From the NCBI GenBank assembly GCA_030706405.1, contig JAUZOO010000003.1, positions 310,001 to 374,000 on the forward strand: a DNA stretch of 64,000 nt, in the 5' to 3' direction. The notes below the pieces were generated by a model. That model saw nothing but the letters and a program-made list of their open reading frames with translations. It did no database searches and was not told the DNA's origin. The translations under genes were made by a program, and so were the position numbers. Source of the DNA: Bacteroidota bacterium. Its GTDB lineage: Bacteria > Bacteroidota > Bacteroidia > Bacteroidales > JAAUTT01. Shown in pieces: positions 1-64,000 of the stretch; the first letter of the stretch is position 1; every line of letters begins with the position of its first letter.

Positions 1-994
1 GAACGAAGATCACATGTTGCTTGGCGTACGACTTATCAACAGCATGGGACTTAGCGGAATCAGCTTTGCAGGAATGGATATTGGCGGTTTCAGCGGCAAC
101 CCTACCCCTGGACTTTATACCCGCTGGATGGAAATTGGTGCCTTTTGCCCAATGTTCCGCGGTCATACAGCCGTTTATACTAACCGTACCGAGCCTTGGG
201 CGTTTGGAGAAATCGACGAAGACATCGTTCGCCGTTACATTGGTTTCCGCTATCAGCTTATGCCGTATATCTACTCCGGTTTCTATGAATCCACCCAAAA
301 CGGGATGCCGGTTGCCCGATCTCTGGCTATCGACTACGCGACTGATCCTAATATTTACGATTCAAAATATCAACAGCAATATTTGTTTGGACAGTCGATA
401 ATGGTTGCTCCCTGCAAAAGCACCGAGGAAATTTCAAAAATTTACCTTCCCGAAGGCCAGTGGTTTGACCTGTTTACCGATCGTGTTTACGAAGGTCATC
501 AATCCGTTTTTACCGAATCGCCCATTGAAAAGCTGCCGTTATTTGTACGGGCAGGAAGTATTGTTCCCATGCAAAAACTCGTCGAAACAACTACTCAAAA
601 TGCCGGTGATACTCTTTTTGTGCATATTTATGCAGGACAACATGGTTCTCGCTTCACTTATTATGAGGACGATGGAGAAACCTACAAATTTACCGACGGT
701 AATTTCTATAAACGAAACATGACATTTACGCCCGAAAACAAGACTATTGAATTTTCGGCTAAAGAAGGCGGACTGGCTTCCAAATTCAAAACAATAAGCT
801 TGGTGTTTCATGGTTTTGAAGCTGCTCAACTTCAAAATCTTGCTGTTGACGGCAAACCGATTAAGACCTATGAAGATAATATTCGCTTTTTTGTAAGTAA
901 TTTTAAATTTGCCGATTACGGTCCCAATGACACTAAAAAAATCGTAAAAGCATCGTTCCAAAATTCAAACGATAAACTAAACATACGATGGTAG
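1..994 (+). CDS. Glycoside hydrolase family 31 (alpha-glucosidase/alpha-xylosidase type), 5' truncated by window
   Basis: The C-terminal part of a GH31 retaining alpha-glycosidase. The reading frame is open from the first bases, so the true start lies outside. The GMDIGGF motif near the visible N-terminus holds the Asp that serves as acid/base in this family, and GAFCPMFRGHT is the following family signature. The nucleophile Asp should lie upstream of the window. After the barrel come beta-sandwich domains, including the PLFVRAGSIVPM segment and a stretch resembling DUF5110. It is followed 31 bp later by a GH13 amylase on the same strand, so the pair probably works in alpha-glucan or oligosaccharide use. 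Exact substrate cannot be read from the fragment. Confidence 0.9.
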   Translation, partial: NEDHMLLGVRLINSMGLSGISFAGMDIGGFSGNPTPGLYTRWMEIGAFCPMFRGHTAVYTNRTEPWAFGEIDEDIVRRYIGFRYQLMPYIYSGFYESTQNGMPVARSLAIDYATDPNIYDSKYQQQYLFGQSIMVAPCKSTEEISKIYLPEGQWFDLFTDRVYEGHQSVFTESPIEKLPLFVRAGSIVPMQKLVETTTQNAGDTLFVHIYAGQHGSRFTYYEDDGETYKFTDGNFYKRNMTFTPENKTIEFSAKEGGLASKFKTISLVFHGFEAAQLQNLAVDGKPIKTYEDNIRFFVSNFKFADYGPNDTKKIVKASFQNSNDKLNIRW

Positions 995-1025
995 TAAATC
1001 ATAAAAATCATTAATTTAAAAGATT

Positions 1026-2411
1026 ATGAAACCTTCCAACATGATGACATATATAATTATCACGCTACTGATAATTATTGTAATTATAATCGGCTATATC
1101 TACGCCGTCAAAAGACCTATCTATGTACCTCCTCATTCGGAGGTAAAGCATGTCGATTGGAGCAAAAATGCGGTCATCTACGAGGTTAACATCCGTCAGT
1201 ATTCCAAACAAGGAACATTTAAAGCTTTCGAAAAAGACCTTCCGCGTCTAAAAAACCTGGGAGTTGACATTCTTTGGATTATGCCTGTAAATCCGATTGG
1301 TGTTCAGGGTCGTAAAGGGCCACTTGGCAGCTACTATGCCGTAAAGGATTACAAAGCTGTAAACCCAGAATTTGGTACGATTGACGATTTCACGCACTTG
1401 GTAAAATCCATTCACAACCAAGGTATGAAGGTTATTCTCGACTGGGTACCCAACCACACTTCGCTCGACAATGCATTGGTAAAAACTCATCCGGAATACT
1501 TCCTGAAGGATTCAACCGGCAAATTTGTTTCTCCGTTCGACTGGACAGATGTTATTCGCCTCGATTATAAAAACGCTGCCACGCGTAAATACATGATCGA
1601 GACATTACAGTGGTGGCTTAAACAAACGGATCTCGACGGCTTTCGCTTCGACGTGGCACACATGATTCCTACTGACTTTTGGGATGAACTTCGTCCCGAA
1701 CTGGAGAAAGTAAAACCGGTTTTCATGCTGGCCGAAGCTGATATTCCCGCACAACATCTCAAAGGTGTTGATATGTCGTACGATTGGAAATTTCATCACA
1801 TCATGAACGAAATTGCAAAAGGCAAGAAAAGTGCCAACGCCATTGCCCGTCATTTTAACTGGGTTGATTCGATATATCCCGGGAACTCATACCTGATGGA
1901 ATTTACATCCAACCACGACGAAAACTCCTGGAACGGAACAGAATATGAAAGGATGGGACAAGGAGCACAGACTTTTGCAGTGCTGGCAGCTACAATTCGA
2001 GGAATGATGTTGATTTACAACGGACAAGAAGCCGGATTTAACCGTCGTCTTAAATTCTTCGAAAAAGACAGCATTGCCTGGGGAACATATAAATTGACCT
2101 CCTTTTATAAAACCCTGACCACATTAAAAAAACAAAACAAAGCTTTGTGGAATGGCGATGAAGGAGCTCCTTTTCAACGGGTTTCGTCTAATCGCGACAG
2201 CTCTGTTTTCTCCTTTATCCGACATAAAGACAACGACAAGGTTCTGGTAATCTGTAATCTTTCACCTAAAAAAATTGATAAAATAACTCTTAAATCGGTT
2301 CAACTATCGGGTGACTACCGTGAAGTTTTTTCAAACCAGAAGAAAAAATTCGCCAATAGCGAAAAAATCAGCCTAAACCCTTGGGAGTACCTAGTTTATA
2401 GCACTCATTAA
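1026..2411 (+). CDS. GH13 alpha-amylase family protein with N-terminal membrane anchor
   Basis: 461 aa. Residues 8-28 form one hydrophobic helix, which looks like an uncleaved anchor facing the periplasm. The rest is a short GH13 barrel: region I ends in DWVPNHT (about 140-145), the nucleophile is D209 in DGFRFD, the acid/base is E237 in LAEAD, and the transition-state Asp is D298 in SNHDEN. The barrel lacks long extra domains and ends in a small beta domain, as in periplasmic maltodextrin-hydrolysing or neopullulanase-like enzymes. Cotranscription with the GH31 gene upstream is likely from the 31-bp gap. Specific product (maltose, glucose or cyclodextrin opening) is unknown. Confidence 0.9.
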   Translation: MKPSNMMTYIIITLLIIIVIIIGYIYAVKRPIYVPPHSEVKHVDWSKNAVIYEVNIRQYSKQGTFKAFEKDLPRLKNLGVDILWIMPVNPIGVQGRKGPLGSYYAVKDYKAVNPEFGTIDDFTHLVKSIHNQGMKVILDWVPNHTSLDNALVKTHPEYFLKDSTGKFVSPFDWTDVIRLDYKNAATRKYMIETLQWWLKQTDLDGFRFDVAHMIPTDFWDELRPELEKVKPVFMLAEADIPAQHLKGVDMSYDWKFHHIMNEIAKGKKSANAIARHFNWVDSIYPGNSYLMEFTSNHDENSWNGTEYERMGQGAQTFAVLAATIRGMMLIYNGQEAGFNRRLKFFEKDSIAWGTYKLTSFYKTLTTLKKQNKALWNGDEGAPFQRVSSNRDSSVFSFIRHKDNDKVLVICNLSPKKIDKITLKSVQLSGDYREVFSNQKKKFANSEKISLNPWEYLVYSTH

Positions 2412-2418
2412 AACAAAA

Positions 2419-2477
2419 TAGCCACGGAAAACACAATGAAATACAAACCTCTGTACCAATTGTGTAATCCGTGGCTA
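2419..2477. terminator. Long hairpin between convergent genes
   Basis: TAGCCACGGA pairs with TCCGTGGCTA, and inside it ACACAAT pairs with ATTGTGT. The hairpin lies between the end of the amylase gene and the end of pheT, so it can end transcription from both sides. It lacks a long T run. Confidence 0.5.
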
Positions 2478-2501
2478 AGCTTGGTTCTCTAATTCCTAAG
2501 C

Positions 2502-4952
2502 TTACGCTCTTATTTGTACCCCAAGTTGTTTTTCAATACTTTGGGCTATATTATTCATAATCTTATCTATTTGTTGGTCTGTAAGCGTTTTTTCAGTATC
2601 CTGCAACACAAAACTTACCGCATACGATTTTTTGCCCTGTTCAATTTTGTCGCCTTCGTAAACGTCAAACAGGTTAAGTCGTTTCAGAAGTTTACGCTCG
2701 GCCTTGAATGCCACGTTACGAATTTCTTCAAACTTAACCTCCTTATTCAGTACCATCGAAAGGTCGCGGCGAACTTCAGGAAAACGAGGCAGTTCTTCAA
2801 ATGTAACCTTGTTCGAACGCATCAGTGTAAGTACCCTGTTCCAATTAAAATCGGCATAATAAACTGAAGTTTTTACGTCGAACTTATTAAGCAGTTTCTT
2901 ATTTACAACACCAACAGTTCCAATGGTTTTCCCGCCAACTTTGTATTCCAGGGCTTCGGCATAAATATCATTTGAGAACTCAGTAATCTCACATTTATCG
3001 GGATTGACACCTACGCGCCTCAAAATATTTTCGGAATACGCTTTCAGAAAATAAAACGTTGATGGTTGCTCTTTTGACGTCCAGCTTTGAGCAAATTTTG
3101 CACCGGAGATGAACAATGCCAGATGGAGTTCTTCGGTATATCCGGGCAATACCTGATCTTTATTTTGAGCTTCCTTTTTATAAGTATTTCCAAACTCATA
3201 AAGCTTAACATCAGGATTACGATGATTGACGTTGTGCAGCACTGCTTCAAGTCCGCCGAATAAAAGGGTCTGGCGCATCACGTTCAAATCCTGGCTAAGC
3301 GGATTGAGCATGTAAACCAAATTTTCAGGCTTATAGGTTTCCAAGCCATCGTAATAACCACTTTTGGTTAACGAGTTGGCCATCATCTCGTTGAAGCCGT
3401 TACTGCTAAGCCAGTCAGAAACAGTGTTTACAACCTTTTCCTTGTCAGGTTTTTCAACATAACTCAAGGTCCCGTTTACCTTCTCAGAGAATTCAACATT
3501 GTTATAACCATAGATGCGAAGAATTTCCTCTACAACGTCGGCCGGACGCTGGACATCCACGCGGTAGGGCGATACAGATAGCTTAAGTCCTTCGTTGGTT
3601 TCTTCGTCGATGGTAATATCAAGATTTACCAGAATATTTTTGATGATTTTGCGGTCAATTACTTTACCAATCAGCTTATCAATGTAATCATAAGTAATTT
3701 CAACAGGAAATTCCTTCACCGGGTTAGGATAAATATCGATAATAGGCGATGAAATCGTTCCACCAGCAACTTCTTTGATCAACATTGCAGCACGTTTAAG
3801 TGCAAAAATAGGCATATTAGGATCAGTACCTCGCTCAAAACGGAACGAAGCATCGGTATTGAGCATGTGCCGTTTCGATGTCTTACGGATATACACCGGA
3901 TTGAAATACGCACTTTCGATGAAGATGTTATGGGTTTCGTCGGATACCCCCGACTCAATTCCTCCAAACACTCCGCCAATACACATTCCTTCTTCGGTAT
4001 TACAGATCATCAAATCGCTGGCCGAAAGAGAACGCTCAACATTGTCAAGAGTACGGAATTTGGTGCCTTCGGGAAGTGTTTTAACCACTACCCGCCCCCC
4101 TTTGATTTGATCGGCATCAAATGCATGGAGAGGCTGACCCAACTCATGAAGAATAAAGTTGGTGATATCCACCACGTTATTAATCGGGTTTAATCCGATC
4201 GATTTTAAACGAGTTTGAAGCCATTCCGGAGAAGGTTTTATAGTAACATTGGTAATGGTAAGACCGGCGTAACGCGGACAAGCTTTCTGATTTTCAACAA
4301 CAATATCGGTGATACGGTTGTTATTATCAATCTTAAAATCGTCGATAAGCGGTTTCTTAAGTGTTACCGAACCTTGCTGTGCCAGGTAAGCCGCCAGTTC
4401 ACGGGCCACACCGTAATGCGAAGCTGCATCAATACGGTTAGGAGTTAAACCGATCACAAGAATTTCATCGGACGAAATATTGAAATATTCGTTGGCAGGC
4501 GTTCCTACCTTAGCCAATGGGTCGAGCACCAAAATACCCTCGTGAGAAGTTCCAATGCCCATTTCGTCTTCAGCGCAAATCATACCTTCCGATACTTCGC
4601 CGCGGATTTTAGCTTTTTTAATCTGAAAACTTTCGTCTCCACTATAAAGAGTTGTTCCTACGGTAGCCACAACCACTTTTTGCCCGGCGGCAACATTCGG
4701 GGCTCCGCATACAATTGGTAACAATTCGTCTCCACCCACATCAACGGTGGTAACACTAAGTTTATCGGCATTCTCGTGACGACGACAGGTTTTAACTTCA
4801 CCAATCACAAAGCCTTTTAAACCACCTTTAATGGTTTCGAAGGTTTCGATGCCTTCAACTTCGAGTCCAATACTGGTAAGAATTTTGCCGACTTCCTCGG
4901 CGGGCAGGTCAATATCGATATATTGTTTTAACCAATTGTACGAAATATTCAT
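2502..4952 (-). CDS. pheT: Phenylalanine-tRNA ligase beta subunit
   Basis: 816 aa, the usual length in Bacteroidetes. PheT pairs with PheS in an alpha2-beta2 enzyme that charges tRNA-Phe. The N-terminal MNISYNWLKQYIDI start is typical. Next come a tRNA-binding (EMAP-like) domain at about 40-150 (VGEVKTCRRHENADKLSV), B3/B4 editing domains around 200-400 (HELGQPLHAFDADQ), a B5 domain, a catalytic-like domain, and a C-terminal ferredoxin-fold anticodon-binding domain (FPEVRRDLSMVL to the end). The pheS gene is not next to it, which is common in this phylum. Confidence 0.98.
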   Translation of the reverse strand: MNISYNWLKQYIDIDLPAEEVGKILTSIGLEVEGIETFETIKGGLKGFVIGEVKTCRRHENADKLSVTTVDVGGDELLPIVCGAPNVAAGQKVVVATVGTTLYSGDESFQIKKAKIRGEVSEGMICAEDEMGIGTSHEGILVLDPLAKVGTPANEYFNISSDEILVIGLTPNRIDAASHYGVARELAAYLAQQGSVTLKKPLIDDFKIDNNNRITDIVVENQKACPRYAGLTITNVTIKPSPEWLQTRLKSIGLNPINNVVDITNFILHELGQPLHAFDADQIKGGRVVVKTLPEGTKFRTLDNVERSLSASDLMICNTEEGMCIGGVFGGIESGVSDETHNIFIESAYFNPVYIRKTSKRHMLNTDASFRFERGTDPNMPIFALKRAAMLIKEVAGGTISSPIIDIYPNPVKEFPVEITYDYIDKLIGKVIDRKIIKNILVNLDITIDEETNEGLKLSVSPYRVDVQRPADVVEEILRIYGYNNVEFSEKVNGTLSYVEKPDKEKVVNTVSDWLSSNGFNEMMANSLTKSGYYDGLETYKPENLVYMLNPLSQDLNVMRQTLLFGGLEAVLHNVNHRNPDVKLYEFGNTYKKEAQNKDQVLPGYTEELHLALFISGAKFAQSWTSKEQPSTFYFLKAYSENILRRVGVNPDKCEITEFSNDIYAEALEYKVGGKTIGTVGVVNKKLLNKFDVKTSVYYADFNWNRVLTLMRSNKVTFEELPRFPEVRRDLSMVLNKEVKFEEIRNVAFKAERKLLKRLNLFDVYEGDKIEQGKKSYAVSFVLQDTEKTLTDQQIDKIMNNIAQSIEKQLGVQIRA

Positions 4953-5284
4953 AATGCACTTTTTTACAGAAAGAGCAAAAATATAGATTTTTTTTGAAAG
5001 GGGGGCGAAAGAATTTAAACGTAGGAAAACGGATAGCCTAACATGATTGCCTAACCATCCATAATAATTACCCTCCTACTTCCAAGCCTTCCTCTAGCGG
5101 CCATAACAAGCATCCCCCTAAATGGGTGATATATAATGCCATTCCTGTTGATGCACATCATTCTTAAGCCTACATTATAATCGACGGGGTTGCTATAAAT
5201 TTATATAAGCAAATCTAACTTCAGAAAAATAACGTTTTGTCAATTCTCTACCTGAAGTTTTTTAAACTATCTAAATACCATATT
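4953..5284. other. Intergenic stretch between divergent pheT and chemotaxis gene
   Basis: 332 bp between two divergently read genes. It must hold both promoters. I see no ORF, no RNA gene and no clear repeat in it. Confidence 0.6.
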
Positions 5285-7363
5285 ATGAAAAAGTTCTATG
5301 ACATTAGCCTTAAAACAAGGATGAATTTTACCATTATCTTACTACTTGTCGTTGTTATTTCTTCGTTGGGAGTTTATCTGTACAATGCTCAAAAAAAAAT
5401 AACCATTCAGGAAGCTGACGAACGGATGTTCAGCCATCTGGATGATGTATGCTCCATTTTACAGACCCAGCTTGCCGAAAAACAAAAAAACTCGAACACA
5501 GCACTGGCCATGCTCCATAATTTATTTTATACAAACGGGTCCTTTTCTGAAAATAACTTTGTATCACAATCGCTCGAAATAATAAATCAACAAACCGATG
5601 AAATATTTGAGGTCAAAACGCCTCAACTTATGCATAATGGACGTCCGTTATACAATAACAACCAGATTGTTGATCAGTTAAAAAAACTTGGTGGCGAAGC
5701 AGCAACCGTATTTCAACGGGTTCCACAGGGATTTGTCAGAATATCCACAAACATAACCGATTCACTGGGGAACCGTGCCATTAATACGTTTATACCGCAC
5801 TCCTCGCCGGTTGCAAAAGCCATTGAGCAGGGCAAAAACTACATAGGAAGGGCTTTTGTGGTTAATGATTGGTACGTTACCTCGTACGAGCCTATAATTA
5901 TTAATAATCGCGTTAGAGGGATGCTTTTTGCCGGAGTAAAAGAAAAAGACAAAAAATTTCTAAAACAAATATTCGGAAACAAAAAATACTTCTCGTCAGG
6001 ATATCCCTACTTGGTTGAAAACAATGGGTTATTGGTAATACACCCGAACATGGAGGGTTCCAATATTAAAGAACTGGCTTCATTTAAGCAATTAACTACA
6101 TTTAAAGGTAAAGTCGGGAAAGCAAGATATTTATGGCCCGAAGACCAAACCGGATCTTGGAAATGGCAATATTTCAAATATTTTGCACCTTATCAGGCTT
6201 ACGTATGCGTAACCGTTTACGAAAAAGACTTGTTTGCTGCAATTACAGAAATTAGAAACTCCATAATTATCAGCGTTCTTATTTCCATAATCCTCTTTTA
6301 TTTAGGCATTTCCTTATTAATCAAACCCATTACCCGCACCATTGACAAAAGCGTTTTATTTGCCCACGAGCTGGCTCAGGGAAACCTTATGGCCAGCATT
6401 GACATTAACCAAAAGGACGAACTTGGCAAACTCGCTAATGCCCTCAGAACGATGTCATCGAAATTAAAAGAGATTGTAAACAGTATCCAATCGGGGGCGG
6501 GTAATATTGCCTCGGCAAGTATTCAATTAAGCTCCGGATCGCAGCAATTATCGCAGGGTGCTAATGAACAGGCTTCATCTACCGAAGAAGTGTCAACGTC
6601 AATGGAGGAAATGTTGTCGAATATTGAACAGAATACGGATAATGCAGTGAATACCCAAAACATAGCCCTTGCAATGAACGACAGTATTACCGAAAGTAGC
6701 CAGGCTGCCCAATCTGTAATTGTTGCCATGAACAGCATTGCCGAAAAAATTGACATTATCAACGACATTGCCTATCAAACCAACATTCTGGCACTAAATG
6801 CCGCAGTTGAAGCTGCCCGAGCTGGCGATTATGGTAAAGGTTTTGCAGTAGTAGCTGCCGAAGTCCGAAAACTCGCCGAACGAAGCCGGGTGGCTGCTGT
6901 TGAAATCAACGAACTGTCGCGTAAAGGCGTTGAGATTTCCCGAAATGCCGGTATAAAACTAGAAAATGCTATTCCCGATATTCAAAAGACAGCCCAATTG
7001 GTACAGGAAATTGCTACCAGTTCAATGGAACAAAGTTCTGGCGTCAGCCAGATTAACTCAGCAATACAGCAACTTAACCAGGCCACACAACAAAATGCGG
7101 CCATTTCTGAAGAACTGGCTACAAGTGCCGAAGAACTATCTTCTCAGGCCGAACAATTAAAGGATGCCGTTGCATTCTTCAAGCTTACTGAAAACTTTAA
7201 ACGCGCAAACAAACAAACCTTAAAATCGGCCAGCGAAACTCTACACAACATCCCGATTATTGAAGAAATCCCCGAAATAACTAAAGACTCAGCCACCGGA
7301 GTTACCGTTAAATTATTAGAACCTGGGGAACTGATACCTGAATCGGATTACGAGAGGTACTAA
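5285..7363 (+). CDS. Methyl-accepting chemotaxis protein with Cache-type periplasmic sensor
   Basis: 692 aa from the ATG at 5285; an upstream in-frame TTG (5237) would add 16 residues but MKKFYDISLKTR is the normal MCP start. A first membrane helix (about 14-34) is followed by a periplasmic domain of about 300 residues that resembles the double Cache fold, a second helix (about 330-352), a HAMP domain and the cytoplasmic signalling coiled coil. The hairpin tip contains IAYQTNILALNAAVEAARAG and GKGFAVVAAEVRKLAERS, the CheA/CheW contact region. No che or motility genes are next to it, so it is an orphan receptor here. The ligand is unknown. Confidence 0.93.
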   Translation: MKKFYDISLKTRMNFTIILLLVVVISSLGVYLYNAQKKITIQEADERMFSHLDDVCSILQTQLAEKQKNSNTALAMLHNLFYTNGSFSENNFVSQSLEIINQQTDEIFEVKTPQLMHNGRPLYNNNQIVDQLKKLGGEAATVFQRVPQGFVRISTNITDSLGNRAINTFIPHSSPVAKAIEQGKNYIGRAFVVNDWYVTSYEPIIINNRVRGMLFAGVKEKDKKFLKQIFGNKKYFSSGYPYLVENNGLLVIHPNMEGSNIKELASFKQLTTFKGKVGKARYLWPEDQTGSWKWQYFKYFAPYQAYVCVTVYEKDLFAAITEIRNSIIISVLISIILFYLGISLLIKPITRTIDKSVLFAHELAQGNLMASIDINQKDELGKLANALRTMSSKLKEIVNSIQSGAGNIASASIQLSSGSQQLSQGANEQASSTEEVSTSMEEMLSNIEQNTDNAVNTQNIALAMNDSITESSQAAQSVIVAMNSIAEKIDIINDIAYQTNILALNAAVEAARAGDYGKGFAVVAAEVRKLAERSRVAAVEINELSRKGVEISRNAGIKLENAIPDIQKTAQLVQEIATSSMEQSSGVSQINSAIQQLNQATQQNAAISEELATSAEELSSQAEQLKDAVAFFKLTENFKRANKQTLKSASETLHNIPIIEEIPEITKDSATGVTVKLLEPGELIPESDYERY

Positions 7364-7367
7364 AAGA

Positions 7368-7397
7368 AAAACCGGAAAGTTTGAAACTTTCCGGTTT
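7368..7397. terminator. Bidirectional rho-independent terminator
   Basis: AAACCGGAAAGT and AACTTTCCGGTTT form a strong stem with a 4-nt loop, followed by T7 on the plus strand and flanked by A-rich sequence on the other side. It lies between the convergent MCP and S9 peptidase genes. Confidence 0.85.
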
Positions 7398-7414
7398 TTT
7401 TACGCTTTCAACAA

Positions 7415-9508
7415 CTATTTCAACCATTTATCCAGCCACTCAAAAAACTCGCGCTGCCAGAGAATACTATTTTGAGGTTTGGTAACCCAATGGCTTTCGT
7501 CGGGAAAAAACAAAAGCTTGCTTGGTATTCCTCTCAACTGGGCAACATTAAATGCCTGAAGGCTTTCAGTATAAGGGATACGAAAATCGTTGGCTCCGGT
7601 AATAATCATGATGGGAGTATCCCATTTATCAGCATACAAATGCGGCGAAAATTTAGAATAGCTTTTTGGTTTGGGATTCTCCCACGAAAAACCACCCAAA
7701 TCATGACGAGTAAAGAAAAATTCCTCGGTTGATGCCGCTTCACTCTCGAGATTAAACATTCCGCAATGCGCGATAAATGCCTTAAAGCGTTTCTGATGGC
7801 AACCCGCCAGGTAATACACCGAAAAACCTCCATAGCTGGCACCTACAGCACCTAAACGGTTAGCATCAATAAACGGTTCGGTCTTTAAAGCATCGGTGGC
7901 ACTCAAGTAATCTTGAATATTTTGTCCTCCATAATCGCCCGAAATCTGCTTGTTCCATTCGCTTCCAAATGTTGGCAACCCTCGACGGTTGGGCGCTATC
8001 ACCACATACCCTTTGGCTGCCATCATCTGAAAATTCCAACGGAAGGAAAAAAACTGCGAAACAGCATCCTGCGGCCCGCCCTGGCAGTACAGCAATGCCG
8101 GGTATTTTTTGGAAGGATCAAAGTCGGGAGGAAAAATCAGCCACACCAGCATCTGCTTGCCGTCAGTCGTCTTAACCCACCGTTCTTCCACTTTGCCCAT
8201 CTTTATATTATCATAAATATTTTTATTGGTAAACGTTAGTTGCGTTTGCGTTCCATTAACCGGGTCAATGCGAAATATTTCCGGCGACATCGACATCGAC
8301 ATTTGCGTTCCGACAAGTACATTGTTTTCAAATGCCAGCGACGTATAATCGTGCACACCGGTAGTTAGCTGACGAATCTGACTATTCTCGACTGTTACAG
8401 CATAAACCTGATATGTAGCTTTTATCCCGCTAATAAAATAAATCGTCTTACCATCTGCGCTCCAGTTAATATTGGTTGCATCCTGATCAAAATTTTCGGT
8501 AAGGTATTTACGAGTTTTGGTTGCAAAATCATAAACAAACAAGCGGCTTTTATCCGATTCGTATCCGGGAGTCTCCATGCTTTGGAAAGCAACCTTTTTT
8601 CCATCGGGCGAAAATACCGGGTTACGGTCGTAGCCCATCATTCCTTCGGAGATATTCTCGGTAGTCCCGTTATCAACATGATAGATATAGATATCGGAAT
8701 TGGTACTCAGGGCAAAATCCTTTCCTTTGAGTTTTTTACAAGAATAAGCCAGAAGCTTACCGTCGGCGCTCCACGATATTTCAGCAATATCATAATAAGG
8801 AGGCAATGGAGAGTCAAATGGTTGGTCTTTCAAAATATCGATACCTGTAGCTACTTTACCGTCTTTATAATCGGCCACAAAAATATGACTATGGGTATAA
8901 TTGCTCCAATGATCCCAATGACGGTACATCAGGTCGGTGGCTATACGTCCTTTTGCCAACGGCAGGTCCGGATATTTATCCTGTGTTGTGGAGTCGGTTT
9001 TAACATCCTGCAAATAAAACAATTTTGACCCATTGGCTGAGAATTCAAACCCGTTAACATCTCCTTTCACAGATGATATTTGCGCTTTCCCGGAACCGTC
9101 GGCATTCATTATCCATATTTGCGTGGTACTATCTTTGGCTGTCAGGAAGGCTATCTTTTCGCCAGAAATCCAACGCGGATTTTCGCACGATGGCATTTCG
9201 GAAGTTAAATTCCGGGCATCTCCCCCACTTGTCGACACTGAATAGATCCAAGTATGCTTTTTATTAGTCTTCACGTCATATCGCGAAATATTATAAATCA
9301 CGGTTTTTCCATCGGGCGAAAGGTGTGCATCTGCCACACGTCCAAATTTCCAAAGAATTTCGGGGGTCAACTTTTTGCCAGCAATTTCTTTTTCGGTGAG
9401 AGCATTGCTAAAATCACCATCTGCACAAGCATTTTGATGACCTTTGGACTTACAACCACCCAATAAAACAAGGCCGCCCAATAAAATACTATAGAAAAGC
9501 TTCTTCAT
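7415..9508 (-). CDS. S9 family prolyl oligopeptidase-type serine peptidase, lipoprotein
   Basis: 697 aa. The signal peptide ends in the lipobox LLGGC with the lipidated Cys at 19. Residues about 50-430 carry WD40-like/PD40 beta-propeller repeats (repeated SPDGK, SADGK), and the C-terminal alpha/beta hydrolase holds the triad S558 (GASYGG), D641 (GANDFR) and H673 (DESHW). This is the layout of dipeptidyl peptidase IV/V-like and acylaminoacyl peptidases, which take dipeptides from the N-terminus of periplasmic peptides. It is likely a periplasmic lipoprotein used in peptide nutrition. Exact cleavage specificity is not clear. Confidence 0.93.
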   Translation of the reverse strand: MKKLFYSILLGGLVLLGGCKSKGHQNACADGDFSNALTEKEIAGKKLTPEILWKFGRVADAHLSPDGKTVIYNISRYDVKTNKKHTWIYSVSTSGGDARNLTSEMPSCENPRWISGEKIAFLTAKDSTTQIWIMNADGSGKAQISSVKGDVNGFEFSANGSKLFYLQDVKTDSTTQDKYPDLPLAKGRIATDLMYRHWDHWSNYTHSHIFVADYKDGKVATGIDILKDQPFDSPLPPYYDIAEISWSADGKLLAYSCKKLKGKDFALSTNSDIYIYHVDNGTTENISEGMMGYDRNPVFSPDGKKVAFQSMETPGYESDKSRLFVYDFATKTRKYLTENFDQDATNINWSADGKTIYFISGIKATYQVYAVTVENSQIRQLTTGVHDYTSLAFENNVLVGTQMSMSMSPEIFRIDPVNGTQTQLTFTNKNIYDNIKMGKVEERWVKTTDGKQMLVWLIFPPDFDPSKKYPALLYCQGGPQDAVSQFFSFRWNFQMMAAKGYVVIAPNRRGLPTFGSEWNKQISGDYGGQNIQDYLSATDALKTEPFIDANRLGAVGASYGGFSVYYLAGCHQKRFKAFIAHCGMFNLESEAASTEEFFFTRHDLGGFSWENPKPKSYSKFSPHLYADKWDTPIMIITGANDFRIPYTESLQAFNVAQLRGIPSKLLFFPDESHWVTKPQNSILWQREFFEWLDKWLK

Positions 9509-9602
9509 AATCAGTTAATTTTTTGAAGACAAATTTAACCAACGCACGGTTACTTACCTTACCTATAAACAATTCGTTTTAATGATTTTAGTCATAAAAA
9601 AT

Positions 9603-9624
9603 CCCTTCCTGAAAACAGGAAGGG
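9603..9624 (-). terminator. recA terminator
   Basis: CCCTTCCTG and CAGGAAGGG form a 9-bp stem; read on the minus strand it is followed by a T-rich run. It lies about 60 bp past the recA stop. Confidence 0.75.
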
Positions 9625-9683
9625 ACCACAGAAGCAAGAATTGACAAGTTTCGAAAACCTATCAATATCAATTCAGTAATGTT

Positions 9684-10733
9684 CTAATTTGATGCCGACC
9701 CTGTCATGGCAGCAGTAATTTTTGTATTCAGTTCGGCCATAAGCTCGGGATTATCAGAAAGCAATTGTTTAACAGCATCGCGTCCCTGACCGAGTTTGGT
9801 ATCGCCATAGCTGAACCACGAACCGCTCTTCTTGATAATTTCGTATTCCACCCCAAGATCAATAGTTTCTCCAATTTTCGAAATCCCCTGACCATAAATA
9901 ATGTCAAACTCGGCAATACGGAAAGGTGGAGCAAGTTTATTTTTAACAATTTTAACCTTGGTACGGTTACCTTGAACTTCATCACCTTCCTTAATTTGGC
10001 TGAGACGACGAATGTCAACACGCACCGAAGCATAGAATTTCAGAGCATTACCACCAGTGGTTGTTTCGGGGTTACCGAACATCACGCCAATTTTATCGCG
10101 TAACTGGTTGATAAAAATACAACAGGTATTGGTTTTGCTGATGTTGGCTGTAAGCTTACGCAAAGCCTGAGACATCAGGCGGGCCTGTAAACCCATCCTC
10201 GAATCGCCCATTTCGCCTTCAATTTCGGCTTTGGGCGTTAAGGCTGCAACCGAGTCGATAACAATAATATCGATAGCTCCGGAACGAATCAGGGCATCGG
10301 TAATTTCGAGAGCTTGCTCACCATTATCGGGCTGCGAGATATAAAGATTTTCGACATCGATACCCAGTTTTTCGGCATAAATACGGTCGAAAGCATGTTC
10401 TGCATCCACAATAGCGGCAATACCTCCCAATTTCTGGGCTTCGGCAATAGCATGAATGGCCAGCGTGGTTTTACCCGACGACTCCGGACCAAAAATTTCG
10501 ATAACCCTGCCTCGCGGATAACCGCCAATACCCAAGGCAGCATCAAGCGCTAACGACCCCGACGAAATACAAGGAACTTCAACAACAGCGCGGTCGCCCA
10601 TCTTCAGAATGGTTCCCTTACCATAATCTTTGTCAATTTTATCGAGTGTAAGTTGAAGGGCTTTCAGTTTTTCTTTGTTAATTTCCTTTCTAACTTCCTT
10701 GGGGTCTTTTACTTCTTTGGCTTCTTTATCCAT
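9684..10733 (-). CDS. recA: Recombinase RecA
   Basis: 349 aa. RecA forms filaments on single-stranded DNA, drives strand exchange and triggers LexA-type self-cleavage. The Walker A motif GPESSGKTT covers 82-90; the Walker B region is [16 protein letters not shown], and the L1/L2 DNA loops follow ([43 protein letters not shown]). The N-terminal extension of about 25 charged residues is common in Bacteroidetes. It ends in a short acidic-poor tail. I see no SOS box that I can name upstream. Confidence 0.98.
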
Positions 10734-10813
10734 AAAATTATTCCTTATTTTTTGCCAAAGTTAAAAATTTGGCAGTTCGTTTACGTCATAAATAAGTCGA
10801 TTGTTGAAAACTT

Positions 10814-11269
10814 TTACGCTTCCAAAATTTGCTTTGCATGTTCCTTTGTATTAACCTTTTCGATAACCTTTTCAACAATACCGTCTTCGGATATAATAAA
10901 GGTAGTGCGAATAATGCCTTCGTAGGTTTTACCGTACATTTTTTTCTCGCCCCAGGCTCCATAAGCTTTCAGCAACTGTTTGTCGGTATCAGCAATTAAC
11001 CGGAAAGGAAGACTCTGTTTTTCGATGAAGCCTTTATGCGATTTGGCCGAATCGGCACTAACACCTACCACATCATAACCATACTTCAGCAAATCGCCAT
11101 AACCATCGCGAAGGCTGCAAGCTTCGGCAGTACAGCCAGGGGTATTATCTTTGGGATAAAAATAAAGGATAAGTTTTTTTCCTTTATAATCGGTCAGACT
11201 GATCGGTTGTCCGTCTTGGTCGATTGCATTAAAATCGGGGGCTTTATCGCCGGGGTTCAATGTTGTCAT
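10814..11269 (-). CDS. bcp: Thioredoxin-dependent peroxiredoxin Bcp/PrxQ
   Basis: 151 aa. It reduces hydrogen peroxide and organic peroxides with thioredoxin as electron donor. The thioredoxin fold has the peroxidatic Cys at 46 (TPGCTAEAC) and the resolving Cys at 51, the alpha2-type arrangement of PrxQ. The start MTTLNPGDKAPDF is standard. It lies 80 bp upstream of recA on the same strand, an order also seen in other Bacteroidetes, so shared transcription is possible. Confidence 0.95.
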   Translation of the reverse strand: MTTLNPGDKAPDFNAIDQDGQPISLTDYKGKKLILYFYPKDNTPGCTAEACSLRDGYGDLLKYGYDVVGVSADSAKSHKGFIEKQSLPFRLIADTDKQLLKAYGAWGEKKMYGKTYEGIIRTTFIISEDGIVEKVIEKVNTKEHAKQILEA

Positions 11270-11379
11270 CGTATTTCTTTTTTTAAAATTAAATTATTTT
11301 AGGAGTATGTATAACAAAGATGCTCAAATGTTAAACTTATTCCAACTCACGGAATAAACAAAATATGTTTTGGAAAGTT

Positions 11380-11387
11380 TATCTTTG
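11380..11387 (+). promoter_or_regulatory. Candidate -7 box TATCTTTG
   Basis: TATCTTTG fits the Bacteroidetes TAnnTTTG -7 consensus and lies 22 bp before the start codon of the TPR/SPOR gene. No good -33 TTTG is seen at the right distance. Confidence 0.45.
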
Positions 11388-11408
11388 AAACTGATTTTTT
11401 AATCTTTA

Positions 11409-13322
11409 TTGATGACTATTCGCAACATACTTCTCATATTATTCCTTTGTCCTTTATCATTGGGTCTTTTTGCACAAAGCAGTCCCCAGGAGGAAGCTCG
11501 TCAGTTATTTGAAAACGGCGATTACGCCCAGGCATTGCCCAAATTTAAACGACTGCTCACCTTATTTCCAAAGGATGCCGGCTACCATTATTACACAGGC
11601 GTCTGCATGGTGCAAACCAACTACAATTTACTAAAATCTATTGAATACCTGACATTTGCCTCAAACAAAAACGTTCCTGTCAATTGCTATTTTTTTCTTG
11701 GCAAAGCATATCATTATCTTTACCGGTTCGACGACGCCATCCTCGCTTATCAACAGTTTAAACAGAAAGCTTCTCGTCAGGAAATCGAAAAACTCGAATG
11801 CAACCGACAAATTGAAATGGCCGAAAACGGAAAAAAACTTATCGCAAAGCAAGGTCTTTTCAATGTATATCAAACAGATAGCATAAAAAAGGAAGACTTG
11901 ATTAATTTTTATAACAAAAAACTCAAAAACGGGACATTTCAGAAAAAACAGGTTAAAGAATTGCCCTTCTTAAAAGGACAGACAATATGGCGCTATATTT
12001 CATCAGGAGATAAAATCTTCGAAAGCGCCTTTGTTTCAAAAAACAACCGCGACCTGGTTGTCGTTGGCAAGGCTACGGGCAAAAATAAGCCGAAGCCCGA
12101 AAATTTGGGTTCTACAATAAATACAGCTTACGACGAAGACTATGCTTGGTTTAACAATGTAGACTCTACACTCTATTTCTCGTCGAAAGGGCACAATTCT
12201 ATGGGCGGATACGATATTTTTAAATCGAAATATAACCCACACACAAAACGCTGGTCAGAGCCTGTTAACCTCGGTTTTCCTATCAATTCTCCTTATGACG
12301 ACATACTTTTTGTTCCGTCCGAAGATTCTAACCAAGTATGTTTTGCCTCAAACCGGAACACAAATGATTCTAAACTTACGATTTACACTATCTCATATTT
12401 TTCCAATTATACCTATGCTGACATCGTACCAAACACCGACTTAGTTTCTATTTCCAACTTTAATACGCAACAACAAAGATCAATAAACCAGCCGATTATA
12501 AACAATAAGAAGGTTTTGGAAATCAAATCGGATAATAAATGGCTAATTAACAATATAAATGCAACAACTTATCCCGATAATCTTTCGAATAATACGGAAT
12601 ACAACCAGATTTTAACATCGGCCTTACGCTTTCAGGTACAAAGTGATTCATTCTTTCGCAAAGCCGATGATTTAAGACAAAAAGCATTGGTTCAAAATAA
12701 TGAAACTGAGAAAAGTCGGTTAAAAAAAGAGGCTTATTCGTTAGAAATACGCTCAAAAGATGCTCAAAAAAATGCTGACGATAATTTCGCAAAAGCACAG
12801 GCGTTCGAATCCGGAATATCATCGGACAATAACGTAAAAGACAGCATTCCTGCAGTTACAGACGATTTAGCAAAAAAAGCTTTTGGAGCAACAACTAAAA
12901 ACACCCGACAACAGGATAAAGAAAAAAATAATACCAGCAAAAAGTCAACACCAACGCCGTCCTCTTCAAAAATCATTTATGAATTTAAGGTAATGAACAG
13001 CTCTCCATATAAAACATTAAATGACATCCCGTTAAACCAAACGCTACCACAAGATATCATTTTCAGGGTACAAATGGGCGCCTTTTCAAAAACCATTGAA
13101 CCCGACAGGTTTAATGGCATCATCCCAATTTATGGGGAAACTATTCCTAATAGCCTTGTTGTAAAATATTATGCTGGCCTTTTTAACCGCTTTTCCGATG
13201 CCGAGAAAGCCCTGAACAAAATCAGGGAATATGGTTTTAAAGACGCGTACATCGTGTCGTATTACAATGGAAAAAGTATTCCGTTAAGCCGGGCAAAAGA
13301 AATGCAGAAGGATTTAAAATAA
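11409..13322 (+). CDS. Exported TPR / PD40 / SPOR domain envelope protein
   Basis: 637 aa. A signal peptide (about 1-22, ending at LFAQS) is followed by TPR-like helices (about 25-140), a region with WD40/PD40-type signatures (VDSTLYFSSKGHNSMGGYDIFKSKYN at about 240-270), a low-complexity charged helical linker (about 400-510) and a C-terminal SPOR-like domain (FRVQMGAF at about 547 to the end). SPOR domains bind denuded peptidoglycan. The build resembles Bacteroidetes OmpA-like gliding/porin-associated proteins without the OmpA domain. Role is probably in the cell wall or division site; not proved by sequence. Confidence 0.75.
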   Translation: MMTIRNILLILFLCPLSLGLFAQSSPQEEARQLFENGDYAQALPKFKRLLTLFPKDAGYHYYTGVCMVQTNYNLLKSIEYLTFASNKNVPVNCYFFLGKAYHYLYRFDDAILAYQQFKQKASRQEIEKLECNRQIEMAENGKKLIAKQGLFNVYQTDSIKKEDLINFYNKKLKNGTFQKKQVKELPFLKGQTIWRYISSGDKIFESAFVSKNNRDLVVVGKATGKNKPKPENLGSTINTAYDEDYAWFNNVDSTLYFSSKGHNSMGGYDIFKSKYNPHTKRWSEPVNLGFPINSPYDDILFVPSEDSNQVCFASNRNTNDSKLTIYTISYFSNYTYADIVPNTDLVSISNFNTQQQRSINQPIINNKKVLEIKSDNKWLINNINATTYPDNLSNNTEYNQILTSALRFQVQSDSFFRKADDLRQKALVQNNETEKSRLKKEAYSLEIRSKDAQKNADDNFAKAQAFESGISSDNNVKDSIPAVTDDLAKKAFGATTKNTRQQDKEKNNTSKKSTPTPSSSKIIYEFKVMNSSPYKTLNDIPLNQTLPQDIIFRVQMGAFSKTIEPDRFNGIIPIYGETIPNSLVVKYYAGLFNRFSDAEKALNKIREYGFKDAYIVSYYNGKSIPLSRAKEMQKDLK

Positions 13323-13358
13323 AATAACATAAAAGTTCATTATTTCCAAACGATTCCT

Positions 13359-13366
13359 TATTTTTG
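13359..13366 (+). promoter_or_regulatory. Candidate -7 box TATTTTTG
   Basis: TATTTTTG matches TAnnTTTG and lies about 97 bp before the clpS-like gene. It is the best promoter candidate for the clpS-nfeD-floA group. Confidence 0.4.
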
Positions 13367-13462
13367 TTTGATTGATGTTGGATTTGGAATTATTCGAATG
13401 TATAAAACCAACAGACAGCGTCTTCCCTACGTGTTTATTTTCTAACATAAAATAGTGAAACA

Positions 13463-13747
13463 GTGAGATCAAAAAAGGAACTTCCCGAAAAATATGATTT
13501 CGAACAAGAAATTAGTGGTGCGGGCAACGACAGCTTTCTCACACTTCATAACGACGACATCCACACCTTCGATTATGTCATTGAGACTTTGATTGACGTA
13601 TGTGAGCACGACACCGTTCAGGCCGAGCAATGCGCTTATATTGTCCATTACAAAGGAAAATGTGATGTAAAGAAAGGAGCAATGGAAACGCTTCAGCCTC
13701 TGAAACTGAAATTAATAAATAAAGGTTTGATGGCCACCATCGAATAA
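13463..13747 (+). CDS. clpS: ClpS-like ATP-dependent Clp protease adaptor
   Basis: 94 aa with a GTG start. ClpS binds the N-domain of ClpA/ClpC and delivers N-degron substrates. The core LHNDDIHTFDYVIETLIDVCEHD with a following QAEQCAYIVHYKGKC matches the family: the NDD and the H/C-rich helix line the N-degron pocket. A divergent N-terminal extension precedes it. It lies 15 bp ahead of the nfeD gene, so it probably heads a three-gene unit. Confidence 0.88.
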   Translation: MRSKKELPEKYDFEQEISGAGNDSFLTLHNDDIHTFDYVIETLIDVCEHDTVQAEQCAYIVHYKGKCDVKKGAMETLQPLKLKLINKGLMATIE

Positions 13748-13762
13748 CCAATACGGTTTTCT

Positions 13763-14233
13763 ATGCTCACTGTTGCAATTGCGTTATTGATATTACTCAG
13801 CATTCTTCTCTTAATCATCGAAATACTCATCCTTCCGGGAATTATGATTGCCGGAGTTGGAGGTTTCTTGCTTATGGCTCTGGCCATTTTTCTTACCTAT
13901 AAAAACTATGGTTCTGCTGCAGGACACTATATCCTGCTCTCTTCTATCGCATTTTTTATTGTTGCATTCATCTATTCGTTACGTTCCAAAACATGGAACC
14001 GACTTGCGCTTCACAGCGAAATAAAAGGAAAAGTAAATATGCTGGAAGAAGATAAAATTGCCATTGGAGACAAAGGTGTCACTATTTCAAAATTAGCCCC
14101 CATGGGTAAGGTGAAGGTCAACAACACCATTGTAGAAGCTAAATCACTTGGTATTTACATTGCCGAAAATACCAAGGTAGAAGTGTTAAAAGTAAATGAG
14201 TCAAATATTATTGTAAAACCCTTAAATAACTAA
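13763..14233 (+). CDS. NfeD-like membrane protein
   Basis: 156 aa. Three or four hydrophobic segments (about 2-22, 28-47, 57-76) are followed by a small soluble OB-fold-like domain (about 95-155, with GDKGVTISKLAPMGKVKVNN). NfeD proteins of this short form sit beside flotillins and are thought to take part in membrane microdomain organisation. The flotillin gene begins 6 bp after its stop, so the two are almost certainly cotranscribed. Confidence 0.9.
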   Translation: MLTVAIALLILLSILLLIIEILILPGIMIAGVGGFLLMALAIFLTYKNYGSAAGHYILLSSIAFFIVAFIYSLRSKTWNRLALHSEIKGKVNMLEEDKIAIGDKGVTISKLAPMGKVKVNNTIVEAKSLGIYIAENTKVEVLKVNESNIIVKPLNN

Positions 14234-14239
14234 CTTAAA

Positions 14240-15232
14240 ATGGGCGAATTAGGATTCTATTTCATTGGAGCCATTCTTATCATTGTTGCTCTTACATTTT
14301 TCCTGTACTTGGTACCAATTGGGCTGTGGTTCCAGGGAATACTTACCAACGTACGCATTTCCCTATTGCAACTAATGTTTATGCGTTGGCGGAAAGTACC
14401 ACCTTCGGTTATCATGAATGCCATGATCAACTCCAAAAAAGCCGGATTAAATCTCAGTCCCGACCAACTCGAAGCCCACTACCTTGCCGGAGGGCATGTA
14501 CAAAAAGTTGTCAATGCCTTAATTTCTGCCGACAAAGCAAACATACCTCTCGACTTTAAGGCGGCTACCGCCATCGACCTTGCCGGACGTGACGTATTTG
14601 ACGCCGTCCAGATGTCCGTAAATCCTAAAGTAATCAACACCCCGCCGGTAGCAGCTGTTGCCAAAAACGGTATTCAACTCATAGCTAAAGCCAGGGTTAC
14701 TGTTCGCACCAATATCAAACAATTAGTGGGAGGAGCCGGAGAAGATACCATACTTGCCCGTGTAGGTGAAGGTATAGTATCCGCCATTGGCTCTGTCGAT
14801 TCACACAAAGAAGTTCTAGAACATCCCGATTTTATTTCAAAAAAAGTACTAGAAAAAGGTCTCGATTCCGGCACAGCCTTCGAAATTCTTTCCATTGACA
14901 TCGCCGACATTGATGTTGGAAAAAATATTGGTGCAGAGCTTCAAATGGACCAAGCCAATGCTGACAAAAATATAGCACAGGCAAAAGCCGAGGAACGCAG
15001 GGCTATGGCAGTAGCCTCCGAACAGGAAATGAAGGCAAAAGCACAGGAAGCCCGAGCTAAAGTTATTGAAGCCGAAGCTGAAGTACCTCTTGCCATGGCC
15101 GAAGCTTTCCGTAACGGAAACCTCGGTATAATGGATTATTATCGAATGAAGAATATTGAGGCCGATACGGCAATGCGTGATTCTATCGCAAAACCAGGCA
15201 CTTCCAAAGGCGATAAAGGGGATAAAAAATAA
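14240..15232 (+). CDS. floA: Flotillin-like protein FloA
   Basis: 330 aa. A single N-terminal hairpin helix (about 5-27) is followed by a PHB/SPFH-type domain (about 60-210, [30 protein letters not shown]) and an Ala/Glu-rich coiled coil (about 235-290) used for oligomerisation. FloA forms membrane scaffold domains that gather signalling and secretion proteins. Length and the short C-terminal tail fit the YqfA/UPF0365 family. It pairs with the nfeD gene in front. Confidence 0.95.
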
Positions 15233-15267
15233 AACTTTAAAAAAGTAAGCATTTTTTTAGTTTATAT

Positions 15268-15298
15268 TTTGCGAATCTCAATCGTTTTTATACTTTTG
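15268..15298 (+). promoter_or_regulatory. Bacteroidetes-type promoter for the tRNA pair
   Basis: TTTG (15268-15271) and TACTTTTG (15291-15298) are 19 bp apart, which matches the -33/-7 spacing of the primary sigma factor of this phylum. The tRNA-Ser gene begins about 87 bp further on. Confidence 0.75.
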
Positions 15299-15385
15299 TC
15301 GAGCCGTTTCAAAAACGACAAAACTGGTAAAAAGCCTACCCTTCGTGAGATTTGAAAGAATTACACATGGAAGCTGAAAAGACCA

Positions 15386-15476
<91 letters not shown>

Positions 15477-15490
15477 AAGAAATTAAAATT

Positions 15491-15563
15491 CGGGGTGTAG
15501 TACAGTTGGTAGTATGCTTGGTTTGGGACCAAGAGGTCGTCGGTTCGAGTCCGGCCACCCCGA
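15491..15563 (+). tRNA. tRNA-Pro (TGG), integration target
   Basis: Acceptor stem CGGGGTG/CACCCCG, anticodon loop TTTGGGA (anticodon TGG) and T arm GGTTCGAGTCC. CCA is not encoded. The last bases belong to the att core repeated at 46471, so the element rebuilt the 3' end of the gene and it should stay functional. Confidence 0.96.
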
Positions 15564-15566
15564 CAA
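15556..15566. repeat. attL core (CACCCCGACAA)
   Basis: The 11-bp 3' end of tRNA-Pro is repeated exactly in direct orientation at 46471-46481. It marks the left junction of the element; the integrase gene starts 281 bp inside. Confidence 0.8.
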
Positions 15567-15586
15567 TTCGGAATTTATCCGAAACT

Positions 15587-15620
15587 AAATGCCTGCAAAT
15601 TGTATGATTTGCAGGCATTT
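15587..15620 (+). terminator. tRNA-Pro terminator
   Basis: AAATGCCTGCAAAT and ATTTGCAGGCATTT form a perfect 14-bp stem with a 6-nt loop, then a T-rich run. It lies inside the element, so the element brought its own terminator for the tRNA unit. Confidence 0.85.
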
Positions 15621-15661
15621 CCATTTTTTGCATATCAATATCAATTGAACAATTTCAGTGT

Positions 15662-15813
15662 AAATGAGAACTAAAAGGTGAACCAAATTAAAGTTTAATT
15701 TAGTTCACCTAAAACGATGCAAAAAGCATTAAATCAATACAATGCATCGTTTATTTTAGTCTTGTTTGAATAGGTTTGGAGGCCTTTTTCGGAATTTTTC
15801 CGGTGAACCAAAT
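15662..15813. repeat. Candidate integrase arm-type sites at the left end
   Basis: GGTGAACCAAAT occurs at 15677-15688 and again at 15802-15813, and the inverted form ATTTAGTTCACC sits at 15699-15710. The first and the inverted copy form a 35-bp imperfect palindrome (15676-15710). Next to it AAACGATGC/GCATCGTTT (15712-15752) is a second inverted repeat. Repeats of this kind beside an integrase gene usually bind the arm-binding domain. Confidence 0.6.
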
Positions 15814-15847
15814 CAATTAAAAACAAAAACTCAAAAGCTGAATTGTC

Positions 15848-17107
15848 ATGAGAACAAACAACACTTTCGGAGTGCAGTTTATTACTCGCACTAACAAAGC
15901 CAAAAATGGTTTACTTCCTGTTTATGCCCGTATTTCCGTTGACTGTCACCGGATAGAGATATCACTCAAACAATTGGTTGACCCCGATAACTGGAATAAT
16001 GCAAAGGGGTCAGCCAAAGGTAAGAGTGCAGAAGTTCGGGCATTAAATACATTCTTGGAACAGGTTCGAAGTCGGTTAACCGAATGTTACCAGGAGCTGC
16101 TATTAAAGAAAAAACTTGTTACTGCAGAGGCAGTAAAAAACCTCTTTTGTGGTGTCGAAGAAAAGGAACACTCCCTGATGAGCTTGTTCGATTATCACAA
16201 CCAGGAAATGAAAAACGTCCTGGAATGGGGAACCATGAAAAACTACTATACCACAAAAACCTATTTCCAGCTATACCTGAAGGAAGTTCTTCACACGTCA
16301 GATATTTATCTTTCACAGCTTAGTTATAAATTCATAGTAGGTTACCAGAAATTCATGAAAGAGCGCAAACCGCTTTTACCCAAAAAGCCATGCGGGCAAA
16401 ATACGGTAATGAAACACATCGAGCGGCTCAGGAAGGTAGTTAACCTGGCTATCAAAAACGAGTGGTTGGACAGAGACCCTTTCATGAAATTTCAGCCTTC
16501 TTTCATCCGGAACGACAGGCAATTTTTAACAGCTGACGAATTAGCAGCCATTGAAGCAAGGAATTATTCCATTGTCAGGCTTCAACATGCGAAAGATATG
16601 TTTGTATTCAGTTGTTACACAGGCCTTGCTTATATCGATGCTTACAATCTAACACCTCAAAACCTGAGTCTTGGGATTGATGGCGGATATTGGATAACCA
16701 CCTGCAGGAAAAAAACGGACCAGCCGGTAAGAATTCCCTTGCTTCCAAAAGCAATGGAAATCATTGAAAAATACAAAACCCATCCGTATGTAATTGCTAA
16801 AGGGAAATTGCTTCCAGTTTATTCCAATCAGAAGCTGAACGCATACCTGAAAGAAATAGCTGACTTGTGCGGAATTGTAAAGCCTTTAACTTTCCACATT
16901 GCACGCCACACCTTTGCCACTACAGTAACCCTTACCAATGGTGTTCCCATCGAGACGGTTTCCAAACTATTGGGTCATACCAGCATAAAAACAACTCAGA
17001 TTTATGCCAAGGTTATCGAGAAGAAAGTAAGCGATGATATGAGAAATCTGAGAGATACTTTACAAAACAAACAAAGCAAAATTGATTCGAATGTCCGAGT
17101 TTCTTGA
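15848..17107 (+). CDS. int: Site-specific tyrosine recombinase (Bacteroidetes element integrase)
   Basis: 419 aa. An arm-binding domain (about 5-90), a SAM-like core-binding domain (about 110-205) and a catalytic domain (about 225-395). Catalytic residues seen are H350, R353 (HIARHTF), H377 (GHTS) and the nucleophile Y386 (IYAKV). At the usual first Arg position the sequence is CYTGLAYID with A261, a substitution also known in the IntDOT group, where this Arg is missing. It integrates and excises the element at tRNA-Pro. Position directly beside attL supports this. Confidence 0.95.
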   Translation: MRTNNTFGVQFITRTNKAKNGLLPVYARISVDCHRIEISLKQLVDPDNWNNAKGSAKGKSAEVRALNTFLEQVRSRLTECYQELLLKKKLVTAEAVKNLFCGVEEKEHSLMSLFDYHNQEMKNVLEWGTMKNYYTTKTYFQLYLKEVLHTSDIYLSQLSYKFIVGYQKFMKERKPLLPKKPCGQNTVMKHIERLRKVVNLAIKNEWLDRDPFMKFQPSFIRNDRQFLTADELAAIEARNYSIVRLQHAKDMFVFSCYTGLAYIDAYNLTPQNLSLGIDGGYWITTCRKKTDQPVRIPLLPKAMEIIEKYKTHPYVIAKGKLLPVYSNQKLNAYLKEIADLCGIVKPLTFHIARHTFATTVTLTNGVPIETVSKLLGHTSIKTTQIYAKVIEKKVSDDMRNLRDTLQNKQSKIDSNVRVS

Positions 17108-17190
17108 CGGGTAACTGCTTAAAAAATCATTTATACCGGAATTGTTTCCATTTTTTTTGATGTGTTTTAGTTTCAAACAGTATTTTTTGT

Positions 17191-17198
17191 TACTTTTG
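17191..17198 (+). promoter_or_regulatory. -7 box TACTTTTG for the crcB unit
   Basis: TACTTTTG fits TAnnTTTG and lies 7 bp before the first riboswitch, so the aptamer would begin almost at the 5' end of the RNA. Confidence 0.55.
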
Positions 17199-17204
17199 AA
17201 ATAT

Positions 17205-17251
17205 GGCTATGGAATTAGCCTTTAACCGCCGTAAAAAGCTGATAATTCCTA
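17205..17251 (+). promoter_or_regulatory. Fluoride riboswitch 1 (crcB motif)
   Basis: GGCTATGGAATTAGCC is the 5' half: GGC pairs with GCC as the pseudoknot and GGAATT pairs with AATTCC (17243-17249) as P1. The conserved TTTAACC and GCTGATAATTCCTAC follow. The aptamer binds fluoride through Mg ions and switches the expression of the gene below it on. crcB begins 32 bp later. Confidence 0.95.
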
Positions 17252-17282
17252 CTTTAAACTTTATTTGTATAATTTAAAGTAA

Positions 17283-17672
17283 ATGTCAGCTGTTATGTTT
17301 CGATTAATCCTCATCATAGGAACGGGTAGTTTTATAGGCGGTGTTTCACGGTTTCTTACCTCCCGTTTTATCCAAAATCATCCTGCTTCAGCTTTCCCTT
17401 TTGGTACTTTTATCGTAAATGTTTTGGGTTGTTTTCTGATAGGCCTTTTTTATGGGCTTTCCGAAAGGGGTAATTTATTGAATGCCGAGTGGCGTATGTT
17501 TCTTACCGTCGGGTTCTGTGGCGGGTTTACCACCTTCTCTACATTTGCAAACGAAAATGTTGCCCTGCTCAAGGAAAGTGAATTTTTTTACTTTGCCCTA
17601 TATGCCGGCCTGAGTTTATTTATTGGACTCCTGGCTACTTATCTTGGAAATCTCCTTACTAAAATACTGTAA
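17283..17672 (+). CDS. crcB: Fluoride exporter CrcB/Fluc
   Basis: 129 aa, normal for a one-domain Fluc channel that works as an antiparallel dimer in the inner membrane and lets fluoride leave the cell. Four hydrophobic helices are seen. Family marks are SFIGGVSRF at the N-terminus, [14 protein letters not shown] with the pore Asn, and [12 protein letters not shown] with the Phe residues and central sodium-site region. A second ATG at 17295 is possible. It is the first gene after riboswitch 1. Confidence 0.97.
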
Positions 17673-17676
17673 ACTC

Positions 17677-18036
17677 ATGGAAACGAATAGCGAAGCTAAA
17701 TTATTACGAATTTTTATCAGTTCCACTGACAAATTTAAACATACACCTCTTTACGAAGTAATTGTTTTTGCTGCAAAACGGTATGGACTTTCAGGGGCTA
17801 CAGTACTTAGAGGTGTGATGGGATATGGGGCAAGTCATGTTATCAGTTCTATGAAATTTTGGGAATTTACTGAAAAGATGCCAATGGTAGTAGAAATCGT
17901 GGATGATGCTGAAAAGATTGAAAAATTTACTGAAACTATTCTGCCATATTTTGACAAAATCCGATATGGAGGGATGATTACCCTTGAAAAGGCCATTATT
18001 GTATTGCACAAACAAGGTACGAAAAAGAGTGTTTAA
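17677..18036 (+). CDS. DUF190 PII-like protein partner of CrcB
   Basis: 119 aa from the ATG 4 bp after the crcB stop; an upstream TTG in the same frame would overlap crcB and looks spurious. DUF190 proteins have a PII-like fold and often sit beside crcB. Seen here: KLLRIFISSTDK, YEVIVFAAKRYGLSGATVLRGVMGYG and MVVEIVDDAEKIEKF. A role as a small-ligand sensor tuning the channel is a reasonable guess but not shown. Confidence 0.92.
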   Translation: METNSEAKLLRIFISSTDKFKHTPLYEVIVFAAKRYGLSGATVLRGVMGYGASHVISSMKFWEFTEKMPMVVEIVDDAEKIEKFTETILPYFDKIRYGGMITLEKAIIVLHKQGTKKSV

Positions 18037-18054
18037 CTAAATAAATAACTGATT

Positions 18055-19335
18055 ATGAAAATCGAAGAAGTTTATGCCTTAGAGATTTTGGATTCAAGAG
18101 GCAACCCAACCGTTGAAGCAAACCTGACGTTGGAAGACGGTACAACAGCCCGTGCCATGGTACCGAGTGGTGCATCCACAGGTGAACGTGAAGCATGCGA
18201 ATTACGTGACGGTGATAAAAAGCGTTATGGAGGCAAAGGTGTCCTAAAAGCCGTGGAAAACGTAAATAAAAAGATTGCCCCTGAAATCGTGGGCAAAAGT
18301 TTTGTCAGTCAGCGGGAGCTTGATTATTTAATGATTGCACTGGACGGGTCAGCCAACAAATCAAAATTAGGTGCTAATGCTATTCTGGCGGTGTCTATGG
18401 CTTATGCCAGGGCTGAAGCTGAAAGTGCAGGAATTCCATTGTATCAGTATTTGGGTGGCAGTAATGCCCATTTGTTGCCCGTACCTTGTATGAACATTAT
18501 AAATGGAGGCAAACATGCCGATAACAATGTGGACTTTCAGGAATTCATGATTGCACCCCATAGTGCCGGTTCATTCACTGAAGCTATCCGCATGGGTATT
18601 GAAGTTTTTCATACATTGAAGGGAGTGTTAAAGGCCAAAGGTTACAGTACAGGTGTTGGCGATGAAGGAGGCTTTGCCCCCGATTTGAAATCGAATGACG
18701 AAGCTGTGGAAGTTATCCTGGAAGCCATTACCAAGGCCGGATATAAACCGGGCGGTGATGTTAGTATTTGCCTCGACCCGGCAGCCAGTGAACTATGGGA
18801 AGATGGAAAATACAAGATGTTTAAAAGTACCGGAAAATTCATGTCGAGTGAAGAACTGGTTAAGCTGTGGGAAAGCTGGGTGAACCAATATCCTATCGTT
18901 TTACTCGAAGACGGTTTGGCCGAAAACGATTGGAACGGTTGGAGAAATCTCACACAGACACTTGGGCAAAAAATAGAAATCGTAGGAGATGATTTGTTTT
19001 GTACCAACAAGGCAATATTAGCAGAAGGTATCGAAAAGGGTGTAGCTAATTCCATACTCATAAAACTGAACCAGATTGGAACGGTAACCGAAACACTCGA
19101 AACCATTGAACTTGCATACAAAAACAGTTACAACTGCTTTGTATCGCACCGTAGTGGTGAAACTCCCGATAGTTTTATTGCAGACCTTACAGTTGCAGTC
19201 AATGCAGGTCATTTAAAGACCGGAAGCGGTTGCCGTGGTGAACGCATTGAGAAGTTTAACCAATTGATGCGTATTGAACACCAGCTGGGTAAAAGCTCAA
19301 AATTTGCCGGTATTAAAGCTTTTAAAAATAAATAA
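18055..19335 (+). CDS. eno: Enolase
   Basis: 426 aa. Converts 2-phosphoglycerate to phosphoenolpyruvate; classically blocked by fluoride with phosphate and Mg. Key residues are present: E204 (GDEGGF), Mg ligands D241, E285 and D312, K337, SHRSGET at 364-370 and K388. After K388 the usual SxSRxxR-type segment is replaced by GSGCRGER, a departure worth noting. The gene starts 18 bp after DUF190 in the riboswitch 1 unit. It is probably an additional, fluoride-induced copy, as enolase is essential and this one is on a mobile element; the housekeeping copy is not in the window. Confidence 0.97.
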
Positions 19336-19341
19336 GCTTTT

Positions 19342-19371
19342 AACCTGATGGAATATTTATTCTGTCAGGTT
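19342..19371 (+). terminator. Weak hairpin after enolase
   Basis: AACCTGA pairs with TCAGGTT across a 16-nt loop and is followed by only two Ts beyond the stem. It may slow read-through into the next unit; evidence is weak. Confidence 0.3.
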
Positions 19372-19430
19372 TGTGCCTTCGAAAAATGGAGAAATATCAA
19401 CAAAAAATTTCATAATTTGTTGTTATCTAT

Positions 19431-19477
19431 GGTGATGGAGTTCGCCTTTAACCGTCATAAATGACTGATGACTCCTG
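19431..19477 (+). promoter_or_regulatory. Fluoride riboswitch 2 (crcB motif)
   Basis: GGTGATGGAGTTCGCC, then TTTAACC, P2 GTCA/TGAC and CTGATGACTCCTG. P1 is GGAGT/ACTCC and the pseudoknot is formed by GG(T/C) with GCC. It is the closest of the three to the consensus. The first start codon of a thirteen-gene same-strand run is 30 bp downstream, so this aptamer probably controls all of it. Confidence 0.96.
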
Positions 19478-19506
19478 TTAATTAATGTATTAATATACAG
19501 TCATTT

Positions 19507-19776
19507 ATGAATATTCCAGATAACAATTCTGTTCTATTACTGTATCCAGGCTTCATGCGAGGGCAATTTTCCATATTTTCCCTGGCATTAGGTATTCTTT
19601 TGGGCATAATCTCAGGTCTTATGACCTTTCTAATCACTTATAACGAGTATATCCGCCACTATCCAACAAAGAAAGAACCTCTGAAAATGGCTTTGAAAGC
19701 CGCATTGGTCGCATTGTGCTTTTTCTTCGCACTATCAGTATTAATCGGCTTATTTCTAATGATATATGGAATATGA
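19507..19776 (+). CDS. Small two-helix membrane protein, unknown
   Basis: 89 aa. Two clear transmembrane helices (about 20-45 and 65-88) joined by a basic loop (TKKEPLK). I do not recognise a family. It is the first gene after riboswitch 2, and its TGA overlaps the ATG of the GTPase gene, which suggests coupled translation and a possible membrane partner for that GTPase. Confidence 0.75.
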   Translation: MNIPDNNSVLLLYPGFMRGQFSIFSLALGILLGIISGLMTFLITYNEYIRHYPTKKEPLKMALKAALVALCFFFALSVLIGLFLMIYGI

Positions 19777-21416
19777 ATGAGATTAAAGATATTATCAATG
19801 AAATATCCGGCATAAACCGGGCCATTGGCGCACCCGACCTGACAAAGCCCGTATCGGGCCTTTTGAACAGCAATGATAAAACCATTTATGTTGCTGTGTT
19901 GGGACAATTCAAATCGGGTAAAAGCTCGCTGGTGAATAGCATTATTGGTGAAAATCTTTTACCTGTTGGAGTTGTGCCGGTTACGGCCATTGTAACCCGC
20001 CTTCGTTTTGGTGTTCAACCTAAACTGATTATTCAATATTTAGATGGAAAAGAAACAAGCACAACCATAGATGAACTCCCTCAATATGTAACCGAAAAGC
20101 TGAATCCCGAAAATGTAAAGCAGGTTGCCCAGGCTATTGTGGAGCATCCTGCTTTGGAACCATTCAAAAATATAAGCCTGGTGGATACGCCCGGATTAGG
20201 CAGCCTTTACCGGCATAACAGCGAAACTACACAGCAATGGTTGCCATTTACCGGTGTTGCCATCATAAGTGTAAGTGCCGAACGTCCGTTGTCGGAAGAG
20301 GATATTAACCTGGTAAAAGGCATTGCACAATATTGTCCGGAAATAACATTGGTAATTACCAAAACGGATTTGTTTAAAAACGAAGAACTCACCGAGATAC
20401 GTTCCTATATCACCAGCTCGTTGAAGAATGCCATAAACAGGGATATTCCTGTTTTTGATTATTCAGTTTATCAAAATTCAGGAGAATGCCGGAAAACGCT
20501 GATTGAAAAATTGATATTGCCATTACATAAAAATGCAGCCAGCAAGCTCAGTGAAATAGCTCACCACAAAACAAATACCATCATCGGGCAAAGCCTTGCT
20601 TATACCGAACTGGCCTTACAGTCCGCCATGAAGCGTGAAGCTGAAAAAGATTCTGTAAACAAGCTGCTGCAGGAAATCAGGAACAATCGCCATCATCACG
20701 AACGTGAAATGCTGCTTTCCGGTTCTTCGTTTAAAGGTGAGGTGCGCGACAAACTCGAAAAAATCATTCTGCCTTTTCGGTCTTCAATTAATGAAAAGCT
20801 CAATAAACAATTCACTGGCGATTTTAAAAACTGGAAAGGTTCATTATACCAGGTCTCCCGGAAGTATGAAAAATGGCTGAACCAACAAATTGGGAATGAA
20901 GTCAAACAAATCGACAACACATGTTTCGACCAGGTGAACCAGATTGTGAGGGAAACCGCCGGTTATTACCAGTATTCAGCACTTCAATTCAGGCAGCGCT
21001 TGGACGAAAAATTATTTCAGGCGTTTGGGGTTCATATTCCCGAAGCTTACTGGCAAATAGATTTTACCGGCATAGATAAACCGGATATTACCATTTACAG
21101 GGCTTTTGATTCACATCTTGATACACTATTATTCTTTTTGCCTATGAAATGGTTTCACTCTCTGTTTTTCCTGCATTTTTCAAAACAAATCCCTTACGAG
21201 ACCGATAAAAACCTGCATCGCTACATATCGGAATTAAATGGAAAAATTAATAAAACCATCGATACCATTCACAGGCAGGCTCTGCAATACATCAGTAACG
21301 AAATCATGACAGTCGAAAACATATTGCAGCAGGCCACCAGCGACTACGCAATATTAAAGGATTACATGGAACGGTTGAAGAAAATTAAAACTCAAGTTTA
21401 TGCATATGATAGATAA
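19773..21416 (+). CDS. Dynamin-family GTPase
   Basis: 547 aa from the ATG that overlaps the previous stop. G1 is GQFKSGKS (44-51), G3 is DTPG (138-141) and G4 is TKTD (196-199). A long helical part follows (about 270-547) with a hydrophobic stretch near 470-490 (LLFFLPMKWFHSLFFL) that could insert into the membrane. This is the arrangement of bacterial dynamin-like proteins, which bind and remodel membranes. Its next gene, an antiporter, starts 17 bp inside its end. A role in membrane protection under fluoride stress is inference from its riboswitch operon. Confidence 0.85.
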   Translation: MNEIKDIINEISGINRAIGAPDLTKPVSGLLNSNDKTIYVAVLGQFKSGKSSLVNSIIGENLLPVGVVPVTAIVTRLRFGVQPKLIIQYLDGKETSTTIDELPQYVTEKLNPENVKQVAQAIVEHPALEPFKNISLVDTPGLGSLYRHNSETTQQWLPFTGVAIISVSAERPLSEEDINLVKGIAQYCPEITLVITKTDLFKNEELTEIRSYITSSLKNAINRDIPVFDYSVYQNSGECRKTLIEKLILPLHKNAASKLSEIAHHKTNTIIGQSLAYTELALQSAMKREAEKDSVNKLLQEIRNNRHHHEREMLLSGSSFKGEVRDKLEKIILPFRSSINEKLNKQFTGDFKNWKGSLYQVSRKYEKWLNQQIGNEVKQIDNTCFDQVNQIVRETAGYYQYSALQFRQRLDEKLFQAFGVHIPEAYWQIDFTGIDKPDITIYRAFDSHLDTLLFFLPMKWFHSLFFLHFSKQIPYETDKNLHRYISELNGKINKTIDTIHRQALQYISNEIMTVENILQQATSDYAILKDYMERLKKIKTQVYAYDR

Positions 21417-22611
21417 TATCTGGTTGATAGCTGCCCTCTGGATGGGAATGGCGCTCGTTGCAAGCCTGATTTCCATTCGCATAGGCATTTCGGTTGCTTT
21501 AATTGAAATTTTGGTAGGTGTGGTAGCCGGAAATTTTCTTGGAATCCATCAAACTACCCAATGGATTGACTTTCTGGCGATGCTCGGAAGCGGTGTTTTA
21601 ACTTTTCTGGCAGGGGCTGAAATAGACCCGGCATCGCTGAAGGCGAATTTTAAAGCAAGCATGGTTATAGGTGTGATTTCATTTGCCATTCCTTTTGTGA
21701 GTGTTTGGATGATTGCACAATTTGTTCTCGGATGGGGTTTACACCAGGCACAGATTGCAGGAATAGCACTTTCTACCACGTCAGTGGCAGTGGTCTATGC
21801 GGTAATGATTGAGAAAAAGCTCAGCGATACTTCCATGGGCAAGATGATTCTGGCAGCTTGTTTCATTACTGACTTTGGAACTGTACTTGCCCTGGGTGTC
21901 TTATTTGCCAACTTTAACCTGTGGATGGTGGTCTTTGTGGTAATAATGTGCGTGTTGCTTTGGTTTATGCCAAAATGGACAAAATACCTGATAGGTCATT
22001 TGGGAGCCAATAAAGTAAGCCAGCCCGAGGTAAAATTTATCCTGTTGGTATTGTTTTTCCTGGGTGGACTAGCTACTACTGCTAAAAGCGAAGCGGTACT
22101 GCCTGCTTACCTCATCGGTCTTGTGGTGGCAGGCGTATTCGTTCGCGACAAAACGTTAGTCGACCGTATGCGCACCATTGCCTTTACCATTTTTACCCCG
22201 TTTTATTTCATGAAAGCCGGGTTGTATGTTTCATTGCCTGTAATCTGGGTTTCGCTGGGTATTATCATTTTATTCCTGGTTATAAAAATAGTAACTAAGA
22301 TTATCGGTGTATATCCTTTCGCGAGGGTATTTCAAATGCGAAAAAAGGAATCTTCTTATACTACGCTGCTAATGGCAACCGGTTTAACATTCGGTACCAT
22401 ATCGGCTTTGTTCGGGCTGAATAATCATATCATCGACCAAAAACAATATACTATCCTGGTTACCGTGGTTATCCTCAGCGCCATTATCCCTACGCTCATT
22501 GCTCAAAAATTCTTTCAGCCTGAAATACATACAATGATTGCTTGGGGAAGGCTCCGGAGAATGACAGAAAACGGCAATAAAAAAAATAAAACTAAAAGGA
22601 GGACAAAATGA
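21400..22611 (+). CDS. CPA-family cation:proton antiporter
   Basis: 403 aa, about 11-13 membrane helices, of the sodium/hydrogen exchanger (PF00999) type, CPA2-like. The conserved stretch AGIALSTTSVAVVYAVMIEKKL and ACFITDFGTVLALGVLF holds the acidic residues of the ion site. No C-terminal TrkA domain is present. Starts at ATG 21400 or 21406, overlapping the GTPase gene. Antiporters recur in fluoride-switch regulons; it likely corrects proton or sodium balance when HF enters and dissociates inside the cell. Confidence 0.93.
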   Translation: MHMIDNIWLIAALWMGMALVASLISIRIGISVALIEILVGVVAGNFLGIHQTTQWIDFLAMLGSGVLTFLAGAEIDPASLKANFKASMVIGVISFAIPFVSVWMIAQFVLGWGLHQAQIAGIALSTTSVAVVYAVMIEKKLSDTSMGKMILAACFITDFGTVLALGVLFANFNLWMVVFVVIMCVLLWFMPKWTKYLIGHLGANKVSQPEVKFILLVLFFLGGLATTAKSEAVLPAYLIGLVVAGVFVRDKTLVDRMRTIAFTIFTPFYFMKAGLYVSLPVIWVSLGIIILFLVIKIVTKIIGVYPFARVFQMRKKESSYTTLLMATGLTFGTISALFGLNNHIIDQKQYTILVTVVILSAIIPTLIAQKFFQPEIHTMIAWGRLRRMTENGNKKNKTKRRTK

Positions 22612-23036
22612 TGTACCAAAACATTCTTGTTGCTTATGATGGTTCCGAGGGAGCCAAAAAAGCATTAAACAACTCGCTGGTATTGGCAAAGGCCTTAAAA
22701 GCAAAATTAATTGCTTTGTGGGTTGGAGGTTTCAGACCATATTACCATGAAACCGTAGCTGAAATTGATGAAGAGAACAAGGCCATTGATACTTTTTCGG
22801 CTAAACTGAAACGGGAAATTAAATGCAAATCGCAGGAGGAAGGCTATGAAATAGAGTATGCCCATTTGCAGGGCAATCCTGCTAAACTGATTGTTGAATT
22901 TGCAGAAAAAAATAAAATGGATTTAATAGTAATGGGCTGTGGCGGGCATTCCGGCCTGTGGGGAAACGACCTTGGTCATGTAACTGATAAAGTAAGTGAG
23001 AATGCCAAATGCAATGTATTGATTGCAAGAAAATAA
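22608..23036 (+). CDS. Universal stress protein UspA family
   Basis: 142 aa single Usp domain. MYQNILVAYDGSEGAKKAL at the N-terminus and the ATP-binding loop DLIVMGCGGHSGLWGNDLGHVTDKV near the C-terminus (G-2x-G-9x-G(S/T)-like) are seen. Start overlaps the antiporter stop (ATGATG/TGA). Usp genes are among those known to occur under fluoride riboswitches. Confidence 0.95.
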   Translation: MMYQNILVAYDGSEGAKKALNNSLVLAKALKAKLIALWVGGFRPYYHETVAEIDEENKAIDTFSAKLKREIKCKSQEEGYEIEYAHLQGNPAKLIVEFAEKNKMDLIVMGCGGHSGLWGNDLGHVTDKVSENAKCNVLIARK

Positions 23037-23041
23037 AGCTG

Positions 23042-23503
23042 ATGGAGATTGAAAGAAAATACTTGGTAGATAAAGAATTATGGCTAAAAGCAAATAAACC
23101 TGCAGGGGAATATATCATTCAGGGATATTTGACAACCGACATCGATAAGACCATAAGAATCCGTGTAACCGGGTCCGGTGGCTACATGACAATTAAAGGG
23201 AAAACAGTCAATATCTCTAGGGAAGAATACGAGTTCCCTGTTCCTTTCGAGATGGCAACCGAGCTGATACAAAAATTTTCTGAAGGCATTATTGAAAAGG
23301 TGCGCTATAAGGTTCCTTACAAAGGGAAAACCTGGGAGGTTGACGAATTTTCGGGGGACAATACGGGGCTGCTTATTGCTGAGGTTGAATTAACAGAAGA
23401 ACATGAAAACATTGAGTTACCTGAATGGATTGGCAAAGAGGTTTCTGATGACGCACGGTATTATAATGCCTGTTTAGTCAAACACCCGTTCGCCGCATGG
23501 TGA
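23042..23503 (+). CDS. CYTH-domain phosphohydrolase (triphosphate tunnel metalloenzyme)
   Basis: 153 aa from the ATG giving MEIERKYLV; a longer start at 23009 would overlap uspA. The ExExK motif is E2-x-E4-x-K6. The eight-strand tunnel carries alternating charged residues (IRIRVTGSGGYMTIKGKT, REEYEFPVP, EKVRYKVPYKGKTWEVDEF). Small single-domain members hydrolyse inorganic triphosphate or nucleoside triphosphates; some make cAMP. Inorganic triphosphatase is my preferred reading, given the phosphatase neighbours. Confidence 0.9.
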   Translation: MEIERKYLVDKELWLKANKPAGEYIIQGYLTTDIDKTIRIRVTGSGGYMTIKGKTVNISREEYEFPVPFEMATELIQKFSEGIIEKVRYKVPYKGKTWEVDEFSGDNTGLLIAEVELTEEHENIELPEWIGKEVSDDARYYNACLVKHPFAAW

Positions 23504-23538
23504 AGAAATTGGAACAATTTTAAAAATTACTGTTAAAA

Positions 23539-24009
23539 ATGATTACGATAGATATTCCGGGAAATAAGAAAATCGAGGCCGAACACCTGGTACTCGATTA
23601 TAATGGAACGCTGGCCATTGATGGAACATTAATTCAGGGAGTAAGGGAAATCCTGAACTCGCTGGCCGAAGACCTGAAAATTCATATCGTTACGGCTAAC
23701 ACATTTGGTAAAACAACCGAAAACCTTGTCGATATCGACTGTAATCTGGTTATTATCAATAACGATTACCAACAGTTACAAAAGGTAAAATACATCAGCG
23801 ACCTGGGCGAAAACGCCGTAATTGCCATAGGAAATGGTCTGAATGATGCGCTGATGCTAAAGAATGCTGCTTTGGGAATTGTGGTTATTCAAAAGGAAGG
23901 CGCGTCAGTTAAAAGCCTCGAAAATGCTGACATTGTGTGCACCAATATTTTGGATGCCCTGGAATTATTAAAAAACCCGCTACGGATGGTAGCAACTTTA
24001 CGAAATTAA
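23539..24009 (+). CDS. HAD-like protein of the soluble P-type ATPase group
   Basis: 156 aa. HAD motif I is D20-Y-N-G-T (the second Asp of the phosphatase form is Asn), motif II is VTANT and motif IV is GNGLNDALML. No cap domain and no membrane helices. This matches the small HAD proteins that resemble the P domain of P-type ATPases. The phosphate donor or substrate is unknown. 35 bp after the CYTH gene and 10 bp before the first PAP2 gene. Confidence 0.85.
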   Translation: MITIDIPGNKKIEAEHLVLDYNGTLAIDGTLIQGVREILNSLAEDLKIHIVTANTFGKTTENLVDIDCNLVIINNDYQQLQKVKYISDLGENAVIAIGNGLNDALMLKNAALGIVVIQKEGASVKSLENADIVCTNILDALELLKNPLRMVATLRN

Positions 24010-24019
24010 ACACTGTTAT

Positions 24020-24613
24020 ATGATAAAAAAGCTATTTCTGGTTATCCTCTTGTTTCCAACACTTAACCTTTGGTCTCAAAATCCGGATATCGACATTTTA
24101 AAGAATATTAATTTAAACAGGGATAAACATCTCGACAATACATTCAGGGCATTTACCAATTCAGCCGGTCCGATAGCCTACGGAGTGCCTATCCTGCTAA
24201 TTGGTATAAGTTTGGCGCGAAAGGACTCGCTTACATTTCAAAAATCATTGTACATAGGGGCTTCGGTTGTATCATCTGCAATAGTGTCAAATATTCTGAA
24301 ATATGCAGTTAACCGGCCAAGGCCGTTTGTCACATATCCTTTTTTGGAGAAGGTAACCAGTGGAGGAAGTCCCTCTTTCCCATCAGGTCATACCGCCGAT
24401 GCATTTTCAATTGCAACTTCGTTGAGTATTGCTTATCCCAAATGGTATATAATTATTCCTGCTTATGGCTGGGCTGGGGTTGTTGCCTATTCCCGAATGG
24501 ATTTGGGAGTCCATTATCCAAGCGATGTTTTGGCCGGTGCAATTATTGGAGCCGGTTCTGCATATCTGTGTTACAAAGGCCAGCAATGGCTTGCTAAAAA
24601 AAGAAAAAAATGA
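24020..24613 (+). CDS. PAP2 superfamily phosphatase 1
   Basis: 197 aa with a signal peptide (about 1-19) and four or more helices. The three motifs are intact: K-x6-RP (KYAVNRPRP), PSGH (SFPSGHTADAF) and SR-x5-H (SRMDLGVHYPSD). PAP2 enzymes dephosphorylate lipid phosphates such as undecaprenyl pyrophosphate or phosphatidate. Its stop overlaps the next gene by 4 bp. Confidence 0.93.
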   Translation: MIKKLFLVILLFPTLNLWSQNPDIDILKNINLNRDKHLDNTFRAFTNSAGPIAYGVPILLIGISLARKDSLTFQKSLYIGASVVSSAIVSNILKYAVNRPRPFVTYPFLEKVTSGGSPSFPSGHTADAFSIATSLSIAYPKWYIIIPAYGWAGVVAYSRMDLGVHYPSDVLAGAIIGAGSAYLCYKGQQWLAKKRKK

Positions 24614-25197
24614 TAGAATACCTGAATTCACTTGACACTAAATTGTTTCTCTTCCTCAACGGGTTGCACAATGCTTTCTTCGACCCCATTATGTATTGGT
24701 TTAGCGATAAACTGATTTGGGTTCCCATGTACGTAATCATAGCTTTCTTTATCATTTGGAAGTACAAAATGCGTGGCGTAATAATACTTTTAATTACAGG
24801 CCTTGTGATAGCCTTATGCGACCAAACAGCGTCGCATCTCATCAAGAACCTCACACACCGGTTGCGACCTTCGCACGAACCTGCTTTGGCTGGTTTGATA
24901 CATTTAAGCAAGGCAGGGCCAGGTGGATTATATGGCTTTGTTTCGTCGCATGCCGCTAATGCTTTTGGGGTAGCAACATTCCTATTTTTTGTACTTGATA
25001 GCAGGTTCCGGTTACTGAAATACTGGCTGTTTGTATGGGCTGCGTTAGTGTCATACAGCCGTATTTACAACGGGGTACACTATCCAGGTGATGTAATTGT
25101 GGCTGCATTGTTAAGCTCACTCATTGGGTGGGGAATGGCAAGACTTTATCAATATATCGAATATAAACGCGCAATAAAATATGATAAAATCGATTAG
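24610..25197 (+). CDS. PAP2 superfamily phosphatase 2
   Basis: 195 aa, about six helices, no signal peptide. Motif 1 is KNLTHRLRP, motif 3 is SRIYNGVHYPGD; motif 2 reads VSSH in place of PSGH but keeps the His. It resembles undecaprenyl-diphosphatase of the BcrC type. Overlaps both neighbours. Two adjacent lipid phosphatases under one fluoride switch suggest that undecaprenyl phosphate recycling, a Mg- and phosphate-dependent step, is a fluoride-sensitive point. Confidence 0.92.
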   Translation: MIEYLNSLDTKLFLFLNGLHNAFFDPIMYWFSDKLIWVPMYVIIAFFIIWKYKMRGVIILLITGLVIALCDQTASHLIKNLTHRLRPSHEPALAGLIHLSKAGPGGLYGFVSSHAANAFGVATFLFFVLDSRFRLLKYWLFVWAALVSYSRIYNGVHYPGDVIVAALLSSLIGWGMARLYQYIEYKRAIKYDKID

Positions 25198-26362
25198 AAT
25201 CGACACGGCCACAAAATTTGTGGTATTACTGGGTCTCATCAGTCTCTTTTCCGACATGACTTACGAGGCAGCCCGCAGCATCAATGGTTCGTTCCTGCAG
25301 CTTTTGGGAACAAACGGGGCAACCGTAGGATTGGTAGCTGGTATCGGTGAATTGTTCGGGTACGGGTTGAGGTTCGTTTCCGGTTACCTGGCAGACAAAA
25401 CTAAAAAGTATTGGTTGATATTAATTGCAGGATATTTGCTGAATCTGTTCTCCGTTCCATTGTTAGCTCTGGCCGGTTACTGGCAGCTTGCTGTAGTGTT
25501 AATGATTACCGAACGCATTGGAAAAGCAATACGCACACCTGCACGGGATGCGCTTCTCTCTTTTGGTACACAAAAAATGGGACGTGGCTGGGGGTATGGC
25601 TTGCACGAAGCAATGGACCAGATTGGGGCAACCGTAGGCCCTTTGTTAGTAAGTGCCGTCCTTTTTTATAAACACCAGGATTACCGTATGGCATTCGGCA
25701 TACTTGTTATCCCTGCCATCATTGCTTTCAGCATATTGTTAATTTGCAAATACCTGTATCCGAAACCGGAGAATCTCGAATTTAAAACAACATCCATTGT
25801 GTCGCAGGGCTTTCCTAAAAAATACTGGATTTATATTCTGGCTGTTGTTTTCATCGCTGCCGGTTATGTCGATTTTCCATTGATTGCCTTTCATTTCAAG
25901 GCTAAAGCGCTGATGAACGATTCAGCCATTCCCATATTTTATGCCGTTGCAATGGCAACGGATGCAATAGCAGCCCTGATTTTCGGAAAGATGTTCGACA
26001 AAATGGGAATTAAAACGCTCCTGCTGGCCATACTGCTTTCTTCTTTCTTCGCTCCCATGGTTTTCATGGGTGGCTTCAATTGGGCGCTGGCAGGCATGGT
26101 ACTTTGGGGTATCGGCATGGGCGCCCAGGAATCCATTCTTAAAGCTGAAATAGCCGAAATGATACCATCCGAAAGGCGTGGAACCGCATTCGGTTCTTTC
26201 AACGCCGCTTATGGCTTGTTCTGGTTTGCAGGAAGCGCACTCATGGGATACTTATATGATTTCTCAATTAAGGGATTGATAATATTTTCCGTCGCAACGC
26301 AATTAGTTGCAGCCTTTGTAATTTATTATCTCATCCGGCAACAAACGAAAAGAGTTCAATAA
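25181..26362 (+). CDS. MFS transporter
   Basis: 393 aa, about 12 membrane helices. The loop 2-3 region reads GYLADKTKKYW and the helix 4 region MITERIGKAIRTPARDALLS, typical of the MFS_1 drug/metabolite exporters. The start lies 17 bp inside the previous gene. Substrate unknown. Confidence 0.9.
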   Translation: MIKSIRIDTATKFVVLLGLISLFSDMTYEAARSINGSFLQLLGTNGATVGLVAGIGELFGYGLRFVSGYLADKTKKYWLILIAGYLLNLFSVPLLALAGYWQLAVVLMITERIGKAIRTPARDALLSFGTQKMGRGWGYGLHEAMDQIGATVGPLLVSAVLFYKHQDYRMAFGILVIPAIIAFSILLICKYLYPKPENLEFKTTSIVSQGFPKKYWIYILAVVFIAAGYVDFPLIAFHFKAKALMNDSAIPIFYAVAMATDAIAALIFGKMFDKMGIKTLLLAILLSSFFAPMVFMGGFNWALAGMVLWGIGMGAQESILKAEIAEMIPSERRGTAFGSFNAAYGLFWFAGSALMGYLYDFSIKGLIIFSVATQLVAAFVIYYLIRQQTKRVQ

Positions 26363-26383
26363 CCTGATAAACGAAAGTTAACG

Positions 26384-26797
26384 ATGTGGTGGATTTATGC
26401 TTTACTATCAGCCGTTTTTGCGGCGCTTACAGCTATCCTGGCTAAGGTTGGCATCAAAGGGATTAACTCCGATTTGGCTACTGCCATACGGACAATTTTT
26501 ATCTTACTCATAGCCTGGGGCATTGTCCTTTTCAGGAAAGAACTAAGCGGAATAAACGGTTTCTCAAAAAATAACTGGCTGTTTCTTGGTTTATCGGGAG
26601 TTGCTACGGGCTTGTCGTGGATATTTTATTTTAAAGCCTTGCAATTAGGTAAGGTATCGCAGGTCGCGCCCATCGACAAGCTAAGTGTTGCAATAGCCCT
26701 GATACTGTCTGTTGTGCTATTACACGAAGCAATTACCTGGAAAATCATCTTAGGAACTTGCCTTATTATAGGGGGCTCCATCATAATTATATTCTAA
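26384..26797 (+). CDS. Half-size EamA/DMT-family membrane protein
   Basis: 137 aa, five helices, one EamA domain where most family members have two. It should act as a dimer. The final helix pair LGTCLIIGGSIIIIF is typical. Substrate unknown. 21 bp after the MFS gene. Confidence 0.9.
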   Translation: MWWIYALLSAVFAALTAILAKVGIKGINSDLATAIRTIFILLIAWGIVLFRKELSGINGFSKNNWLFLGLSGVATGLSWIFYFKALQLGKVSQVAPIDKLSVAIALILSVVLLHEAITWKIILGTCLIIGGSIIIIF

Positions 26798-26820
26798 ACA
26801 ACTTCAGGAGGCACTTTGCA

Positions 26821-28308
26821 ATGACTTTCCAAAGCATATCGTTTAAAGATATAAATGAGAAGGAAGTTTTAGAGACGGCCGTCCCTGCCTTTTTCCCCGA
26901 TTTAAACCTCGACCAGATAACAAACTCCATTGTCTCCGGCAAAGACGAATATAATCTAAAACCGTTTTTCTATACTTCCCTGAACAATACCGGTTCAATC
27001 AGCTATCGCCAGGAAATATTTAAAGACCTTGAAAATCCTGCCCTGTTTAAGCATATAAACTCATTCGCTGAAAACATGCGAACCGTGCGTCAACAGCTTG
27101 TTCAAACAGACAAGCTTTATTATAAATACCACAGGGAACGGTTGTTTTTGAATATAATAATACTATACTGCGAAGCCCTTAATTCACTGGCAAACCATTT
27201 ATCCTTGGTCAATTTAACATCGCAGGGCTTTTTATCCTTTCGTGAATATCTTACGGGTTATGTACAATCTGTCCCATTTACTTCATTACTTGCCGAAGTA
27301 CGAAATATCATCGCCGGTCTGTCACCAATAAAATATAACATCCACATCAAAGGGCTCCATGTTCAGGTTCGCGACTATGAGTCGGAATCGGATTATAGTG
27401 CGGAAGTTGAAGAAACATTCTCAAAGTTTAAAATGGGAGCAGTAAAAGACTACAGTTCCGGATTCTCGCACCCGCTGGATATGAACTTTGTGGAAGCAAA
27501 AATACTGGATGGCGTTGCCAGTTTGCATCCTGGTATCTTTTTGCACCTTGACACTTTTTGTACGGAAAACCACAATTTTCAGGACGAAACAATAACCGTT
27601 TTTGACCGCGAAATACAGTTTTACATAGCATACCTGGATTATATCGCACCGCTCAGAAATGCAGGACTGAAATTCTGTTATCCCGGAGTTTCCGGCAGTA
27701 AAGAAATTTACGATTACGAAGGGTTCGACCTGGCTCTGGCATGGAAGCTTCACCATGAGAAATCATCCGTTGTTACCAACGATTTTTTTCTCAATGGCAA
27801 GGAACGCATAATGGTGGTATCGGGTCCGAACCAGGGCGGCAAAACCACCTTTGCCCGCACCTTCGGGCAATTGCATTTTTTGGCTGGTATCGGTTGTCCC
27901 GTTCCGGGAAGGGAAGCGCATCTTTTTCTTTACAACCGGCTCTTTACACATTTCGAAAAAGAAGAAGATATACAGAATCTCCGCAGCAAACTCGAAGACG
28001 ACCTGGTACGCATTTACGAAATTCTCTCGCAAGCCAGGCCTGACAGTATCATTATTCTGAACGAAATTCTTACCTCCACCACATTACAGGACGGTATTTT
28101 TCTGAGCAAAAACATCATGGAAAGAATAGTTCAACTGGATTCATTGTGTGTATGGGTCACATTCATTGACGAACTGGCTTCCTATTGCGAAAAAACCGTG
28201 AGCATGGTCGGAACGGTTATTCCGGAGAACCCTGCCTTACGCACATTCAAGATAGAACGAAAACCTGCCGACGGGCTTGCTTACGCTTTGTCCGTAGCTG
28301 AGAAATAA
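26821..28308 (+). CDS. MutS-like ATPase 1 (no mismatch-binding domain)
   Basis: 495 aa from the ATG at 26821. The N-terminal mismatch-recognition and connector domains of MutS are absent; helical lever/core-like domains precede an ABC-type MutS ATPase domain. Walker A is GPNQGGKTT (335-343). The Walker B position reads IIILNEI, so the usual Asp-Glu is Asn-Glu. The FTHFEKEED signature follows Walker A as in MutS homologues. It probably acts with the next gene. Such truncated MutS relatives do not take part in ordinary mismatch repair; the DNA or other target is unknown. Confidence 0.88.
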   Translation: MTFQSISFKDINEKEVLETAVPAFFPDLNLDQITNSIVSGKDEYNLKPFFYTSLNNTGSISYRQEIFKDLENPALFKHINSFAENMRTVRQQLVQTDKLYYKYHRERLFLNIIILYCEALNSLANHLSLVNLTSQGFLSFREYLTGYVQSVPFTSLLAEVRNIIAGLSPIKYNIHIKGLHVQVRDYESESDYSAEVEETFSKFKMGAVKDYSSGFSHPLDMNFVEAKILDGVASLHPGIFLHLDTFCTENHNFQDETITVFDREIQFYIAYLDYIAPLRNAGLKFCYPGVSGSKEIYDYEGFDLALAWKLHHEKSSVVTNDFFLNGKERIMVVSGPNQGGKTTFARTFGQLHFLAGIGCPVPGREAHLFLYNRLFTHFEKEEDIQNLRSKLEDDLVRIYEILSQARPDSIIILNEILTSTTLQDGIFLSKNIMERIVQLDSLCVWVTFIDELASYCEKTVSMVGTVIPENPALRTFKIERKPADGLAYALSVAEK

Positions 28309-28343
28309 CGGCTTACATATAATCTTTTAAAGGAACGTATTAA

Positions 28344-29852
28344 ATGAAAGTGTTTCTCATGTTTGAGAGTGATGATTTCGCCGTCCGGAAAAAATTTCCG
28401 CCGAATGGTGCTGCATTAAAGCAGGACCTGGAATTAAACACGCTTTGTAATACAATGGCATCTGGTGATGAATTTGTGTTTAAAATGGCAATGGATGCGA
28501 TTTTGGCCAGTTTGAGTAATGATGAGAAAACTATTTTATATCGCCAGGATATTCTTAAAGACAGTTTGGAAAACTTCGCTGTTGTCAGGGATATATACAA
28601 AATTGCAGTGGAAGCCCTTGAAAGCAGGAACAGGCATTGGTGGTTTCTTTCAACATCACCGACTTCAGTACTTTATAGTTCATTGTCTTCAATGAAAGAG
28701 TTGATGGGTTTTCTAAAGCAACTGAAGATGATAGCCGATGAAAATACAACCAGGTTCAGGTCGGAAGGCTTTACCAGGTTTTTCGCGATGCTTAAAAAAG
28801 AACTCGATGATGAATACTTTGCAAAAGTAGTACATCAGCTGTGGGAACTGGAATTCCATAATGGAGTTCTAATCAGCGCAGAACTGGGAAATGGCAATAA
28901 AGGCAGCCATTACACGCTTCGTAAACAAGTAACTGAAAAACTGGGTTGGATGCAACGGCTCTTAAACAAAAAGCCACAAGGTTACTCCTTTGTTATCAGT
29001 TCCCGTGATGAAAGTAGCATAAGGGCTTTGTCCGAACTAAAAAGCGAAGGGATTAACCATGTTGCCAATGCACTTGCTCAATCCATGGAACATATTCTCA
29101 GCTTCTTTAATATGCTGCGAACTGAGATAGCGTTTTATGTGGGCTGCTTGAATTTATATAACCGGCTTACCCAAATGGGAGAACCGGTTTCCTTCCCGTT
29201 CCCTTCAAATCCTGATAAGCGTTTACACGCTTTTGAAGGATTATACGATGTCTGCCTGGCATTAACCATGCAGCAAAAAATTGTAGGCAACAACCTGGCT
29301 GCCGATAGCAAAAATCTCGTCATTATTACGGGAGCTAACAAGGGTGGTAAATCCACATTTTTGCGAAGCATTGGTTTATCACAACTAATGATGCAATGCG
29401 GTATGTTCGTTCCGGCTGATTCTTTCAGGGCAAATATATGCGAGGCGTTGTTCACACACTTCAAACGGGAAGAAGATTCTGCAATGAACAGCGGAAAACT
29501 CGATGAGGAACTTAGCAGGATGAGCGACATTGCAGACACTATCACATCAAATTCCATGATACTTTTTAACGAATCGTTTGCTGCAACAAACGAAAGAGAA
29601 GGTTCTGAAATTGGAAGACAGATAGTGAATGCTTTATTGGAAAAACGTATCAAAGTTTTCTTCGTTACCCATTTATATGATTTTGCACATAGTTATTACA
29701 ACAAAAAGATGGAAAACGCCACGTTTTTGCTTGCCGAAAGGCAGACCGACGGAACACGGACTTTTAAGCTGATGGAGGGAGAACCCTTACAAACCAGCTT
29801 TGGTAAGGATTTGTATAATAAAATATTTGTCAGGCCTGATGCAAATACATGA
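28344..29852 (+). CDS. MutS-like ATPase 2
   Basis: 502 aa. Same layout as the gene before it: helical N-terminal half, then a MutS-type ATPase with Walker A TGANKGGKST, the LFTHFKREED signature, Walker B MILFNES (again Asn-Glu) and the dimer motif TNEREGSEIG. The two may form a heterodimer, because MutS ATPases use composite sites. The long central part has FSFFNMLRTEIAFYVGCLNLYNRL. 35 bp after the first gene. Confidence 0.88.
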   Translation: MKVFLMFESDDFAVRKKFPPNGAALKQDLELNTLCNTMASGDEFVFKMAMDAILASLSNDEKTILYRQDILKDSLENFAVVRDIYKIAVEALESRNRHWWFLSTSPTSVLYSSLSSMKELMGFLKQLKMIADENTTRFRSEGFTRFFAMLKKELDDEYFAKVVHQLWELEFHNGVLISAELGNGNKGSHYTLRKQVTEKLGWMQRLLNKKPQGYSFVISSRDESSIRALSELKSEGINHVANALAQSMEHILSFFNMLRTEIAFYVGCLNLYNRLTQMGEPVSFPFPSNPDKRLHAFEGLYDVCLALTMQQKIVGNNLAADSKNLVIITGANKGGKSTFLRSIGLSQLMMQCGMFVPADSFRANICEALFTHFKREEDSAMNSGKLDEELSRMSDIADTITSNSMILFNESFAATNEREGSEIGRQIVNALLEKRIKVFFVTHLYDFAHSYYNKKMENATFLLAERQTDGTRTFKLMEGEPLQTSFGKDLYNKIFVRPDANT

Positions 29853-29897
29853 AATTACTTGAATATTCAGATATTTAACAACTTAAAATCAAAAATT

Positions 29898-30203
29898 ATG
29901 AGCTTAAAGAAACAGTATTTAAAAACAAAAACAGTTTGTAAAGTCACATTCACAGTTCCTTCAGCAGTTGCCGGAGTTGCTAAACAGGTTAACCTGGTGG
30001 GTGAATTCAATAACTGGGATACGCAGAGCCTCCCGATGAAAAAGCTTAAAAATGGTGATTTTTCGGTTTCCCTGGAACTGGAAAGATTAAAAGAATACCA
30101 GTTCAAATACCTCATCGATGGCAAAGAATGGCAGAATGACCTGGAAGCTGATAAGTTCGCGCAAAATGAGTTTCAGGGCGAGAATTCGGTGGTTGTGGTT
30201 TAA
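29898..30203 (+). CDS. Single CBM48 (glycogen-binding/isoamylase N-terminal type) protein
   Basis: 101 aa from ATG 29898 (MSLKKQYLK). The domain reads KQVNLVGEFNNWD, PMKKLKNGDFSVSLEL and YQFKYLIDGKEWQND, the W/K pattern of AMPK-type glycogen-binding modules. No enzyme domain is attached. It is the last gene in the riboswitch 2 run, 45 bp after MutS-like 2. It may bind alpha-glucan that builds up when enolase is blocked; that is a guess. Confidence 0.88.
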   Translation: MSLKKQYLKTKTVCKVTFTVPSAVAGVAKQVNLVGEFNNWDTQSLPMKKLKNGDFSVSLELERLKEYQFKYLIDGKEWQNDLEADKFAQNEFQGENSVVVV

Positions 30204-30228
30204 AAACACAAGCTCAATGCAAGTGGTT

Positions 30229-31053
30229 TTACTTTTTATTGGTGTTTTCTTTTTTACTATGGTTGAATGTTTTAATAGCAGAAATCAATAAGATTGCACC
30301 AAGTAAAAACACTAATATATTTGATGGTATAATCCCAATTAATCGGCCTCCTATGGCCGAACCAATAATGGAACCTATTGCCATCCACAAAAGAAACTGC
30401 TTTTCACGTTTAAAGAGTTCGATGGCTCCGCTCTGTGTATATCTGAAAAAGGCTACAAGCATGGTGGGCAAACTGATACAAAGGGAAAGGCTGCCAGCAA
30501 GTTTAATATCGGCACCAAAAAGTAATACCAAGGTTGGAATAATCAGCTCGCCTCCTGCCACGCCTAAAACAGCTGCTACTAAACCGATTATTAATCCGGC
30601 AAACGTACCTGCAATAAACTTAATTGTTTCGTTGTGAAACAACGGGTTGTGATGTCCATCCATTAACCCATGTCCGAAAATCATCCCGAAAGCCAAAGCA
30701 ATTAAAAGAAACATAATCAAACGGTCAAGTACCACTGTTCTCATTTTGGTTGCGTAGTGCGCACCAATCCAGGCACCAATAAGACTGCCTGTAAGAATAT
30801 TAAGAATGATTGTCCAACTCGAAAAAACGTCGAACCACGGTATTGACTGACTGCGGAATGGAAGTGAAAATGATACAACAATCAGGCTTATGATTTTATT
30901 TATAATCACAGCATCAAGGCTGGCAAAACTAAAGAATCCGACCAAAAGCGGTAACCTGAATTCTGCGCCTCCCAATCCGATTAATCCGCCAAGTGTACCA
31001 ATGCCAATGCCCGAAAGCCCGCTGAAAATATTTCTTTTGTTTGCTCTAATCAT
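30229..31053 (-). CDS. TauE/SafE-family membrane anion exporter
   Basis: 274 aa from the ATG that gives MIRANKRN; a longer frame overlaps the gene before it. Seven to eight helices with two internal repeats, GLGGAEFRLPLLVGFF and GVAGGELIIPTLVLLFG, diagnostic of TauE/SafE (PF01925). The family moves sulfite, sulfoacetate and related anions. It follows the ModA-like gene after 4 bp, so the two are cotranscribed and possibly linked in oxyanion handling. Confidence 0.92.
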   Translation of the reverse strand: MIRANKRNIFSGLSGIGIGTLGGLIGLGGAEFRLPLLVGFFSFASLDAVIINKIISLIVVSFSLPFRSQSIPWFDVFSSWTIILNILTGSLIGAWIGAHYATKMRTVVLDRLIMFLLIALAFGMIFGHGLMDGHHNPLFHNETIKFIAGTFAGLIIGLVAAVLGVAGGELIIPTLVLLFGADIKLAGSLSLCISLPTMLVAFFRYTQSGAIELFKREKQFLLWMAIGSIIGSAIGGRLIGIIPSNILVFLLGAILLISAIKTFNHSKKENTNKK

Positions 31054-31057
31054 CAGT

Positions 31058-31831
31058 CTATTTCTCGTAGGGTAGTTTGAATCCATAAGTTTTGAAAATT
31101 GTACGAGCCGCAAACGAAGCAACAAATTCGACAAATGAATAGGCTTCCTTATTGTTCTTTGCTCCTTTTAAAATAACATAAGCTTGTTCGAGTGGAGAAT
31201 GGGATTTATCATCAATCACGGTATATTTTCCTTTGTCTTTCATAACTGGTGAACAGGCTAAAGATAATGCAAGAATTCCAATTTCGGCATTTCCGGTTTG
31301 TACAAACTGTGCAGCCTGCGAAATGTTTTCGCCAAAAACGAGCTTGTTTTTTACTTTATTATAGATGTTATAATATTTCATACTTTCCTCTGCCCGTTTG
31401 CCATAAGGGGCATGGTCGGGATTGGCGATTGCTATTTTTGAAACTTTGGTATCCAACAATGAATTGATGCCTTTAGAAACATCTATTTGGTTGCTCCAAA
31501 CAACGATATACCCGATAGCATAAAGTTTTGGGTCGGTAGCCGTTAATCCCTGCTCTTTGAGTTTTTGAGGGTACATGATGTCAGCTGAGAAGAATATATC
31601 GAAAGGTGCGCCGTTTGAAATCTGCTGAAATGCTGTACCAGATGAACCATAATTGACTTTAATTTCAGTTTTGGGATGGGTTTGTTTATAGGCTTTTACC
31701 ACTTCGTCCATTGCATAACGCAAATCGGCTGCGGCTGTAATTGTCAAAGTCTGTGCGTTTAAAAGATTGGTTAATAATAACATTGTCAGAATCAACCCGA
31801 ATTTCGCACCATTTACCCTCATACCTGTCAT
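31058..31831 (-). CDS. modA: Molybdate/tungstate ABC transporter substrate-binding protein
   Basis: 257 aa. Signal peptide about 1-27 (ending LLNAQ). TITAAADLRYAMDEV, NYGSSGTAFQQI and FDIFFSADIMYPQKL are the ModA ligand-site segments. No modB or modC is nearby; the next gene is a TauE-type exporter. It may feed a transporter elsewhere or work with TauE in an unusual pair. Oxyanion identity is not certain. Confidence 0.9.
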   Translation of the reverse strand: MTGMRVNGAKFGLILTMLLLTNLLNAQTLTITAAADLRYAMDEVVKAYKQTHPKTEIKVNYGSSGTAFQQISNGAPFDIFFSADIMYPQKLKEQGLTATDPKLYAIGYIVVWSNQIDVSKGINSLLDTKVSKIAIANPDHAPYGKRAEESMKYYNIYNKVKNKLVFGENISQAAQFVQTGNAEIGILALSLACSPVMKDKGKYTVIDDKSHSPLEQAYVILKGAKNNKEAYSFVEFVASFAARTIFKTYGFKLPYEK

Positions 31832-32006
31832 ATTTTAAGGTTATTATTTATAATCCCCGAAAACCAACAATTATACCAAAAACATATCAATCTTTAAATG
31901 AGCATTTAGAGAAAAATATAAGTTAGGAAATCTTACATTTTTGTCAGATAGTACAATGAAACTTACAATTTGGTAGGGACTTATCAACGAAACGGATTCT
32001 ATAAGT

Positions 32007-32390
32007 TCAATCAAAAACAGGTAAGCATACTCCCGTAATATCAAACACATCCCCAAATTCCGTACTCATTGATTCGATAAAACAATTGACTTTTTGGAGG
32101 GTATTGTCCGGTCGGACAATCCGAAAACTTATCCAATGAGGTTTTGCTCCATGGAGCATATTTTCAATTTCGCTTAAAAATGGTAATAAATCATTGCCGT
32201 GAACGAGCTCAAGAAAGGTCCTGAAATTATAATCCGAATCCTTGTCAATACCTGCCATTTGGCAAAAATTCTCCGAAAATAGCAAACGGTCCTCAACCGA
32301 ATACCAAATCCATGTGCCAAAGGTTAAATCTCCTTTAGCGAATGGAATAGTAGGATTATTCCTTGTTTTAGTGTTAAGTGTATCGAACAT
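32007..32390 (-). CDS. PAS-domain protein
   Basis: 127 aa, a single PAS fold of the PAS_3 kind (GTWIWYSVEDRLLFSENFCQMAG, FLELVHGNDLLPFL, ISFRIVRPDNTLQKVNCFIES). No kinase or output domain. It stands 35 bp past the end of a receiver gene on the same strand and may be the leftover sensor of a two-component protein. Confidence 0.75.
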   Translation of the reverse strand: MFDTLNTKTRNNPTIPFAKGDLTFGTWIWYSVEDRLLFSENFCQMAGIDKDSDYNFRTFLELVHGNDLLPFLSEIENMLHGAKPHWISFRIVRPDNTLQKVNCFIESMSTEFGDVFDITGVCLPVFD

Positions 32391-32425
32391 TAATTTCTTG
32401 GATAAACATAGGGTTTATAAAGCAA

Positions 32426-32863
32426 TCAAATAGATATTGACTTTTGTTTTAGGTAAAATTCTACAATTTGTTCCATGTCTTTAATATCAAAAGGTTTGGA
32501 CAAATAAGAGTCAAAACCTGCTACCTCACATCTCTCTTTTAATTCATTGGGATTTGTTGCTGAAATAGCTATGATGGGTACGGAGTAATTTTCACTTCTG
32601 AATTGTGAAATCAGCTCCCAACCACTGCAATCTGGCAACTTTATATCAAGAAACACCATGGCTAATTCTTCTGAATATTTTTTAAATAAAAACAGAGCTT
32701 CTTTACCGCATTTGGCTTCAATAATACTGGTACATCCGTCACTTAAAATTTCAACTATAAGCAACCGGCTTGCCTCATCATCATCGATGATTAAAAGTTT
32801 TTGTTTTGCCTGGTTAACTTCTTTATTACTCACGATATTTAATGCTTTTATTATCAAAAACAA
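32426..32863 (-). CDS. Stand-alone response regulator receiver
   Basis: 145 aa. Acidic pair in LIIDDDEAS (27-29), phospho-acceptor D73 (MVFLDIKLPD), and the conserved Lys in SYLSKPF. No output domain. No histidine kinase is next to it. It is read away from the HTH gene at 32954, with a palindrome between them. Confidence 0.9.
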   Translation of the reverse strand: MFLIIKALNIVSNKEVNQAKQKLLIIDDDEASRLLIVEILSDGCTSIIEAKCGKEALFLFKKYSEELAMVFLDIKLPDCSGWELISQFRSENYSVPIIAISATNPNELKERCEVAGFDSYLSKPFDIKDMEQIVEFYLKQKSISI

Positions 32864-32884
32864 ATGTAAAAAAAATCTATAAAT

Positions 32885-32902
32885 TACAACGTATCCGTTG
32901 TA
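32885..32902. promoter_or_regulatory. Palindrome TACAACG-N4-CGTTGTA, candidate operator
   Basis: A perfect 7-bp inverted repeat with 4-bp spacer in the gap between the divergently read response regulator and HTH genes. Suited as an operator for the XRE-family protein encoded beside it. Confidence 0.5.
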
Positions 32903-32953
32903 GGAAATCTCTCTTTATTACATTTCCTTCGTACTGCTTGTGTATAATACAAA

Positions 32954-33184
32954 ATGCAGAAAGAAGAACTTTTAAAACAGTTAGGAGCTCATATCAGAAA
33001 GCTTAGAGAAGAAAGAAACCTTTCTCAAAGCGACTTAGCCGCTTCTATTGGTAAAGACCAACAGTCCATTCAACGATTGGAAGCAGGTAAGATAAATCCA
33101 ACTTTTTATTATCTCCATCAGATTGCCGAAGGCCTGTCTGTGAACGTGAATGAGTTGACAAATTTCGTTATAGAAGATAAATAG
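32954..33184 (+). CDS. XRE-family HTH regulator 1
   Basis: 76 aa. The cro/CI-type helix-turn-helix covers about 10-66 (IRKLREERNLSQSDLAASIGKDQQSIQRLEAGKINPTFYYLHQIAEGL). No other domain. Ends 41 bp from the convergent NhaD gene. Confidence 0.92.
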   Translation: MQKEELLKQLGAHIRKLREERNLSQSDLAASIGKDQQSIQRLEAGKINPTFYYLHQIAEGLSVNVNELTNFVIEDK

Positions 33185-33225
33185 CAGTTCAACAAAGTGT
33201 TTGTACCAGGGTATGACTTTATCCT

Positions 33226-34506
33226 TTAATGCAACAGTTGGTTTTGTATGATATAACAAACAGCTCCGGCTATATATCCTGCTAAGGCAAGTAAAGAAAT
33301 CCGTTTCAGGTACCAAAAGAATTCTATTTTTTCCATACCCATAGCTGCAACTCCGGCTGCTGAACCAATAATCAATGCGCTTCCGCCTGTACCTGTGCAA
33401 TAAGCAAGAAATTCCCAGAAGAAATGGTCAGTTGGGTACTGTGCTAAACTATACATTCCCTGCGTTGCAGCAACCAACGGTACATTATCGACAATAGACG
33501 AAAGCAATCCGATTGACATTACAATAATCGTATCGTTTGCAATTGTTTTCGTCAGCCAGTTTGCAAAGTTGGTCAGTAACCCTGTCGATTGTAAAGCCGA
33601 AACACAGATGAGTATACCGAGGAAAAACAGGATACTTGAGGTATCAATCTTGCGTAGTGCATGGGTCACAGAATAAAAGTTTTTACTTTCGTGGTCTTTG
33701 CCGCCATGCATAAGTTCCGTAACTATCCATAAAACGCTTAAACCAAATAAAACACCCATAAACGGCGGCAAATGAGTAATGGTTTTAAAAACAGGTACAA
33801 AAAGTAATGCCCCAATTCCCACGGCAAAAACTGTATTTCTTTCAATAGCAGATGCAACCGGTTGAGACGATTTAATTTTCTCTTCCGGAGGCTTTACATT
33901 GCCCTTCATCTTAAACGAAAGATACACTAAGGGTACAACCAGGCAAACAATACTGGGCAATATGAGCTCTGCGATAATATTCCCGGCTGTGATTTGCCCG
34001 CCAATCCAAAGCATAGTAGTTGTAACATCACCTAATGGAGACCATGCCCCACCCGCATTTGCAGCTATAATAACTATACCGGCAAAAAACAACCGGTCTT
34101 TCCGGTCCGAAAGTAACTTTCGCAACAGCGAAATAATCACAATGGTAGTGGTAAGATTATCCAAAACTGCCGATAAGAAAAAGGTAGTGAATGATATTAT
34201 CCACAACAGTTTAAGTTTACGGGTGGTACTGATTTTCTGGGTTAAAATTTCAAAGCCGTCATGAATATCTATTAATTCCACTATTACCATGGCGCCCATT
34301 AAAAAGAATACGATACCCGATATTTCGCTCAGGTGTTCCATCAATTGGTGCATGGCGCTGGCAGTATCAGCACTCGAAAGTACATAAACAGCCCAGCACA
34401 AAACCCCAATCAGCAAAGCCGTTGCCGCCTTGTTAATCTTAATGGAATGTTCGGTAGCAATGGCTATATATCCCGCAACAAAAATGATTAAGATAACTGT
34501 TCCCAT
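33226..34506 (-). CDS. nhaD: NhaD-type sodium/proton antiporter
   Basis: 426 aa with about 12 helices of the ion-transporter superfamily. Signatures are VELIDIHDGFEIL, LDNLTTTIVIISLLRKLL, GGAWSPLGDVTTTMLWIGGQ and SSIVDNVPLVAATQGMY with paired Asp/Asn/Thr around the unwound helices. NhaD exchanges sodium or lithium for protons. It has no riboswitch of its own that I can find. It adds a second antiporter to the island. Confidence 0.94.
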   Translation of the reverse strand: MGTVILIIFVAGYIAIATEHSIKINKAATALLIGVLCWAVYVLSSADTASAMHQLMEHLSEISGIVFFLMGAMVIVELIDIHDGFEILTQKISTTRKLKLLWIISFTTFFLSAVLDNLTTTIVIISLLRKLLSDRKDRLFFAGIVIIAANAGGAWSPLGDVTTTMLWIGGQITAGNIIAELILPSIVCLVVPLVYLSFKMKGNVKPPEEKIKSSQPVASAIERNTVFAVGIGALLFVPVFKTITHLPPFMGVLFGLSVLWIVTELMHGGKDHESKNFYSVTHALRKIDTSSILFFLGILICVSALQSTGLLTNFANWLTKTIANDTIIVMSIGLLSSIVDNVPLVAATQGMYSLAQYPTDHFFWEFLAYCTGTGGSALIIGSAAGVAAMGMEKIEFFWYLKRISLLALAGYIAGAVCYIIQNQLLH

Positions 34507-34669
34507 AATATAAATTTATCGGCCTCAAATTGGCCACGTTAGTTACTACTTAACAAAGCTAATAAAGAATTACTTTATCCGTCATTTTAACATTAACACA
34601 TAGATTGGATTTAGTTCATTATGTACACAATCTAATTCTAAATAAACACACATAAAATGCAGACTATAG

Positions 34670-34720
34670 TCCGTGGCGTGTAAAAATTCCATTGCTCAAT
34701 TTTGTGAGTACTAAAGTCTG
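34670..34720. promoter_or_regulatory. Imperfect inverted repeat before HTH gene 2
   Basis: CAGACTATAGT at 34670-34680 and ACTAAAGTCTG at 34710-34720 are near-mirror copies just ahead of the HTH start codon; the first contains the palindrome GACTATAGTC. It fits an autoregulatory operator of a controller-type protein. Confidence 0.4.
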
Positions 34721-34723
34721 AAC

Positions 34724-34957
34724 ATGCTGGAAGCAATTTTTGGAGATGTACTGAAAGAGTTAAGGACAGCTAGGAAAATCTCGCAGGAAAAACTTGCTGA
34801 GTATTGCGAGCTGGATAGAACTTACATTTCTCTTCTCGAAAGAGGTTTACGGCAACCAACGCTTATAACGCTTTTTAAGATTTCTAAAGCTCTGGATATA
34901 GCCCCAAGCGAATTAATTAAAAAGGTTGAAGTGAAAATTAAACCAGTGCTTAAATAA
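34724..34957 (+). CDS. XRE-family HTH regulator 2 (controller-protein-like)
   Basis: 77 aa. GDVLKELRTARKISQEKLAEYCELDRTYISLLERGLRQPTLITLFKISKALDI is the HTH of the type seen in C proteins of restriction systems and in element regulators. No further domain. It precedes riboswitch 3 by 88 bp. Confidence 0.92.
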   Translation: MLEAIFGDVLKELRTARKISQEKLAEYCELDRTYISLLERGLRQPTLITLFKISKALDIAPSELIKKVEVKIKPVLK

Positions 34958-35030
34958 AAGATTTGTCCGATTTTAAAATCGATTCACTTTAGCACTAAAC
35001 CATATAAATTTTCTTAAAAAAGAAAATTAG

Positions 35031-35038
35031 TATCTTTA
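35031..35038 (+). promoter_or_regulatory. -7-like box TATCTTTA before riboswitch 3
   Basis: TATCTTTA is one base off TAnnTTTG and lies 7 bp ahead of the aptamer, the same layout as at riboswitch 1. Confidence 0.45.
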
Positions 35039-35045
35039 AGATTCA

Positions 35046-35092
35046 GGTGATGGAGTTCGCCTTAAACCGTCTTTAGCGACTGATAACTCCTA
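35046..35092 (+). promoter_or_regulatory. Fluoride riboswitch 3 (crcB motif), orphan-like
   Basis: GGTGATGGAGTTCGCC, CTTAAACC, P2 GTC/GAC and CTGATAACTCCTAC. P1 is GGAGTT/AACTCC. The aptamer looks complete. Downstream there is no intact fluoride gene: about 200 bp follow without a recognisable protein, then the rteC gene with an internal stop. Confidence 0.93.
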
Positions 35093-35293
35093 CGGAATAG
35101 TTGGTAACAAAATGTTTAACCAAATATCAGTCGCTCGTATGTCAAAGATTCTTCTAAATTCAGTAACAGGATTCTCCTTTAAAACGGCTCCAAAACATCA
35201 AGGTTTGTTATGCTGTAAGAATTCCCATGTCCTTTTAATTTACTTCCAGACAATCATAACCATGCTAATCCTAGATAATTTCATAAATATATT

Positions 35294-36136
35294 ATGTTGG
35301 CAAAAGTTTACGACGAAAAACAATCGCTCGAGGCGAAATTGAAACAGATTGACAGCGAAGAAGAAGTGATACTTAAGAAAGCTGAACGTTCTATTTATTG
35401 TATAAGTAACAGTCTCAAAAGATTAAAGGAATACATTCGTGGCAACAAGTTTCCGAATCAGAAAGATGAAATCTTATTCTTTAAGGAAATCAAACCAGCC
35501 ATTTACAGTAAGCTCATTTACTACGTCAAGATATTCAATATCGAATCCAAAAGGCCAAATGGTACTGAAAAGTCACAAAGGAAATATTTGCTAAATGAGC
35601 TTGATAAACTGGAAAATTTCTTTTCGGAAAACCTGGAATTCTATCAATATGTACGTAATAACATGACGTACCTCGATGATAAATACTTTGTCAGAGGTAA
35701 GCTCGATATCAGGTTGTTTATGGATACGTTCATTTACGATGCCGACCCGGAGTTTTCCACAAGTCACGATTATAAAGTCTCCAAAATCATTGCAAACGAC
35801 CTGCTGAATATCTATCTGAATACGGAATTAGCCGTCATGGAACGTAAAGATTATACCTCAAACAAAAACTTCATCATTTCCAAGGGGAAATACACCTAGA
35901 CTGATTCCAAATCGGCACTCACAGAGTTTATTTATGCAGTCCATGCTGCAAAGTGCATCAACAATGGTAATATCGAGATAAAAGAAATTGCCGATTTCCT
36001 GCAGTCATTATTCAGAATTGATTTAGGTGATTATTACCGTGATTACCTGCAAATTAAAAACCGTCAAAACCAGACAAAGTTTATCGATTCGTTAAAAGCT
36101 GCCCTGATTCAAAGAATTAGTGAACAAGAAGAGTAG
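35294..36136 (+). pseudogene. rteC: RteC-family element regulator broken by an amber codon
   Basis: The frame spans 280 codons, the family length, but codon 202 is TAG (35897-35899). Family members have Trp here (a T-W-T/G-SK-like segment), so one TGG to TAG change explains it. After the stop the same frame continues with TDSKSALTEFIYAVHAA and IEIKEIADFLQSLFRIDLGDYYR, clearly RteC C-terminal sequence. RteC activates excision gene expression in CTnDOT-type elements. The stop either inactivates it or truncates it to 201 aa. Confidence 0.88.
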
Positions 36137-36150
36137 GTTACCAATACGTT

Positions 36151-36259
36151 ACCAACTTGGTAGTTTTACATTTTTTAGTTCCAATTACAAATTATCGGGG
36201 TCAATTCGGTTCAAAATCATCAAAAACTTATTTTTCACCAACTTGGTATCAACTTGGTA
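36151..36259. repeat. Three ACCAACTTGGTA-type repeats upstream of the excisionase-like gene
   Basis: ACCAACTTGGTA occurs at 36151-36162 and 36237-36248, and ATCAACTTGGTA at 36248-36259. Each unit is nearly palindromic (ACCAA-C-TTGGT). They sit 57-165 bp before the start of the HTH gene, where RteC or an excision regulator would be expected to bind. Confidence 0.6.
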
Positions 36260-36315
36260 AATAGTTCCGGCATGTTTATTCAATTTTGGTTAAATAAAAC
36301 CAAAAACAATTAAAT

Positions 36316-36609
36316 ATGTCTACGGAAATTATCACAACTGACGATTTACGCGAGTTCAAAATTGAATTATTAGAGGAAATCAGGCAACTTTTCAAAGAGC
36401 ACAATGGTGAACCTTCCAAAAAATGGTTAAAATCTTATGAAGTTCGTAAAATCCTGAACATCTCACCAGGTACACTTCAGAACCTTCGTTTAAATGGCAC
36501 CCTGCCATACACCAAAATCGGTGGAGTAATGTACTACGATTACACCGACATTCAGGAAATGCTTCAATCCCGCAAACAGGCACAGCCAAATCTTTTCACG
36601 AGCCGGTAG
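36316..36609 (+). CDS. Excisionase-like HTH protein (helix-turn-helix 17)
   Basis: 97 aa. An N-terminal helix (EFKIELLEEIRQLFKEH) is followed by a MerR-like winged helix domain (about 38-88: WLKSYEVRKILNISPGTLQNLRLNGTLPYTKIGGVMYYDYTDI). Members act as excision or element regulatory proteins in Bacteroidetes elements. Located right after rteC as in related elements. Confidence 0.88.
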   Translation: MSTEIITTDDLREFKIELLEEIRQLFKEHNGEPSKKWLKSYEVRKILNISPGTLQNLRLNGTLPYTKIGGVMYYDYTDIQEMLQSRKQAQPNLFTSR

Positions 36610-36704
36610 TTTTCTTCGGAGTTTCCGGCATAGCCAAAAAAAGGAATTCCTTTTCGGCTGGAAAAAAGAAACATAATAATGAACCTGAATGATTTATAAA
36701 ATGA

Positions 36705-37436
36705 ATGAATTATATAAAGCATCTCACCGCCATTTTCGAAATCATGGATAGCGATTCGCGCCTTACACCGTTTCACGTTAGCCTTTATATGTCGCTATTC
36801 CGTTGTTGGAACCACAACTTTTTTCATAACCCGGTTTCCATATCCAGAGATGAAATAATGAAAATGGCAAAAATTGGTTCTGCCAATACATACGTCAGGT
36901 GCTTAAAAGAATTGCATTTATGGAATTACATACGGTACGAGCCATCTTATAACCGGCATAAAGGCAGTTTGGTTTACCTGTACACTTTTGATAATAGTAC
37001 TGATAATGCCTCTGTAATGCCTGTGCGACCTTTTATAAACAATATAAACATAGTAAACAAAGAAAACTTGATTGAGCAAGCGCAAAATTTTGAATCAAAA
37101 AACTTAGATATGAAATCAAATGAAGAAGAAAAAGAAAAGTTCCGCCAAAAGAAAAAGAGCGAGGAAACCAATCCGTCCGGTTCCATTCCCCCTCCGTTGG
37201 AACATGTCAAAATCTATTTCGATGAAAAGAACTTCCCGGCAGTCGAGGCCGAAAAGTTTTTCAATTACTTCGAAAGTAACGGCTGGTTGGTAGGTGGCCG
37301 TGCAAAAATGAAAGATTGGAAAGCTGCAGCCCGTAACTGGATACTCAACATCCCAAAGTTTGCACCCAAACCCAAACCACCACAATCCAATTCCTCGCAA
37401 CCCAATACTCCCAAAAACTATGGCGAACCCCTTTAA
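36705..37436 (+). CDS. Element replication/regulation protein, unknown
   Basis: 243 aa. The first 100 residues resemble a winged-helix module (LTPFHVSLYMSLFRCWN; ISRDEIMKMAKIGSANTYVRCLKELHLWNYIRY). A charged low-complexity linker follows (about 125-160), then a domain with a FNYFESNGWLVGGRAKMKDWKAAARNW motif and a Pro-rich tail. This pattern matches replication-initiation-like or transcriptional regulators found in Bacteroidetes mobile elements next to the ATPase encoded downstream. Exact role unknown. Confidence 0.7.
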   Translation: MNYIKHLTAIFEIMDSDSRLTPFHVSLYMSLFRCWNHNFFHNPVSISRDEIMKMAKIGSANTYVRCLKELHLWNYIRYEPSYNRHKGSLVYLYTFDNSTDNASVMPVRPFINNINIVNKENLIEQAQNFESKNLDMKSNEEEKEKFRQKKKSEETNPSGSIPPPLEHVKIYFDEKNFPAVEAEKFFNYFESNGWLVGGRAKMKDWKAAARNWILNIPKFAPKPKPPQSNSSQPNTPKNYGEPL

Positions 37437-37575
37437 AAATAGTAGTTCAACCTTAATCCGTGGCCCCCCGGCGTAGCCGTCAAACAACTATTCCATTTCG
37501 GCTGGGTGCTGTCCGGGCAAAGTCGACGCAGGAGACGGCGCGAGTTCAGCCAGCCATGACTTTTTCTTTGGTTCG

Positions 37576-37602
37576 TTTCTTTTGTGTCCAAGACAAAAGA
37601 AA
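37576..37602 (+). terminator. Perfect hairpin TTTCTTTTGT/ACAAAAGAAA
   Basis: 10-bp stem with 7-nt loop in the gap between the regulator and ATPase genes. No T run follows, so it may be a regulatory hairpin rather than a terminator. Confidence 0.4.
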
Positions 37603-37654
37603 TGAATAGTTTCTCGATTAAGAATGGACTTTGCCATAACTTAAAATCAAAAGT

Positions 37655-38269
37655 ATGCAAGCCAATTTCGACTTTACAAAATACCTCTCCTTACTCGAAG
37701 CCAAAGGGATGGAACTCTACAATCCCAGCTTTAAGGTCTATCCTGAAGATTACGAGATAATCTTCAAACTTTTGATTTACTTCCTGAAGGATGAAGCCAG
37801 TACGGAAAAATACAACCTTTCCCTCCGGAAAGGAATTCTCCTTTCTGGTCCGGTCGGATGCGGCAAGACTTCGCTCATGAACCTTGTCAAACTAACCCTT
37901 CCCCAGGAACAACGATACATCGTAAAATCTTGTCGGGAAGTAAGCTTCGAATTCATCCAGGATGGTTATACAGTCATCCGTAAGTACAGCACCCATTCCT
38001 TTAACAAGGATATTCCCAAAACCTATTGTTTCGACGATTTAGGAACCGAAAATAACTTAAAGTATTACGGTAATGATTGCAACGTCATGGCCGAAATTCT
38101 TCTTTCCAGGTATGATTTATTTGTAAACCGGAAAATGCTCACCCACATCACCACCAACCTTAGTAGCTCCGAAATCGAAGAACTTTACGGCGAACGGGTA
38201 CGAAGCCGAATGAGAGAGATGTTCAATCTGATAGCCTTTAGCGAATCAGCAAAAGATAAACGTGTTTAA
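37655..38269 (+). CDS. DnaC/IstB-like P-loop ATPase
   Basis: 204 aa. Walker A GPVGCGKTSL (about 67-76), Walker B YCFDDLG (about 125-131), sensor Thr-Asn in HITTNL, and the Arg finger area ERVRSRMREM. It resembles helicase-loader and transposition-helper ATPases. Together with the protein upstream it probably supports replication or processing of the excised element. Confidence 0.85.
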   Translation: MQANFDFTKYLSLLEAKGMELYNPSFKVYPEDYEIIFKLLIYFLKDEASTEKYNLSLRKGILLSGPVGCGKTSLMNLVKLTLPQEQRYIVKSCREVSFEFIQDGYTVIRKYSTHSFNKDIPKTYCFDDLGTENNLKYYGNDCNVMAEILLSRYDLFVNRKMLTHITTNLSSSEIEELYGERVRSRMREMFNLIAFSESAKDKRV

Positions 38270-38280
38270 TACCTAAAACA

Positions 38281-38763
38281 ATGAAGGAAATAACAATCAA
38301 TTCTGTTTTCAATGCCTTGCAAAATAAAGGTTACGAAATATTTGAAACCGACAATTTACCATACAATCTCAATATCATTGGCATTAGGAATAACAATTGT
38401 GTTCCAAATTCCTTTGACGATTTCATCGTCGTAATGTGGAAATACAAAGGTAAATGGAGTTTCAATAAATACGAAGCCACTACCGACCCAGGTTTGTATT
38501 ATCTCAGTCATCCCTTAAGCCCGGAAGGTACAGCAATTTTAAAAGAGGGTCAATACCTGCATTGTTATTGTCTTGGGCTACATCAGGGTAAATACAGGGC
38601 GCTGGTTCAATTTATGCCGGTAACCGTAATCCGTGATTTCAACAAAGACAATTATCTCGATTTTTCGGCAGGCCGCGAAGAAACTGGCTTATTTGGTATC
38701 AACATTCACCGTGCAAACTTAACAGGCAGAACTATCAATATAAATCAATGGTCTGCCGGATGA
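38281..38763 (+). CDS. L,D-transpeptidase-like/phage-type protein ending in UGA at the expected active-site Cys
   Basis: 160 aa to the TGA at 38761-38763. The same frame continues without a gap for another 42 codons to a TAG at 38892 and reads like protein (QVIADSIRFNDFISLCKKAEKYWG). The motif around the stop is FGINIHRAN...NQWSAG-stop-QVI; in related proteins I recall SAGCQV here, with the Cys and the preceding His as the catalytic pair. The UGA therefore stands at a conserved Cys. It may be a nonsense mutation or, less likely, a selenocysteine codon. N-terminal part has no motif I recognise. Confidence 0.7.
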   Translation: MKEITINSVFNALQNKGYEIFETDNLPYNLNIIGIRNNNCVPNSFDDFIVVMWKYKGKWSFNKYEATTDPGLYYLSHPLSPEGTAILKEGQYLHCYCLGLHQGKYRALVQFMPVTVIRDFNKDNYLDFSAGREETGLFGINIHRANLTGRTININQWSAG

Positions 38764-38967
38764 CAGGTCATTGCCGATTCCATCCGGTTCAACGATTTCA
38801 TTTCACTTTGCAAAAAAGCAGAGAAATACTGGGGGAAAACGTTTACTTACACATTAATCAACCTTAACGACATTGATGAGCATGTTTATTAGAAAAAGAA
38901 ACTACGTTTTTATTCTCCTAATTCTATCGAATTTTTACTTTTGAATATCAGCTAAAACAAACTGAAT

Positions 38968-39990
38968 ATGAAAAAAGCCCCAAATGCTTCCGATATCATT
39001 TTGTATCAAACCGACGACGGAATCTCAAAAATAGAAGTCCGTCTCGAAAACGAAACCGTTTGGCTTTCTCAGGCACAAATGGTCGAACTGTTTCAAACTA
39101 CAAAACAAAACATAAGCCTTCATATTCGGAATATTTATGAAGAGGGTGAGCTTCAGGAGGCTTCAACTGTCAAGGAATACTTGACAGTTCAAACCGAAGG
39201 CAAACGCAAGGTTCAGCGCGATGTGTTGCACTACAACCTCGATGTAATAATTTCAGTAGGATACAGAGTTAAATCTCATCGAGGTACCCAGTTTCGTATA
39301 TGGGCAACCCAGCAACTAAAAGAGTACCTCATTAAAGGCTTTGTACTTAACGACGAACGTTTAAAAGAAACAGGTCATACCAACCGGTATTTCGACGAAT
39401 TGCTCGAGCGCATACGCGACATCCGAAGTTCGGAGAAAATATTTTATGCCAAAATCAAAGACATTTATACGACCGCAGTTGATTACGATGCTCACCATCC
39501 CATAAGCATACAGTTTTTTAAAACAGTACAGAACAAAATGCACTGGGCAATTCACGGTCATACAGCTGCCGAAATAATTCATTCCCGTGCTGATGCAACA
39601 AAACCCAATATGGGTTTAACCACATGGAAGAACTCACCCCATGGTAAAATTCGTAAAACAGATGTAGATAATGCCAAGAACTACTTAAACGAAGACGAGC
39701 TAAAGGACTTAAACCTCATTGTCGACCAATATCTCTCGTTTGCCGAGCTGCAGGCTCGAAACCGTAAACCCATGTACATGGCCGATTGGATAAAAAGGCT
39801 TAACGATTTTCTCACGCTCAACGAACGCGAAATCCTCGAACACGCCGGACGAATCTCTGCAGAAATGGCCAAGGAATTTGCCGAAAGCGAATACGAAAAA
39901 TACCGCAAAACCATTATTCAAGCTGAAGATAAAGAGGAAATAAAGCAATTGGAAGAAGGAATAAAAAAATTAAAAAAGCCTGGAAAATAA
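38968..39990 (+). CDS. RhuM-family virulence/DNA-associated protein
   Basis: 340 aa. SKIEVRLENETVWLSQAQMVELFQTTKQNISLHI and YRVKSHRGTQFRIWATQQLKEYLIKGF are the family signatures. The N-terminus is an HTH-like module, the C-terminus is helical. RhuM was named from Salmonella pathogenicity islands, but homologues are common near restriction-modification and other defence genes. Function unknown. Confidence 0.9.
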   Translation: MKKAPNASDIILYQTDDGISKIEVRLENETVWLSQAQMVELFQTTKQNISLHIRNIYEEGELQEASTVKEYLTVQTEGKRKVQRDVLHYNLDVIISVGYRVKSHRGTQFRIWATQQLKEYLIKGFVLNDERLKETGHTNRYFDELLERIRDIRSSEKIFYAKIKDIYTTAVDYDAHHPISIQFFKTVQNKMHWAIHGHTAAEIIHSRADATKPNMGLTTWKNSPHGKIRKTDVDNAKNYLNEDELKDLNLIVDQYLSFAELQARNRKPMYMADWIKRLNDFLTLNEREILEHAGRISAEMAKEFAESEYEKYRKTIIQAEDKEEIKQLEEGIKKLKKPGK

Positions 39991-40105
39991 ATACTTCAAA
40001 TTGTTTGAATTTACTGCCATTTAAACAGGATTGAATTTAAAGCAGATGTCTAAAAAGATAATTTAGCGTAAAAAATATATCTTTAAGTTTAAAAATATCC
40101 TGATA

Positions 40106-40918
40106 ATGGCAAAACATCAACTTCCACCCCTAAAAGATGAAAAAACGTTTGAAGAGTTTATTTGTGACTTATTTAATCAGTTAGAGAACACAAATTCATA
40201 TCAGAATACCGATTTCCAATCCTTCGGTATAAAAGGTCAAAATCAAAAAGGAATCGACATTTTTTCATCCAAAACTAGGACAGTAATTCAATGCAAGCTC
40301 AAGGATATAAGAAAAAAAGATGATACGATACGTAAAAGTCTCATCGAAGACATTGAGCAGGATTTATCAAAAGTAGCTGCTCTGAATTTCAGTTTTGACC
40401 GGTTTGTTTTAGCGTCAACTTTCCGTGACGATTCTCAATTACAGGAATATGTAACAGAACTAAAAGAACGTAATCAATATCCTTTCAATTTGTACTATTG
40501 GGGTTGGGATACTCTTTCCAAACATGCTGAGGAAAATGAAGAGATTATAAAAAAGTACTTTCCTAAGTTTATACCTAAAAAGCCCAAACAGCCAAAGCCG
40601 GAACTGCCGGATGGCGCTTTAGGTAAAGACTTGCTGAAAAAGAATTATATTACTTACCTGATTAAGCGTTACGGCGATTGGAAACAAATTGAATTAACGC
40701 ACAAAGGGGAAAACTTCAATTGGGCCAGTTTCAATAAGCATATAATGAACCAGTACAGGGCACCTGGAATAAATTATATCCATATAAATCATTTTAACGA
40801 TATGGTTGTCTATCTCCAGGATAAAATTGATAAAACTGTATTTGGAAGAAACAACAAAGCAAAAGGGAAACGGAATTATTCGTCCTTTGAGGAACACACA
40901 CAAGGCATATTAGATTAA
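40106..40918 (+). CDS. Mrr-like PD-(D/E)XK nuclease
   Basis: 270 aa. N-terminal part is a restriction endonuclease-like fold: E16/E17 helix, GQNQKGID with D51, and VIQCK with Q62 and K64, the Mrr-type D-Xn-Q-x-K site. The C-terminal 100 residues are an unrecognised helical domain (IKRYGDWKQIELTHKGENFNWASFNKHI). The TATCTTTA box at 40078 may be its promoter. It is followed 16 bp later by another gene, so a two-gene unit is likely. Confidence 0.8.
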   Translation: MAKHQLPPLKDEKTFEEFICDLFNQLENTNSYQNTDFQSFGIKGQNQKGIDIFSSKTRTVIQCKLKDIRKKDDTIRKSLIEDIEQDLSKVAALNFSFDRFVLASTFRDDSQLQEYVTELKERNQYPFNLYYWGWDTLSKHAEENEEIIKKYFPKFIPKKPKQPKPELPDGALGKDLLKKNYITYLIKRYGDWKQIELTHKGENFNWASFNKHIMNQYRAPGINYIHINHFNDMVVYLQDKIDKTVFGRNNKAKGKRNYSSFEEHTQGILD

Positions 40919-40934
40919 CCCTAAAAGTTTTAAA

Positions 40935-41558
40935 ATGAAAATACCGATTACTCCAGCCGATACCAACTATTTGAATAACTTTGGCGAAGCTATAAAGTTT
41001 AATCAGTCATTAGGCTTGCCTATTCCAAACTTTACACCAAAACCTGGTTTGGTTTTTGACAAAGTAGCAATTAGTAATTATGTATTGCACAATCTATATT
41101 TATTAAGCGACCTTCAATTGGAAGATGTCGCCCAGAAATGCTTTATTTACAGTAAACAGCTTCAGGATTTCTTAAAGGAACGATGTAACATAAACAGTAT
41201 AATTACCAGTGGGTGTCTGTTCGAAAATGGATTTCGTTTGTTTGGTGATGAAAAGGGAAATATTGCAGAACGCTTGAAGTCAGACAAAGTGGGCCCCCCT
41301 GTTAAATTTCACACGTGGCTTACATTAGAAAATTACGATGTTGTAGATATTACTTATCCAGCCTCGCTTTGGCTAGACTTAAAAATGCACAATTGCGAAA
41401 CATCTTCAGACGAAGATTATAAAAAGTTAGTTTGGTATAGTCCATTGCCTGCAAATTCAGAAGGCTTATGTTATAAACCCCTTTTCCTTGGCTACGACTA
41501 TTTTGAAAGGGTAAAAATTGCCTTTAGGCTTGGTTTTTTAATAAAGCAACAAGATTAA
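40935..41558 (+). CDS. Unknown protein with transglutaminase-like His-Trp...Asp motif
   Basis: 207 aa. FHTWLTLENYDVVDITYP (H126, W128, D138) resembles the His...Asp part of transglutaminase/NAT-like cysteine enzymes; Cys69, Cys84 and Cys94 are candidates for a nucleophile. I do not recognise a named family. Its close position after a nuclease gene suggests a joint function. Confidence 0.6.
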   Translation: MKIPITPADTNYLNNFGEAIKFNQSLGLPIPNFTPKPGLVFDKVAISNYVLHNLYLLSDLQLEDVAQKCFIYSKQLQDFLKERCNINSIITSGCLFENGFRLFGDEKGNIAERLKSDKVGPPVKFHTWLTLENYDVVDITYPASLWLDLKMHNCETSSDEDYKKLVWYSPLPANSEGLCYKPLFLGYDYFERVKIAFRLGFLIKQQD

Positions 41559-41621
41559 TTCGTTCCACTTAACTGAAAAATAAATAATAAGTTACAGTTT
41601 TATTAAAAATCAATTAGTATT

Positions 41622-41861
41622 ATGGCTAAAGTAGAAATTCTTAATGAAGTAACAGACGGCGAAATAGACAATTGGTGTCTGTGTTTTCAGGAGTGTATTT
41701 ATCATTATGATGATGGCACATCTGAAGATGGATTTAGATTTATTTGGAGAAGGCCTGATGGTTCTTTACAAGCAGCACGCGGTCAAGCTAGAATTCCAGA
41801 CCCGGAAACCCTGTTTAGATTGACAAATCTAGCAGCTCAGGCTGGCTGGTTTACAATCTGA
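41622..41861 (+). CDS. Small conserved-looking protein, unknown
   Basis: 79 aa, soluble, acidic N-terminal half with two Cys (WCLCFQEC). A YDDGTSEDGFRFIWRRPDGSLQAARGQARIPDP core looks structured. No family recognised. Separated from neighbours by 63 and 94 bp. Confidence 0.6.
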   Translation: MAKVEILNEVTDGEIDNWCLCFQECIYHYDDGTSEDGFRFIWRRPDGSLQAARGQARIPDPETLFRLTNLAAQAGWFTI

Positions 41862-41955
41862 ATTGTTGAATGCCTTTCCACAAAAATTCCAGTTCTTCAA
41901 AACAAAAGTTGCAGAAACCATTAAATAACTACGAATTCAATACAAATAATTAGAA

Positions 41956-42729
41956 ATGAACGTAACTGAGATTGCAGAAATAATTAAAAAAGGCCTCCAA
42001 AAAGGATATAAACAAAACCTGCTTTTACTAAGTTCCTACAATGATTTTATTGACCAGGTTCGAGAATATTTGTTAACGGTAAATGTTGCTCAACATTTAT
42101 TGGATTGGAATGAAAATCATTTATATAAAATACAAATTGAATATCCAGTATTAAACTTTTACAATAATGCTTTCCCTGCTTATAAATTAGATGCGGTTGA
42201 TATTTTCAACATGAATATTATCTCTAGAAAAAGTGGGCATTCTCCAACAGATAAGAATTACCAGAAAGTGGACCTTGCAATAACCGAGGAACGAAGTGGG
42301 GATGTTGGTTCTCATGAACGTTCTCTAGTTGGAATTGAGCTAAAAGGAATAAATAAAAACGAAAATGATATTATTAAAGATGCGGAGAGACTTGCAAAAG
42401 CAATGTTAATAGAAGATAGTACAGACGAAAATAGTATTCTTTTGGGTTTTTGTGGTTTTTTAAGAAGGTTTGACAAATCAGAAGAATTAGTAAACAGTTT
42501 ATTAATTAATAAATGGAATGAAGAGGAAACCCAACGCTGGCAGAATATATGTAATGACTTAAATACAAAATATCCCAAATTACGGTTTTCAATTGAGATT
42601 TTTGAAATTGTAAACACTGCGTATGAGAAAATTGCTGCAATTCATAAAGAAATGGATAGCGATTATTCTGAAGTGGCCAGTGATACAGGAATAGTTTCCG
42701 GAGGAATTTTGTCAATGCAAAGAATATAG
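41956..42729 (+). CDS. Putative PD-(D/E)XK-fold protein, unknown
   Basis: 257 aa. V105-D106-L-A-I and, 22 residues later, G-I-E128-L-K130-G match the D-Xn-E-x-K core of the nuclease superfamily. The rest has no recognised domain. It is the second nuclease-like gene in this block and may be another accessory or defence gene. Confidence 0.6.
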   Translation: MNVTEIAEIIKKGLQKGYKQNLLLLSSYNDFIDQVREYLLTVNVAQHLLDWNENHLYKIQIEYPVLNFYNNAFPAYKLDAVDIFNMNIISRKSGHSPTDKNYQKVDLAITEERSGDVGSHERSLVGIELKGINKNENDIIKDAERLAKAMLIEDSTDENSILLGFCGFLRRFDKSEELVNSLLINKWNEEETQRWQNICNDLNTKYPKLRFSIEIFEIVNTAYEKIAAIHKEMDSDYSEVASDTGIVSGGILSMQRI

Positions 42730-42853
42730 CCAGCAGTTAAAAGCGTCAGAAGTTACTACTTACATTTATGGGTATATAATTGAAAATAGTCCAAAGGAAA
42801 TCCAAAGGAAGTATGGTATTCGTCATCAGTTGTCAGCAAAAGTCTCGCCAGCC

Positions 42854-42911
42854 CGTTACAGCATTTGCTTTAAACATGTTTTATTTTTAAGGTAAAGCAA
42901 AAGCTGCAACG
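42854..42911. repeat. Imperfect inverted repeat 1 with 20-nt loop
   Basis: A 19-nt arm (CGTTACAGCATTTGCTTTA) pairs with 42893-42911 except two mismatches. The 20-nt loop ends in ATTTTTAAGG, the same end and length as in the second repeat. Confidence 0.65.
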
Positions 42912-43318
42912 CCCTTCGGGTGCTACACTGCGTTACGCAGTCTGTCATGCCTTTTGCGTTCCGCCTTCTTCCTCATGGCAGCCTACTCTGTCCTGCAAGT
43001 CGCTTTACTCATTTCACCTGCATTACACTACAGGGCTTCGCTGCGCTCAACACCTTTCGTTCCATTCCTTTCAGCCACTCACAGTCCGTATGCTTCCCCA
43101 TGTCTGAGCTCGTTCCTCGCGTCCCAATCCAGGGCTTTAAATCCTGCCGTTTGGCAAAAGCATGAATTGAATTTTATAGGTATTTGCCAAACTCCCCCAG
43201 TCTTTAAAGCCCTTCCAAATCCGCTTCGCTCCAAAGCGGTCTTTTCATCATATCTAATGTATGGTTCCGCTGATACTGCACCAACAATAAAGCGGTGCGC
43301 CACGAATTGCGATAGCAT

Positions 43319-43418
43319 ATTTAACATAATGCGGTATTATGTGTACGCTTCGCACAGCCTGTATGAATATTGATTTTTTAAGGTACAGGCTGTCACATAA
43401 TTCGACACTATGTTAAAT
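43319..43418. repeat. Imperfect inverted repeat 2, attC-like outline
   Basis: Outer arms ATTTAACATA/TATGTTAAAT, middle arms ATTATGTG/CACATAAT, inner arms CAGCCTGTA/TACAGGCTG, 20-nt loop ending in TTTTTTAAGG. The outer ends ATTTAAC and GTTAAAT fit the RYYYAAC/GTTRRRY boxes of integron attC sites. No integron integrase is in the window. Confidence 0.6.
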
Positions 43419-44117
43419 AGCACTTTTCAAAGGTGTGGCGCGAGCATATTCATGTGCACAGCACAGAAGAAGACCACAATTTCCCCACCACCCTTCAAAG
43501 GTGCAGGGGCAAAATATAACATGTTTTGTGTCTGCGGTACATGCCTCATTCTTCGCTCCATACCGCTTCGGGCTTCCATTCCATCACTTCACGGATTGTA
43601 TATATTTTAAGGTGTTCGTTCTTCCATTTCAGACCCTCCGCTACATTCCACTCATCAATCGGCATAAACCTCGGCACTCTCAGCAAGCGTTTTGTTTCCA
43701 TTTCATTCCGCCTCAACCCTTGCCTTTAAAATCAGTATAGCTTCTTTTCCCCCTGCGACATGTTCACCCCAATAAAACACCTTGTCAATTTCATATAACA
43801 ATGTCTATTTATTGTTGAGTTTAAAAGAACCTAAGGCAAAAAATAATAGGTATAAATAAAAACCAAAAAACGCAGCAAAGCTCACCCCTCCACGTTCAGG
43901 CTGACAAGGCCATGCCCTTCGGGTTGCGTCAAATTTTTTCATCGGTGTGCTGTGCACCTCATTATTGATTCAAAAAAATTATGACAGCAAGTCTTGCATC
44001 CTGCCCGCTCCGGGGTGGCAAAAAGGCTTTCTTTTTTCTTTTTTTTCCGTTTTTTTCTTTCTTCTTTGGGGTATATATGGGCGAAGCGTAGCGAGCAAAA
44101 CATTAATTGCAGTAGCT

Positions 44118-44546
44118 ATGCAAACATTCATAGTAAAATCAGCATCATTAAAATCAGAGAGCCGAAAACCTCATTTCTTTGTCTTAAACAAAGGCTTAAA
44201 CTCAGGCAAGCCTCTTTCAGGTTACTGCCCAAATAGTTTCAGAATTGAGGCCGAAAATGAAGAATTTAAAGAAGTATTATATTGGGTATCTTTTGCACTT
44301 TGGAGAGCTAAGGCTTTTCATCCTTACTTAATCGGTTCGGTTATACCGTTTATCCGTATTGGTGATTATAAACAGCTTATTTGCGAAAAATTAGAAGTAG
44401 TAAAAGCAAGTCCGGCAGAATTTACTGAAACGGTTAAACAATTACGAATAATTGAGCTAAAGGAAAAACAGTTTATGCAAAATTTACAGCTTATTCGGGA
44501 GCTTAAACAGGCTTATGTGTACAAATATTTCAACAAATACCGTTGA
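44118..44546 (+). CDS. Conserved element protein of unknown function (DUF6943-like)
   Basis: 142 aa from the ATG at 44118; longer frames run into the noncoding stretch. VLYWVSFALWRAKAFHPYLIGSVIPFIRIGDY is a conserved-looking core and the C-terminus is a helix (KEKQFMQNLQLIRELKQAYVYKYF). Homologues occur in Bacteroidetes mobile elements; function is unknown. Confidence 0.75.
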   Translation: MQTFIVKSASLKSESRKPHFFVLNKGLNSGKPLSGYCPNSFRIEAENEEFKEVLYWVSFALWRAKAFHPYLIGSVIPFIRIGDYKQLICEKLEVVKASPAEFTETVKQLRIIELKEKQFMQNLQLIRELKQAYVYKYFNKYR

Positions 44547-44562
44547 GGTAGGCTGACAAAAA

Positions 44563-44585
44563 AAGCCCGGGGCTGAACCGGGCTT
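44563..44585. terminator. Bidirectional terminator
   Basis: AAGCCCGG and CCGGGCTT form the stem, with A-rich and T-poor flanks on the plus side and a run of Ts on the minus side. It lies between convergent genes at 44546 and 44608. Confidence 0.75.
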
Positions 44586-44607
44586 AAAACTCAAAAACTT
44601 GGGGTTG

Positions 44608-44829
44608 TCATTCCCCTTCCACTGTTGCTTGCGCAACTGCAGTCATTACACTTCCGGCTACGGTCAGGTAACCTGCTACCGTGACAATTGTCAACGGTAA
44701 AGCTACCGGTGCTGCAATAATTGCACCTCCGACAGCTGCCAGGCATAACCCGACGTTTCGGATAATCCGGAAGAATTTGGACGTTGGAGCAGTCAACCGC
44801 TGGACCAACGATAAGTTTTTAGTTGCCAT
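44608..44829 (-). CDS. Small membrane protein, unknown
   Basis: 73 aa with a hydrophobic stretch of one or two helices (about 23-65, VGLCLAAVGGAIIAAPVALPLTIVTVAGYLTVAG). Its start overlaps the end of the next gene upstream. It belongs to a small gene set often found together in Bacteroidetes genomes. Confidence 0.75.
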   Translation of the reverse strand: MATKNLSLVQRLTAPTSKFFRIIRNVGLCLAAVGGAIIAAPVALPLTIVTVAGYLTVAGSVMTAVAQATVEGE

Positions 44830-45070
44830 CCTTCATATTTTTAAAGATGAATGTTTCGACATGAGTAAGCCTTTTTTCAAGGAATTCGATTTTCTGGTTC
44901 ATCAAATCGTTTATCCCTTTGAATTCGGTTTTAATAAGAGAAGTAGTGGTTTTCACTTCTGCAAGGTCTTTCTCCACACGTTTAAAATCACTGTGCAATT
45001 GCTTTGTGAAAAAGGCCACTACCGAAAGCAGTACTGAAATGATTATCCCGAATACCTGGAACTCATTCAT
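44819..45070 (-). CDS. Membrane-anchored coiled-coil protein, unknown
   Basis: 83 aa. One N-terminal helix (about 5-22) and a coiled coil (about 24-75). Size and layout recall phage spanin or holin-accessory proteins, but no named family is recognised. 3 bp after the next upstream gene, and overlapping the small membrane protein gene by 11 bp. Confidence 0.75.
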   Translation of the reverse strand: MNEFQVFGIIISVLLSVVAFFTKQLHSDFKRVEKDLAEVKTTTSLIKTEFKGINDLMNQKIEFLEKRLTHVETFIFKNMKDGN

Positions 45071-45073
45071 ACC

Positions 45074-45823
45074 TTAAGCCACATTTACAATAGTCAGGGT
45101 GTTGAAGTTTCCGTTCTTCAGTGGATATTGCAACCCGTTTGTGAGCTGAAAGAACTCAATCTTCAAAAGATTGATTCTGATACCATTTCCAGCAGGTAAT
45201 GCAACCGGCGTCAGAACAACGTTGACTGCATTCAGGTCAATGACCTGGTTTTGTACATTGGTTATTTCCAAATCCGATGTACCATTTGCAAAATCAATGT
45301 TGACCATAGCTCCGGTGATGCTCAAATGAGTTGCCCCAGCTGGGTAAGCAATATCCTTTTGAGGTACCAGATTATTAATGGTAATAACTCCGGTTGCAGC
45401 ATCCACCGCAAATGCTTTGAACAATACACCGCTTAATACCGAATCGGCATTGAAGTTAAAACCATTCAAAAGAGCTTTTCCCTCTACAGTTGCTAAACCT
45501 GCAGCCGGTTGACGAGAACCTCTTACACTGGCTGCATCCAGTTTAAGCTCAGCCATCATAAGTTGAGTTACCCTCGATGCAACATAGGTATCGGATGCAT
45601 TAAGCATCAAGCTGCGGAGCGCATCCCTTAAGAATTTGCCAGCCGAACCGGCCAGACCAAATTCAGAGTTATTTTTCCGGGTACGCTCAAAGTTGGGATT
45701 ATTGGCAATTTTATCCGCCGAAATGGCGCTTTTTTCTTTTACAAGGTATTGCCCATCCTTTTTGTAGAAGGTCATGTTTCCCATGGTACCTTCTATTTTT
45801 AAAATTCCTTTTTGCTGTGCCAT
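45074..45823 (-). CDS. Conserved Bacteroidetes protein of unknown function (MAQQKG type)
   Basis: 249 aa from the ATG giving MAQQKGILKIEGTMGNMTFYKKDG; an upstream start in the same frame is less likely. The N-terminal pattern and FERTRKNNSEFGLAGSAGKFLRDALR are shared by a family common in this phylum. The C-terminal half looks like beta-sandwich. Function unknown; a structural or injected-particle protein is one possibility. First gene of a three-gene minus-strand set. Confidence 0.8.
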   Translation of the reverse strand: MAQQKGILKIEGTMGNMTFYKKDGQYLVKEKSAISADKIANNPNFERTRKNNSEFGLAGSAGKFLRDALRSLMLNASDTYVASRVTQLMMAELKLDAASVRGSRQPAAGLATVEGKALLNGFNFNADSVLSGVLFKAFAVDAATGVITINNLVPQKDIAYPAGATHLSITGAMVNIDFANGTSDLEITNVQNQVIDLNAVNVVLTPVALPAGNGIRINLLKIEFFQLTNGLQYPLKNGNFNTLTIVNVA

Positions 45824-46024
45824 ACGTAAAAAATTGGTTAAACATGACACAAAGCTACCTAGGCCTGGGGTGGATTCAAAAAGACTGCTTCCGGTTTGGT
45901 TCTGATTATAAACATTTTGCCAATATTTCCGAAATTGCAGGAATATGAAAACTGTTATCTTTGTATATGGTAAAGCCTAGTTTCCCTGGTATTAAAGCCA
46001 TATAAAAGTCATGTTAGAAACCAA

Positions 46025-46219
46025 ATGGAAACAAAACGCATTATAATTTATCCGAAGGATGTGCAACGGATAACCGGCAAGAGTGATAGATACGGACGGC
46101 AGCTGTTGGATAAAATCAGGCTGCATTTTGCAAAAGAACCTCATCAGTTTGTAAGTATAGATGAGTTTTGTCTGTTCACCGGTCTGGCCATCGAACAGGT
46201 TACTCCGTTCCTGGAATGA
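46025..46219 (+). CDS. Small conserved protein, possible DNA-binding
   Basis: 64 aa. YPKDVQRITGKSDRYGRQLLDKI and the second helix set EFCLFTGLAIEQV suggest a small helical DNA-binding protein. Similar small genes sit beside the MAQQKG-type gene elsewhere. A TATCTTTG box at 45957 lies 60 bp upstream. Confidence 0.7.
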   Translation: METKRIIIYPKDVQRITGKSDRYGRQLLDKIRLHFAKEPHQFVSIDEFCLFTGLAIEQVTPFLE

Positions 46220-46382
46220 TTAAGTTGAGCCAAACGAAGCAATACAAATCATATCAAAAACAATGCTCATTTTCAATATAATTTGGATGTTTTTAGCGCT
46301 CTTTGTATCCGAAAGTCCCAGTATTTTCATATATTTGCAATGAAATCGGAGTTCATCAAAAAGGCACGTCCTTACTCAAAAC

Positions 46383-46405
46383 AAATGAGAACTAGATAGT
46401 GAACC
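46383..46405. repeat. Right-end subterminal repeat
   Basis: Begins AAATGAGAACTA and ends GTGAACC; it matches 15662-15684 at 20 of 23 positions in the same orientation. Candidate arm site for the integrase at the right end. Confidence 0.6.
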
Positions 46406-46470
46406 CGCTGAACTTGTTCTTTACAAATTACTGATAATAAAATATTTGCAGGTGGTGAGTGTAATCGTCT

Positions 46471-46481
46471 CACCCCGACAA
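46471..46481. repeat. attR core (CACCCCGACAA)
   Basis: Exact copy of the tRNA-Pro 3' end at 15556-15566. The sequence before it is not tRNA-like, as expected for the far end of an element that integrated into the 3' end of the gene. Confidence 0.8.
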
Positions 46482-46501
46482 AATGGGTTTCGCTCGAAAC
46501 C

Positions 46502-46535
46502 AAAAGCTCTTAAATCTTAGGATTTAAGAGCTTTT
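46502..46535 (+). terminator. Displaced original tRNA-Pro terminator
   Basis: AAAAGCTCTTAAATC and GATTTAAGAGCTTTT form a perfect 15-bp stem with a 4-nt loop, then T-rich sequence. It stands about 20 bp past attR, at the same distance as the terminator past attL, and probably was the tRNA-Pro terminator before integration. Confidence 0.75.
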
Positions 46536-46612
46536 TTATTTTTTTCCTATCAATTTCAATCATACAATTTCAACGGAATGGGATCAAACCGAGAAGTTGG
46601 AGATTTGATAGT

Positions 46613-46862
46613 TTACGCATAGATTTTAGTTAAACGGAACAGGAAGAATTTAACAACTTTGACACCTCTGAAAAAAGCTTTTATCTTCGCATTGAAAGAC
46701 TCTGCCGCAGAATTCGTGCTTCAATTGTTGAATAAGTTAAACTGTTTGGTAATGCGCCTGAATGGAACGGGAAATCATTTGAAAGGATCCAAACCCGAAT
46801 TTTCCTACTTTGTCATACCATTGGGCTAACCGGGTAAAAGCAGCGCCCTTATCTGTAATTTT
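46613..46862 (-). pseudogene. ISL3-family transposase C-terminal remnant, frameshifted
   Basis: On the minus strand an open stretch begins KITDKGAAFTRLAQWYDKV and leads into SFQMISRSIQAHYQTV; after a frame shift it goes on as NSAAESFNAKIKAFFRGV and KFFLFRLTKIYA, ending at a TAA (46613-46615). This is the typical end of ISL3/DDE transposases of this phylum. The N-terminal two thirds are missing and the frame is broken, so it is dead. Confidence 0.75.
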
Positions 46863-46933
46863 CTCGGATCAAGGAGAGTCTGTCGAAAAAGTTAAACTTG
46901 ACTCCAAAACCTTGTCAATCAATATAAATAAAA

Positions 46934-46957
46934 AGAGCCACTCGTCTGAGTGGCTCT
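46934..46957 (-). terminator. tRNA-Arg terminator
   Basis: AGAGCCACTC and GAGTGGCTCT form a 10-bp stem with GTCT loop; on the minus strand a T-rich run follows. It lies 4 bp past the tRNA-Arg 3' end. Confidence 0.8.
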
Positions 46958-46961
46958 CTGT

Positions 46962-47034
46962 GGACCCGGAGGAATTCGAATCCCCAACCTTCTGATCCGT
47001 AGTCAGATGCTCTATCCAATTAAGCTACGGGTCC
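46962..47034 (-). tRNA. tRNA-Arg (ACG)
   Basis: On the minus strand the acceptor stem is GGACCCG/CGGGTCC, the anticodon loop is CTACGGA (anticodon ACG) and the T arm GATTCGAATTC. CCA is not encoded. Confidence 0.95.
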
Positions 47035-47267
47035 TGATTGCGGGTGCAAAGATATGTAAAAGTTTGAAACTACATACTCCATAAACAAAAAAATATTCAT
47101 TTTCTGTTTAAATAAGTAGCAAAATGCTGAATATAAGCAGAATAAAAATTCAACTTTTTTAACACTACTTAAGCAAAAAAGACATTAACACATATTTCAT
47201 AGATTCTTCACTATCATTCGGCATAATTAAGTAACTTTAATCTTTAAATCATTAAACAGTTTATATT

Positions 47268-50051
47268 ATGAAAAAAGCCCTTAAAGTAACTTTAATTGTA
47301 GTAGCTGCAATATTTGTAATATTACTCACGGCTCCTGTATTCTTCAAAAAACCAATTCAGAATATCGTTGAAAAAGAAATCAATAAATCGATAAACGCTT
47401 CTGTAAAATTTAGCGACTTCAAACTATCGTTCATCTGGGGTTTCCCCAACGTTTACCTTGCCATGAAAGACTTTACTATCGTCGGTAAAGACGAATTTGC
47501 CAAAGACACGCTCATGTCATTTAAGTCGTTCAGCGCAAAAGTTGACTTAATCAGTGCCCTTGGGATGAAAAACATTAAAGTAATATCTGTTTATCTCGAC
47601 CACCCGCGCATTTCGGCCAAAGAATTAAAAGATGGCAAGGTCAACTGGAATATTATGAAAGAGACCGGTGAGAAAGAAACGAAAACAAGCGAAGGAAAAC
47701 CGGTCGATTTCAATGCCAACCTTAAAAAGATTGAAATTGCACATGCTTTTATCAAATACCAAAACGATAGCACGAACATGAGCGCTGAAATCAACGATTT
47801 CAATTTTCTTCTGTCCGGCGATTTTTCTTCGAAAAAAACCGATCTGAAAATAAAAACCTCTGTCGAAGCGCTCGATTTTATTATGAGCGGCATCAAATAC
47901 CTCAAAAAAACCAAAATTGAAGTTAACACCGAAGTTGGCGCTGATTTCGATCAGGCTCTGTACACCATAAAAAACAATGAAATCAAGATTAACGAATTAG
48001 TTCTGGGCATCGAAGGTTCGCTAAAAATGCCCAAAGATGCCTACGTTGTCGACATGAAATTTAAAACACAGAAAGCTGACTTTAAAACGCTATTATCAAT
48101 GGTTCCTGCCGTTTACATGAAAGATTTCGAATCGGTAAAAACCGCCGGAAACTTAAAACTCGACGGGTATGTGAAAGGAACCTACAATGGTAAAACAATG
48201 CCAAACGTTGGACTTAACCTGATTGTCGAAAACGCCATGTTTAAGTATCCTAAATTACCAAAATCGGCAAACAACATTAACGTTGATATGAAATTGTTTT
48301 ACGACGGCGTTCAGACGGACAACACCACTGTTGATATTAACAAATTTCACATCGAAATGGCCGGAAATCCGTTCGACGCTGAGATGCACATCAAAACGCC
48401 CATCAGCGATATGAACATTGCCGGAAACATTGAAGGTAGAATCAACTTTACCAGCATTGCCGACGTAGTTCCGCTCGACAGCATGAAACTTAAAGGCCTT
48501 CTGGACGCAAACCTTAACTTCCAAGGCCGTATGTCATCGATAAAACGTAATAAATACGAAGAATTTAAGGCCGACGGAACAGCTAAACTTTCAAACTTCG
48601 AATTCTCAAGTAAGGATTTTCCTCAAGGCATAAAAATAACAGCCGCCAATATGGTATTCTCTCCCAAATTTGTAGACCTCACTTCATTCGATTCGAAAGT
48701 TGGTAAAAGTGACTTTAAACTAAACGGAAAACTCGAAAAATTTATTCCTTATTTTTTCGGGAAAGACACCATTATTGGCTCGTTAAATCTGACTTCGTCC
48801 TTAATTGACGTGAACGAACTGATGGGTCCCGCCAAAAAGCCACAAACCACTAAAAAAGATACTACTCCGCTCTCATTATTTGAAGTTCCTAAAAATGTCA
48901 ACTTTGCCTTCAACTCAAAAATCGGGCAGGTTAATTATGACAAACTAAAAATCAATGACATTGCAGGAGCCATTATCATCAGAGGAGGTAAGGTAATGTT
49001 AAAGAATACCGCTATGAAACTTCTCCAAGGAAGCGCTGTAATGAGCGGGCAGTATAATACTCAGGACATCAAAAAACCGTTCTTCGACTTCGCAATGAAC
49101 TTAAAAGACATTGATATTCCATCTGCCTATACAGCCTTTAACACGGTTGAAAAACTAGCTCCAATTGCCAAAAATTGCAAAGGCCAAATCTCTTCCGATC
49201 TGACAATCACAAGTCAAATGGATAACCACATGATGCCCGTTTATAACACCATGAGCGGCAAAGGGCGATTAATTTCAAAAAGCATTGCAATTTCGAACTC
49301 CGAAGCACTAAATAAAATTGCCGACGTAATAAAGAATAACAAATTCCGTAACCCAACCCTATCCGATATTGATGTGAGTTTTGAAATTAAAAACGGGCGT
49401 GTTTCTATAAAGCCTGTCGACACCAAATTAGGTAACTACAAGCTCAATTTTAGCGGAGACCAAGGAATCATGGACCAAACACTAAACTACGTTATAAAAG
49501 CCGCCATTCCGCGCGCAGAACTAGGAAGTGCCGCCAATGCTTTAGTCGATAAGTTATCGGGCAGTTCTATTGCAAAAGGGCTTAACATTAAACCTAGCGA
49601 TTTTATAAATGCCAATATCGGATTAGGTGGAACTTTTACCAAACCTCAGATAAAGCTTCTTTTAAAAGATAACTCGCAGAACGCTACCCAAGGAGCCAAA
49701 GATGCGCTAAAAGCCGCTGCCGACAGCAAAATACAGGAAGCCAAACAGCAAATGTCGCAAAAAGCTAAAGAGCAGGCAGACAAACTAATTAAAAACGCCG
49801 AAGCCGAAGCTCAAAAAATTCGTGACGCGGCCAAGACAGCCGCCGATGCAACTCGTAAGGAATCAAATGCAGCTGCAGACAAAATGGTTAATGAGACTAA
49901 GAACCCATTAGCTAAAATTGCGGTTCAAAAAGCTGCTGATAAACTTAAAAAAGAAGGAGAAGCCAAAGCTCAGAAGATAGAAGAAGAAGGAAACACTAAA
50001 GCTGACGCTCTGATTAACAAAGCTAAAGAAGAAGCCGCTAAAATTAAATAG
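47268..50051 (+). CDS. AsmA family outer-envelope biogenesis protein
   Basis: 927 aa. N-terminal helix (about 5-27) anchors the protein; the bulk is AsmA-like beta-groove sequence (SVKFSDFKLSFIWGFPNVYLAMKDFTI; AsmA_2 C-terminal part about 640-790). Proteins of this type bridge the envelope and move phospholipids to the outer membrane. The last 110 residues are a Lys/Ala/Glu-rich coiled coil (about 815-927), an unusual tail compared with standard AsmA. Confidence 0.88.
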   Translation: MKKALKVTLIVVAAIFVILLTAPVFFKKPIQNIVEKEINKSINASVKFSDFKLSFIWGFPNVYLAMKDFTIVGKDEFAKDTLMSFKSFSAKVDLISALGMKNIKVISVYLDHPRISAKELKDGKVNWNIMKETGEKETKTSEGKPVDFNANLKKIEIAHAFIKYQNDSTNMSAEINDFNFLLSGDFSSKKTDLKIKTSVEALDFIMSGIKYLKKTKIEVNTEVGADFDQALYTIKNNEIKINELVLGIEGSLKMPKDAYVVDMKFKTQKADFKTLLSMVPAVYMKDFESVKTAGNLKLDGYVKGTYNGKTMPNVGLNLIVENAMFKYPKLPKSANNINVDMKLFYDGVQTDNTTVDINKFHIEMAGNPFDAEMHIKTPISDMNIAGNIEGRINFTSIADVVPLDSMKLKGLLDANLNFQGRMSSIKRNKYEEFKADGTAKLSNFEFSSKDFPQGIKITAANMVFSPKFVDLTSFDSKVGKSDFKLNGKLEKFIPYFFGKDTIIGSLNLTSSLIDVNELMGPAKKPQTTKKDTTPLSLFEVPKNVNFAFNSKIGQVNYDKLKINDIAGAIIIRGGKVMLKNTAMKLLQGSAVMSGQYNTQDIKKPFFDFAMNLKDIDIPSAYTAFNTVEKLAPIAKNCKGQISSDLTITSQMDNHMMPVYNTMSGKGRLISKSIAISNSEALNKIADVIKNNKFRNPTLSDIDVSFEIKNGRVSIKPVDTKLGNYKLNFSGDQGIMDQTLNYVIKAAIPRAELGSAANALVDKLSGSSIAKGLNIKPSDFINANIGLGGTFTKPQIKLLLKDNSQNATQGAKDALKAAADSKIQEAKQQMSQKAKEQADKLIKNAEAEAQKIRDAAKTAADATRKESNAAADKMVNETKNPLAKIAVQKAADKLKKEGEAKAQKIEEEGNTKADALINKAKEEAAKIK

Positions 50052-50074
50052 ACAGATAGCTGTTAGTTATTCAT

Positions 50075-50114
50075 AAAAAGGTCTCTTTTATAAGCTTATA
50101 AAAGAGACCTTTTT
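50075..50114 (+). terminator. Terminator after AsmA-like gene
   Basis: AAAAAGGTCTCTTTTATAAG and its mirror form a 20-bp perfect palindrome with T5 at the end. Confidence 0.85.
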
Positions 50115-50244
50115 ATGACTTACATTAATTCAGTCATTATGTAACCTCTGACTACGTTAAAATTTAATCACTCTTTCAATAATCACTTATACGAACTATA
50201 GGAAATAACTATGCTATTTTCTATTCCAAACATTATTCTAATAA

Positions 50245-50269
50245 AAAAGGAGCCTTTCGGGCTCCTTTT
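50245..50269 (-). terminator. rplS terminator
   Basis: AAAAGGAGCC and GGCTCCTTTT form a stem with a TTTCG loop; on the minus strand T-rich sequence follows. It lies 22 bp past the rplS stop. Confidence 0.85.
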
Positions 50270-50290
50270 AATATCTTGCTATAACCAAAA

Positions 50291-50650
50291 TTAGTTATTG
50301 GAAACAACTTTCTTTTCCTGAATTCTGGCTTTCTTACCGGTAAGATTACGGAGATAGAAAATCTTAGCTCTGCGCACTTTACCAATTTTGTTTACTTCAA
50401 TTTTATCGATAAAAGGCGAATTTGCGGGGAAAATCCTCTCAACGCCAACGTCGCCCGACATTTTCCTTACTGTAAATGTAGCAGTGTGTCCAACACCCTT
50501 TTTCTGAATGACCACACCTCTGTACTGCTGAATACGTTCTTTGTTACCTTCTACAATTTTATAGTGTACAGTGATTGTATCACCGGCTTTGAAGGCGGGA
50601 ACTTCTTTATTATCAGCAAACAAATTATTAACAATTTTCATTAAGTCCAT
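50291..50650 (-). CDS. rplS: 50S ribosomal protein L19
   Basis: 119 aa from the ATG that gives [11 protein letters not shown]; a longer frame adds 14 unlikely residues. L19 sits at the 30S-50S interface. Core [44 protein letters not shown] and [23 protein letters not shown] are typical. Confidence 0.97.
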
Positions 50651-50753
50651 CACTGTAATATTTGAATGTTTGTTTTTTATAACAGACCGCAAAAGTATAA
50701 CAATTTTTGAATTTGTAGTAATTTAAGCGGGAAATATTTATTGTTTTTACCTG

Positions 50754-52409
50754 TTAATGCGATTTACCAGTCACTCTTAGTTTATTCCCGGTCCCTTCCA
50801 CAATCTTCCGTAGCCAAGTATCCGGATATCCAGGTTGGAGGGGCGCTACTGGCATATTATACTTATTCCTTAGAAATTTCCCATCTTTCTCCTTTTTAAT
50901 ATTGCCATCAATATATTTAACCAAAAGATAATGACTCAATTCTTTCCATCGATAAACCGTCTGATTTCCGGCATTTACAGAATAACCTGTGAGGTATTTT
51001 ACTGCTTCAGCAGGATTGGTTCTATATAACGAAAGAGCTTTTTTATCGACCTTTGATGTGTTATTTATATAAGTTGATTCCAATACTGATTGAACCTTTT
51101 TAACATCCTCAATCATCACATTGTACCTCAGATAACAAAAATTGGCCACATAATTAAATACCCAAAACGCTGAATTATCCGAATAAGTGAGCATATCTCC
51201 ATTGCCCACGGCAAATGTTTGTGGGACTTTAGTCATACAAGTATACATCGGAGAATAGACGGTACTAGCAGCATCGTCAACCCCAAACCAAATAATTCCT
51301 CCTATTTTATCGGGTAGCCACGACCGGCACTGGGCTACAAATGAAAAACCGGTTTGTTGGGTAGCTGTAGCGCGTTCGTTACAATATTCAACGCTATCTA
51401 CCTTCCACGTTAACGGACGCCAACGATAAGGCAAACCAAACGGACCGGCTCCTGGATCTTTGGTCATATCAAGTTCCGTACCCTCTAAATGGTCGCGCAT
51501 AAACCCCATCATATCCTGAAGAGTCACCTTTTTATCCGGTTTAACCCACAAAGGCAAGCGATTTTGTATATTCGAACCTTTTACATAATCAAAATAGCGC
51601 TCCATATCGCTATTCACTTTCCGAAACATACTCCACACCCGAACTTCACAAAAGCGCACACTCTCGAAGTTTAATGGGGCATAAGCATCAGCGAAGCTAA
51701 AATCTTTATCCTCGCCCTTAAAATATCCTTTTTCTTTAGCTAACGAAATCACATCCGGGGCATAAAGGCATTCGGTGGTATCATTGAGTGGAAAACTGGT
51801 AATACGCGCCTGATTAGCATGGCCCGACACATATCCGTCGGGAATACGACGAGCAACCCACAAAGCACCCTTTCGTCCACTTCCCTTCCCTACCATCTCA
51901 AGTATCCAGGCTTCGTTTTTATCGGCTACCGAAAACGATTCGCCCTCGCTGGCATAACCATATTCAGCAACAAGACTCGTCATAACATGAATAGCCTGCC
52001 GTGCCGATTTCGAACGCTGAAGAGCTATATATATAAGACTTCCGTAATCAATTATTGCCGATGTATCAACAAGTTCTTCACGGCCGCCAAAAGTGGTTTC
52101 TCCAATAGTCACCTGAAATTCGTTCATATTACCTATTACATTATAGGTATGACGAGCCTGTTTTATTTTTCCCAGCGGCTTGCCAGTATCCCATTCTACT
52201 ACATTTAACATTGAACCGTTGGGATAATTTCTGGCCGGATAATGATAAAGTTCTCCATATAATACATGTGAATCGGCAGCATAGGTAACCATGACAGAGC
52301 CATCGGCCGAAGCCCCACGGGTTACAATATAATTAGTACAAGCCTCGACTGAAGTGTAAAATACAAAAAAACAAAGATTTAACCCTAAAAACAGCACTAT
52401 TTTTCTCAT
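50754..52409 (-). CDS. C69-family dipeptidase, exported
   Basis: 551 aa. A signal peptide precedes Cys24; cleavage exposes CTNYIVTRGASADGS, the N-terminal nucleophile start of C69 (PepD-like) peptidases. LYGELYHYPARN, GGREELVDTSAIIDYGSLIYIALQRSKSARQAI and ADKNEAWILEMVGKGSGR are family blocks. It hydrolyses dipeptides in the periplasm. Confidence 0.93.
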   Translation of the reverse strand: MRKIVLFLGLNLCFFVFYTSVEACTNYIVTRGASADGSVMVTYAADSHVLYGELYHYPARNYPNGSMLNVVEWDTGKPLGKIKQARHTYNVIGNMNEFQVTIGETTFGGREELVDTSAIIDYGSLIYIALQRSKSARQAIHVMTSLVAEYGYASEGESFSVADKNEAWILEMVGKGSGRKGALWVARRIPDGYVSGHANQARITSFPLNDTTECLYAPDVISLAKEKGYFKGEDKDFSFADAYAPLNFESVRFCEVRVWSMFRKVNSDMERYFDYVKGSNIQNRLPLWVKPDKKVTLQDMMGFMRDHLEGTELDMTKDPGAGPFGLPYRWRPLTWKVDSVEYCNERATATQQTGFSFVAQCRSWLPDKIGGIIWFGVDDAASTVYSPMYTCMTKVPQTFAVGNGDMLTYSDNSAFWVFNYVANFCYLRYNVMIEDVKKVQSVLESTYINNTSKVDKKALSLYRTNPAEAVKYLTGYSVNAGNQTVYRWKELSHYLLVKYIDGNIKKEKDGKFLRNKYNMPVAPLQPGYPDTWLRKIVEGTGNKLRVTGKSH

Positions 52410-52665
52410 GTTTACAAAAGTTTTTGTGCCTTCAAATATATTATTTCGTATCTTTTAAAAAGATGACTTATTTCCAATAACCTCAAATTCGAATTCTACC
52501 TATTGTTAAAAAGCACAGTCCAATTTTTCCTTAAACTTTCCTTTACAAATATAACGCACTAATAATAAGATGTTTAATTTTAAAAAAGCAACGTTTTATT
52601 AATGACTTAACATAAACTTAACAATTACTTAAACTTAAAATTAGAAATAATTTAAAAACAGCCTG

Positions 52666-52673
52666 TATCTTTG
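52666..52673 (+). promoter_or_regulatory. -7 box TATCTTTG of small RNA
   Basis: TATCTTTG is a full match to TAnnTTTG. There is no protein gene on this strand downstream until past the terminator. Confidence 0.55.
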
Positions 52674-52679
52674 TATCAG

Positions 52680-52936
52680 AATTCAAAAGCAATATAGCCG
52701 AAGAAATTAACAGACACTATTTCGAGAGGCGTTACGAAATGCACGAATAGCATTCCAATAAAAACACTGATGTCAGGTGTTTGATTCAATCAGTTTATTT
52801 TTATATATTTATATATAACAAAACAATATTAAGGTTAGTAGTGTTTTTCTCATAAATTAGGTAGTTAGTTAGTAGTTGTAAATGTTAGTAATGTGGTAAA
52901 AGAGGACCGTTCGGGAGAACCGTCCTCTTTCTTTTT
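52680..52936 (+). ncRNA. Candidate intergenic small RNA
   Basis: A consensus promoter box at 52666 and a strong terminator at 52898-52936 enclose about 257 nt with no ORF: the few ATGs meet stops within five codons. Inside, AATGC/GCATT (about 52739-52756) and AAACAC/GTGTTT (about 52766-52785) form local hairpins. I do not recognise the family. Confidence 0.5.
52898..52936 (+). terminator. Terminator of candidate small RNA (also anmK side)
   Basis: AAAGAGGAC and GTCCTCTTT pair, with a GTTC/GAAC extension in the loop, followed by CTTTTT. Strong rho-independent form. Confidence 0.8.
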
Positions 52937-52963
52937 GTGGTTTCACAAATATGGTGAAAAAAA

Positions 52964-54028
52964 TTATTCTACCAAATAAATAACGCCTCCGCAATTATCT
53001 TTTTTTGCTCCGGTAACAGAATTCAAACAATTATTCTCATTTCTATACCTCTTTAATCCCAAAAAGGCAAAAATCAGCGCTTCCTTAAAATCAATAATTT
53101 CACAAGTTGGTACACAAATTTCAACTTCAAAGTGTTGGCAAAACAACTCCATAATATACTGATTATGAGCTCCACCTCCGGTTATCAAAACATTTTTTCT
53201 GTTTCCCCGTATTACATTTTGACATTGCACAACAATATGTTTGTAAAAAGTATGCAAGGCATCTTCCAACGAAAGATTGTATTTATATATAATAGGTAAT
53301 AACTGTGCCAGAACCCACTCTTTCCCTAATGATTTAGGCCCAGCCTGACGATAAAAATCTAATTGATTCAGCTCTTCCAACAATGGCTGACAAACGACAC
53401 CATTACGAGCTAAACTTCCCTCGGGGTCGTAACTCAGGTTGCGCTCTTTTACCAGATGATTAATGACAATGTTAACCGGGCAAATATCGAAGGCCTCGCG
53501 TTGCCCGCTGTCCGTGTCGTACGAAACATTTGCAAATCCGCCAAGATTTAGACAATAGTCATACTCTGAAAACAAAAGTTTGTCACCAATAGGAACTAAT
53601 GGAGCCCCCTGTCCTCCAAAGGCTACATCAAGCGAACGAAAATCGCACACTGTAGTGATACCGGTTTGGGCTGCAATATTGGCTCCATTGCCAATTTGCA
53701 GGGTAAATCCCAGATGTGGCTGATGAAAGATTGTTTGCCCATGAGATGCTATAAAATCAACCGGAACAAGACAATCTTCCATAAACCTGTTTACAAAAGA
53801 GGCGGATAAACTGCCAAAATCATTATGTAAGAGCATTAAATCAAGGCCAGAGAGATTTTCTGCTTGCGAAAGTCTGTCCTTCCATTCCGGAGAATAAGGA
53901 TAGGTAACGGCCCGTTCAATAGCATATTTCCATTTTCCATCCTCTAATTCAAATGTACACTGGGCAATATCCATACCATCAAGAGAGGTTCCTGACATCA
54001 AACCTAATACCCGGTAAAAATTTATCAT
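52964..54028 (-). CDS. anmK: Anhydro-N-acetylmuramic acid kinase
   Basis: 354 aa. Phosphorylates and opens 1,6-anhydro-MurNAc in peptidoglycan recycling. LMSGTSLDGMDIA (phosphate/substrate loop near the N-terminus), FIASHGQTIFHQP, VCDFRSLDVAFGGQGAPLVP and LITGGGAHNQYIM are the family motifs. Its neighbour upstream is a murein-type peptidase, 3 bp away, so they form a unit. Confidence 0.97.
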   Translation of the reverse strand: MINFYRVLGLMSGTSLDGMDIAQCTFELEDGKWKYAIERAVTYPYSPEWKDRLSQAENLSGLDLMLLHNDFGSLSASFVNRFMEDCLVPVDFIASHGQTIFHQPHLGFTLQIGNGANIAAQTGITTVCDFRSLDVAFGGQGAPLVPIGDKLLFSEYDYCLNLGGFANVSYDTDSGQREAFDICPVNIVINHLVKERNLSYDPEGSLARNGVVCQPLLEELNQLDFYRQAGPKSLGKEWVLAQLLPIIYKYNLSLEDALHTFYKHIVVQCQNVIRGNRKNVLITGGGAHNQYIMELFCQHFEVEICVPTCEIIDFKEALIFAFLGLKRYRNENNCLNSVTGAKKDNCGGVIYLVE

Positions 54029-54031
54029 GTC

Positions 54032-55780
54032 CTATTTAAAAAATGTAGTATGATACTCTCTTTTATTACCTTTTGCATCAGTTACATACAATTCAAACTT
54101 ATGTTGGATACCAAACTTCATCCTGCGTGGGTCGAACTGATAACTAATCATATCCGACTTGGCATCGTATTCAAATAAAATCCATTGTCCATCAATATAA
54201 CCATCATAGGTTTGAATTCCCGAGAGATTGTCAGTAATCTTAAATGCAATCCGTCCATATTCGAAATGCACGGTATCGTTAATATTCGACAAATGAGGCT
54301 TTATAACCGGGGGAGTTGTATCCACCTTTACGACAAACTTTCCAAAAGTTCGCACTACAGCTTTTACCACCCCGTTATTATATTCTCCGCCACTCCATGT
54401 AACACCTCCACGCTCATTAACAGCAACCAACAAGGCCTTTTTGTACAAACGCTCGGGCAAGTTCATCGGTTTTATAAATACAGTGATCGATTTATACAAA
54501 GGCACTAAGGGTGTATGCAACATGTATCCGGCAGAATAAAAACCTTTTTGTCGGGACGACTTCGAAAATTCGAAGTCCAAATCATCAAAAAGCGCATTTT
54601 CAGGGATTTCAACTTTTATATCAGGCCGTTGGAATGTATTGTCATGATGATAATACATTTTCTGACTGACTACATTCTTTTTTTCAGGCAGGTTTATCTG
54701 TTTTATCGGATGTTGACTACCTTTAATAGTGAAGTTCAAATTTGTGACATTTAAATTATCATCTTTCAACTGAACCCGGATTTCGTGGGTTGACTTTTCT
54801 ATCACATTAATAATACCCCGGTTTACGACATTTCGATAAACACTCATCTTATTATTTGGCTGAAGAAACAAGCGATTTATGCGAACGCCCTTTTGCATAA
54901 AATATTTATAATCAATAAGGCTATTTACATAGCGGGTTTCAAAAAAAGAAAACTTATCCATAACCTGTTCGAAAACTTTGGCCTCATCTACAAAAACTTC
55001 GATCGAATAAATACCATTACGCATAAAATTATCGTTATTTAGGTCGAAAGCCTGAATTCCCAATCCAATATCCCCACTGACATCAATTTCAGACTTAGAA
55101 TGCAACGACGCCCTTCCCTGTATCGAGGTTACCGGAAAAGCAAGTGCATTCCTAGACCCGTTAACGTAACTTTTGCCATTTAAAGGATAAATCCAAAGTT
55201 TTTCAAGGATTGGTGGAATAGTATCCTTAATTGAAATATTGAATAACCGCAACACATTGCAAGGATACTGCGAACTATCTTCACGAATTTCGAAATGTAG
55301 GTGTGGCCCACCCGAAGCCCCGGCATTTCCCGAATAAGCAATAAAATCACCTTTTTTTACATCAATCTCGTGAGGTTTCAGCATCAGATCGACCGCAAAC
55401 TGTTGTCGTTTATATTGCTCATTTTTACAATAACAGTCAATCGCATCACTCAATGCTTCCAGATGACCATAAACCGACACATAGCCATTGGGGTGTGTAA
55501 TATAAATAGCCCGTCCAAAACCGGCAGGTTCAATCTTTATCCGCGAGACGTAGCCTTCCTCAGCAGCAAAAACATTCATTCCTGTCATGCTCATTGTACG
55601 AAAATCGACACCAGAATGGATATGGTTTGGCCTAAGTTCAGCAAAATTACCCGAAATGCTTAACGGAATATCCAGAGGGGAGGCAAAGTCTACCCTTGAA
55701 GGAGCTTGTGTCTGTCCAACAGTAAAACATAACTTAAACAAAATCAACAAAATACAAATACAACAAAATTTCATCAGCAA
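54032..55780 (-). CDS. M23 family metallopeptidase, exported
   Basis: 582 aa with a signal peptide (about 1-22). LAS-type zinc site: H55 and D59 in NHIHSGVDFRT, then GGPHLHFEIRED with the last ligands. A M23 domain of about 140 residues is followed by about 380 residues of beta-rich domains of unknown role. Likely cuts peptidoglycan cross-bridges. Transcribed with anmK, joining cleavage and recycling of the wall. Confidence 0.93.
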   Translation of the reverse strand: MLMKFCCICILLILFKLCFTVGQTQAPSRVDFASPLDIPLSISGNFAELRPNHIHSGVDFRTMSMTGMNVFAAEEGYVSRIKIEPAGFGRAIYITHPNGYVSVYGHLEALSDAIDCYCKNEQYKRQQFAVDLMLKPHEIDVKKGDFIAYSGNAGASGGPHLHFEIREDSSQYPCNVLRLFNISIKDTIPPILEKLWIYPLNGKSYVNGSRNALAFPVTSIQGRASLHSKSEIDVSGDIGLGIQAFDLNNDNFMRNGIYSIEVFVDEAKVFEQVMDKFSFFETRYVNSLIDYKYFMQKGVRINRLFLQPNNKMSVYRNVVNRGIINVIEKSTHEIRVQLKDDNLNVTNLNFTIKGSQHPIKQINLPEKKNVVSQKMYYHHDNTFQRPDIKVEIPENALFDDLDFEFSKSSRQKGFYSAGYMLHTPLVPLYKSITVFIKPMNLPERLYKKALLVAVNERGGVTWSGGEYNNGVVKAVVRTFGKFVVKVDTTPPVIKPHLSNINDTVHFEYGRIAFKITDNLSGIQTYDGYIDGQWILFEYDAKSDMISYQFDPRRMKFGIQHKFELYVTDAKGNKREYHTTFFK

Positions 55781-55906
55781 TAAAAATATTTCGTAATTAA
55801 AGGTTCATAAAATTAATCAGTTATACGTCGACATCCCTTATTTTATCAAGATAATTTTTAAAATTGACAAAGCCGTATTATATTTGTATTAAATTAAGAT
55901 GATAGA

Positions 55907-56197
55907 ATGACCGAGAACGAAGGCATAGTCAATTCATTAGAAGCAAAAATCAAGAATCTGATTTTTCTTTATGAGCAGTCCAAAAACGAAACAATTCGTC
56001 TGAAAACTGAAAAAAATGATTTGGAAGAAGCTATCAGGCTTAAAGATCATGAGCTAAAGGAACTGCAAGAAAAACACGAACAGTTAAAACTTGCGAAAGT
56101 TCTGGTTACCGGAAGCGAGGATATTCACGAAGCCAAGCTGAAAGTAAATAGAATTGTGCGGGAAGTTGATAAGTGCATTGCTCTTTTAAATAAATAA
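55907..56197 (+). CDS. Coiled-coil protein upstream of zapA
   Basis: 96 aa, almost wholly coiled coil (about 5-70, EAKIKNLIFLYEQSKNETIRLKTEKNDLEEAI). It precedes zapA by 7 bp, as in many Bacteroidetes, and may be a ZapB-like division partner. No named family is certain. Confidence 0.8.
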   Translation: MTENEGIVNSLEAKIKNLIFLYEQSKNETIRLKTEKNDLEEAIRLKDHELKELQEKHEQLKLAKVLVTGSEDIHEAKLKVNRIVREVDKCIALLNK

Positions 56198-56204
56198 GTG
56201 GAAG

Positions 56205-56513
56205 ATGGAAGAAAAATTATCCATTCGCGTAAACATTGCAGACCGGTACTATCCACTTAAAATAGAGAGAGAGGATGAGGAAAGAATCCGCAAGGCGGCC
56301 AAGTTAATAAATGACAAGGTATTCCAGTATAAAACCAAGTATGCCGACAAAGATATTCAGGATTTCATGGCCATGGCAGCTTTGCAGTTTGTAATCCGAC
56401 TAATTGAGATGGAAGAAAAAACCGACGAATCAAATCTAGTTGAAAGGTTACAAAAGCTAAATAAAGTACTCGACGAATTTTTAAAAGCAGAAGAGAGCAA
56501 TATTAATAACTAA
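56205..56513 (+). CDS. zapA: Cell division protein ZapA
   Basis: 102 aa. ZapA cross-links FtsZ filaments. LSIRVNIADRYYPLKIEREDEERIRKAAKLINDKV is the globular head; KDIQDFMAMAALQFVIRLIEMEEK leads into the C-terminal coiled coil. Followed by the probable 6S RNA and rny. Confidence 0.93.
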   Translation: MEEKLSIRVNIADRYYPLKIEREDEERIRKAAKLINDKVFQYKTKYADKDIQDFMAMAALQFVIRLIEMEEKTDESNLVERLQKLNKVLDEFLKAEESNINN

Positions 56514-56532
56514 CGTTCTTTAACATAAACTA

Positions 56533-56707
56533 AGATACTGCCCGCATAGTTTCTTCAATCCTTTTGAAACTCAACAGTTTACAAATTGGAGTAAGCTCAA
56601 GTTATGAAAGTCAGGCCTTGCCCCGGTACGCCGGGATTCGCTTCGTGCGGACGTTGGAAGACTGACATTAATATGGCAACTCCACCCATGTCACATCGGG
56701 GTTTTTA
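56533..56707 (+). ncRNA. ssrS: Probable 6S RNA
   Basis: The gap of about 256 bp between zapA and rny holds no ORF but dense pairing: CCCG near 56541 pairs with CGGG near 56698, and inner segments (GTCAGGCC...; CCCCGGTACGCCGGGATTCGC; CGGACGTTGG...GACTGAC) fold on themselves. The zapA-6S-rny order is usual in this phylum. Ends are approximate. Confidence 0.6.
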
Positions 56708-56769
56708 AAAGTACTTGAAAGAAATCTATGCGGGTTTTTTATTTAATCACTTTAATACCAATTATATAT

Positions 56770-58305
56770 ATGACTATTGCAATAATTATTGGACTTATTT
56801 CGTTTGTGGCTGGCTCAACGCTGGCCTATTTCATATTTCTTGTTGTCTTACGCAAAAGAAAAGAATCTATTATTAAAGATGCTGAAAATGAAGCTGAAGT
56901 AATAAAAAAAGAAAGGATTCTTCAAGCCAAGGAAAAATATCTCCAACTTAAAACTGAGCATGAGAGGGTTGCAAACGAAAGAAACTCAAAACTTTCGCAG
57001 GCAGAAAACAAAATCAGACAAAAAGAGTTATCCCTGAATCAAAAGTTTGAAGAAATTCAAAGGAACAAAAAAGAAGTTGATGTCATCCGTGAGAACCTCA
57101 ATCTTCAAATTGAAGTAGTTGAAAAACAACACGATGAGCTCGACCGATTACACAAACAACAAGTTGACCAACTCGAGGCTATGTCGGGCATTACTGCAGA
57201 AGAGGCCAAAACCCAGTTAATTGAATCACTCAAAGCTGAGGCCAAAACCGAAGCCATGTCGTTTATCAATGAAGCTGTTGAAGAGGCTAAAATGACGGCC
57301 AACAAAGAAGCTAAACGAATTGTGGTACAATCTATTCAGCGTGTTGCTACCGAAGTTGCCGTTGAAAACTCAGTAACTGTATTTCATATCGAAAGCGACG
57401 AAATTAAAGGTCGCATCATTGGTCGTGAAGGCCGTAATATACGAGCCTTAGAAGCTGCTACCGGTGTTGAAATTATTGTTGACGACACCCCGGAAGCCAT
57501 TATCCTTTCCGCATTTGATCCTGTACGTCGGGAAATTGCCCGCTTATCACTCCACCAGTTAGTAACTGACGGTCGTATTCACCCCGCACGTATTGAGGAA
57601 GTCGTAGCCAAAGTTCAAAAACAAGTAGAAGAAGAAGTTATCGAAATAGGTAAACGCACGACCATCGACCTTGGCGTACATGGTCTGCATCCTGAACTTA
57701 TTCGTATGATTGGTAAAATGAAATACCGTTCATCGTATGGTCAGAACCTCTTACAGCACTCCCGCGAAGTTGCCAATCTTTGCGCCATTATGGCTTCGGA
57801 GCTTGGATTAAATCCCAAACTTGCCAAACGTGCAGGCTTACTCCACGATATTGGAAAAGTACCAGATGACGAACCGGAATTGCCGCATGCAATCCTTGGT
57901 ATGAAACTGGCAGAAAAATTCAAAGAAAAGCCTGAAGTTTGCAATGCCATTGGTTCGCACCACGACGAAACTGAAATGACAACCCTTTTAGCACCAATTG
58001 TACAAGTTTGTGATGCAATCTCAGGAGCTCGCCCAGGTGCACGTCGCGAAGTGGTTGAAGCTTATATTAAACGTTTAAAAGATCTCGAAGCATTAGCTCT
58101 CTCTCACCCTGGCGTAACCAAAACTTACGCAATTCAGGCTGGACGCGAACTTCGAGTCATTGTTGGAAGTGAAAAGGTAACTGATAAAGATGCCGAAAAT
58201 CTTTCGACAGAGATTGCCCGAAAAATCCAAAGTGAAATGACCTATCCCGGTCAGGTTAAGATTACAGTAATCCGTGAAACAAGAGCTATTAGCTATGCCA
58301 AATAA
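56770..58305 (+). CDS. rny: Ribonuclease Y
   Basis: 511 aa from the ATG giving [12 protein letters not shown]; a start 42 bp upstream is possible. Membrane helix at the N-terminus, a long coiled coil (about 25-190), KH domain ([20 protein letters not shown]), HD domain ([26 protein letters not shown]) with metal ligands, and the C-terminal domain. RNase Y starts mRNA decay at the membrane. Confidence 0.97.
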
Positions 58306-58322
58306 GGTTTCGACTTTAAAAC

Positions 58323-58349
58323 AAAAATCCCGCTCAGTCGGGATTTTTT
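58323..58349. terminator. Terminator between rny and aminotransferase
   Basis: AAATCCCG and CGGGATTT with CTCAGT loop and T6 on the plus side, A-rich on the other. Convergent genes on both sides. Confidence 0.85.
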
Positions 58350-58361
58350 GTTTTAAGCCTA

Positions 58362-59513
58362 TTATTTCTTTGACAACAAATACGTTTCCAAACGGTCTAA
58401 TCCTTCCCTTATATTAGCCAGAGAATTAGCATATGAAAAACGGACAAAACCTTCTCCTCTACTTCCAAAATCGATTCCTGGAGTAATTCCCACATGGGCA
58501 TGATCTAACACATCAAATGCAAACTGATAGGAATTCTTCGTAAACCGATGAGCATCACAAAAAATATAAAAAGCACCCTGCGGAACAGCCCTAACTTCAA
58601 ATCCCATTTTTATAAGTCTGTCGAGCATATACAGTCTCCGCTCATTATAAATATCACGCATTCTGTCAACATCGTTTTGTGCATTTTTCAGAGCTATAAT
58701 GCCTGCTTCCTGTGCTATTGACGGTGCACATATAAACAAATTCTGCTGAAGAATCTGCAATGTACGAATATATGTTTGGGGGGCAATGATATAACCGAGG
58801 CGTAACCCTGTCATGGCAAATCGTTTCGAAAAACCATTTATCACAAATGCATTATCAGTAAATTCGAGAATGCTCCGGGCTTTCCCTTCATAAACAAGTC
58901 CATGATAAATTTCGTCGGAAATAATCGGTACATCCAACGTAACCAATTGCTCAAAAACAAAATCTTCAACTAATGTTCCTGTAGGATTCATGGGTGAGTT
59001 CACAAAAATGGCACGCGTCCGAGGCGAGATAGCCCTTTTAACATCGTCCACAACATACTGAAAACCATTATTAGCACTAAGCGGAACGTCGACAGGAACA
59101 GCATTGCAGGCGATCGCAAAATTACGATAACAGGAATACCCCGGATTGGAAAGAATAACCTCATCGCCCACGGCACAAAGTGTCATTAATACAAGTAAAA
59201 TAGCCGGCGACGAACCGGATGTAACCACAACGCAATCAGGATTAACCTCAACCTCATATTCCTTCCTGTAAAAATGAGCTATAGCCTCACGTAGTTCGCG
59301 GGTTCCCAACGAATGCGTGTAATGGGTTTGACCTCTATTAATGGCCATATTTGTCGCCTCTGCCACGCAAACCGGAACCTCAAAATCGGGTTCTCCAACT
59401 TCCATGTGAATAATGCGAATGCCTTGTTTCTCCATGGCGTTAGCCCTTTCAAGAACCTCCATAACAATAAACGGAGACATATTAGCAAGGGCCGGATTGA
59501 TCATTGATATCAT
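58362..59513 (-). CDS. Fold-type I PLP aminotransferase (class I/II)
   Basis: 383 aa. PLP Lys is K230 (INGFSKRFAMTGLRLGY); MEVGEPDFEVP, NSPMNPTG and SDEIYHGLVY are the class I/II signatures. Substrate is likely an aspartate-, aromatic- or methionine-type amino acid; not resolved. Confidence 0.93.
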   Translation of the reverse strand: MISMINPALANMSPFIVMEVLERANAMEKQGIRIIHMEVGEPDFEVPVCVAEATNMAINRGQTHYTHSLGTRELREAIAHFYRKEYEVEVNPDCVVVTSGSSPAILLVLMTLCAVGDEVILSNPGYSCYRNFAIACNAVPVDVPLSANNGFQYVVDDVKRAISPRTRAIFVNSPMNPTGTLVEDFVFEQLVTLDVPIISDEIYHGLVYEGKARSILEFTDNAFVINGFSKRFAMTGLRLGYIIAPQTYIRTLQILQQNLFICAPSIAQEAGIIALKNAQNDVDRMRDIYNERRLYMLDRLIKMGFEVRAVPQGAFYIFCDAHRFTKNSYQFAFDVLDHAHVGITPGIDFGSRGEGFVRFSYANSLANIREGLDRLETYLLSKK

Positions 59514-59682
59514 TGGATATTTTTTACAGGGCTAAATTAATAAATGAAAACTGTAAGTTTTTATAAACAAAATAATTATTACAACAAGACTCTTCATTGA
59601 TTTGGATTACCGAATACATTGATTTATATCAATTATTTAATGTATCAGAGCATCTCGTTTTTATTAAATTGCAACAGAATAC

Positions 59683-60078
59683 ATGATACGTGTTATGATA
59701 AATAGCCAGCCATTAGCCCTCATTGTAGATGATGCCGTTTTTAACCGTCGGTTACTAGCTGCCATGTTGGCTGTCAATGGAATAAGATCAATTGAAGCAG
59801 AAAATGGAAAAGATGCCTTGGATAAATTAGACGAGGTTACTCCCGACATTATATTATTAGATATAATGATGCCTGTTATGGATGGATTTCAGACTCTTTC
59901 GATTATAAAACAACGCGGGTATACATTTCCGGTAATTATTCTCACGGCCGATTGTCAGGAGTCCACCAGAGAGATTTGTTTAGAAATGGGGGCATCTTAC
60001 TTTGTGACAAAACCGATAAGACACGAAAATATTTTAGAACTAGTGAAGATTTTTATAAAATCAAATGTTAATGCGTAA
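59683..60078 (+). CDS. Stand-alone response regulator receiver
   Basis: 131 aa. D16-D17 acidic pair, D60 phospho-acceptor (IILLDIMMPVMDG), and Lys in FVTKPI. Starts at MIRVMINSQPL or the next Met. No kinase or output partner nearby. Confidence 0.92.
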   Translation: MIRVMINSQPLALIVDDAVFNRRLLAAMLAVNGIRSIEAENGKDALDKLDEVTPDIILLDIMMPVMDGFQTLSIIKQRGYTFPVIILTADCQESTREICLEMGASYFVTKPIRHENILELVKIFIKSNVNA

Positions 60079-60191
60079 GCCTAATCTAAATCAAGCATTT
60101 ATTGCAAACCTACTTCTTCAAAGTAATTAACAAACAGCTATACATAGAGATTCTATTATTTTCACAAGTACATACTAATGAGTTGAATATA

Positions 60192-60224
60192 TTAGCCCAA
60201 ACTCTATGGTAGAGTTTGGGCTAA
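60192..60224. terminator. Terminator between receiver and arabinofuranosidase
   Basis: TTAGCCCAAACTCTA and TAGAGTTTGGGCTAA form a 15-bp perfect stem. Serves both convergent genes. Confidence 0.85.
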
Positions 60225-60228
60225 TGTT

Positions 60229-62823
60229 TCATTTTGTTTTCAATCGAATAACTGTAAACGAATATGCCGGCATTGAATAAGAAAAATTATTGTTCACGGT
60301 GATCTTGTCGGTTACCGGTCGCGCAGTTTTGTCTCCGGGAATTCCTGTAAGCACGGTTTTGATGGCCGAAGAATTAATTGTTCCGGCTCCCTCCAGATTT
60401 ACCTGTGCATTAACCATTACCGGCAACAAATTCACCAACTTCAAAATCAAATCGTCAGTCTTGCTATCTCGAACAACAGAATACGCAACGCGTTTCTGTA
60501 CGTTATCCGCATTATTGGTTAATTTTAATGATCCTGCGAGGTAAACATCTCCCGAATTTTGACCATAAAGTTTTTGTACATAGTAATTAACAGTTGGCTT
60601 TACCTCGGTATTGTTGAAGTATATCAAATCAGGATTCCACTGGGTATGTCCTTCTTTGGCAAGCATTGGCGCATAAGAGGCCATACTTACTACATCGCCA
60701 TTACGTTCCAGAGCCGTCAGGTAAAGGGCTTCGGCAAGAGCATTATATAAAGAGTTTCCCCACGAGGCATATTCTCCCAAATAAACCTTTGGTTTGGAAC
60801 GGTCGTACTTGTCATAAAAATCCTGATTATTGATGAACCAGCCTACTGGCTGATAATAATGTTCATCAACAACTGGCACCCCTAGTTTTGTGGCAATATT
60901 CCATCCCTCCACATAATCCGTTCCTTCTGAAGCTGGGCCGACAGTACCGATAACAGTAATTTCAGGATGTCTTTCTTTTATAGCTTTGAAAATCATAGCA
61001 AACCGTTCTTCAAAGATATCGGTAATCAAATCTTCGTTACCAATTCCGACATATTTCAGGTTGAAAGGTTTCGAATGCCCGGCTTCGGCACGCATCTTTC
61101 CCCACTTTGTATTAACATCACCGTTTGCATATTCAATCAAATCGAGAATATCCTGTACATATTGATCCATATCGCACATAGGAACGCCACCTTGTTGACC
61201 AGCCCCTCCGGTAGCCGAATTCTGGCAGGGTACTCCGGCAGCAATAACCGGTACAGGTTGAGCTCCTATATCTTCGCAAAACTGAAAATATTCGAAATAG
61301 CCTAACCCAGCACTCTGATGGTATCCCCAAAGATTACGTTGTGGTACACGTGCTTCCAACGGACCAATGGTATTTTTCCAACGATAAATATTACCCAGTC
61401 CATCGCCATGAGAAACGCAGCCTCCGGGAAAACGCATAAAACGAGGATGAATATCTGCAATGGCTTGAGCAAGATCGGCGCGCAACCCATTTTTATGCCC
61501 TTTAAACGTTTTTTGAGGAAAGAGCGAAACCATATCCAATGCTATGCTTCCTGTACTCTGTGGAACGACTTCCAAACGGGCGTCAGAGGCTGTTGTATTG
61601 GCAATGATTACTGCATTATTTTTCTTCCACACTACAGCATTAACAGAAATTGTCGTTTCTCCATAAATATCACCGTTTTTACCTATGAGACGAAAGACCA
61701 CTTTCTTGGACTGCTTGTCTAAATTTCTAACGAAAACAGACAGATCATATTTATCGCCTTTAACCATGGGGATTCCGTCAAACCCATCATTGACAAGCCC
61801 TGCCCCCACTTTATTAATTTTAAGAACTGCATAATGCTTATTGTTTTTATGTACCGGCGAAACTGTATCTATAACAAACTGTGCTTCGCTCCCATTTAAA
61901 CTCCAGGCTTTGTAACTGTTCCAGCTTTTGTCATTTCCTTCTTTGTCGTTTAAAGCATATTCAAAGTCACGATTTTGTATGAGCTCAGCGTACAGTCCTC
62001 CATCTGCTGCATAATTAATGTCTTCAAAGAAAATCCCCGTAAGCATATCGCTAATTTTCTTATTATTATCAACATTTGCAATTACAGTCGCTTCCAGTGG
62101 CTTTAAAGAGGCAAACCGTTCGGCATCGTCTTTTGCACCTTCGTTGTTTACTTGTTTTTTATATGCATCCAATTGTTGCTTTTTCAGCAATCCGTCAAGC
62201 AAATGCCAAGATACCTTCTGTATGGTTCCGGTTTCGATATTTCCTTCAACTTTTACATTTTCCCGTAAATCCGGACGACTATCGGCAGCTATCGGCTTTG
62301 CCGGGGTATAAGTCTTAAAATCCTTAGTAGTAACGCTGTATGATTCTGAGCCATTTCCCGTCGAACTTATCCAGGAAATGACATACAAACCGCTTTTTTT
62401 ATCAAAAAACGCTTCCGGCATCATACAGTTTTTACCAGCAACGGCTATTGGATATGACTGGGGATGCCAATTTACCAGATCGGACGATGCGGCATGAGCA
62501 AATACGCCATCTTTTTCGTTGAGACTCCAGATGCAATGCCACAGCCCTCCTAAATCGCGAAACAGGAAAGGTGTCAGCATTCTTTTTTCAGCCCCCCACC
62601 TGCCATAATCACAAAAAAGATAGCGCAATTCGGGACCAATCGCATTCCAATTTTTACGATCGATACTCCAGGCAAAATGCAATCCATTGTGCCCCATATT
62701 CTTTTTTGTTGCATACGAAAAAAGATAAACCGAATCAGGTTCATTTTTCATCTTCGTTGCAGCAAAGGCCGTCTGCCCCAATATAAGGGCAACCAAGCTT
62801 AATAGTATAATTATTTTTTTCAT
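60229..62823 (-). CDS. Alpha-L-arabinofuranosidase GH51 with GH43-like N-terminal domain
   Basis: 864 aa with a signal peptide (1-22). Residues about 30-180 resemble the beta-propeller blades of GH43-type proteins (HNGLHFAWSIDRKNWNAIGPELRY; FLFRDLGGLWHCIWS), but appear too short for a full active propeller. From about 240 a GH51 enzyme follows: acid/base E597 (VGIGNEDL) and nucleophile E684 (YLGEYASWG). A carbohydrate-binding insert lies at about 330-440. It removes arabinose from arabinan or arabinoxylan in the periplasm. Confidence 0.9.
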   Translation of the reverse strand: MKKIIILLSLVALILGQTAFAATKMKNEPDSVYLFSYATKKNMGHNGLHFAWSIDRKNWNAIGPELRYLFCDYGRWGAEKRMLTPFLFRDLGGLWHCIWSLNEKDGVFAHAASSDLVNWHPQSYPIAVAGKNCMMPEAFFDKKSGLYVISWISSTGNGSESYSVTTKDFKTYTPAKPIAADSRPDLRENVKVEGNIETGTIQKVSWHLLDGLLKKQQLDAYKKQVNNEGAKDDAERFASLKPLEATVIANVDNNKKISDMLTGIFFEDINYAADGGLYAELIQNRDFEYALNDKEGNDKSWNSYKAWSLNGSEAQFVIDTVSPVHKNNKHYAVLKINKVGAGLVNDGFDGIPMVKGDKYDLSVFVRNLDKQSKKVVFRLIGKNGDIYGETTISVNAVVWKKNNAVIIANTTASDARLEVVPQSTGSIALDMVSLFPQKTFKGHKNGLRADLAQAIADIHPRFMRFPGGCVSHGDGLGNIYRWKNTIGPLEARVPQRNLWGYHQSAGLGYFEYFQFCEDIGAQPVPVIAAGVPCQNSATGGAGQQGGVPMCDMDQYVQDILDLIEYANGDVNTKWGKMRAEAGHSKPFNLKYVGIGNEDLITDIFEERFAMIFKAIKERHPEITVIGTVGPASEGTDYVEGWNIATKLGVPVVDEHYYQPVGWFINNQDFYDKYDRSKPKVYLGEYASWGNSLYNALAEALYLTALERNGDVVSMASYAPMLAKEGHTQWNPDLIYFNNTEVKPTVNYYVQKLYGQNSGDVYLAGSLKLTNNADNVQKRVAYSVVRDSKTDDLILKLVNLLPVMVNAQVNLEGAGTINSSAIKTVLTGIPGDKTARPVTDKITVNNNFSYSMPAYSFTVIRLKTK

Positions 62824-62927
62824 AAAGATTTTATCGTAGTTATAAACCAGTTAAAAGCGAAACCTTCTCTTCCATCCAAATCATAGATTAAATCCTAGCT
62901 AAACGAGCATAACCCTTTGGTTCAAGA

Positions 62928-64000
62928 TTACTCGTTACTAATGGCAATGTCTTTTACCTTTCGGGGAAGCCATACTCTCATTTCGTTAATTCCACGGTTA
63001 TCCCATACGTAATAAGGAATAGCCGTAATTTTCCGTTTCACGGTTTGTATGGAAAGCCCATCGGCGGCAGTTTCGAAAGCAACAGCTTCACCGGAAATTA
63101 CTTCGACACCGTTGAGTTTATTCGATTGAAAACTGGCTGATAGTTCTGCATTATCCGGAAGTATAAGATTAGACACTTTGCCGTTATTATCAAGTCCTTC
63201 GAGACAATAAACAATCGGGCCTCGTTCGATAGCAACCTTACCTTTGTCGTCCTGAACGTTGACATTGGCTTCCACGCGGTGAATATTCATCGGAAGCACA
63301 TATTCCACAACATCACCTTTCTTCCATTCGCGGAAAATGACAGCATAGCCGCTTTCGGTTTTATAATTTACTGGTTGTCCGTTTATTTTAACAGCAACGG
63401 TTTCATTAACAGGAGCTATATAGCTATACAAATTGCTTGGTAATGGTTGATTATGCACCCAGCCGGGGATACGAAGACAAAGCGCAAAAGTCGATTTCTT
63501 CGCAGGATTTACATTGATGGTCACATTTCCATCCCAGGGATAAGCGGATTTCTGACTGATTTCCACCGATGTTTTAGAATTAAGCTTTATTGTAGACTTA
63601 CTGCTGATAAACAGGTTTACCATCAGATTATTCTGTTTTTGGGCATAAATATACCCCGGAACAGAAGCTATAAAGCGACACAGGTTGGTGGGACAGCATG
63701 AACAATCAAACCAAGGCTCACGAGTAAGCGAACCTCCAGAGTTAAATTTATATTTAGCATCGCATTCGAGCGGATTTGGATAGAAAAAAGTCTTTCCATC
63801 AAGGCCTACACCTGAGATAACATTGTTATATAAACTACGTTCGAGTACGTCAATATACTTGGCATCGCCATGTAGCAGAAACATACGATAATTCCAATAA
63901 ACATTGGCGATAGCAGCACAAGTTTCGTTATAGGCCGTAAGATTCGGGAGCTCATAATTAGCTCCAAAGCGCTCGCCGTCATGAGCGGCACCAATCCCGC
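62928..64000 (-). CDS. GH127-family beta-L-arabinofuranosidase, 5' truncated by window
   Basis: The frame runs to the window end; the N-terminal part is missing. Seen are YNETCAAIANVYWNYRM (with a catalytic-area Glu), GDAKYIDVLERSLYNN and CSCCPTNL, whose Cys residues bind zinc and include the catalytic Cys in GH127. The C-terminal beta-sandwich domains follow. Next to the GH51 gene, so an arabinose-polymer locus continues beyond the window. Confidence 0.9.
   Translation of the reverse strand, partial: GIGAAHDGERFGANYELPNLTAYNETCAAIANVYWNYRMFLLHGDAKYIDVLERSLYNNVISGVGLDGKTFFYPNPLECDAKYKFNSGGSLTREPWFDCSCCPTNLCRFIASVPGYIYAQKQNNLMVNLFISSKSTIKLNSKTSVEISQKSAYPWDGNVTINVNPAKKSTFALCLRIPGWVHNQPLPSNLYSYIAPVNETVAVKINGQPVNYKTESGYAVIFREWKKGDVVEYVLPMNIHRVEANVNVQDDKGKVAIERGPIVYCLEGLDNNGKVSNLILPDNAELSASFQSNKLNGVEVISGEAVAFETAADGLSIQTVKRKITAIPYYVWDNRGINEMRVWLPRKVKDIAISNE

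Follow-up and report, generated by a model that had tools for sequence, protein, structure and literature searches.

A probable fluoride-inducible resistance island carried by an integrative mobile element of a Bacteroidota bacterium

Results

The locus

The stretch of DNA analysed here (the window, 64,000 nucleotides of a Bacteroidota genome) contains three fluoride riboswitches and a run of 13 ATG-started open reading frames, all of them on the plus strand at 19507-30203 in the ORF list of the window. The features are:

15491..15564, +, tRNA-Pro(TGG), putative integration site (ARAGORN, Rfam)
15556..15566, +, left attachment core, 11 bp, tRNA-Pro 3' end (identical 11-mer at 46471-46481)
15848..17107, +, tyrosine recombinase, integrase (Phage_int_SAM_5, Phage_integrase, Arm-DNA-bind_5)
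17196-17258, +, fluoride riboswitch 1 (RF01734, 50.1 bits)
17283..17672, +, crcB, Fluc fluoride channel (PF02537, E 7e-31)
17677..18036, +, DUF190 protein (PF02641)
18055..19335, +, enolase, eno (PF00113/PF03952)
19422-19484, +, fluoride riboswitch 2 (RF01734, 55.6 bits)
19507..19776, +, 89-aa protein, small membrane protein from sequence reading (4-nt overlap with next gene)
19773..21416, +, dynamin-like GTPase (PF00350, E 1.6e-21)
21400..22611, +, cation:proton antiporter (PF00999)
22608..23036, +, universal stress protein, Usp (PF00582)
23042..23503, +, CYTH phosphohydrolase (PF01928)
23539..24009, +, HAD-like protein (weak NCBIfam SerB/P-type matches)
24020..24613, +, PAP2 phosphatase a (PF01569)
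24610..25197, +, PAP2 phosphatase b (PF01569)
25181..26362, +, MFS transporter (PF07690)
26384..26797, +, EamA transporter, single 137-aa unit (PF00892)
26821..28308, +, MutSa, MutS-core ATPase (PF00488)
28344..29852, +, MutSb, MutS-core ATPase (PF00488)
29898..30203, +, CBM48/AMPK1_CBM protein, last gene of the run (PF16561, PF02922)
35037-35099, +, fluoride riboswitch 3 (RF01734, 52.4 bits)
35139..35342, +, 67-codon leader ORF behind switch 3 (overlaps rteC start by 49 nt, other frame)
35294..36136, +, rteC (PF09357, E 1.5e-45)
36316..36609, +, HTH_17 protein, excisionase-like (PF12728)
46471..46481, +, right attachment core (11-bp repeat)

All three switches exceed the gathering score of RF01734 (34 bits) and are the only fluoride riboswitches in the genome. 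Switch 2 precedes the run and switch 3 the leader ORF and rteC; switch 1, with crcB-DUF190-eno behind it, lies directly upstream of the run, and ~16 genes of the island stand behind the three switches. An earlier note on this DNA had spoken of one fluoride riboswitch. A single switch does head the run, but those at 17196-17258 and 35037-35099 were overlooked, and since one mobile element holds all three the description is an understatement.

The tight same-strand packing claimed for the run is borne out: in run order its junctions measure -4, -17, -4, +5, +35, +10, -4, -17, +21, +23, +35 and +45 nt, that is, five overlaps and gaps of 5-45 nt. Pfam (Dynamin_N, Na_H_Exchanger, Usp, CYTH, PAP2 twice, MFS_1, EamA, MutS_V twice, AMPK1_CBM/CBM_48) agrees with the domain names given earlier, except for the HAD-like protein (156 aa), which has no Pfam match at E<=1e-3 and weak P-type-ATPase and SerB matches in NCBIfam. 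Terminators that would split the run were not found at any junction, the plus-strand terminator-like sites within it all being intragenic. The Bacteroidota promoter consensus (TTTG, spacer, TAnnTTTG) occurs 0 times in the run, and this says little because just 0.14 occurrences are expected.

In the predicted ligand-free folds of all three switches the first ORF has its start region buried (z -2.95 for switch 2, -3.19 and -4.28 for the other two); at switch 2, 13 bp cover the AUG at 19507.

The ~30.9-kb stretch between the repeats looks like one integrative element at tRNA-Pro, with boundaries that rest on the 11-bp repeat and on a right end in common with a related element, 90% identical and stopping at the same attachment core. 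Three integrases of a same-genus genome, G003, are 72-77% identical to that of the element. Candidate empty tRNA-Pro sites in G003 and G004 were rejected, the ORFs downstream being an integrase and an excisionase-like gene; a clean empty site was not seen because both hold other elements. Like the CTnDOT-family elements of Bacteroidota, the element combines a SAM_5-type tyrosine integrase, RteC and an excisionase-like HTH_17 protein. It differs from them in its cargo, which is fluoride genes and not the tetracycline resistance which that family carries, and in a fluoride riboswitch that lies 5' of rteC. A Pfam scan of its ORFs, covering some of those at 36-46 kb, recognised no relaxase, mobilisation or transfer genes. 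In the window a single in-frame stop behind codon 201 breaks rteC. Common fluoride control of rteC was considered and rejected, since of 30 rteC loci examined (37 genomes gave a match) only two have a switch, and both are the sibling islands described below.

Related islands

A sibling island is found in a genome of another class (G215), 96.6% identical over 9140 nt. The first ten genes of the run are common to both in the same order; MutSa, MutSb and the CBM48 gene are missing from the sibling stretch, and thus are not essential to the island. Most genes in common differ mainly by synonymous codons (31 synonymous and 1 nonsynonymous for enolase, 19 and 0 for EamA). The 89-aa gene has 0 synonymous and 2 nonsynonymous differences, so that its coding role is unsupported; its single Pfam match is under the cut-off. 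In the sibling the leader ORF is also open, a 27-nt indel keeping the frame, and rteC is intact.

Another Bacteroidota island, L050, holds 11 of the 13 run families, reordered, behind two switches; the start-burying fold is predicted for the one at 13962 and is not clearly seen for that at 4445. Conservation of gene order, proposed earlier as a check, holds for ten genes in the sibling but not for the eleven families of L050. In the locus L175 a CYTH relative also follows crcB-DUF190, and on the Klebsiella pneumoniae plasmid NZ_LR890738.1 an antiporter-Usp-MutSa-MutSb series lies beside crcB, gpmA, eno, PPase, PAP2 and ClC genes. No relative of the CBM48 protein was found in L050 or in viral contigs; because L050 and the sibling stretch both lack it, this gene may be a passenger.

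MutSa-MutSb loci and proteins

In the best 80 of 301 MutSb relatives, drawn from many phyla, MutSa lies directly 5' of MutSb in 80 of 80 loci. Fluoride switches occur in 54 of these, and directly before MutSa in 33 of 71 readable ones; the other 26, some on short contigs, have no switch at E 0.01. The riboswitch model used, R1, is largely a sequence profile, since the long-range pairing provides its only 6 pairs (RNAalifold), and 15 of its 25 training sequences came from 7 of the 80 loci searched; when those 7 are left out, 47 of 73 loci have a switch. No switch matched in 30 control loci (29 MutS1/MutS2-type; 107 kb). The genomes of 33 loci, mostly long ones and not a random choice, were searched at E<=0.001 (the search used for the sibling island took E<=1e-8 and stricter filters): 85 of their 137 switches fall inside the ~20-kb loci, where 0.66 would be expected, locus contigs being matched on coordinates only. 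One genome, G622, has no fluoride switch anywhere at E<=0.001.

The commonest neighbour families per 80 loci are eno (29), dynamin (26), MFS (22), DUF190/Usp (22), crcB (18) and the Na+/H+ antiporter (13). This clustering is loose: by direct blastp to the protein of the window, dynamin is found in 20 loci and not 26. HAD-like relatives occur in 7 loci; CYTH, PAP2 and EamA relatives in one only, L050. Among 30 dynamin genes of the 33 genomes, 12 lie within 700 nt behind a fluoride switch, 21 within 10 kb of one, and 9 have none within 10 kb. By genomic context, both dynamin and the MutSa-MutSb pair recur in the bacterial fluoride response. In the phylum sample 393 of 395 genomes matched MutSb; besides the proteins of the window itself, the matches listed are 24-34% identical to its ATPase end (best E 1e-17), and a true orthologue appears in the list for the genome of the window only. 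Phages gave one 27% match.

Walker B reads N-E instead of D-E in 74 of 74 MutSa rows (including the window; 74 and not 81 because rows matching over <=350 aa were left out) and in 80 of 81 MutSb rows, against D-E in 29 of 29 mutS-type and 20 of 20 KamC comparison loci. MutSa also has T-F in place of T-H, with T447-F448 invariant in 41 rows. In an ATPase-domain tree of every third MutSa and MutSb row (25 and 27), the two form their own clade apart from MutS1, MutS2 and KamC (support 0.983). Against the NCBIfam models of MutS1/MutS2 they reach 67-83 bits, where the cut-offs lie at 400-642 (for MutS2, 67.2 and 77.8 against 400), and for KamC NF052383 51.8 and 74.5 against 300. At E<=1e-3 in Pfam MutS_V alone passes the cut-off; the mismatch-recognition domain I and domains II-IV of MutS1 and the Smr domain were not found. 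What they share with MutS1, MutS2 and KamC is the domain V ATPase and the MutS-like core fold; they differ in the invariable pairing and the tie to fluoride switches.

Discussion

Taken together, gene content and comparison make it very probable that an integrative mobile element here carries a resistance island which fluoride induces. Mobility is indicated by the integrase, the att repeats and the near-identical copy in another class. The run itself looks like a single fluoride-response unit, because its families recur, reordered, behind switches elsewhere and its differences from the sibling are mainly synonymous. It seems improbable that only the first genes answer fluoride and that the rest are cargo which a mobile element gathered by chance behind a strong promoter. 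Such a pile-up would fit the variable gene order, the absence of the CBM48 gene from the other islands and of MutSa-MutSb from the sibling stretch, the rarity of CYTH, PAP2 and EamA near the pair, and the restriction of translational switches to the first gene; against it stand the recurrence in L050, the finding of dynamin, antiporter, Usp, MFS, HAD and MutSa-MutSb behind switches in other phyla, and the mainly synonymous change. The broad fluoride response suggested in the earlier note appears mostly right, except for DNA or nucleotide upkeep.

Judging from the folds, at each switch without fluoride the 3' part of the aptamer would pair with the region where the first ORF starts; bound fluoride would free this region, so that translation could begin. 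As a translation-type switch directly governs one gene, control of thirteen needs coupling or polarity, which we assume: coupling, together with protection from polarity, might relay translation along the tightly packed genes, some of which overlap. From the families and published fluoride biology, CrcB would export fluoride, the antiporter would restore pH and ions, and the extra enolase would stand in for the enzyme that fluoride inhibits. The Usp, CYTH, HAD and PAP2 proteins may answer stress and phosphate-ester imbalance. Our best guess for dynamin is that it tends the membrane under HF stress.

The DNA-upkeep reading was based on the name MutS, and domain V only, low scores and the altered Walker B leave it unsupported. 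We consider it unlikely that MutSa-MutSb serves as a DNA-repair complex, called up in response to DNA damage from fluoride stress: its fold and top Foldseek matches (MutS, MutS2 and MSH proteins) would suit this, as would the proposal of Weinberg 2010, in the available text of PMC2864571, that the then-unknown crcB ligand reflects DNA-damaging stress, yet besides the features just named no further repair genes are recognised in the run. An action on ribosomes like that of MutS2, clearing fluoride-caused translation stalls, also has a low probability. The best Foldseek match of MutSa is Bacillus subtilis MutS2 on a collided disome, and among the matches listed the highest target-normalised TM (up to 0.64) belongs to the MutS2 core of Thermus thermophilus, whereas the separate clade and the lack of Smr speak against it. 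Our best guess remains a two-part ATP-driven remodeller, not a mismatch-repair enzyme. That switch 3 makes the element fluoride-responsive, fluoride raising RteC and hence excision and transfer, is possible, if doubtful. In both sibling islands rteC is preceded by switch 3, its aptamer and platform identical and its flanks different, the integrase and HTH_17 genes are present, and RteC controls CTnDOT excision; on the other side, rteC is broken in the window, the first ORF behind the switch is the short leader and not rteC, only the sibling copies among the rteC loci have a switch, and transfer genes are unrecognised among the ORFs scanned. A joint reading can be offered tentatively, in which a fluoride-specific two-part MutS-core ATPase, both parts with a natural Walker-B Asp-to-Asn change, and riboswitch-controlled dynamins belong to a widespread fluoride system, passed on horizontally, whose range runs from Bacteroidota to Chloroflexota and Bacillota and to plasmids of clinical enterobacteria; the pair would remodel or release Mg-fluoride-trapped enzymes or ribosomes, with no part in DNA repair, and switch 3 with rteC would gate mobility.

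Several members described earlier as not normally linked to fluoride do have a record. The available texts of PMC2864571 and PMC11139923 give crcB, eno, Na+/H+ antiporter, HAD, mutS and formate hydrogen lyase as RF01734 targets: mutS was noted with the crcB riboswitch in 2010 (PMC2864571), and antiporters, HAD proteins and enolase are linked to it in PMC11139923, as are UspA and enolase in PMC5533749. The aptamer family is that of this published regulon; the mutS here differs as a tandem pair of a distinct clade. No link of dynamin to riboswitch and fluoride together was found in the literature searched. Baker 2012 is reportedly a further source on the fluoride riboswitch and its regulon. The closest parallel is GI3 of Enterobacter cloacae FRM, whose ppaC-uspA-eno-gpmA-crcB-orf5249 operon matters for fluoride resistance by RNA-seq, qRT-PCR and knock-out/complementation (PMC5533749). 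As far as the available text of that source describes it, GI3 shares with our element a fluoride riboswitch, crcB, eno and usp on a horizontally acquired island. The element of the window differs in having three switches and, at tRNA-Pro, a tyrosine integrase. Dynamin, antiporter, CYTH, HAD, two PAP2, MFS, EamA and MutSa-MutSb genes are additional to it, and behind its switches 1 and 2 no PPase or gpmA genes were recognised.

The usual account of fluoride resistance is an exporter and a few spare enzymes. Our comparison shows a recurring multi-gene fluoride programme on islands and plasmids of many phyla, with two frequent members, the paired MutS-like ATPase and the dynamin-like GTPase, that have no known role in it. 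Both offer directly testable leads to the damage that fluoride does in cells, of use in work on organofluorine degradation and on tolerance of fluoride. If switch 3 works, the movement of a mobile element would be under the control of a riboswitch that senses the very toxin against which the element's cargo protects. MutS domain V should not be read as DNA repair. Plasmid copies of the pair are annotated as mismatch repair, MutS domain V or hypothetical protein.

A thirteen-gene run behind a fluoride switch

Three fluoride riboswitches (switches 1-3) are discussed with the following features:

15556-15566 and 46471-46481, 11 bp of the tRNA-Pro end and its second copy
15848-17107, tyrosine integrase, adjoining tRNA-Pro
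17196, switch 1, preceding crcB, DUF190 and enolase
19422-19484, RF01734 aptamer of switch 2
19507-30203 (+), 13 genes; domains in order: small membrane protein, Dynamin_N, Na_H_Exchanger, Usp, CYTH, HAD-like, PAP2, PAP2, MFS_1, EamA, MutS_V (MutSa), MutS_V (MutSb), CBM48
35037, switch 3, preceding a 67-codon leader ORF with a 49-nt overlap with the start of rteC (PF09357), a CTnDOT-type regulator gene

The earlier note had described a same-strand run of 13 genes behind a fluoride riboswitch, and with the aptamer located and the junctions recomputed this observation is right: five junctions overlap (by 4, 17, 4, 4 and 17 nt) and the remaining gaps are 5-45 nt. Signals that might split the run were looked for. 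No plus-strand terminator-like site lies between its genes, all such sites being inside genes, and the Bacteroidota promoter pattern occurs 0 times (0.14 expected), its -7 element alone once versus 4.6 in mononucleotide shuffles.

Folded without ligand, all three switches form aptamer stem 1 and a long helix in which the 3' part of the aptamer pairs with the start region of the next ORF (z of -2.95, -3.19 and -4.28). The helices differ in sequence while the pairing is kept, and that of switch 2 covers the AUG at 19507. Position 13962 of L050, a Bacteroidota locus discussed below, gives the same kind of ligand-free fold; at L050:4445 a start-region helix is not clearly seen. Because the ligand-free helices cover start regions, the folding suggests switches of the translational ON type. 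For all 13 genes to be controlled, the effect of switch 2 would then have to be carried along the run, by coupling where genes overlap or by polarity.

A probable mobile island and its sibling

The whole genome (4.93 Mb, 21 contigs) has three RF01734 matches, all within the window. We take the roughly 30.9 kb from 15556 to 46481 to be one integrative element, because an integrase lies at tRNA-Pro, the 11-bp repeat is present and the right end is common with an element of the same-genus genome G003. That other element has the same last ~2.5 kb at 90% identity, ends at the same core and diverges beyond, and three G003 integrases are 72-77% identical to that of the window. No clean empty site was seen, the tRNA-Pro of G003 and G004 being occupied. 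Several related integrative elements of G003 (C142, C23 and C280) have a similar backbone, different cargo and no fluoride riboswitch.

A sibling was found in G215, a genome of the same phylum listed outside the class. Over 9140 nt it is 96.6% identical to window 17672-26811. Pieces of 96-97% identity, and one of 152 nt at 88%, account for most of 32005-40905, from which 33418-34625 is missing. DUF190, enolase and switch 2 stand in common order with run genes one to ten, and different cargo replaces MutSa, MutSb, CBM48 and the TauE-SBP stretch.

Codon differences, window versus G215 (synonymous/nonsynonymous)
eno, 31/1
NaH, 31/1
MFS, 36/3
EamA, 19/0
PAPa, 12/1
HAD, 18/3
dyn, 38/9
PAPb, 32/13
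CYTH, 16/6
Usp, 2/1 (uninformative)
89-aa gene, 0/2 (uninformative)

Aptamer and platform of switch 3 are identical in both genomes; rteC has one in-frame stop in the window and is intact in G215. A fluoride switch stands beside rteC in two of the 30 rteC loci searched, namely these two. Judged by its sequence, the island would belong to a general kind already known, that of mobile islands for fluoride resistance, with some components lacking an explanation.

The minus strand from the run to switch 3 (30229-34506) holds a TauE-like exporter, a solute-binding protein, fragments of PAS and REC, and a transporter of CitMHS type, read as NhaD-like; G215 has different genes in part of this stretch. 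At 42812-43770 lies a stretch with no convincing gene and with copies 70-87% identical elsewhere in genome and genus. A perfect 48-nt palindrome (50071-50118) between the convergent ORFs 47268-50051 (+) and 50291-50650 (-) is probably a two-way terminator.

The MutSa-MutSb pair and fluoride switches

Scanning genome contigs with MutSb gave 301 relatives, and in all of the best 80 (54-69% identity) MutSa lies directly 5' of MutSb; one Anaerolineales locus (L122) has two such pairs in succession. Our fluoride-switch model R1 (E<=0.01) found 106 switches in 54 of the 80 loci, seven of these 54 having supplied part of its training sequences. Among the 71 loci whose 5' sequence was readable, 33 have a switch immediately ahead of MutSa, and 30 control loci (29 with MutS1/MutS2-type genes, 107 kb) gave no match. 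In 33 of the host genomes, mostly those with long loci and not a random draw, a whole-genome Rfam search (E<=0.001) found switches in 32; the comparison figure, 46 of 395 genomes of a phylum sample, was obtained at E<=1e-8 with stricter filters. Inside the ~20-kb loci lie 85 of the 137 switches of these 33 genomes, versus 0.66 expected. A magnesium (M-box) riboswitch is seen at L062:1711-1889, downstream of an MFS match in a locus with a fluoride switch and the pair.

MutS_V is the only domain recognised above cut-off in either protein, and their NCBIfam scores are far under the MutS1, MutS2 and KamC cut-offs. In the ATPase-domain tree MutSa and MutSb form one group (52/52 rows, support 0.983) apart from those three families. 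The Walker-B aspartate is asparagine in 74/74 MutSa and 80/81 MutSb rows, unlike KamC (aspartate in 20/20 loci) and mutS-type loci (29/29), and an invariant T-F in MutSa stands where MutSb has T-H. Predicted models (mean pLDDT 87.5 for MutSa, 83.2 for MutSb) matched MutS/MutS2 cores. The PDB includes a laboratory mutant of E. coli MutS, D693N (3k0s), which by its numbering would be changed at the same position. It is an attractive thought that the asparagine might alter Mg2+ handling and so link the pair to Mg-fluoride. Phyla are mixed in the MutSb tree, where 16 groups show 30 label changes and 15 would be the minimum; this fits transfer without proving it.

Neighbouring families and a probable fluoride response

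When neighbour ORFs in the 80 loci are clustered, the pair is followed in rank by six families that the island itself has: enolase 29, dynamin 26, MFS 22, DUF190/Usp 22, crcB 18 and antiporter 13. HAD-like proteins (7/80) come after five families absent from the window. Direct blastp gave eno 31, MFS 22, dynamin 20, crcB 18, DUF190 15, Usp 13, NaH 13, HAD 7, and CYTH, PAP2 and EamA one each, all in L050. The first gene behind the 106 switches is MutSa in 33, unassigned in 14, dynamin in 11, enolase in 9, antiporter in 8, F12 (a family read as formate-hydrogenlyase-like) in 8, crcB in 6, MFS in 6 and others in 6; five have no gene within 500 nt. One locus (L109) carries ten of the families found near the pair in a single run, and elsewhere a CYTH relative stands behind crcB-DUF190 (L175) and dynamin behind a fluoride switch (L196). 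Among the 33 genomes, 16 have Dynamin_N genes (30, E<=1e-12); a same-strand fluoride switch lies <=700 nt upstream of the domain in 12, one lies within 10 kb of 21, and nine have none near.

L050 carries crcB-DUF190-antiporter-Usp-CYTH-(read as Hsp70-like)-HAD-MutSa-MutSb-eno and, behind a second switch, MFS-PAP2-PAP2-(read as TauE-like)-EamA-dynamin. Conservation of gene order beside fluoride switches extends to the first ten run genes in G215, and L050 is arranged otherwise. The earlier interpretation of a broad fluoride response is borne out in part, as the island's own families recur with the pair near switches; the pair itself stands apart from MutS1/MutS2 in its ATPase domains. Some members that it listed as not normally linked to fluoride had been linked before: mutS was noted behind the crcB motif in 2010 (PMC2864571), and HAD, along with antiporters and enolase, is described with fluoride riboswitches (PMC11139923). 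In the literature searched, with most subscription journals outside its coverage, the MutSa-MutSb pair was nowhere described, and no paper joined dynamin, riboswitch and fluoride.

Relatives on plasmids

MutSb relatives occur in 47 plasmid records, 18 of them from Klebsiella. The mobilizable IncFII plasmid NZ_LR890738.1 of K. pneumoniae (L203) carries a large fluoride-resistance gene set including antiporter-Usp-MutSa-MutSb, with P-type ATPase, crcB, gpmA, eno, Usp, Mn-PPase, PAP2, ClC and DUF190 as annotated neighbours and two weak R1 matches (E 5e-4 and 7e-4). By gene content, its crcB, gpmA, eno, usp and ppaC repeat the set described for the E. cloacae GI3 operon (PMC5533749). Two IS26 copies border the plasmid set at one end, and toxin-antitoxin genes lie at its other end.
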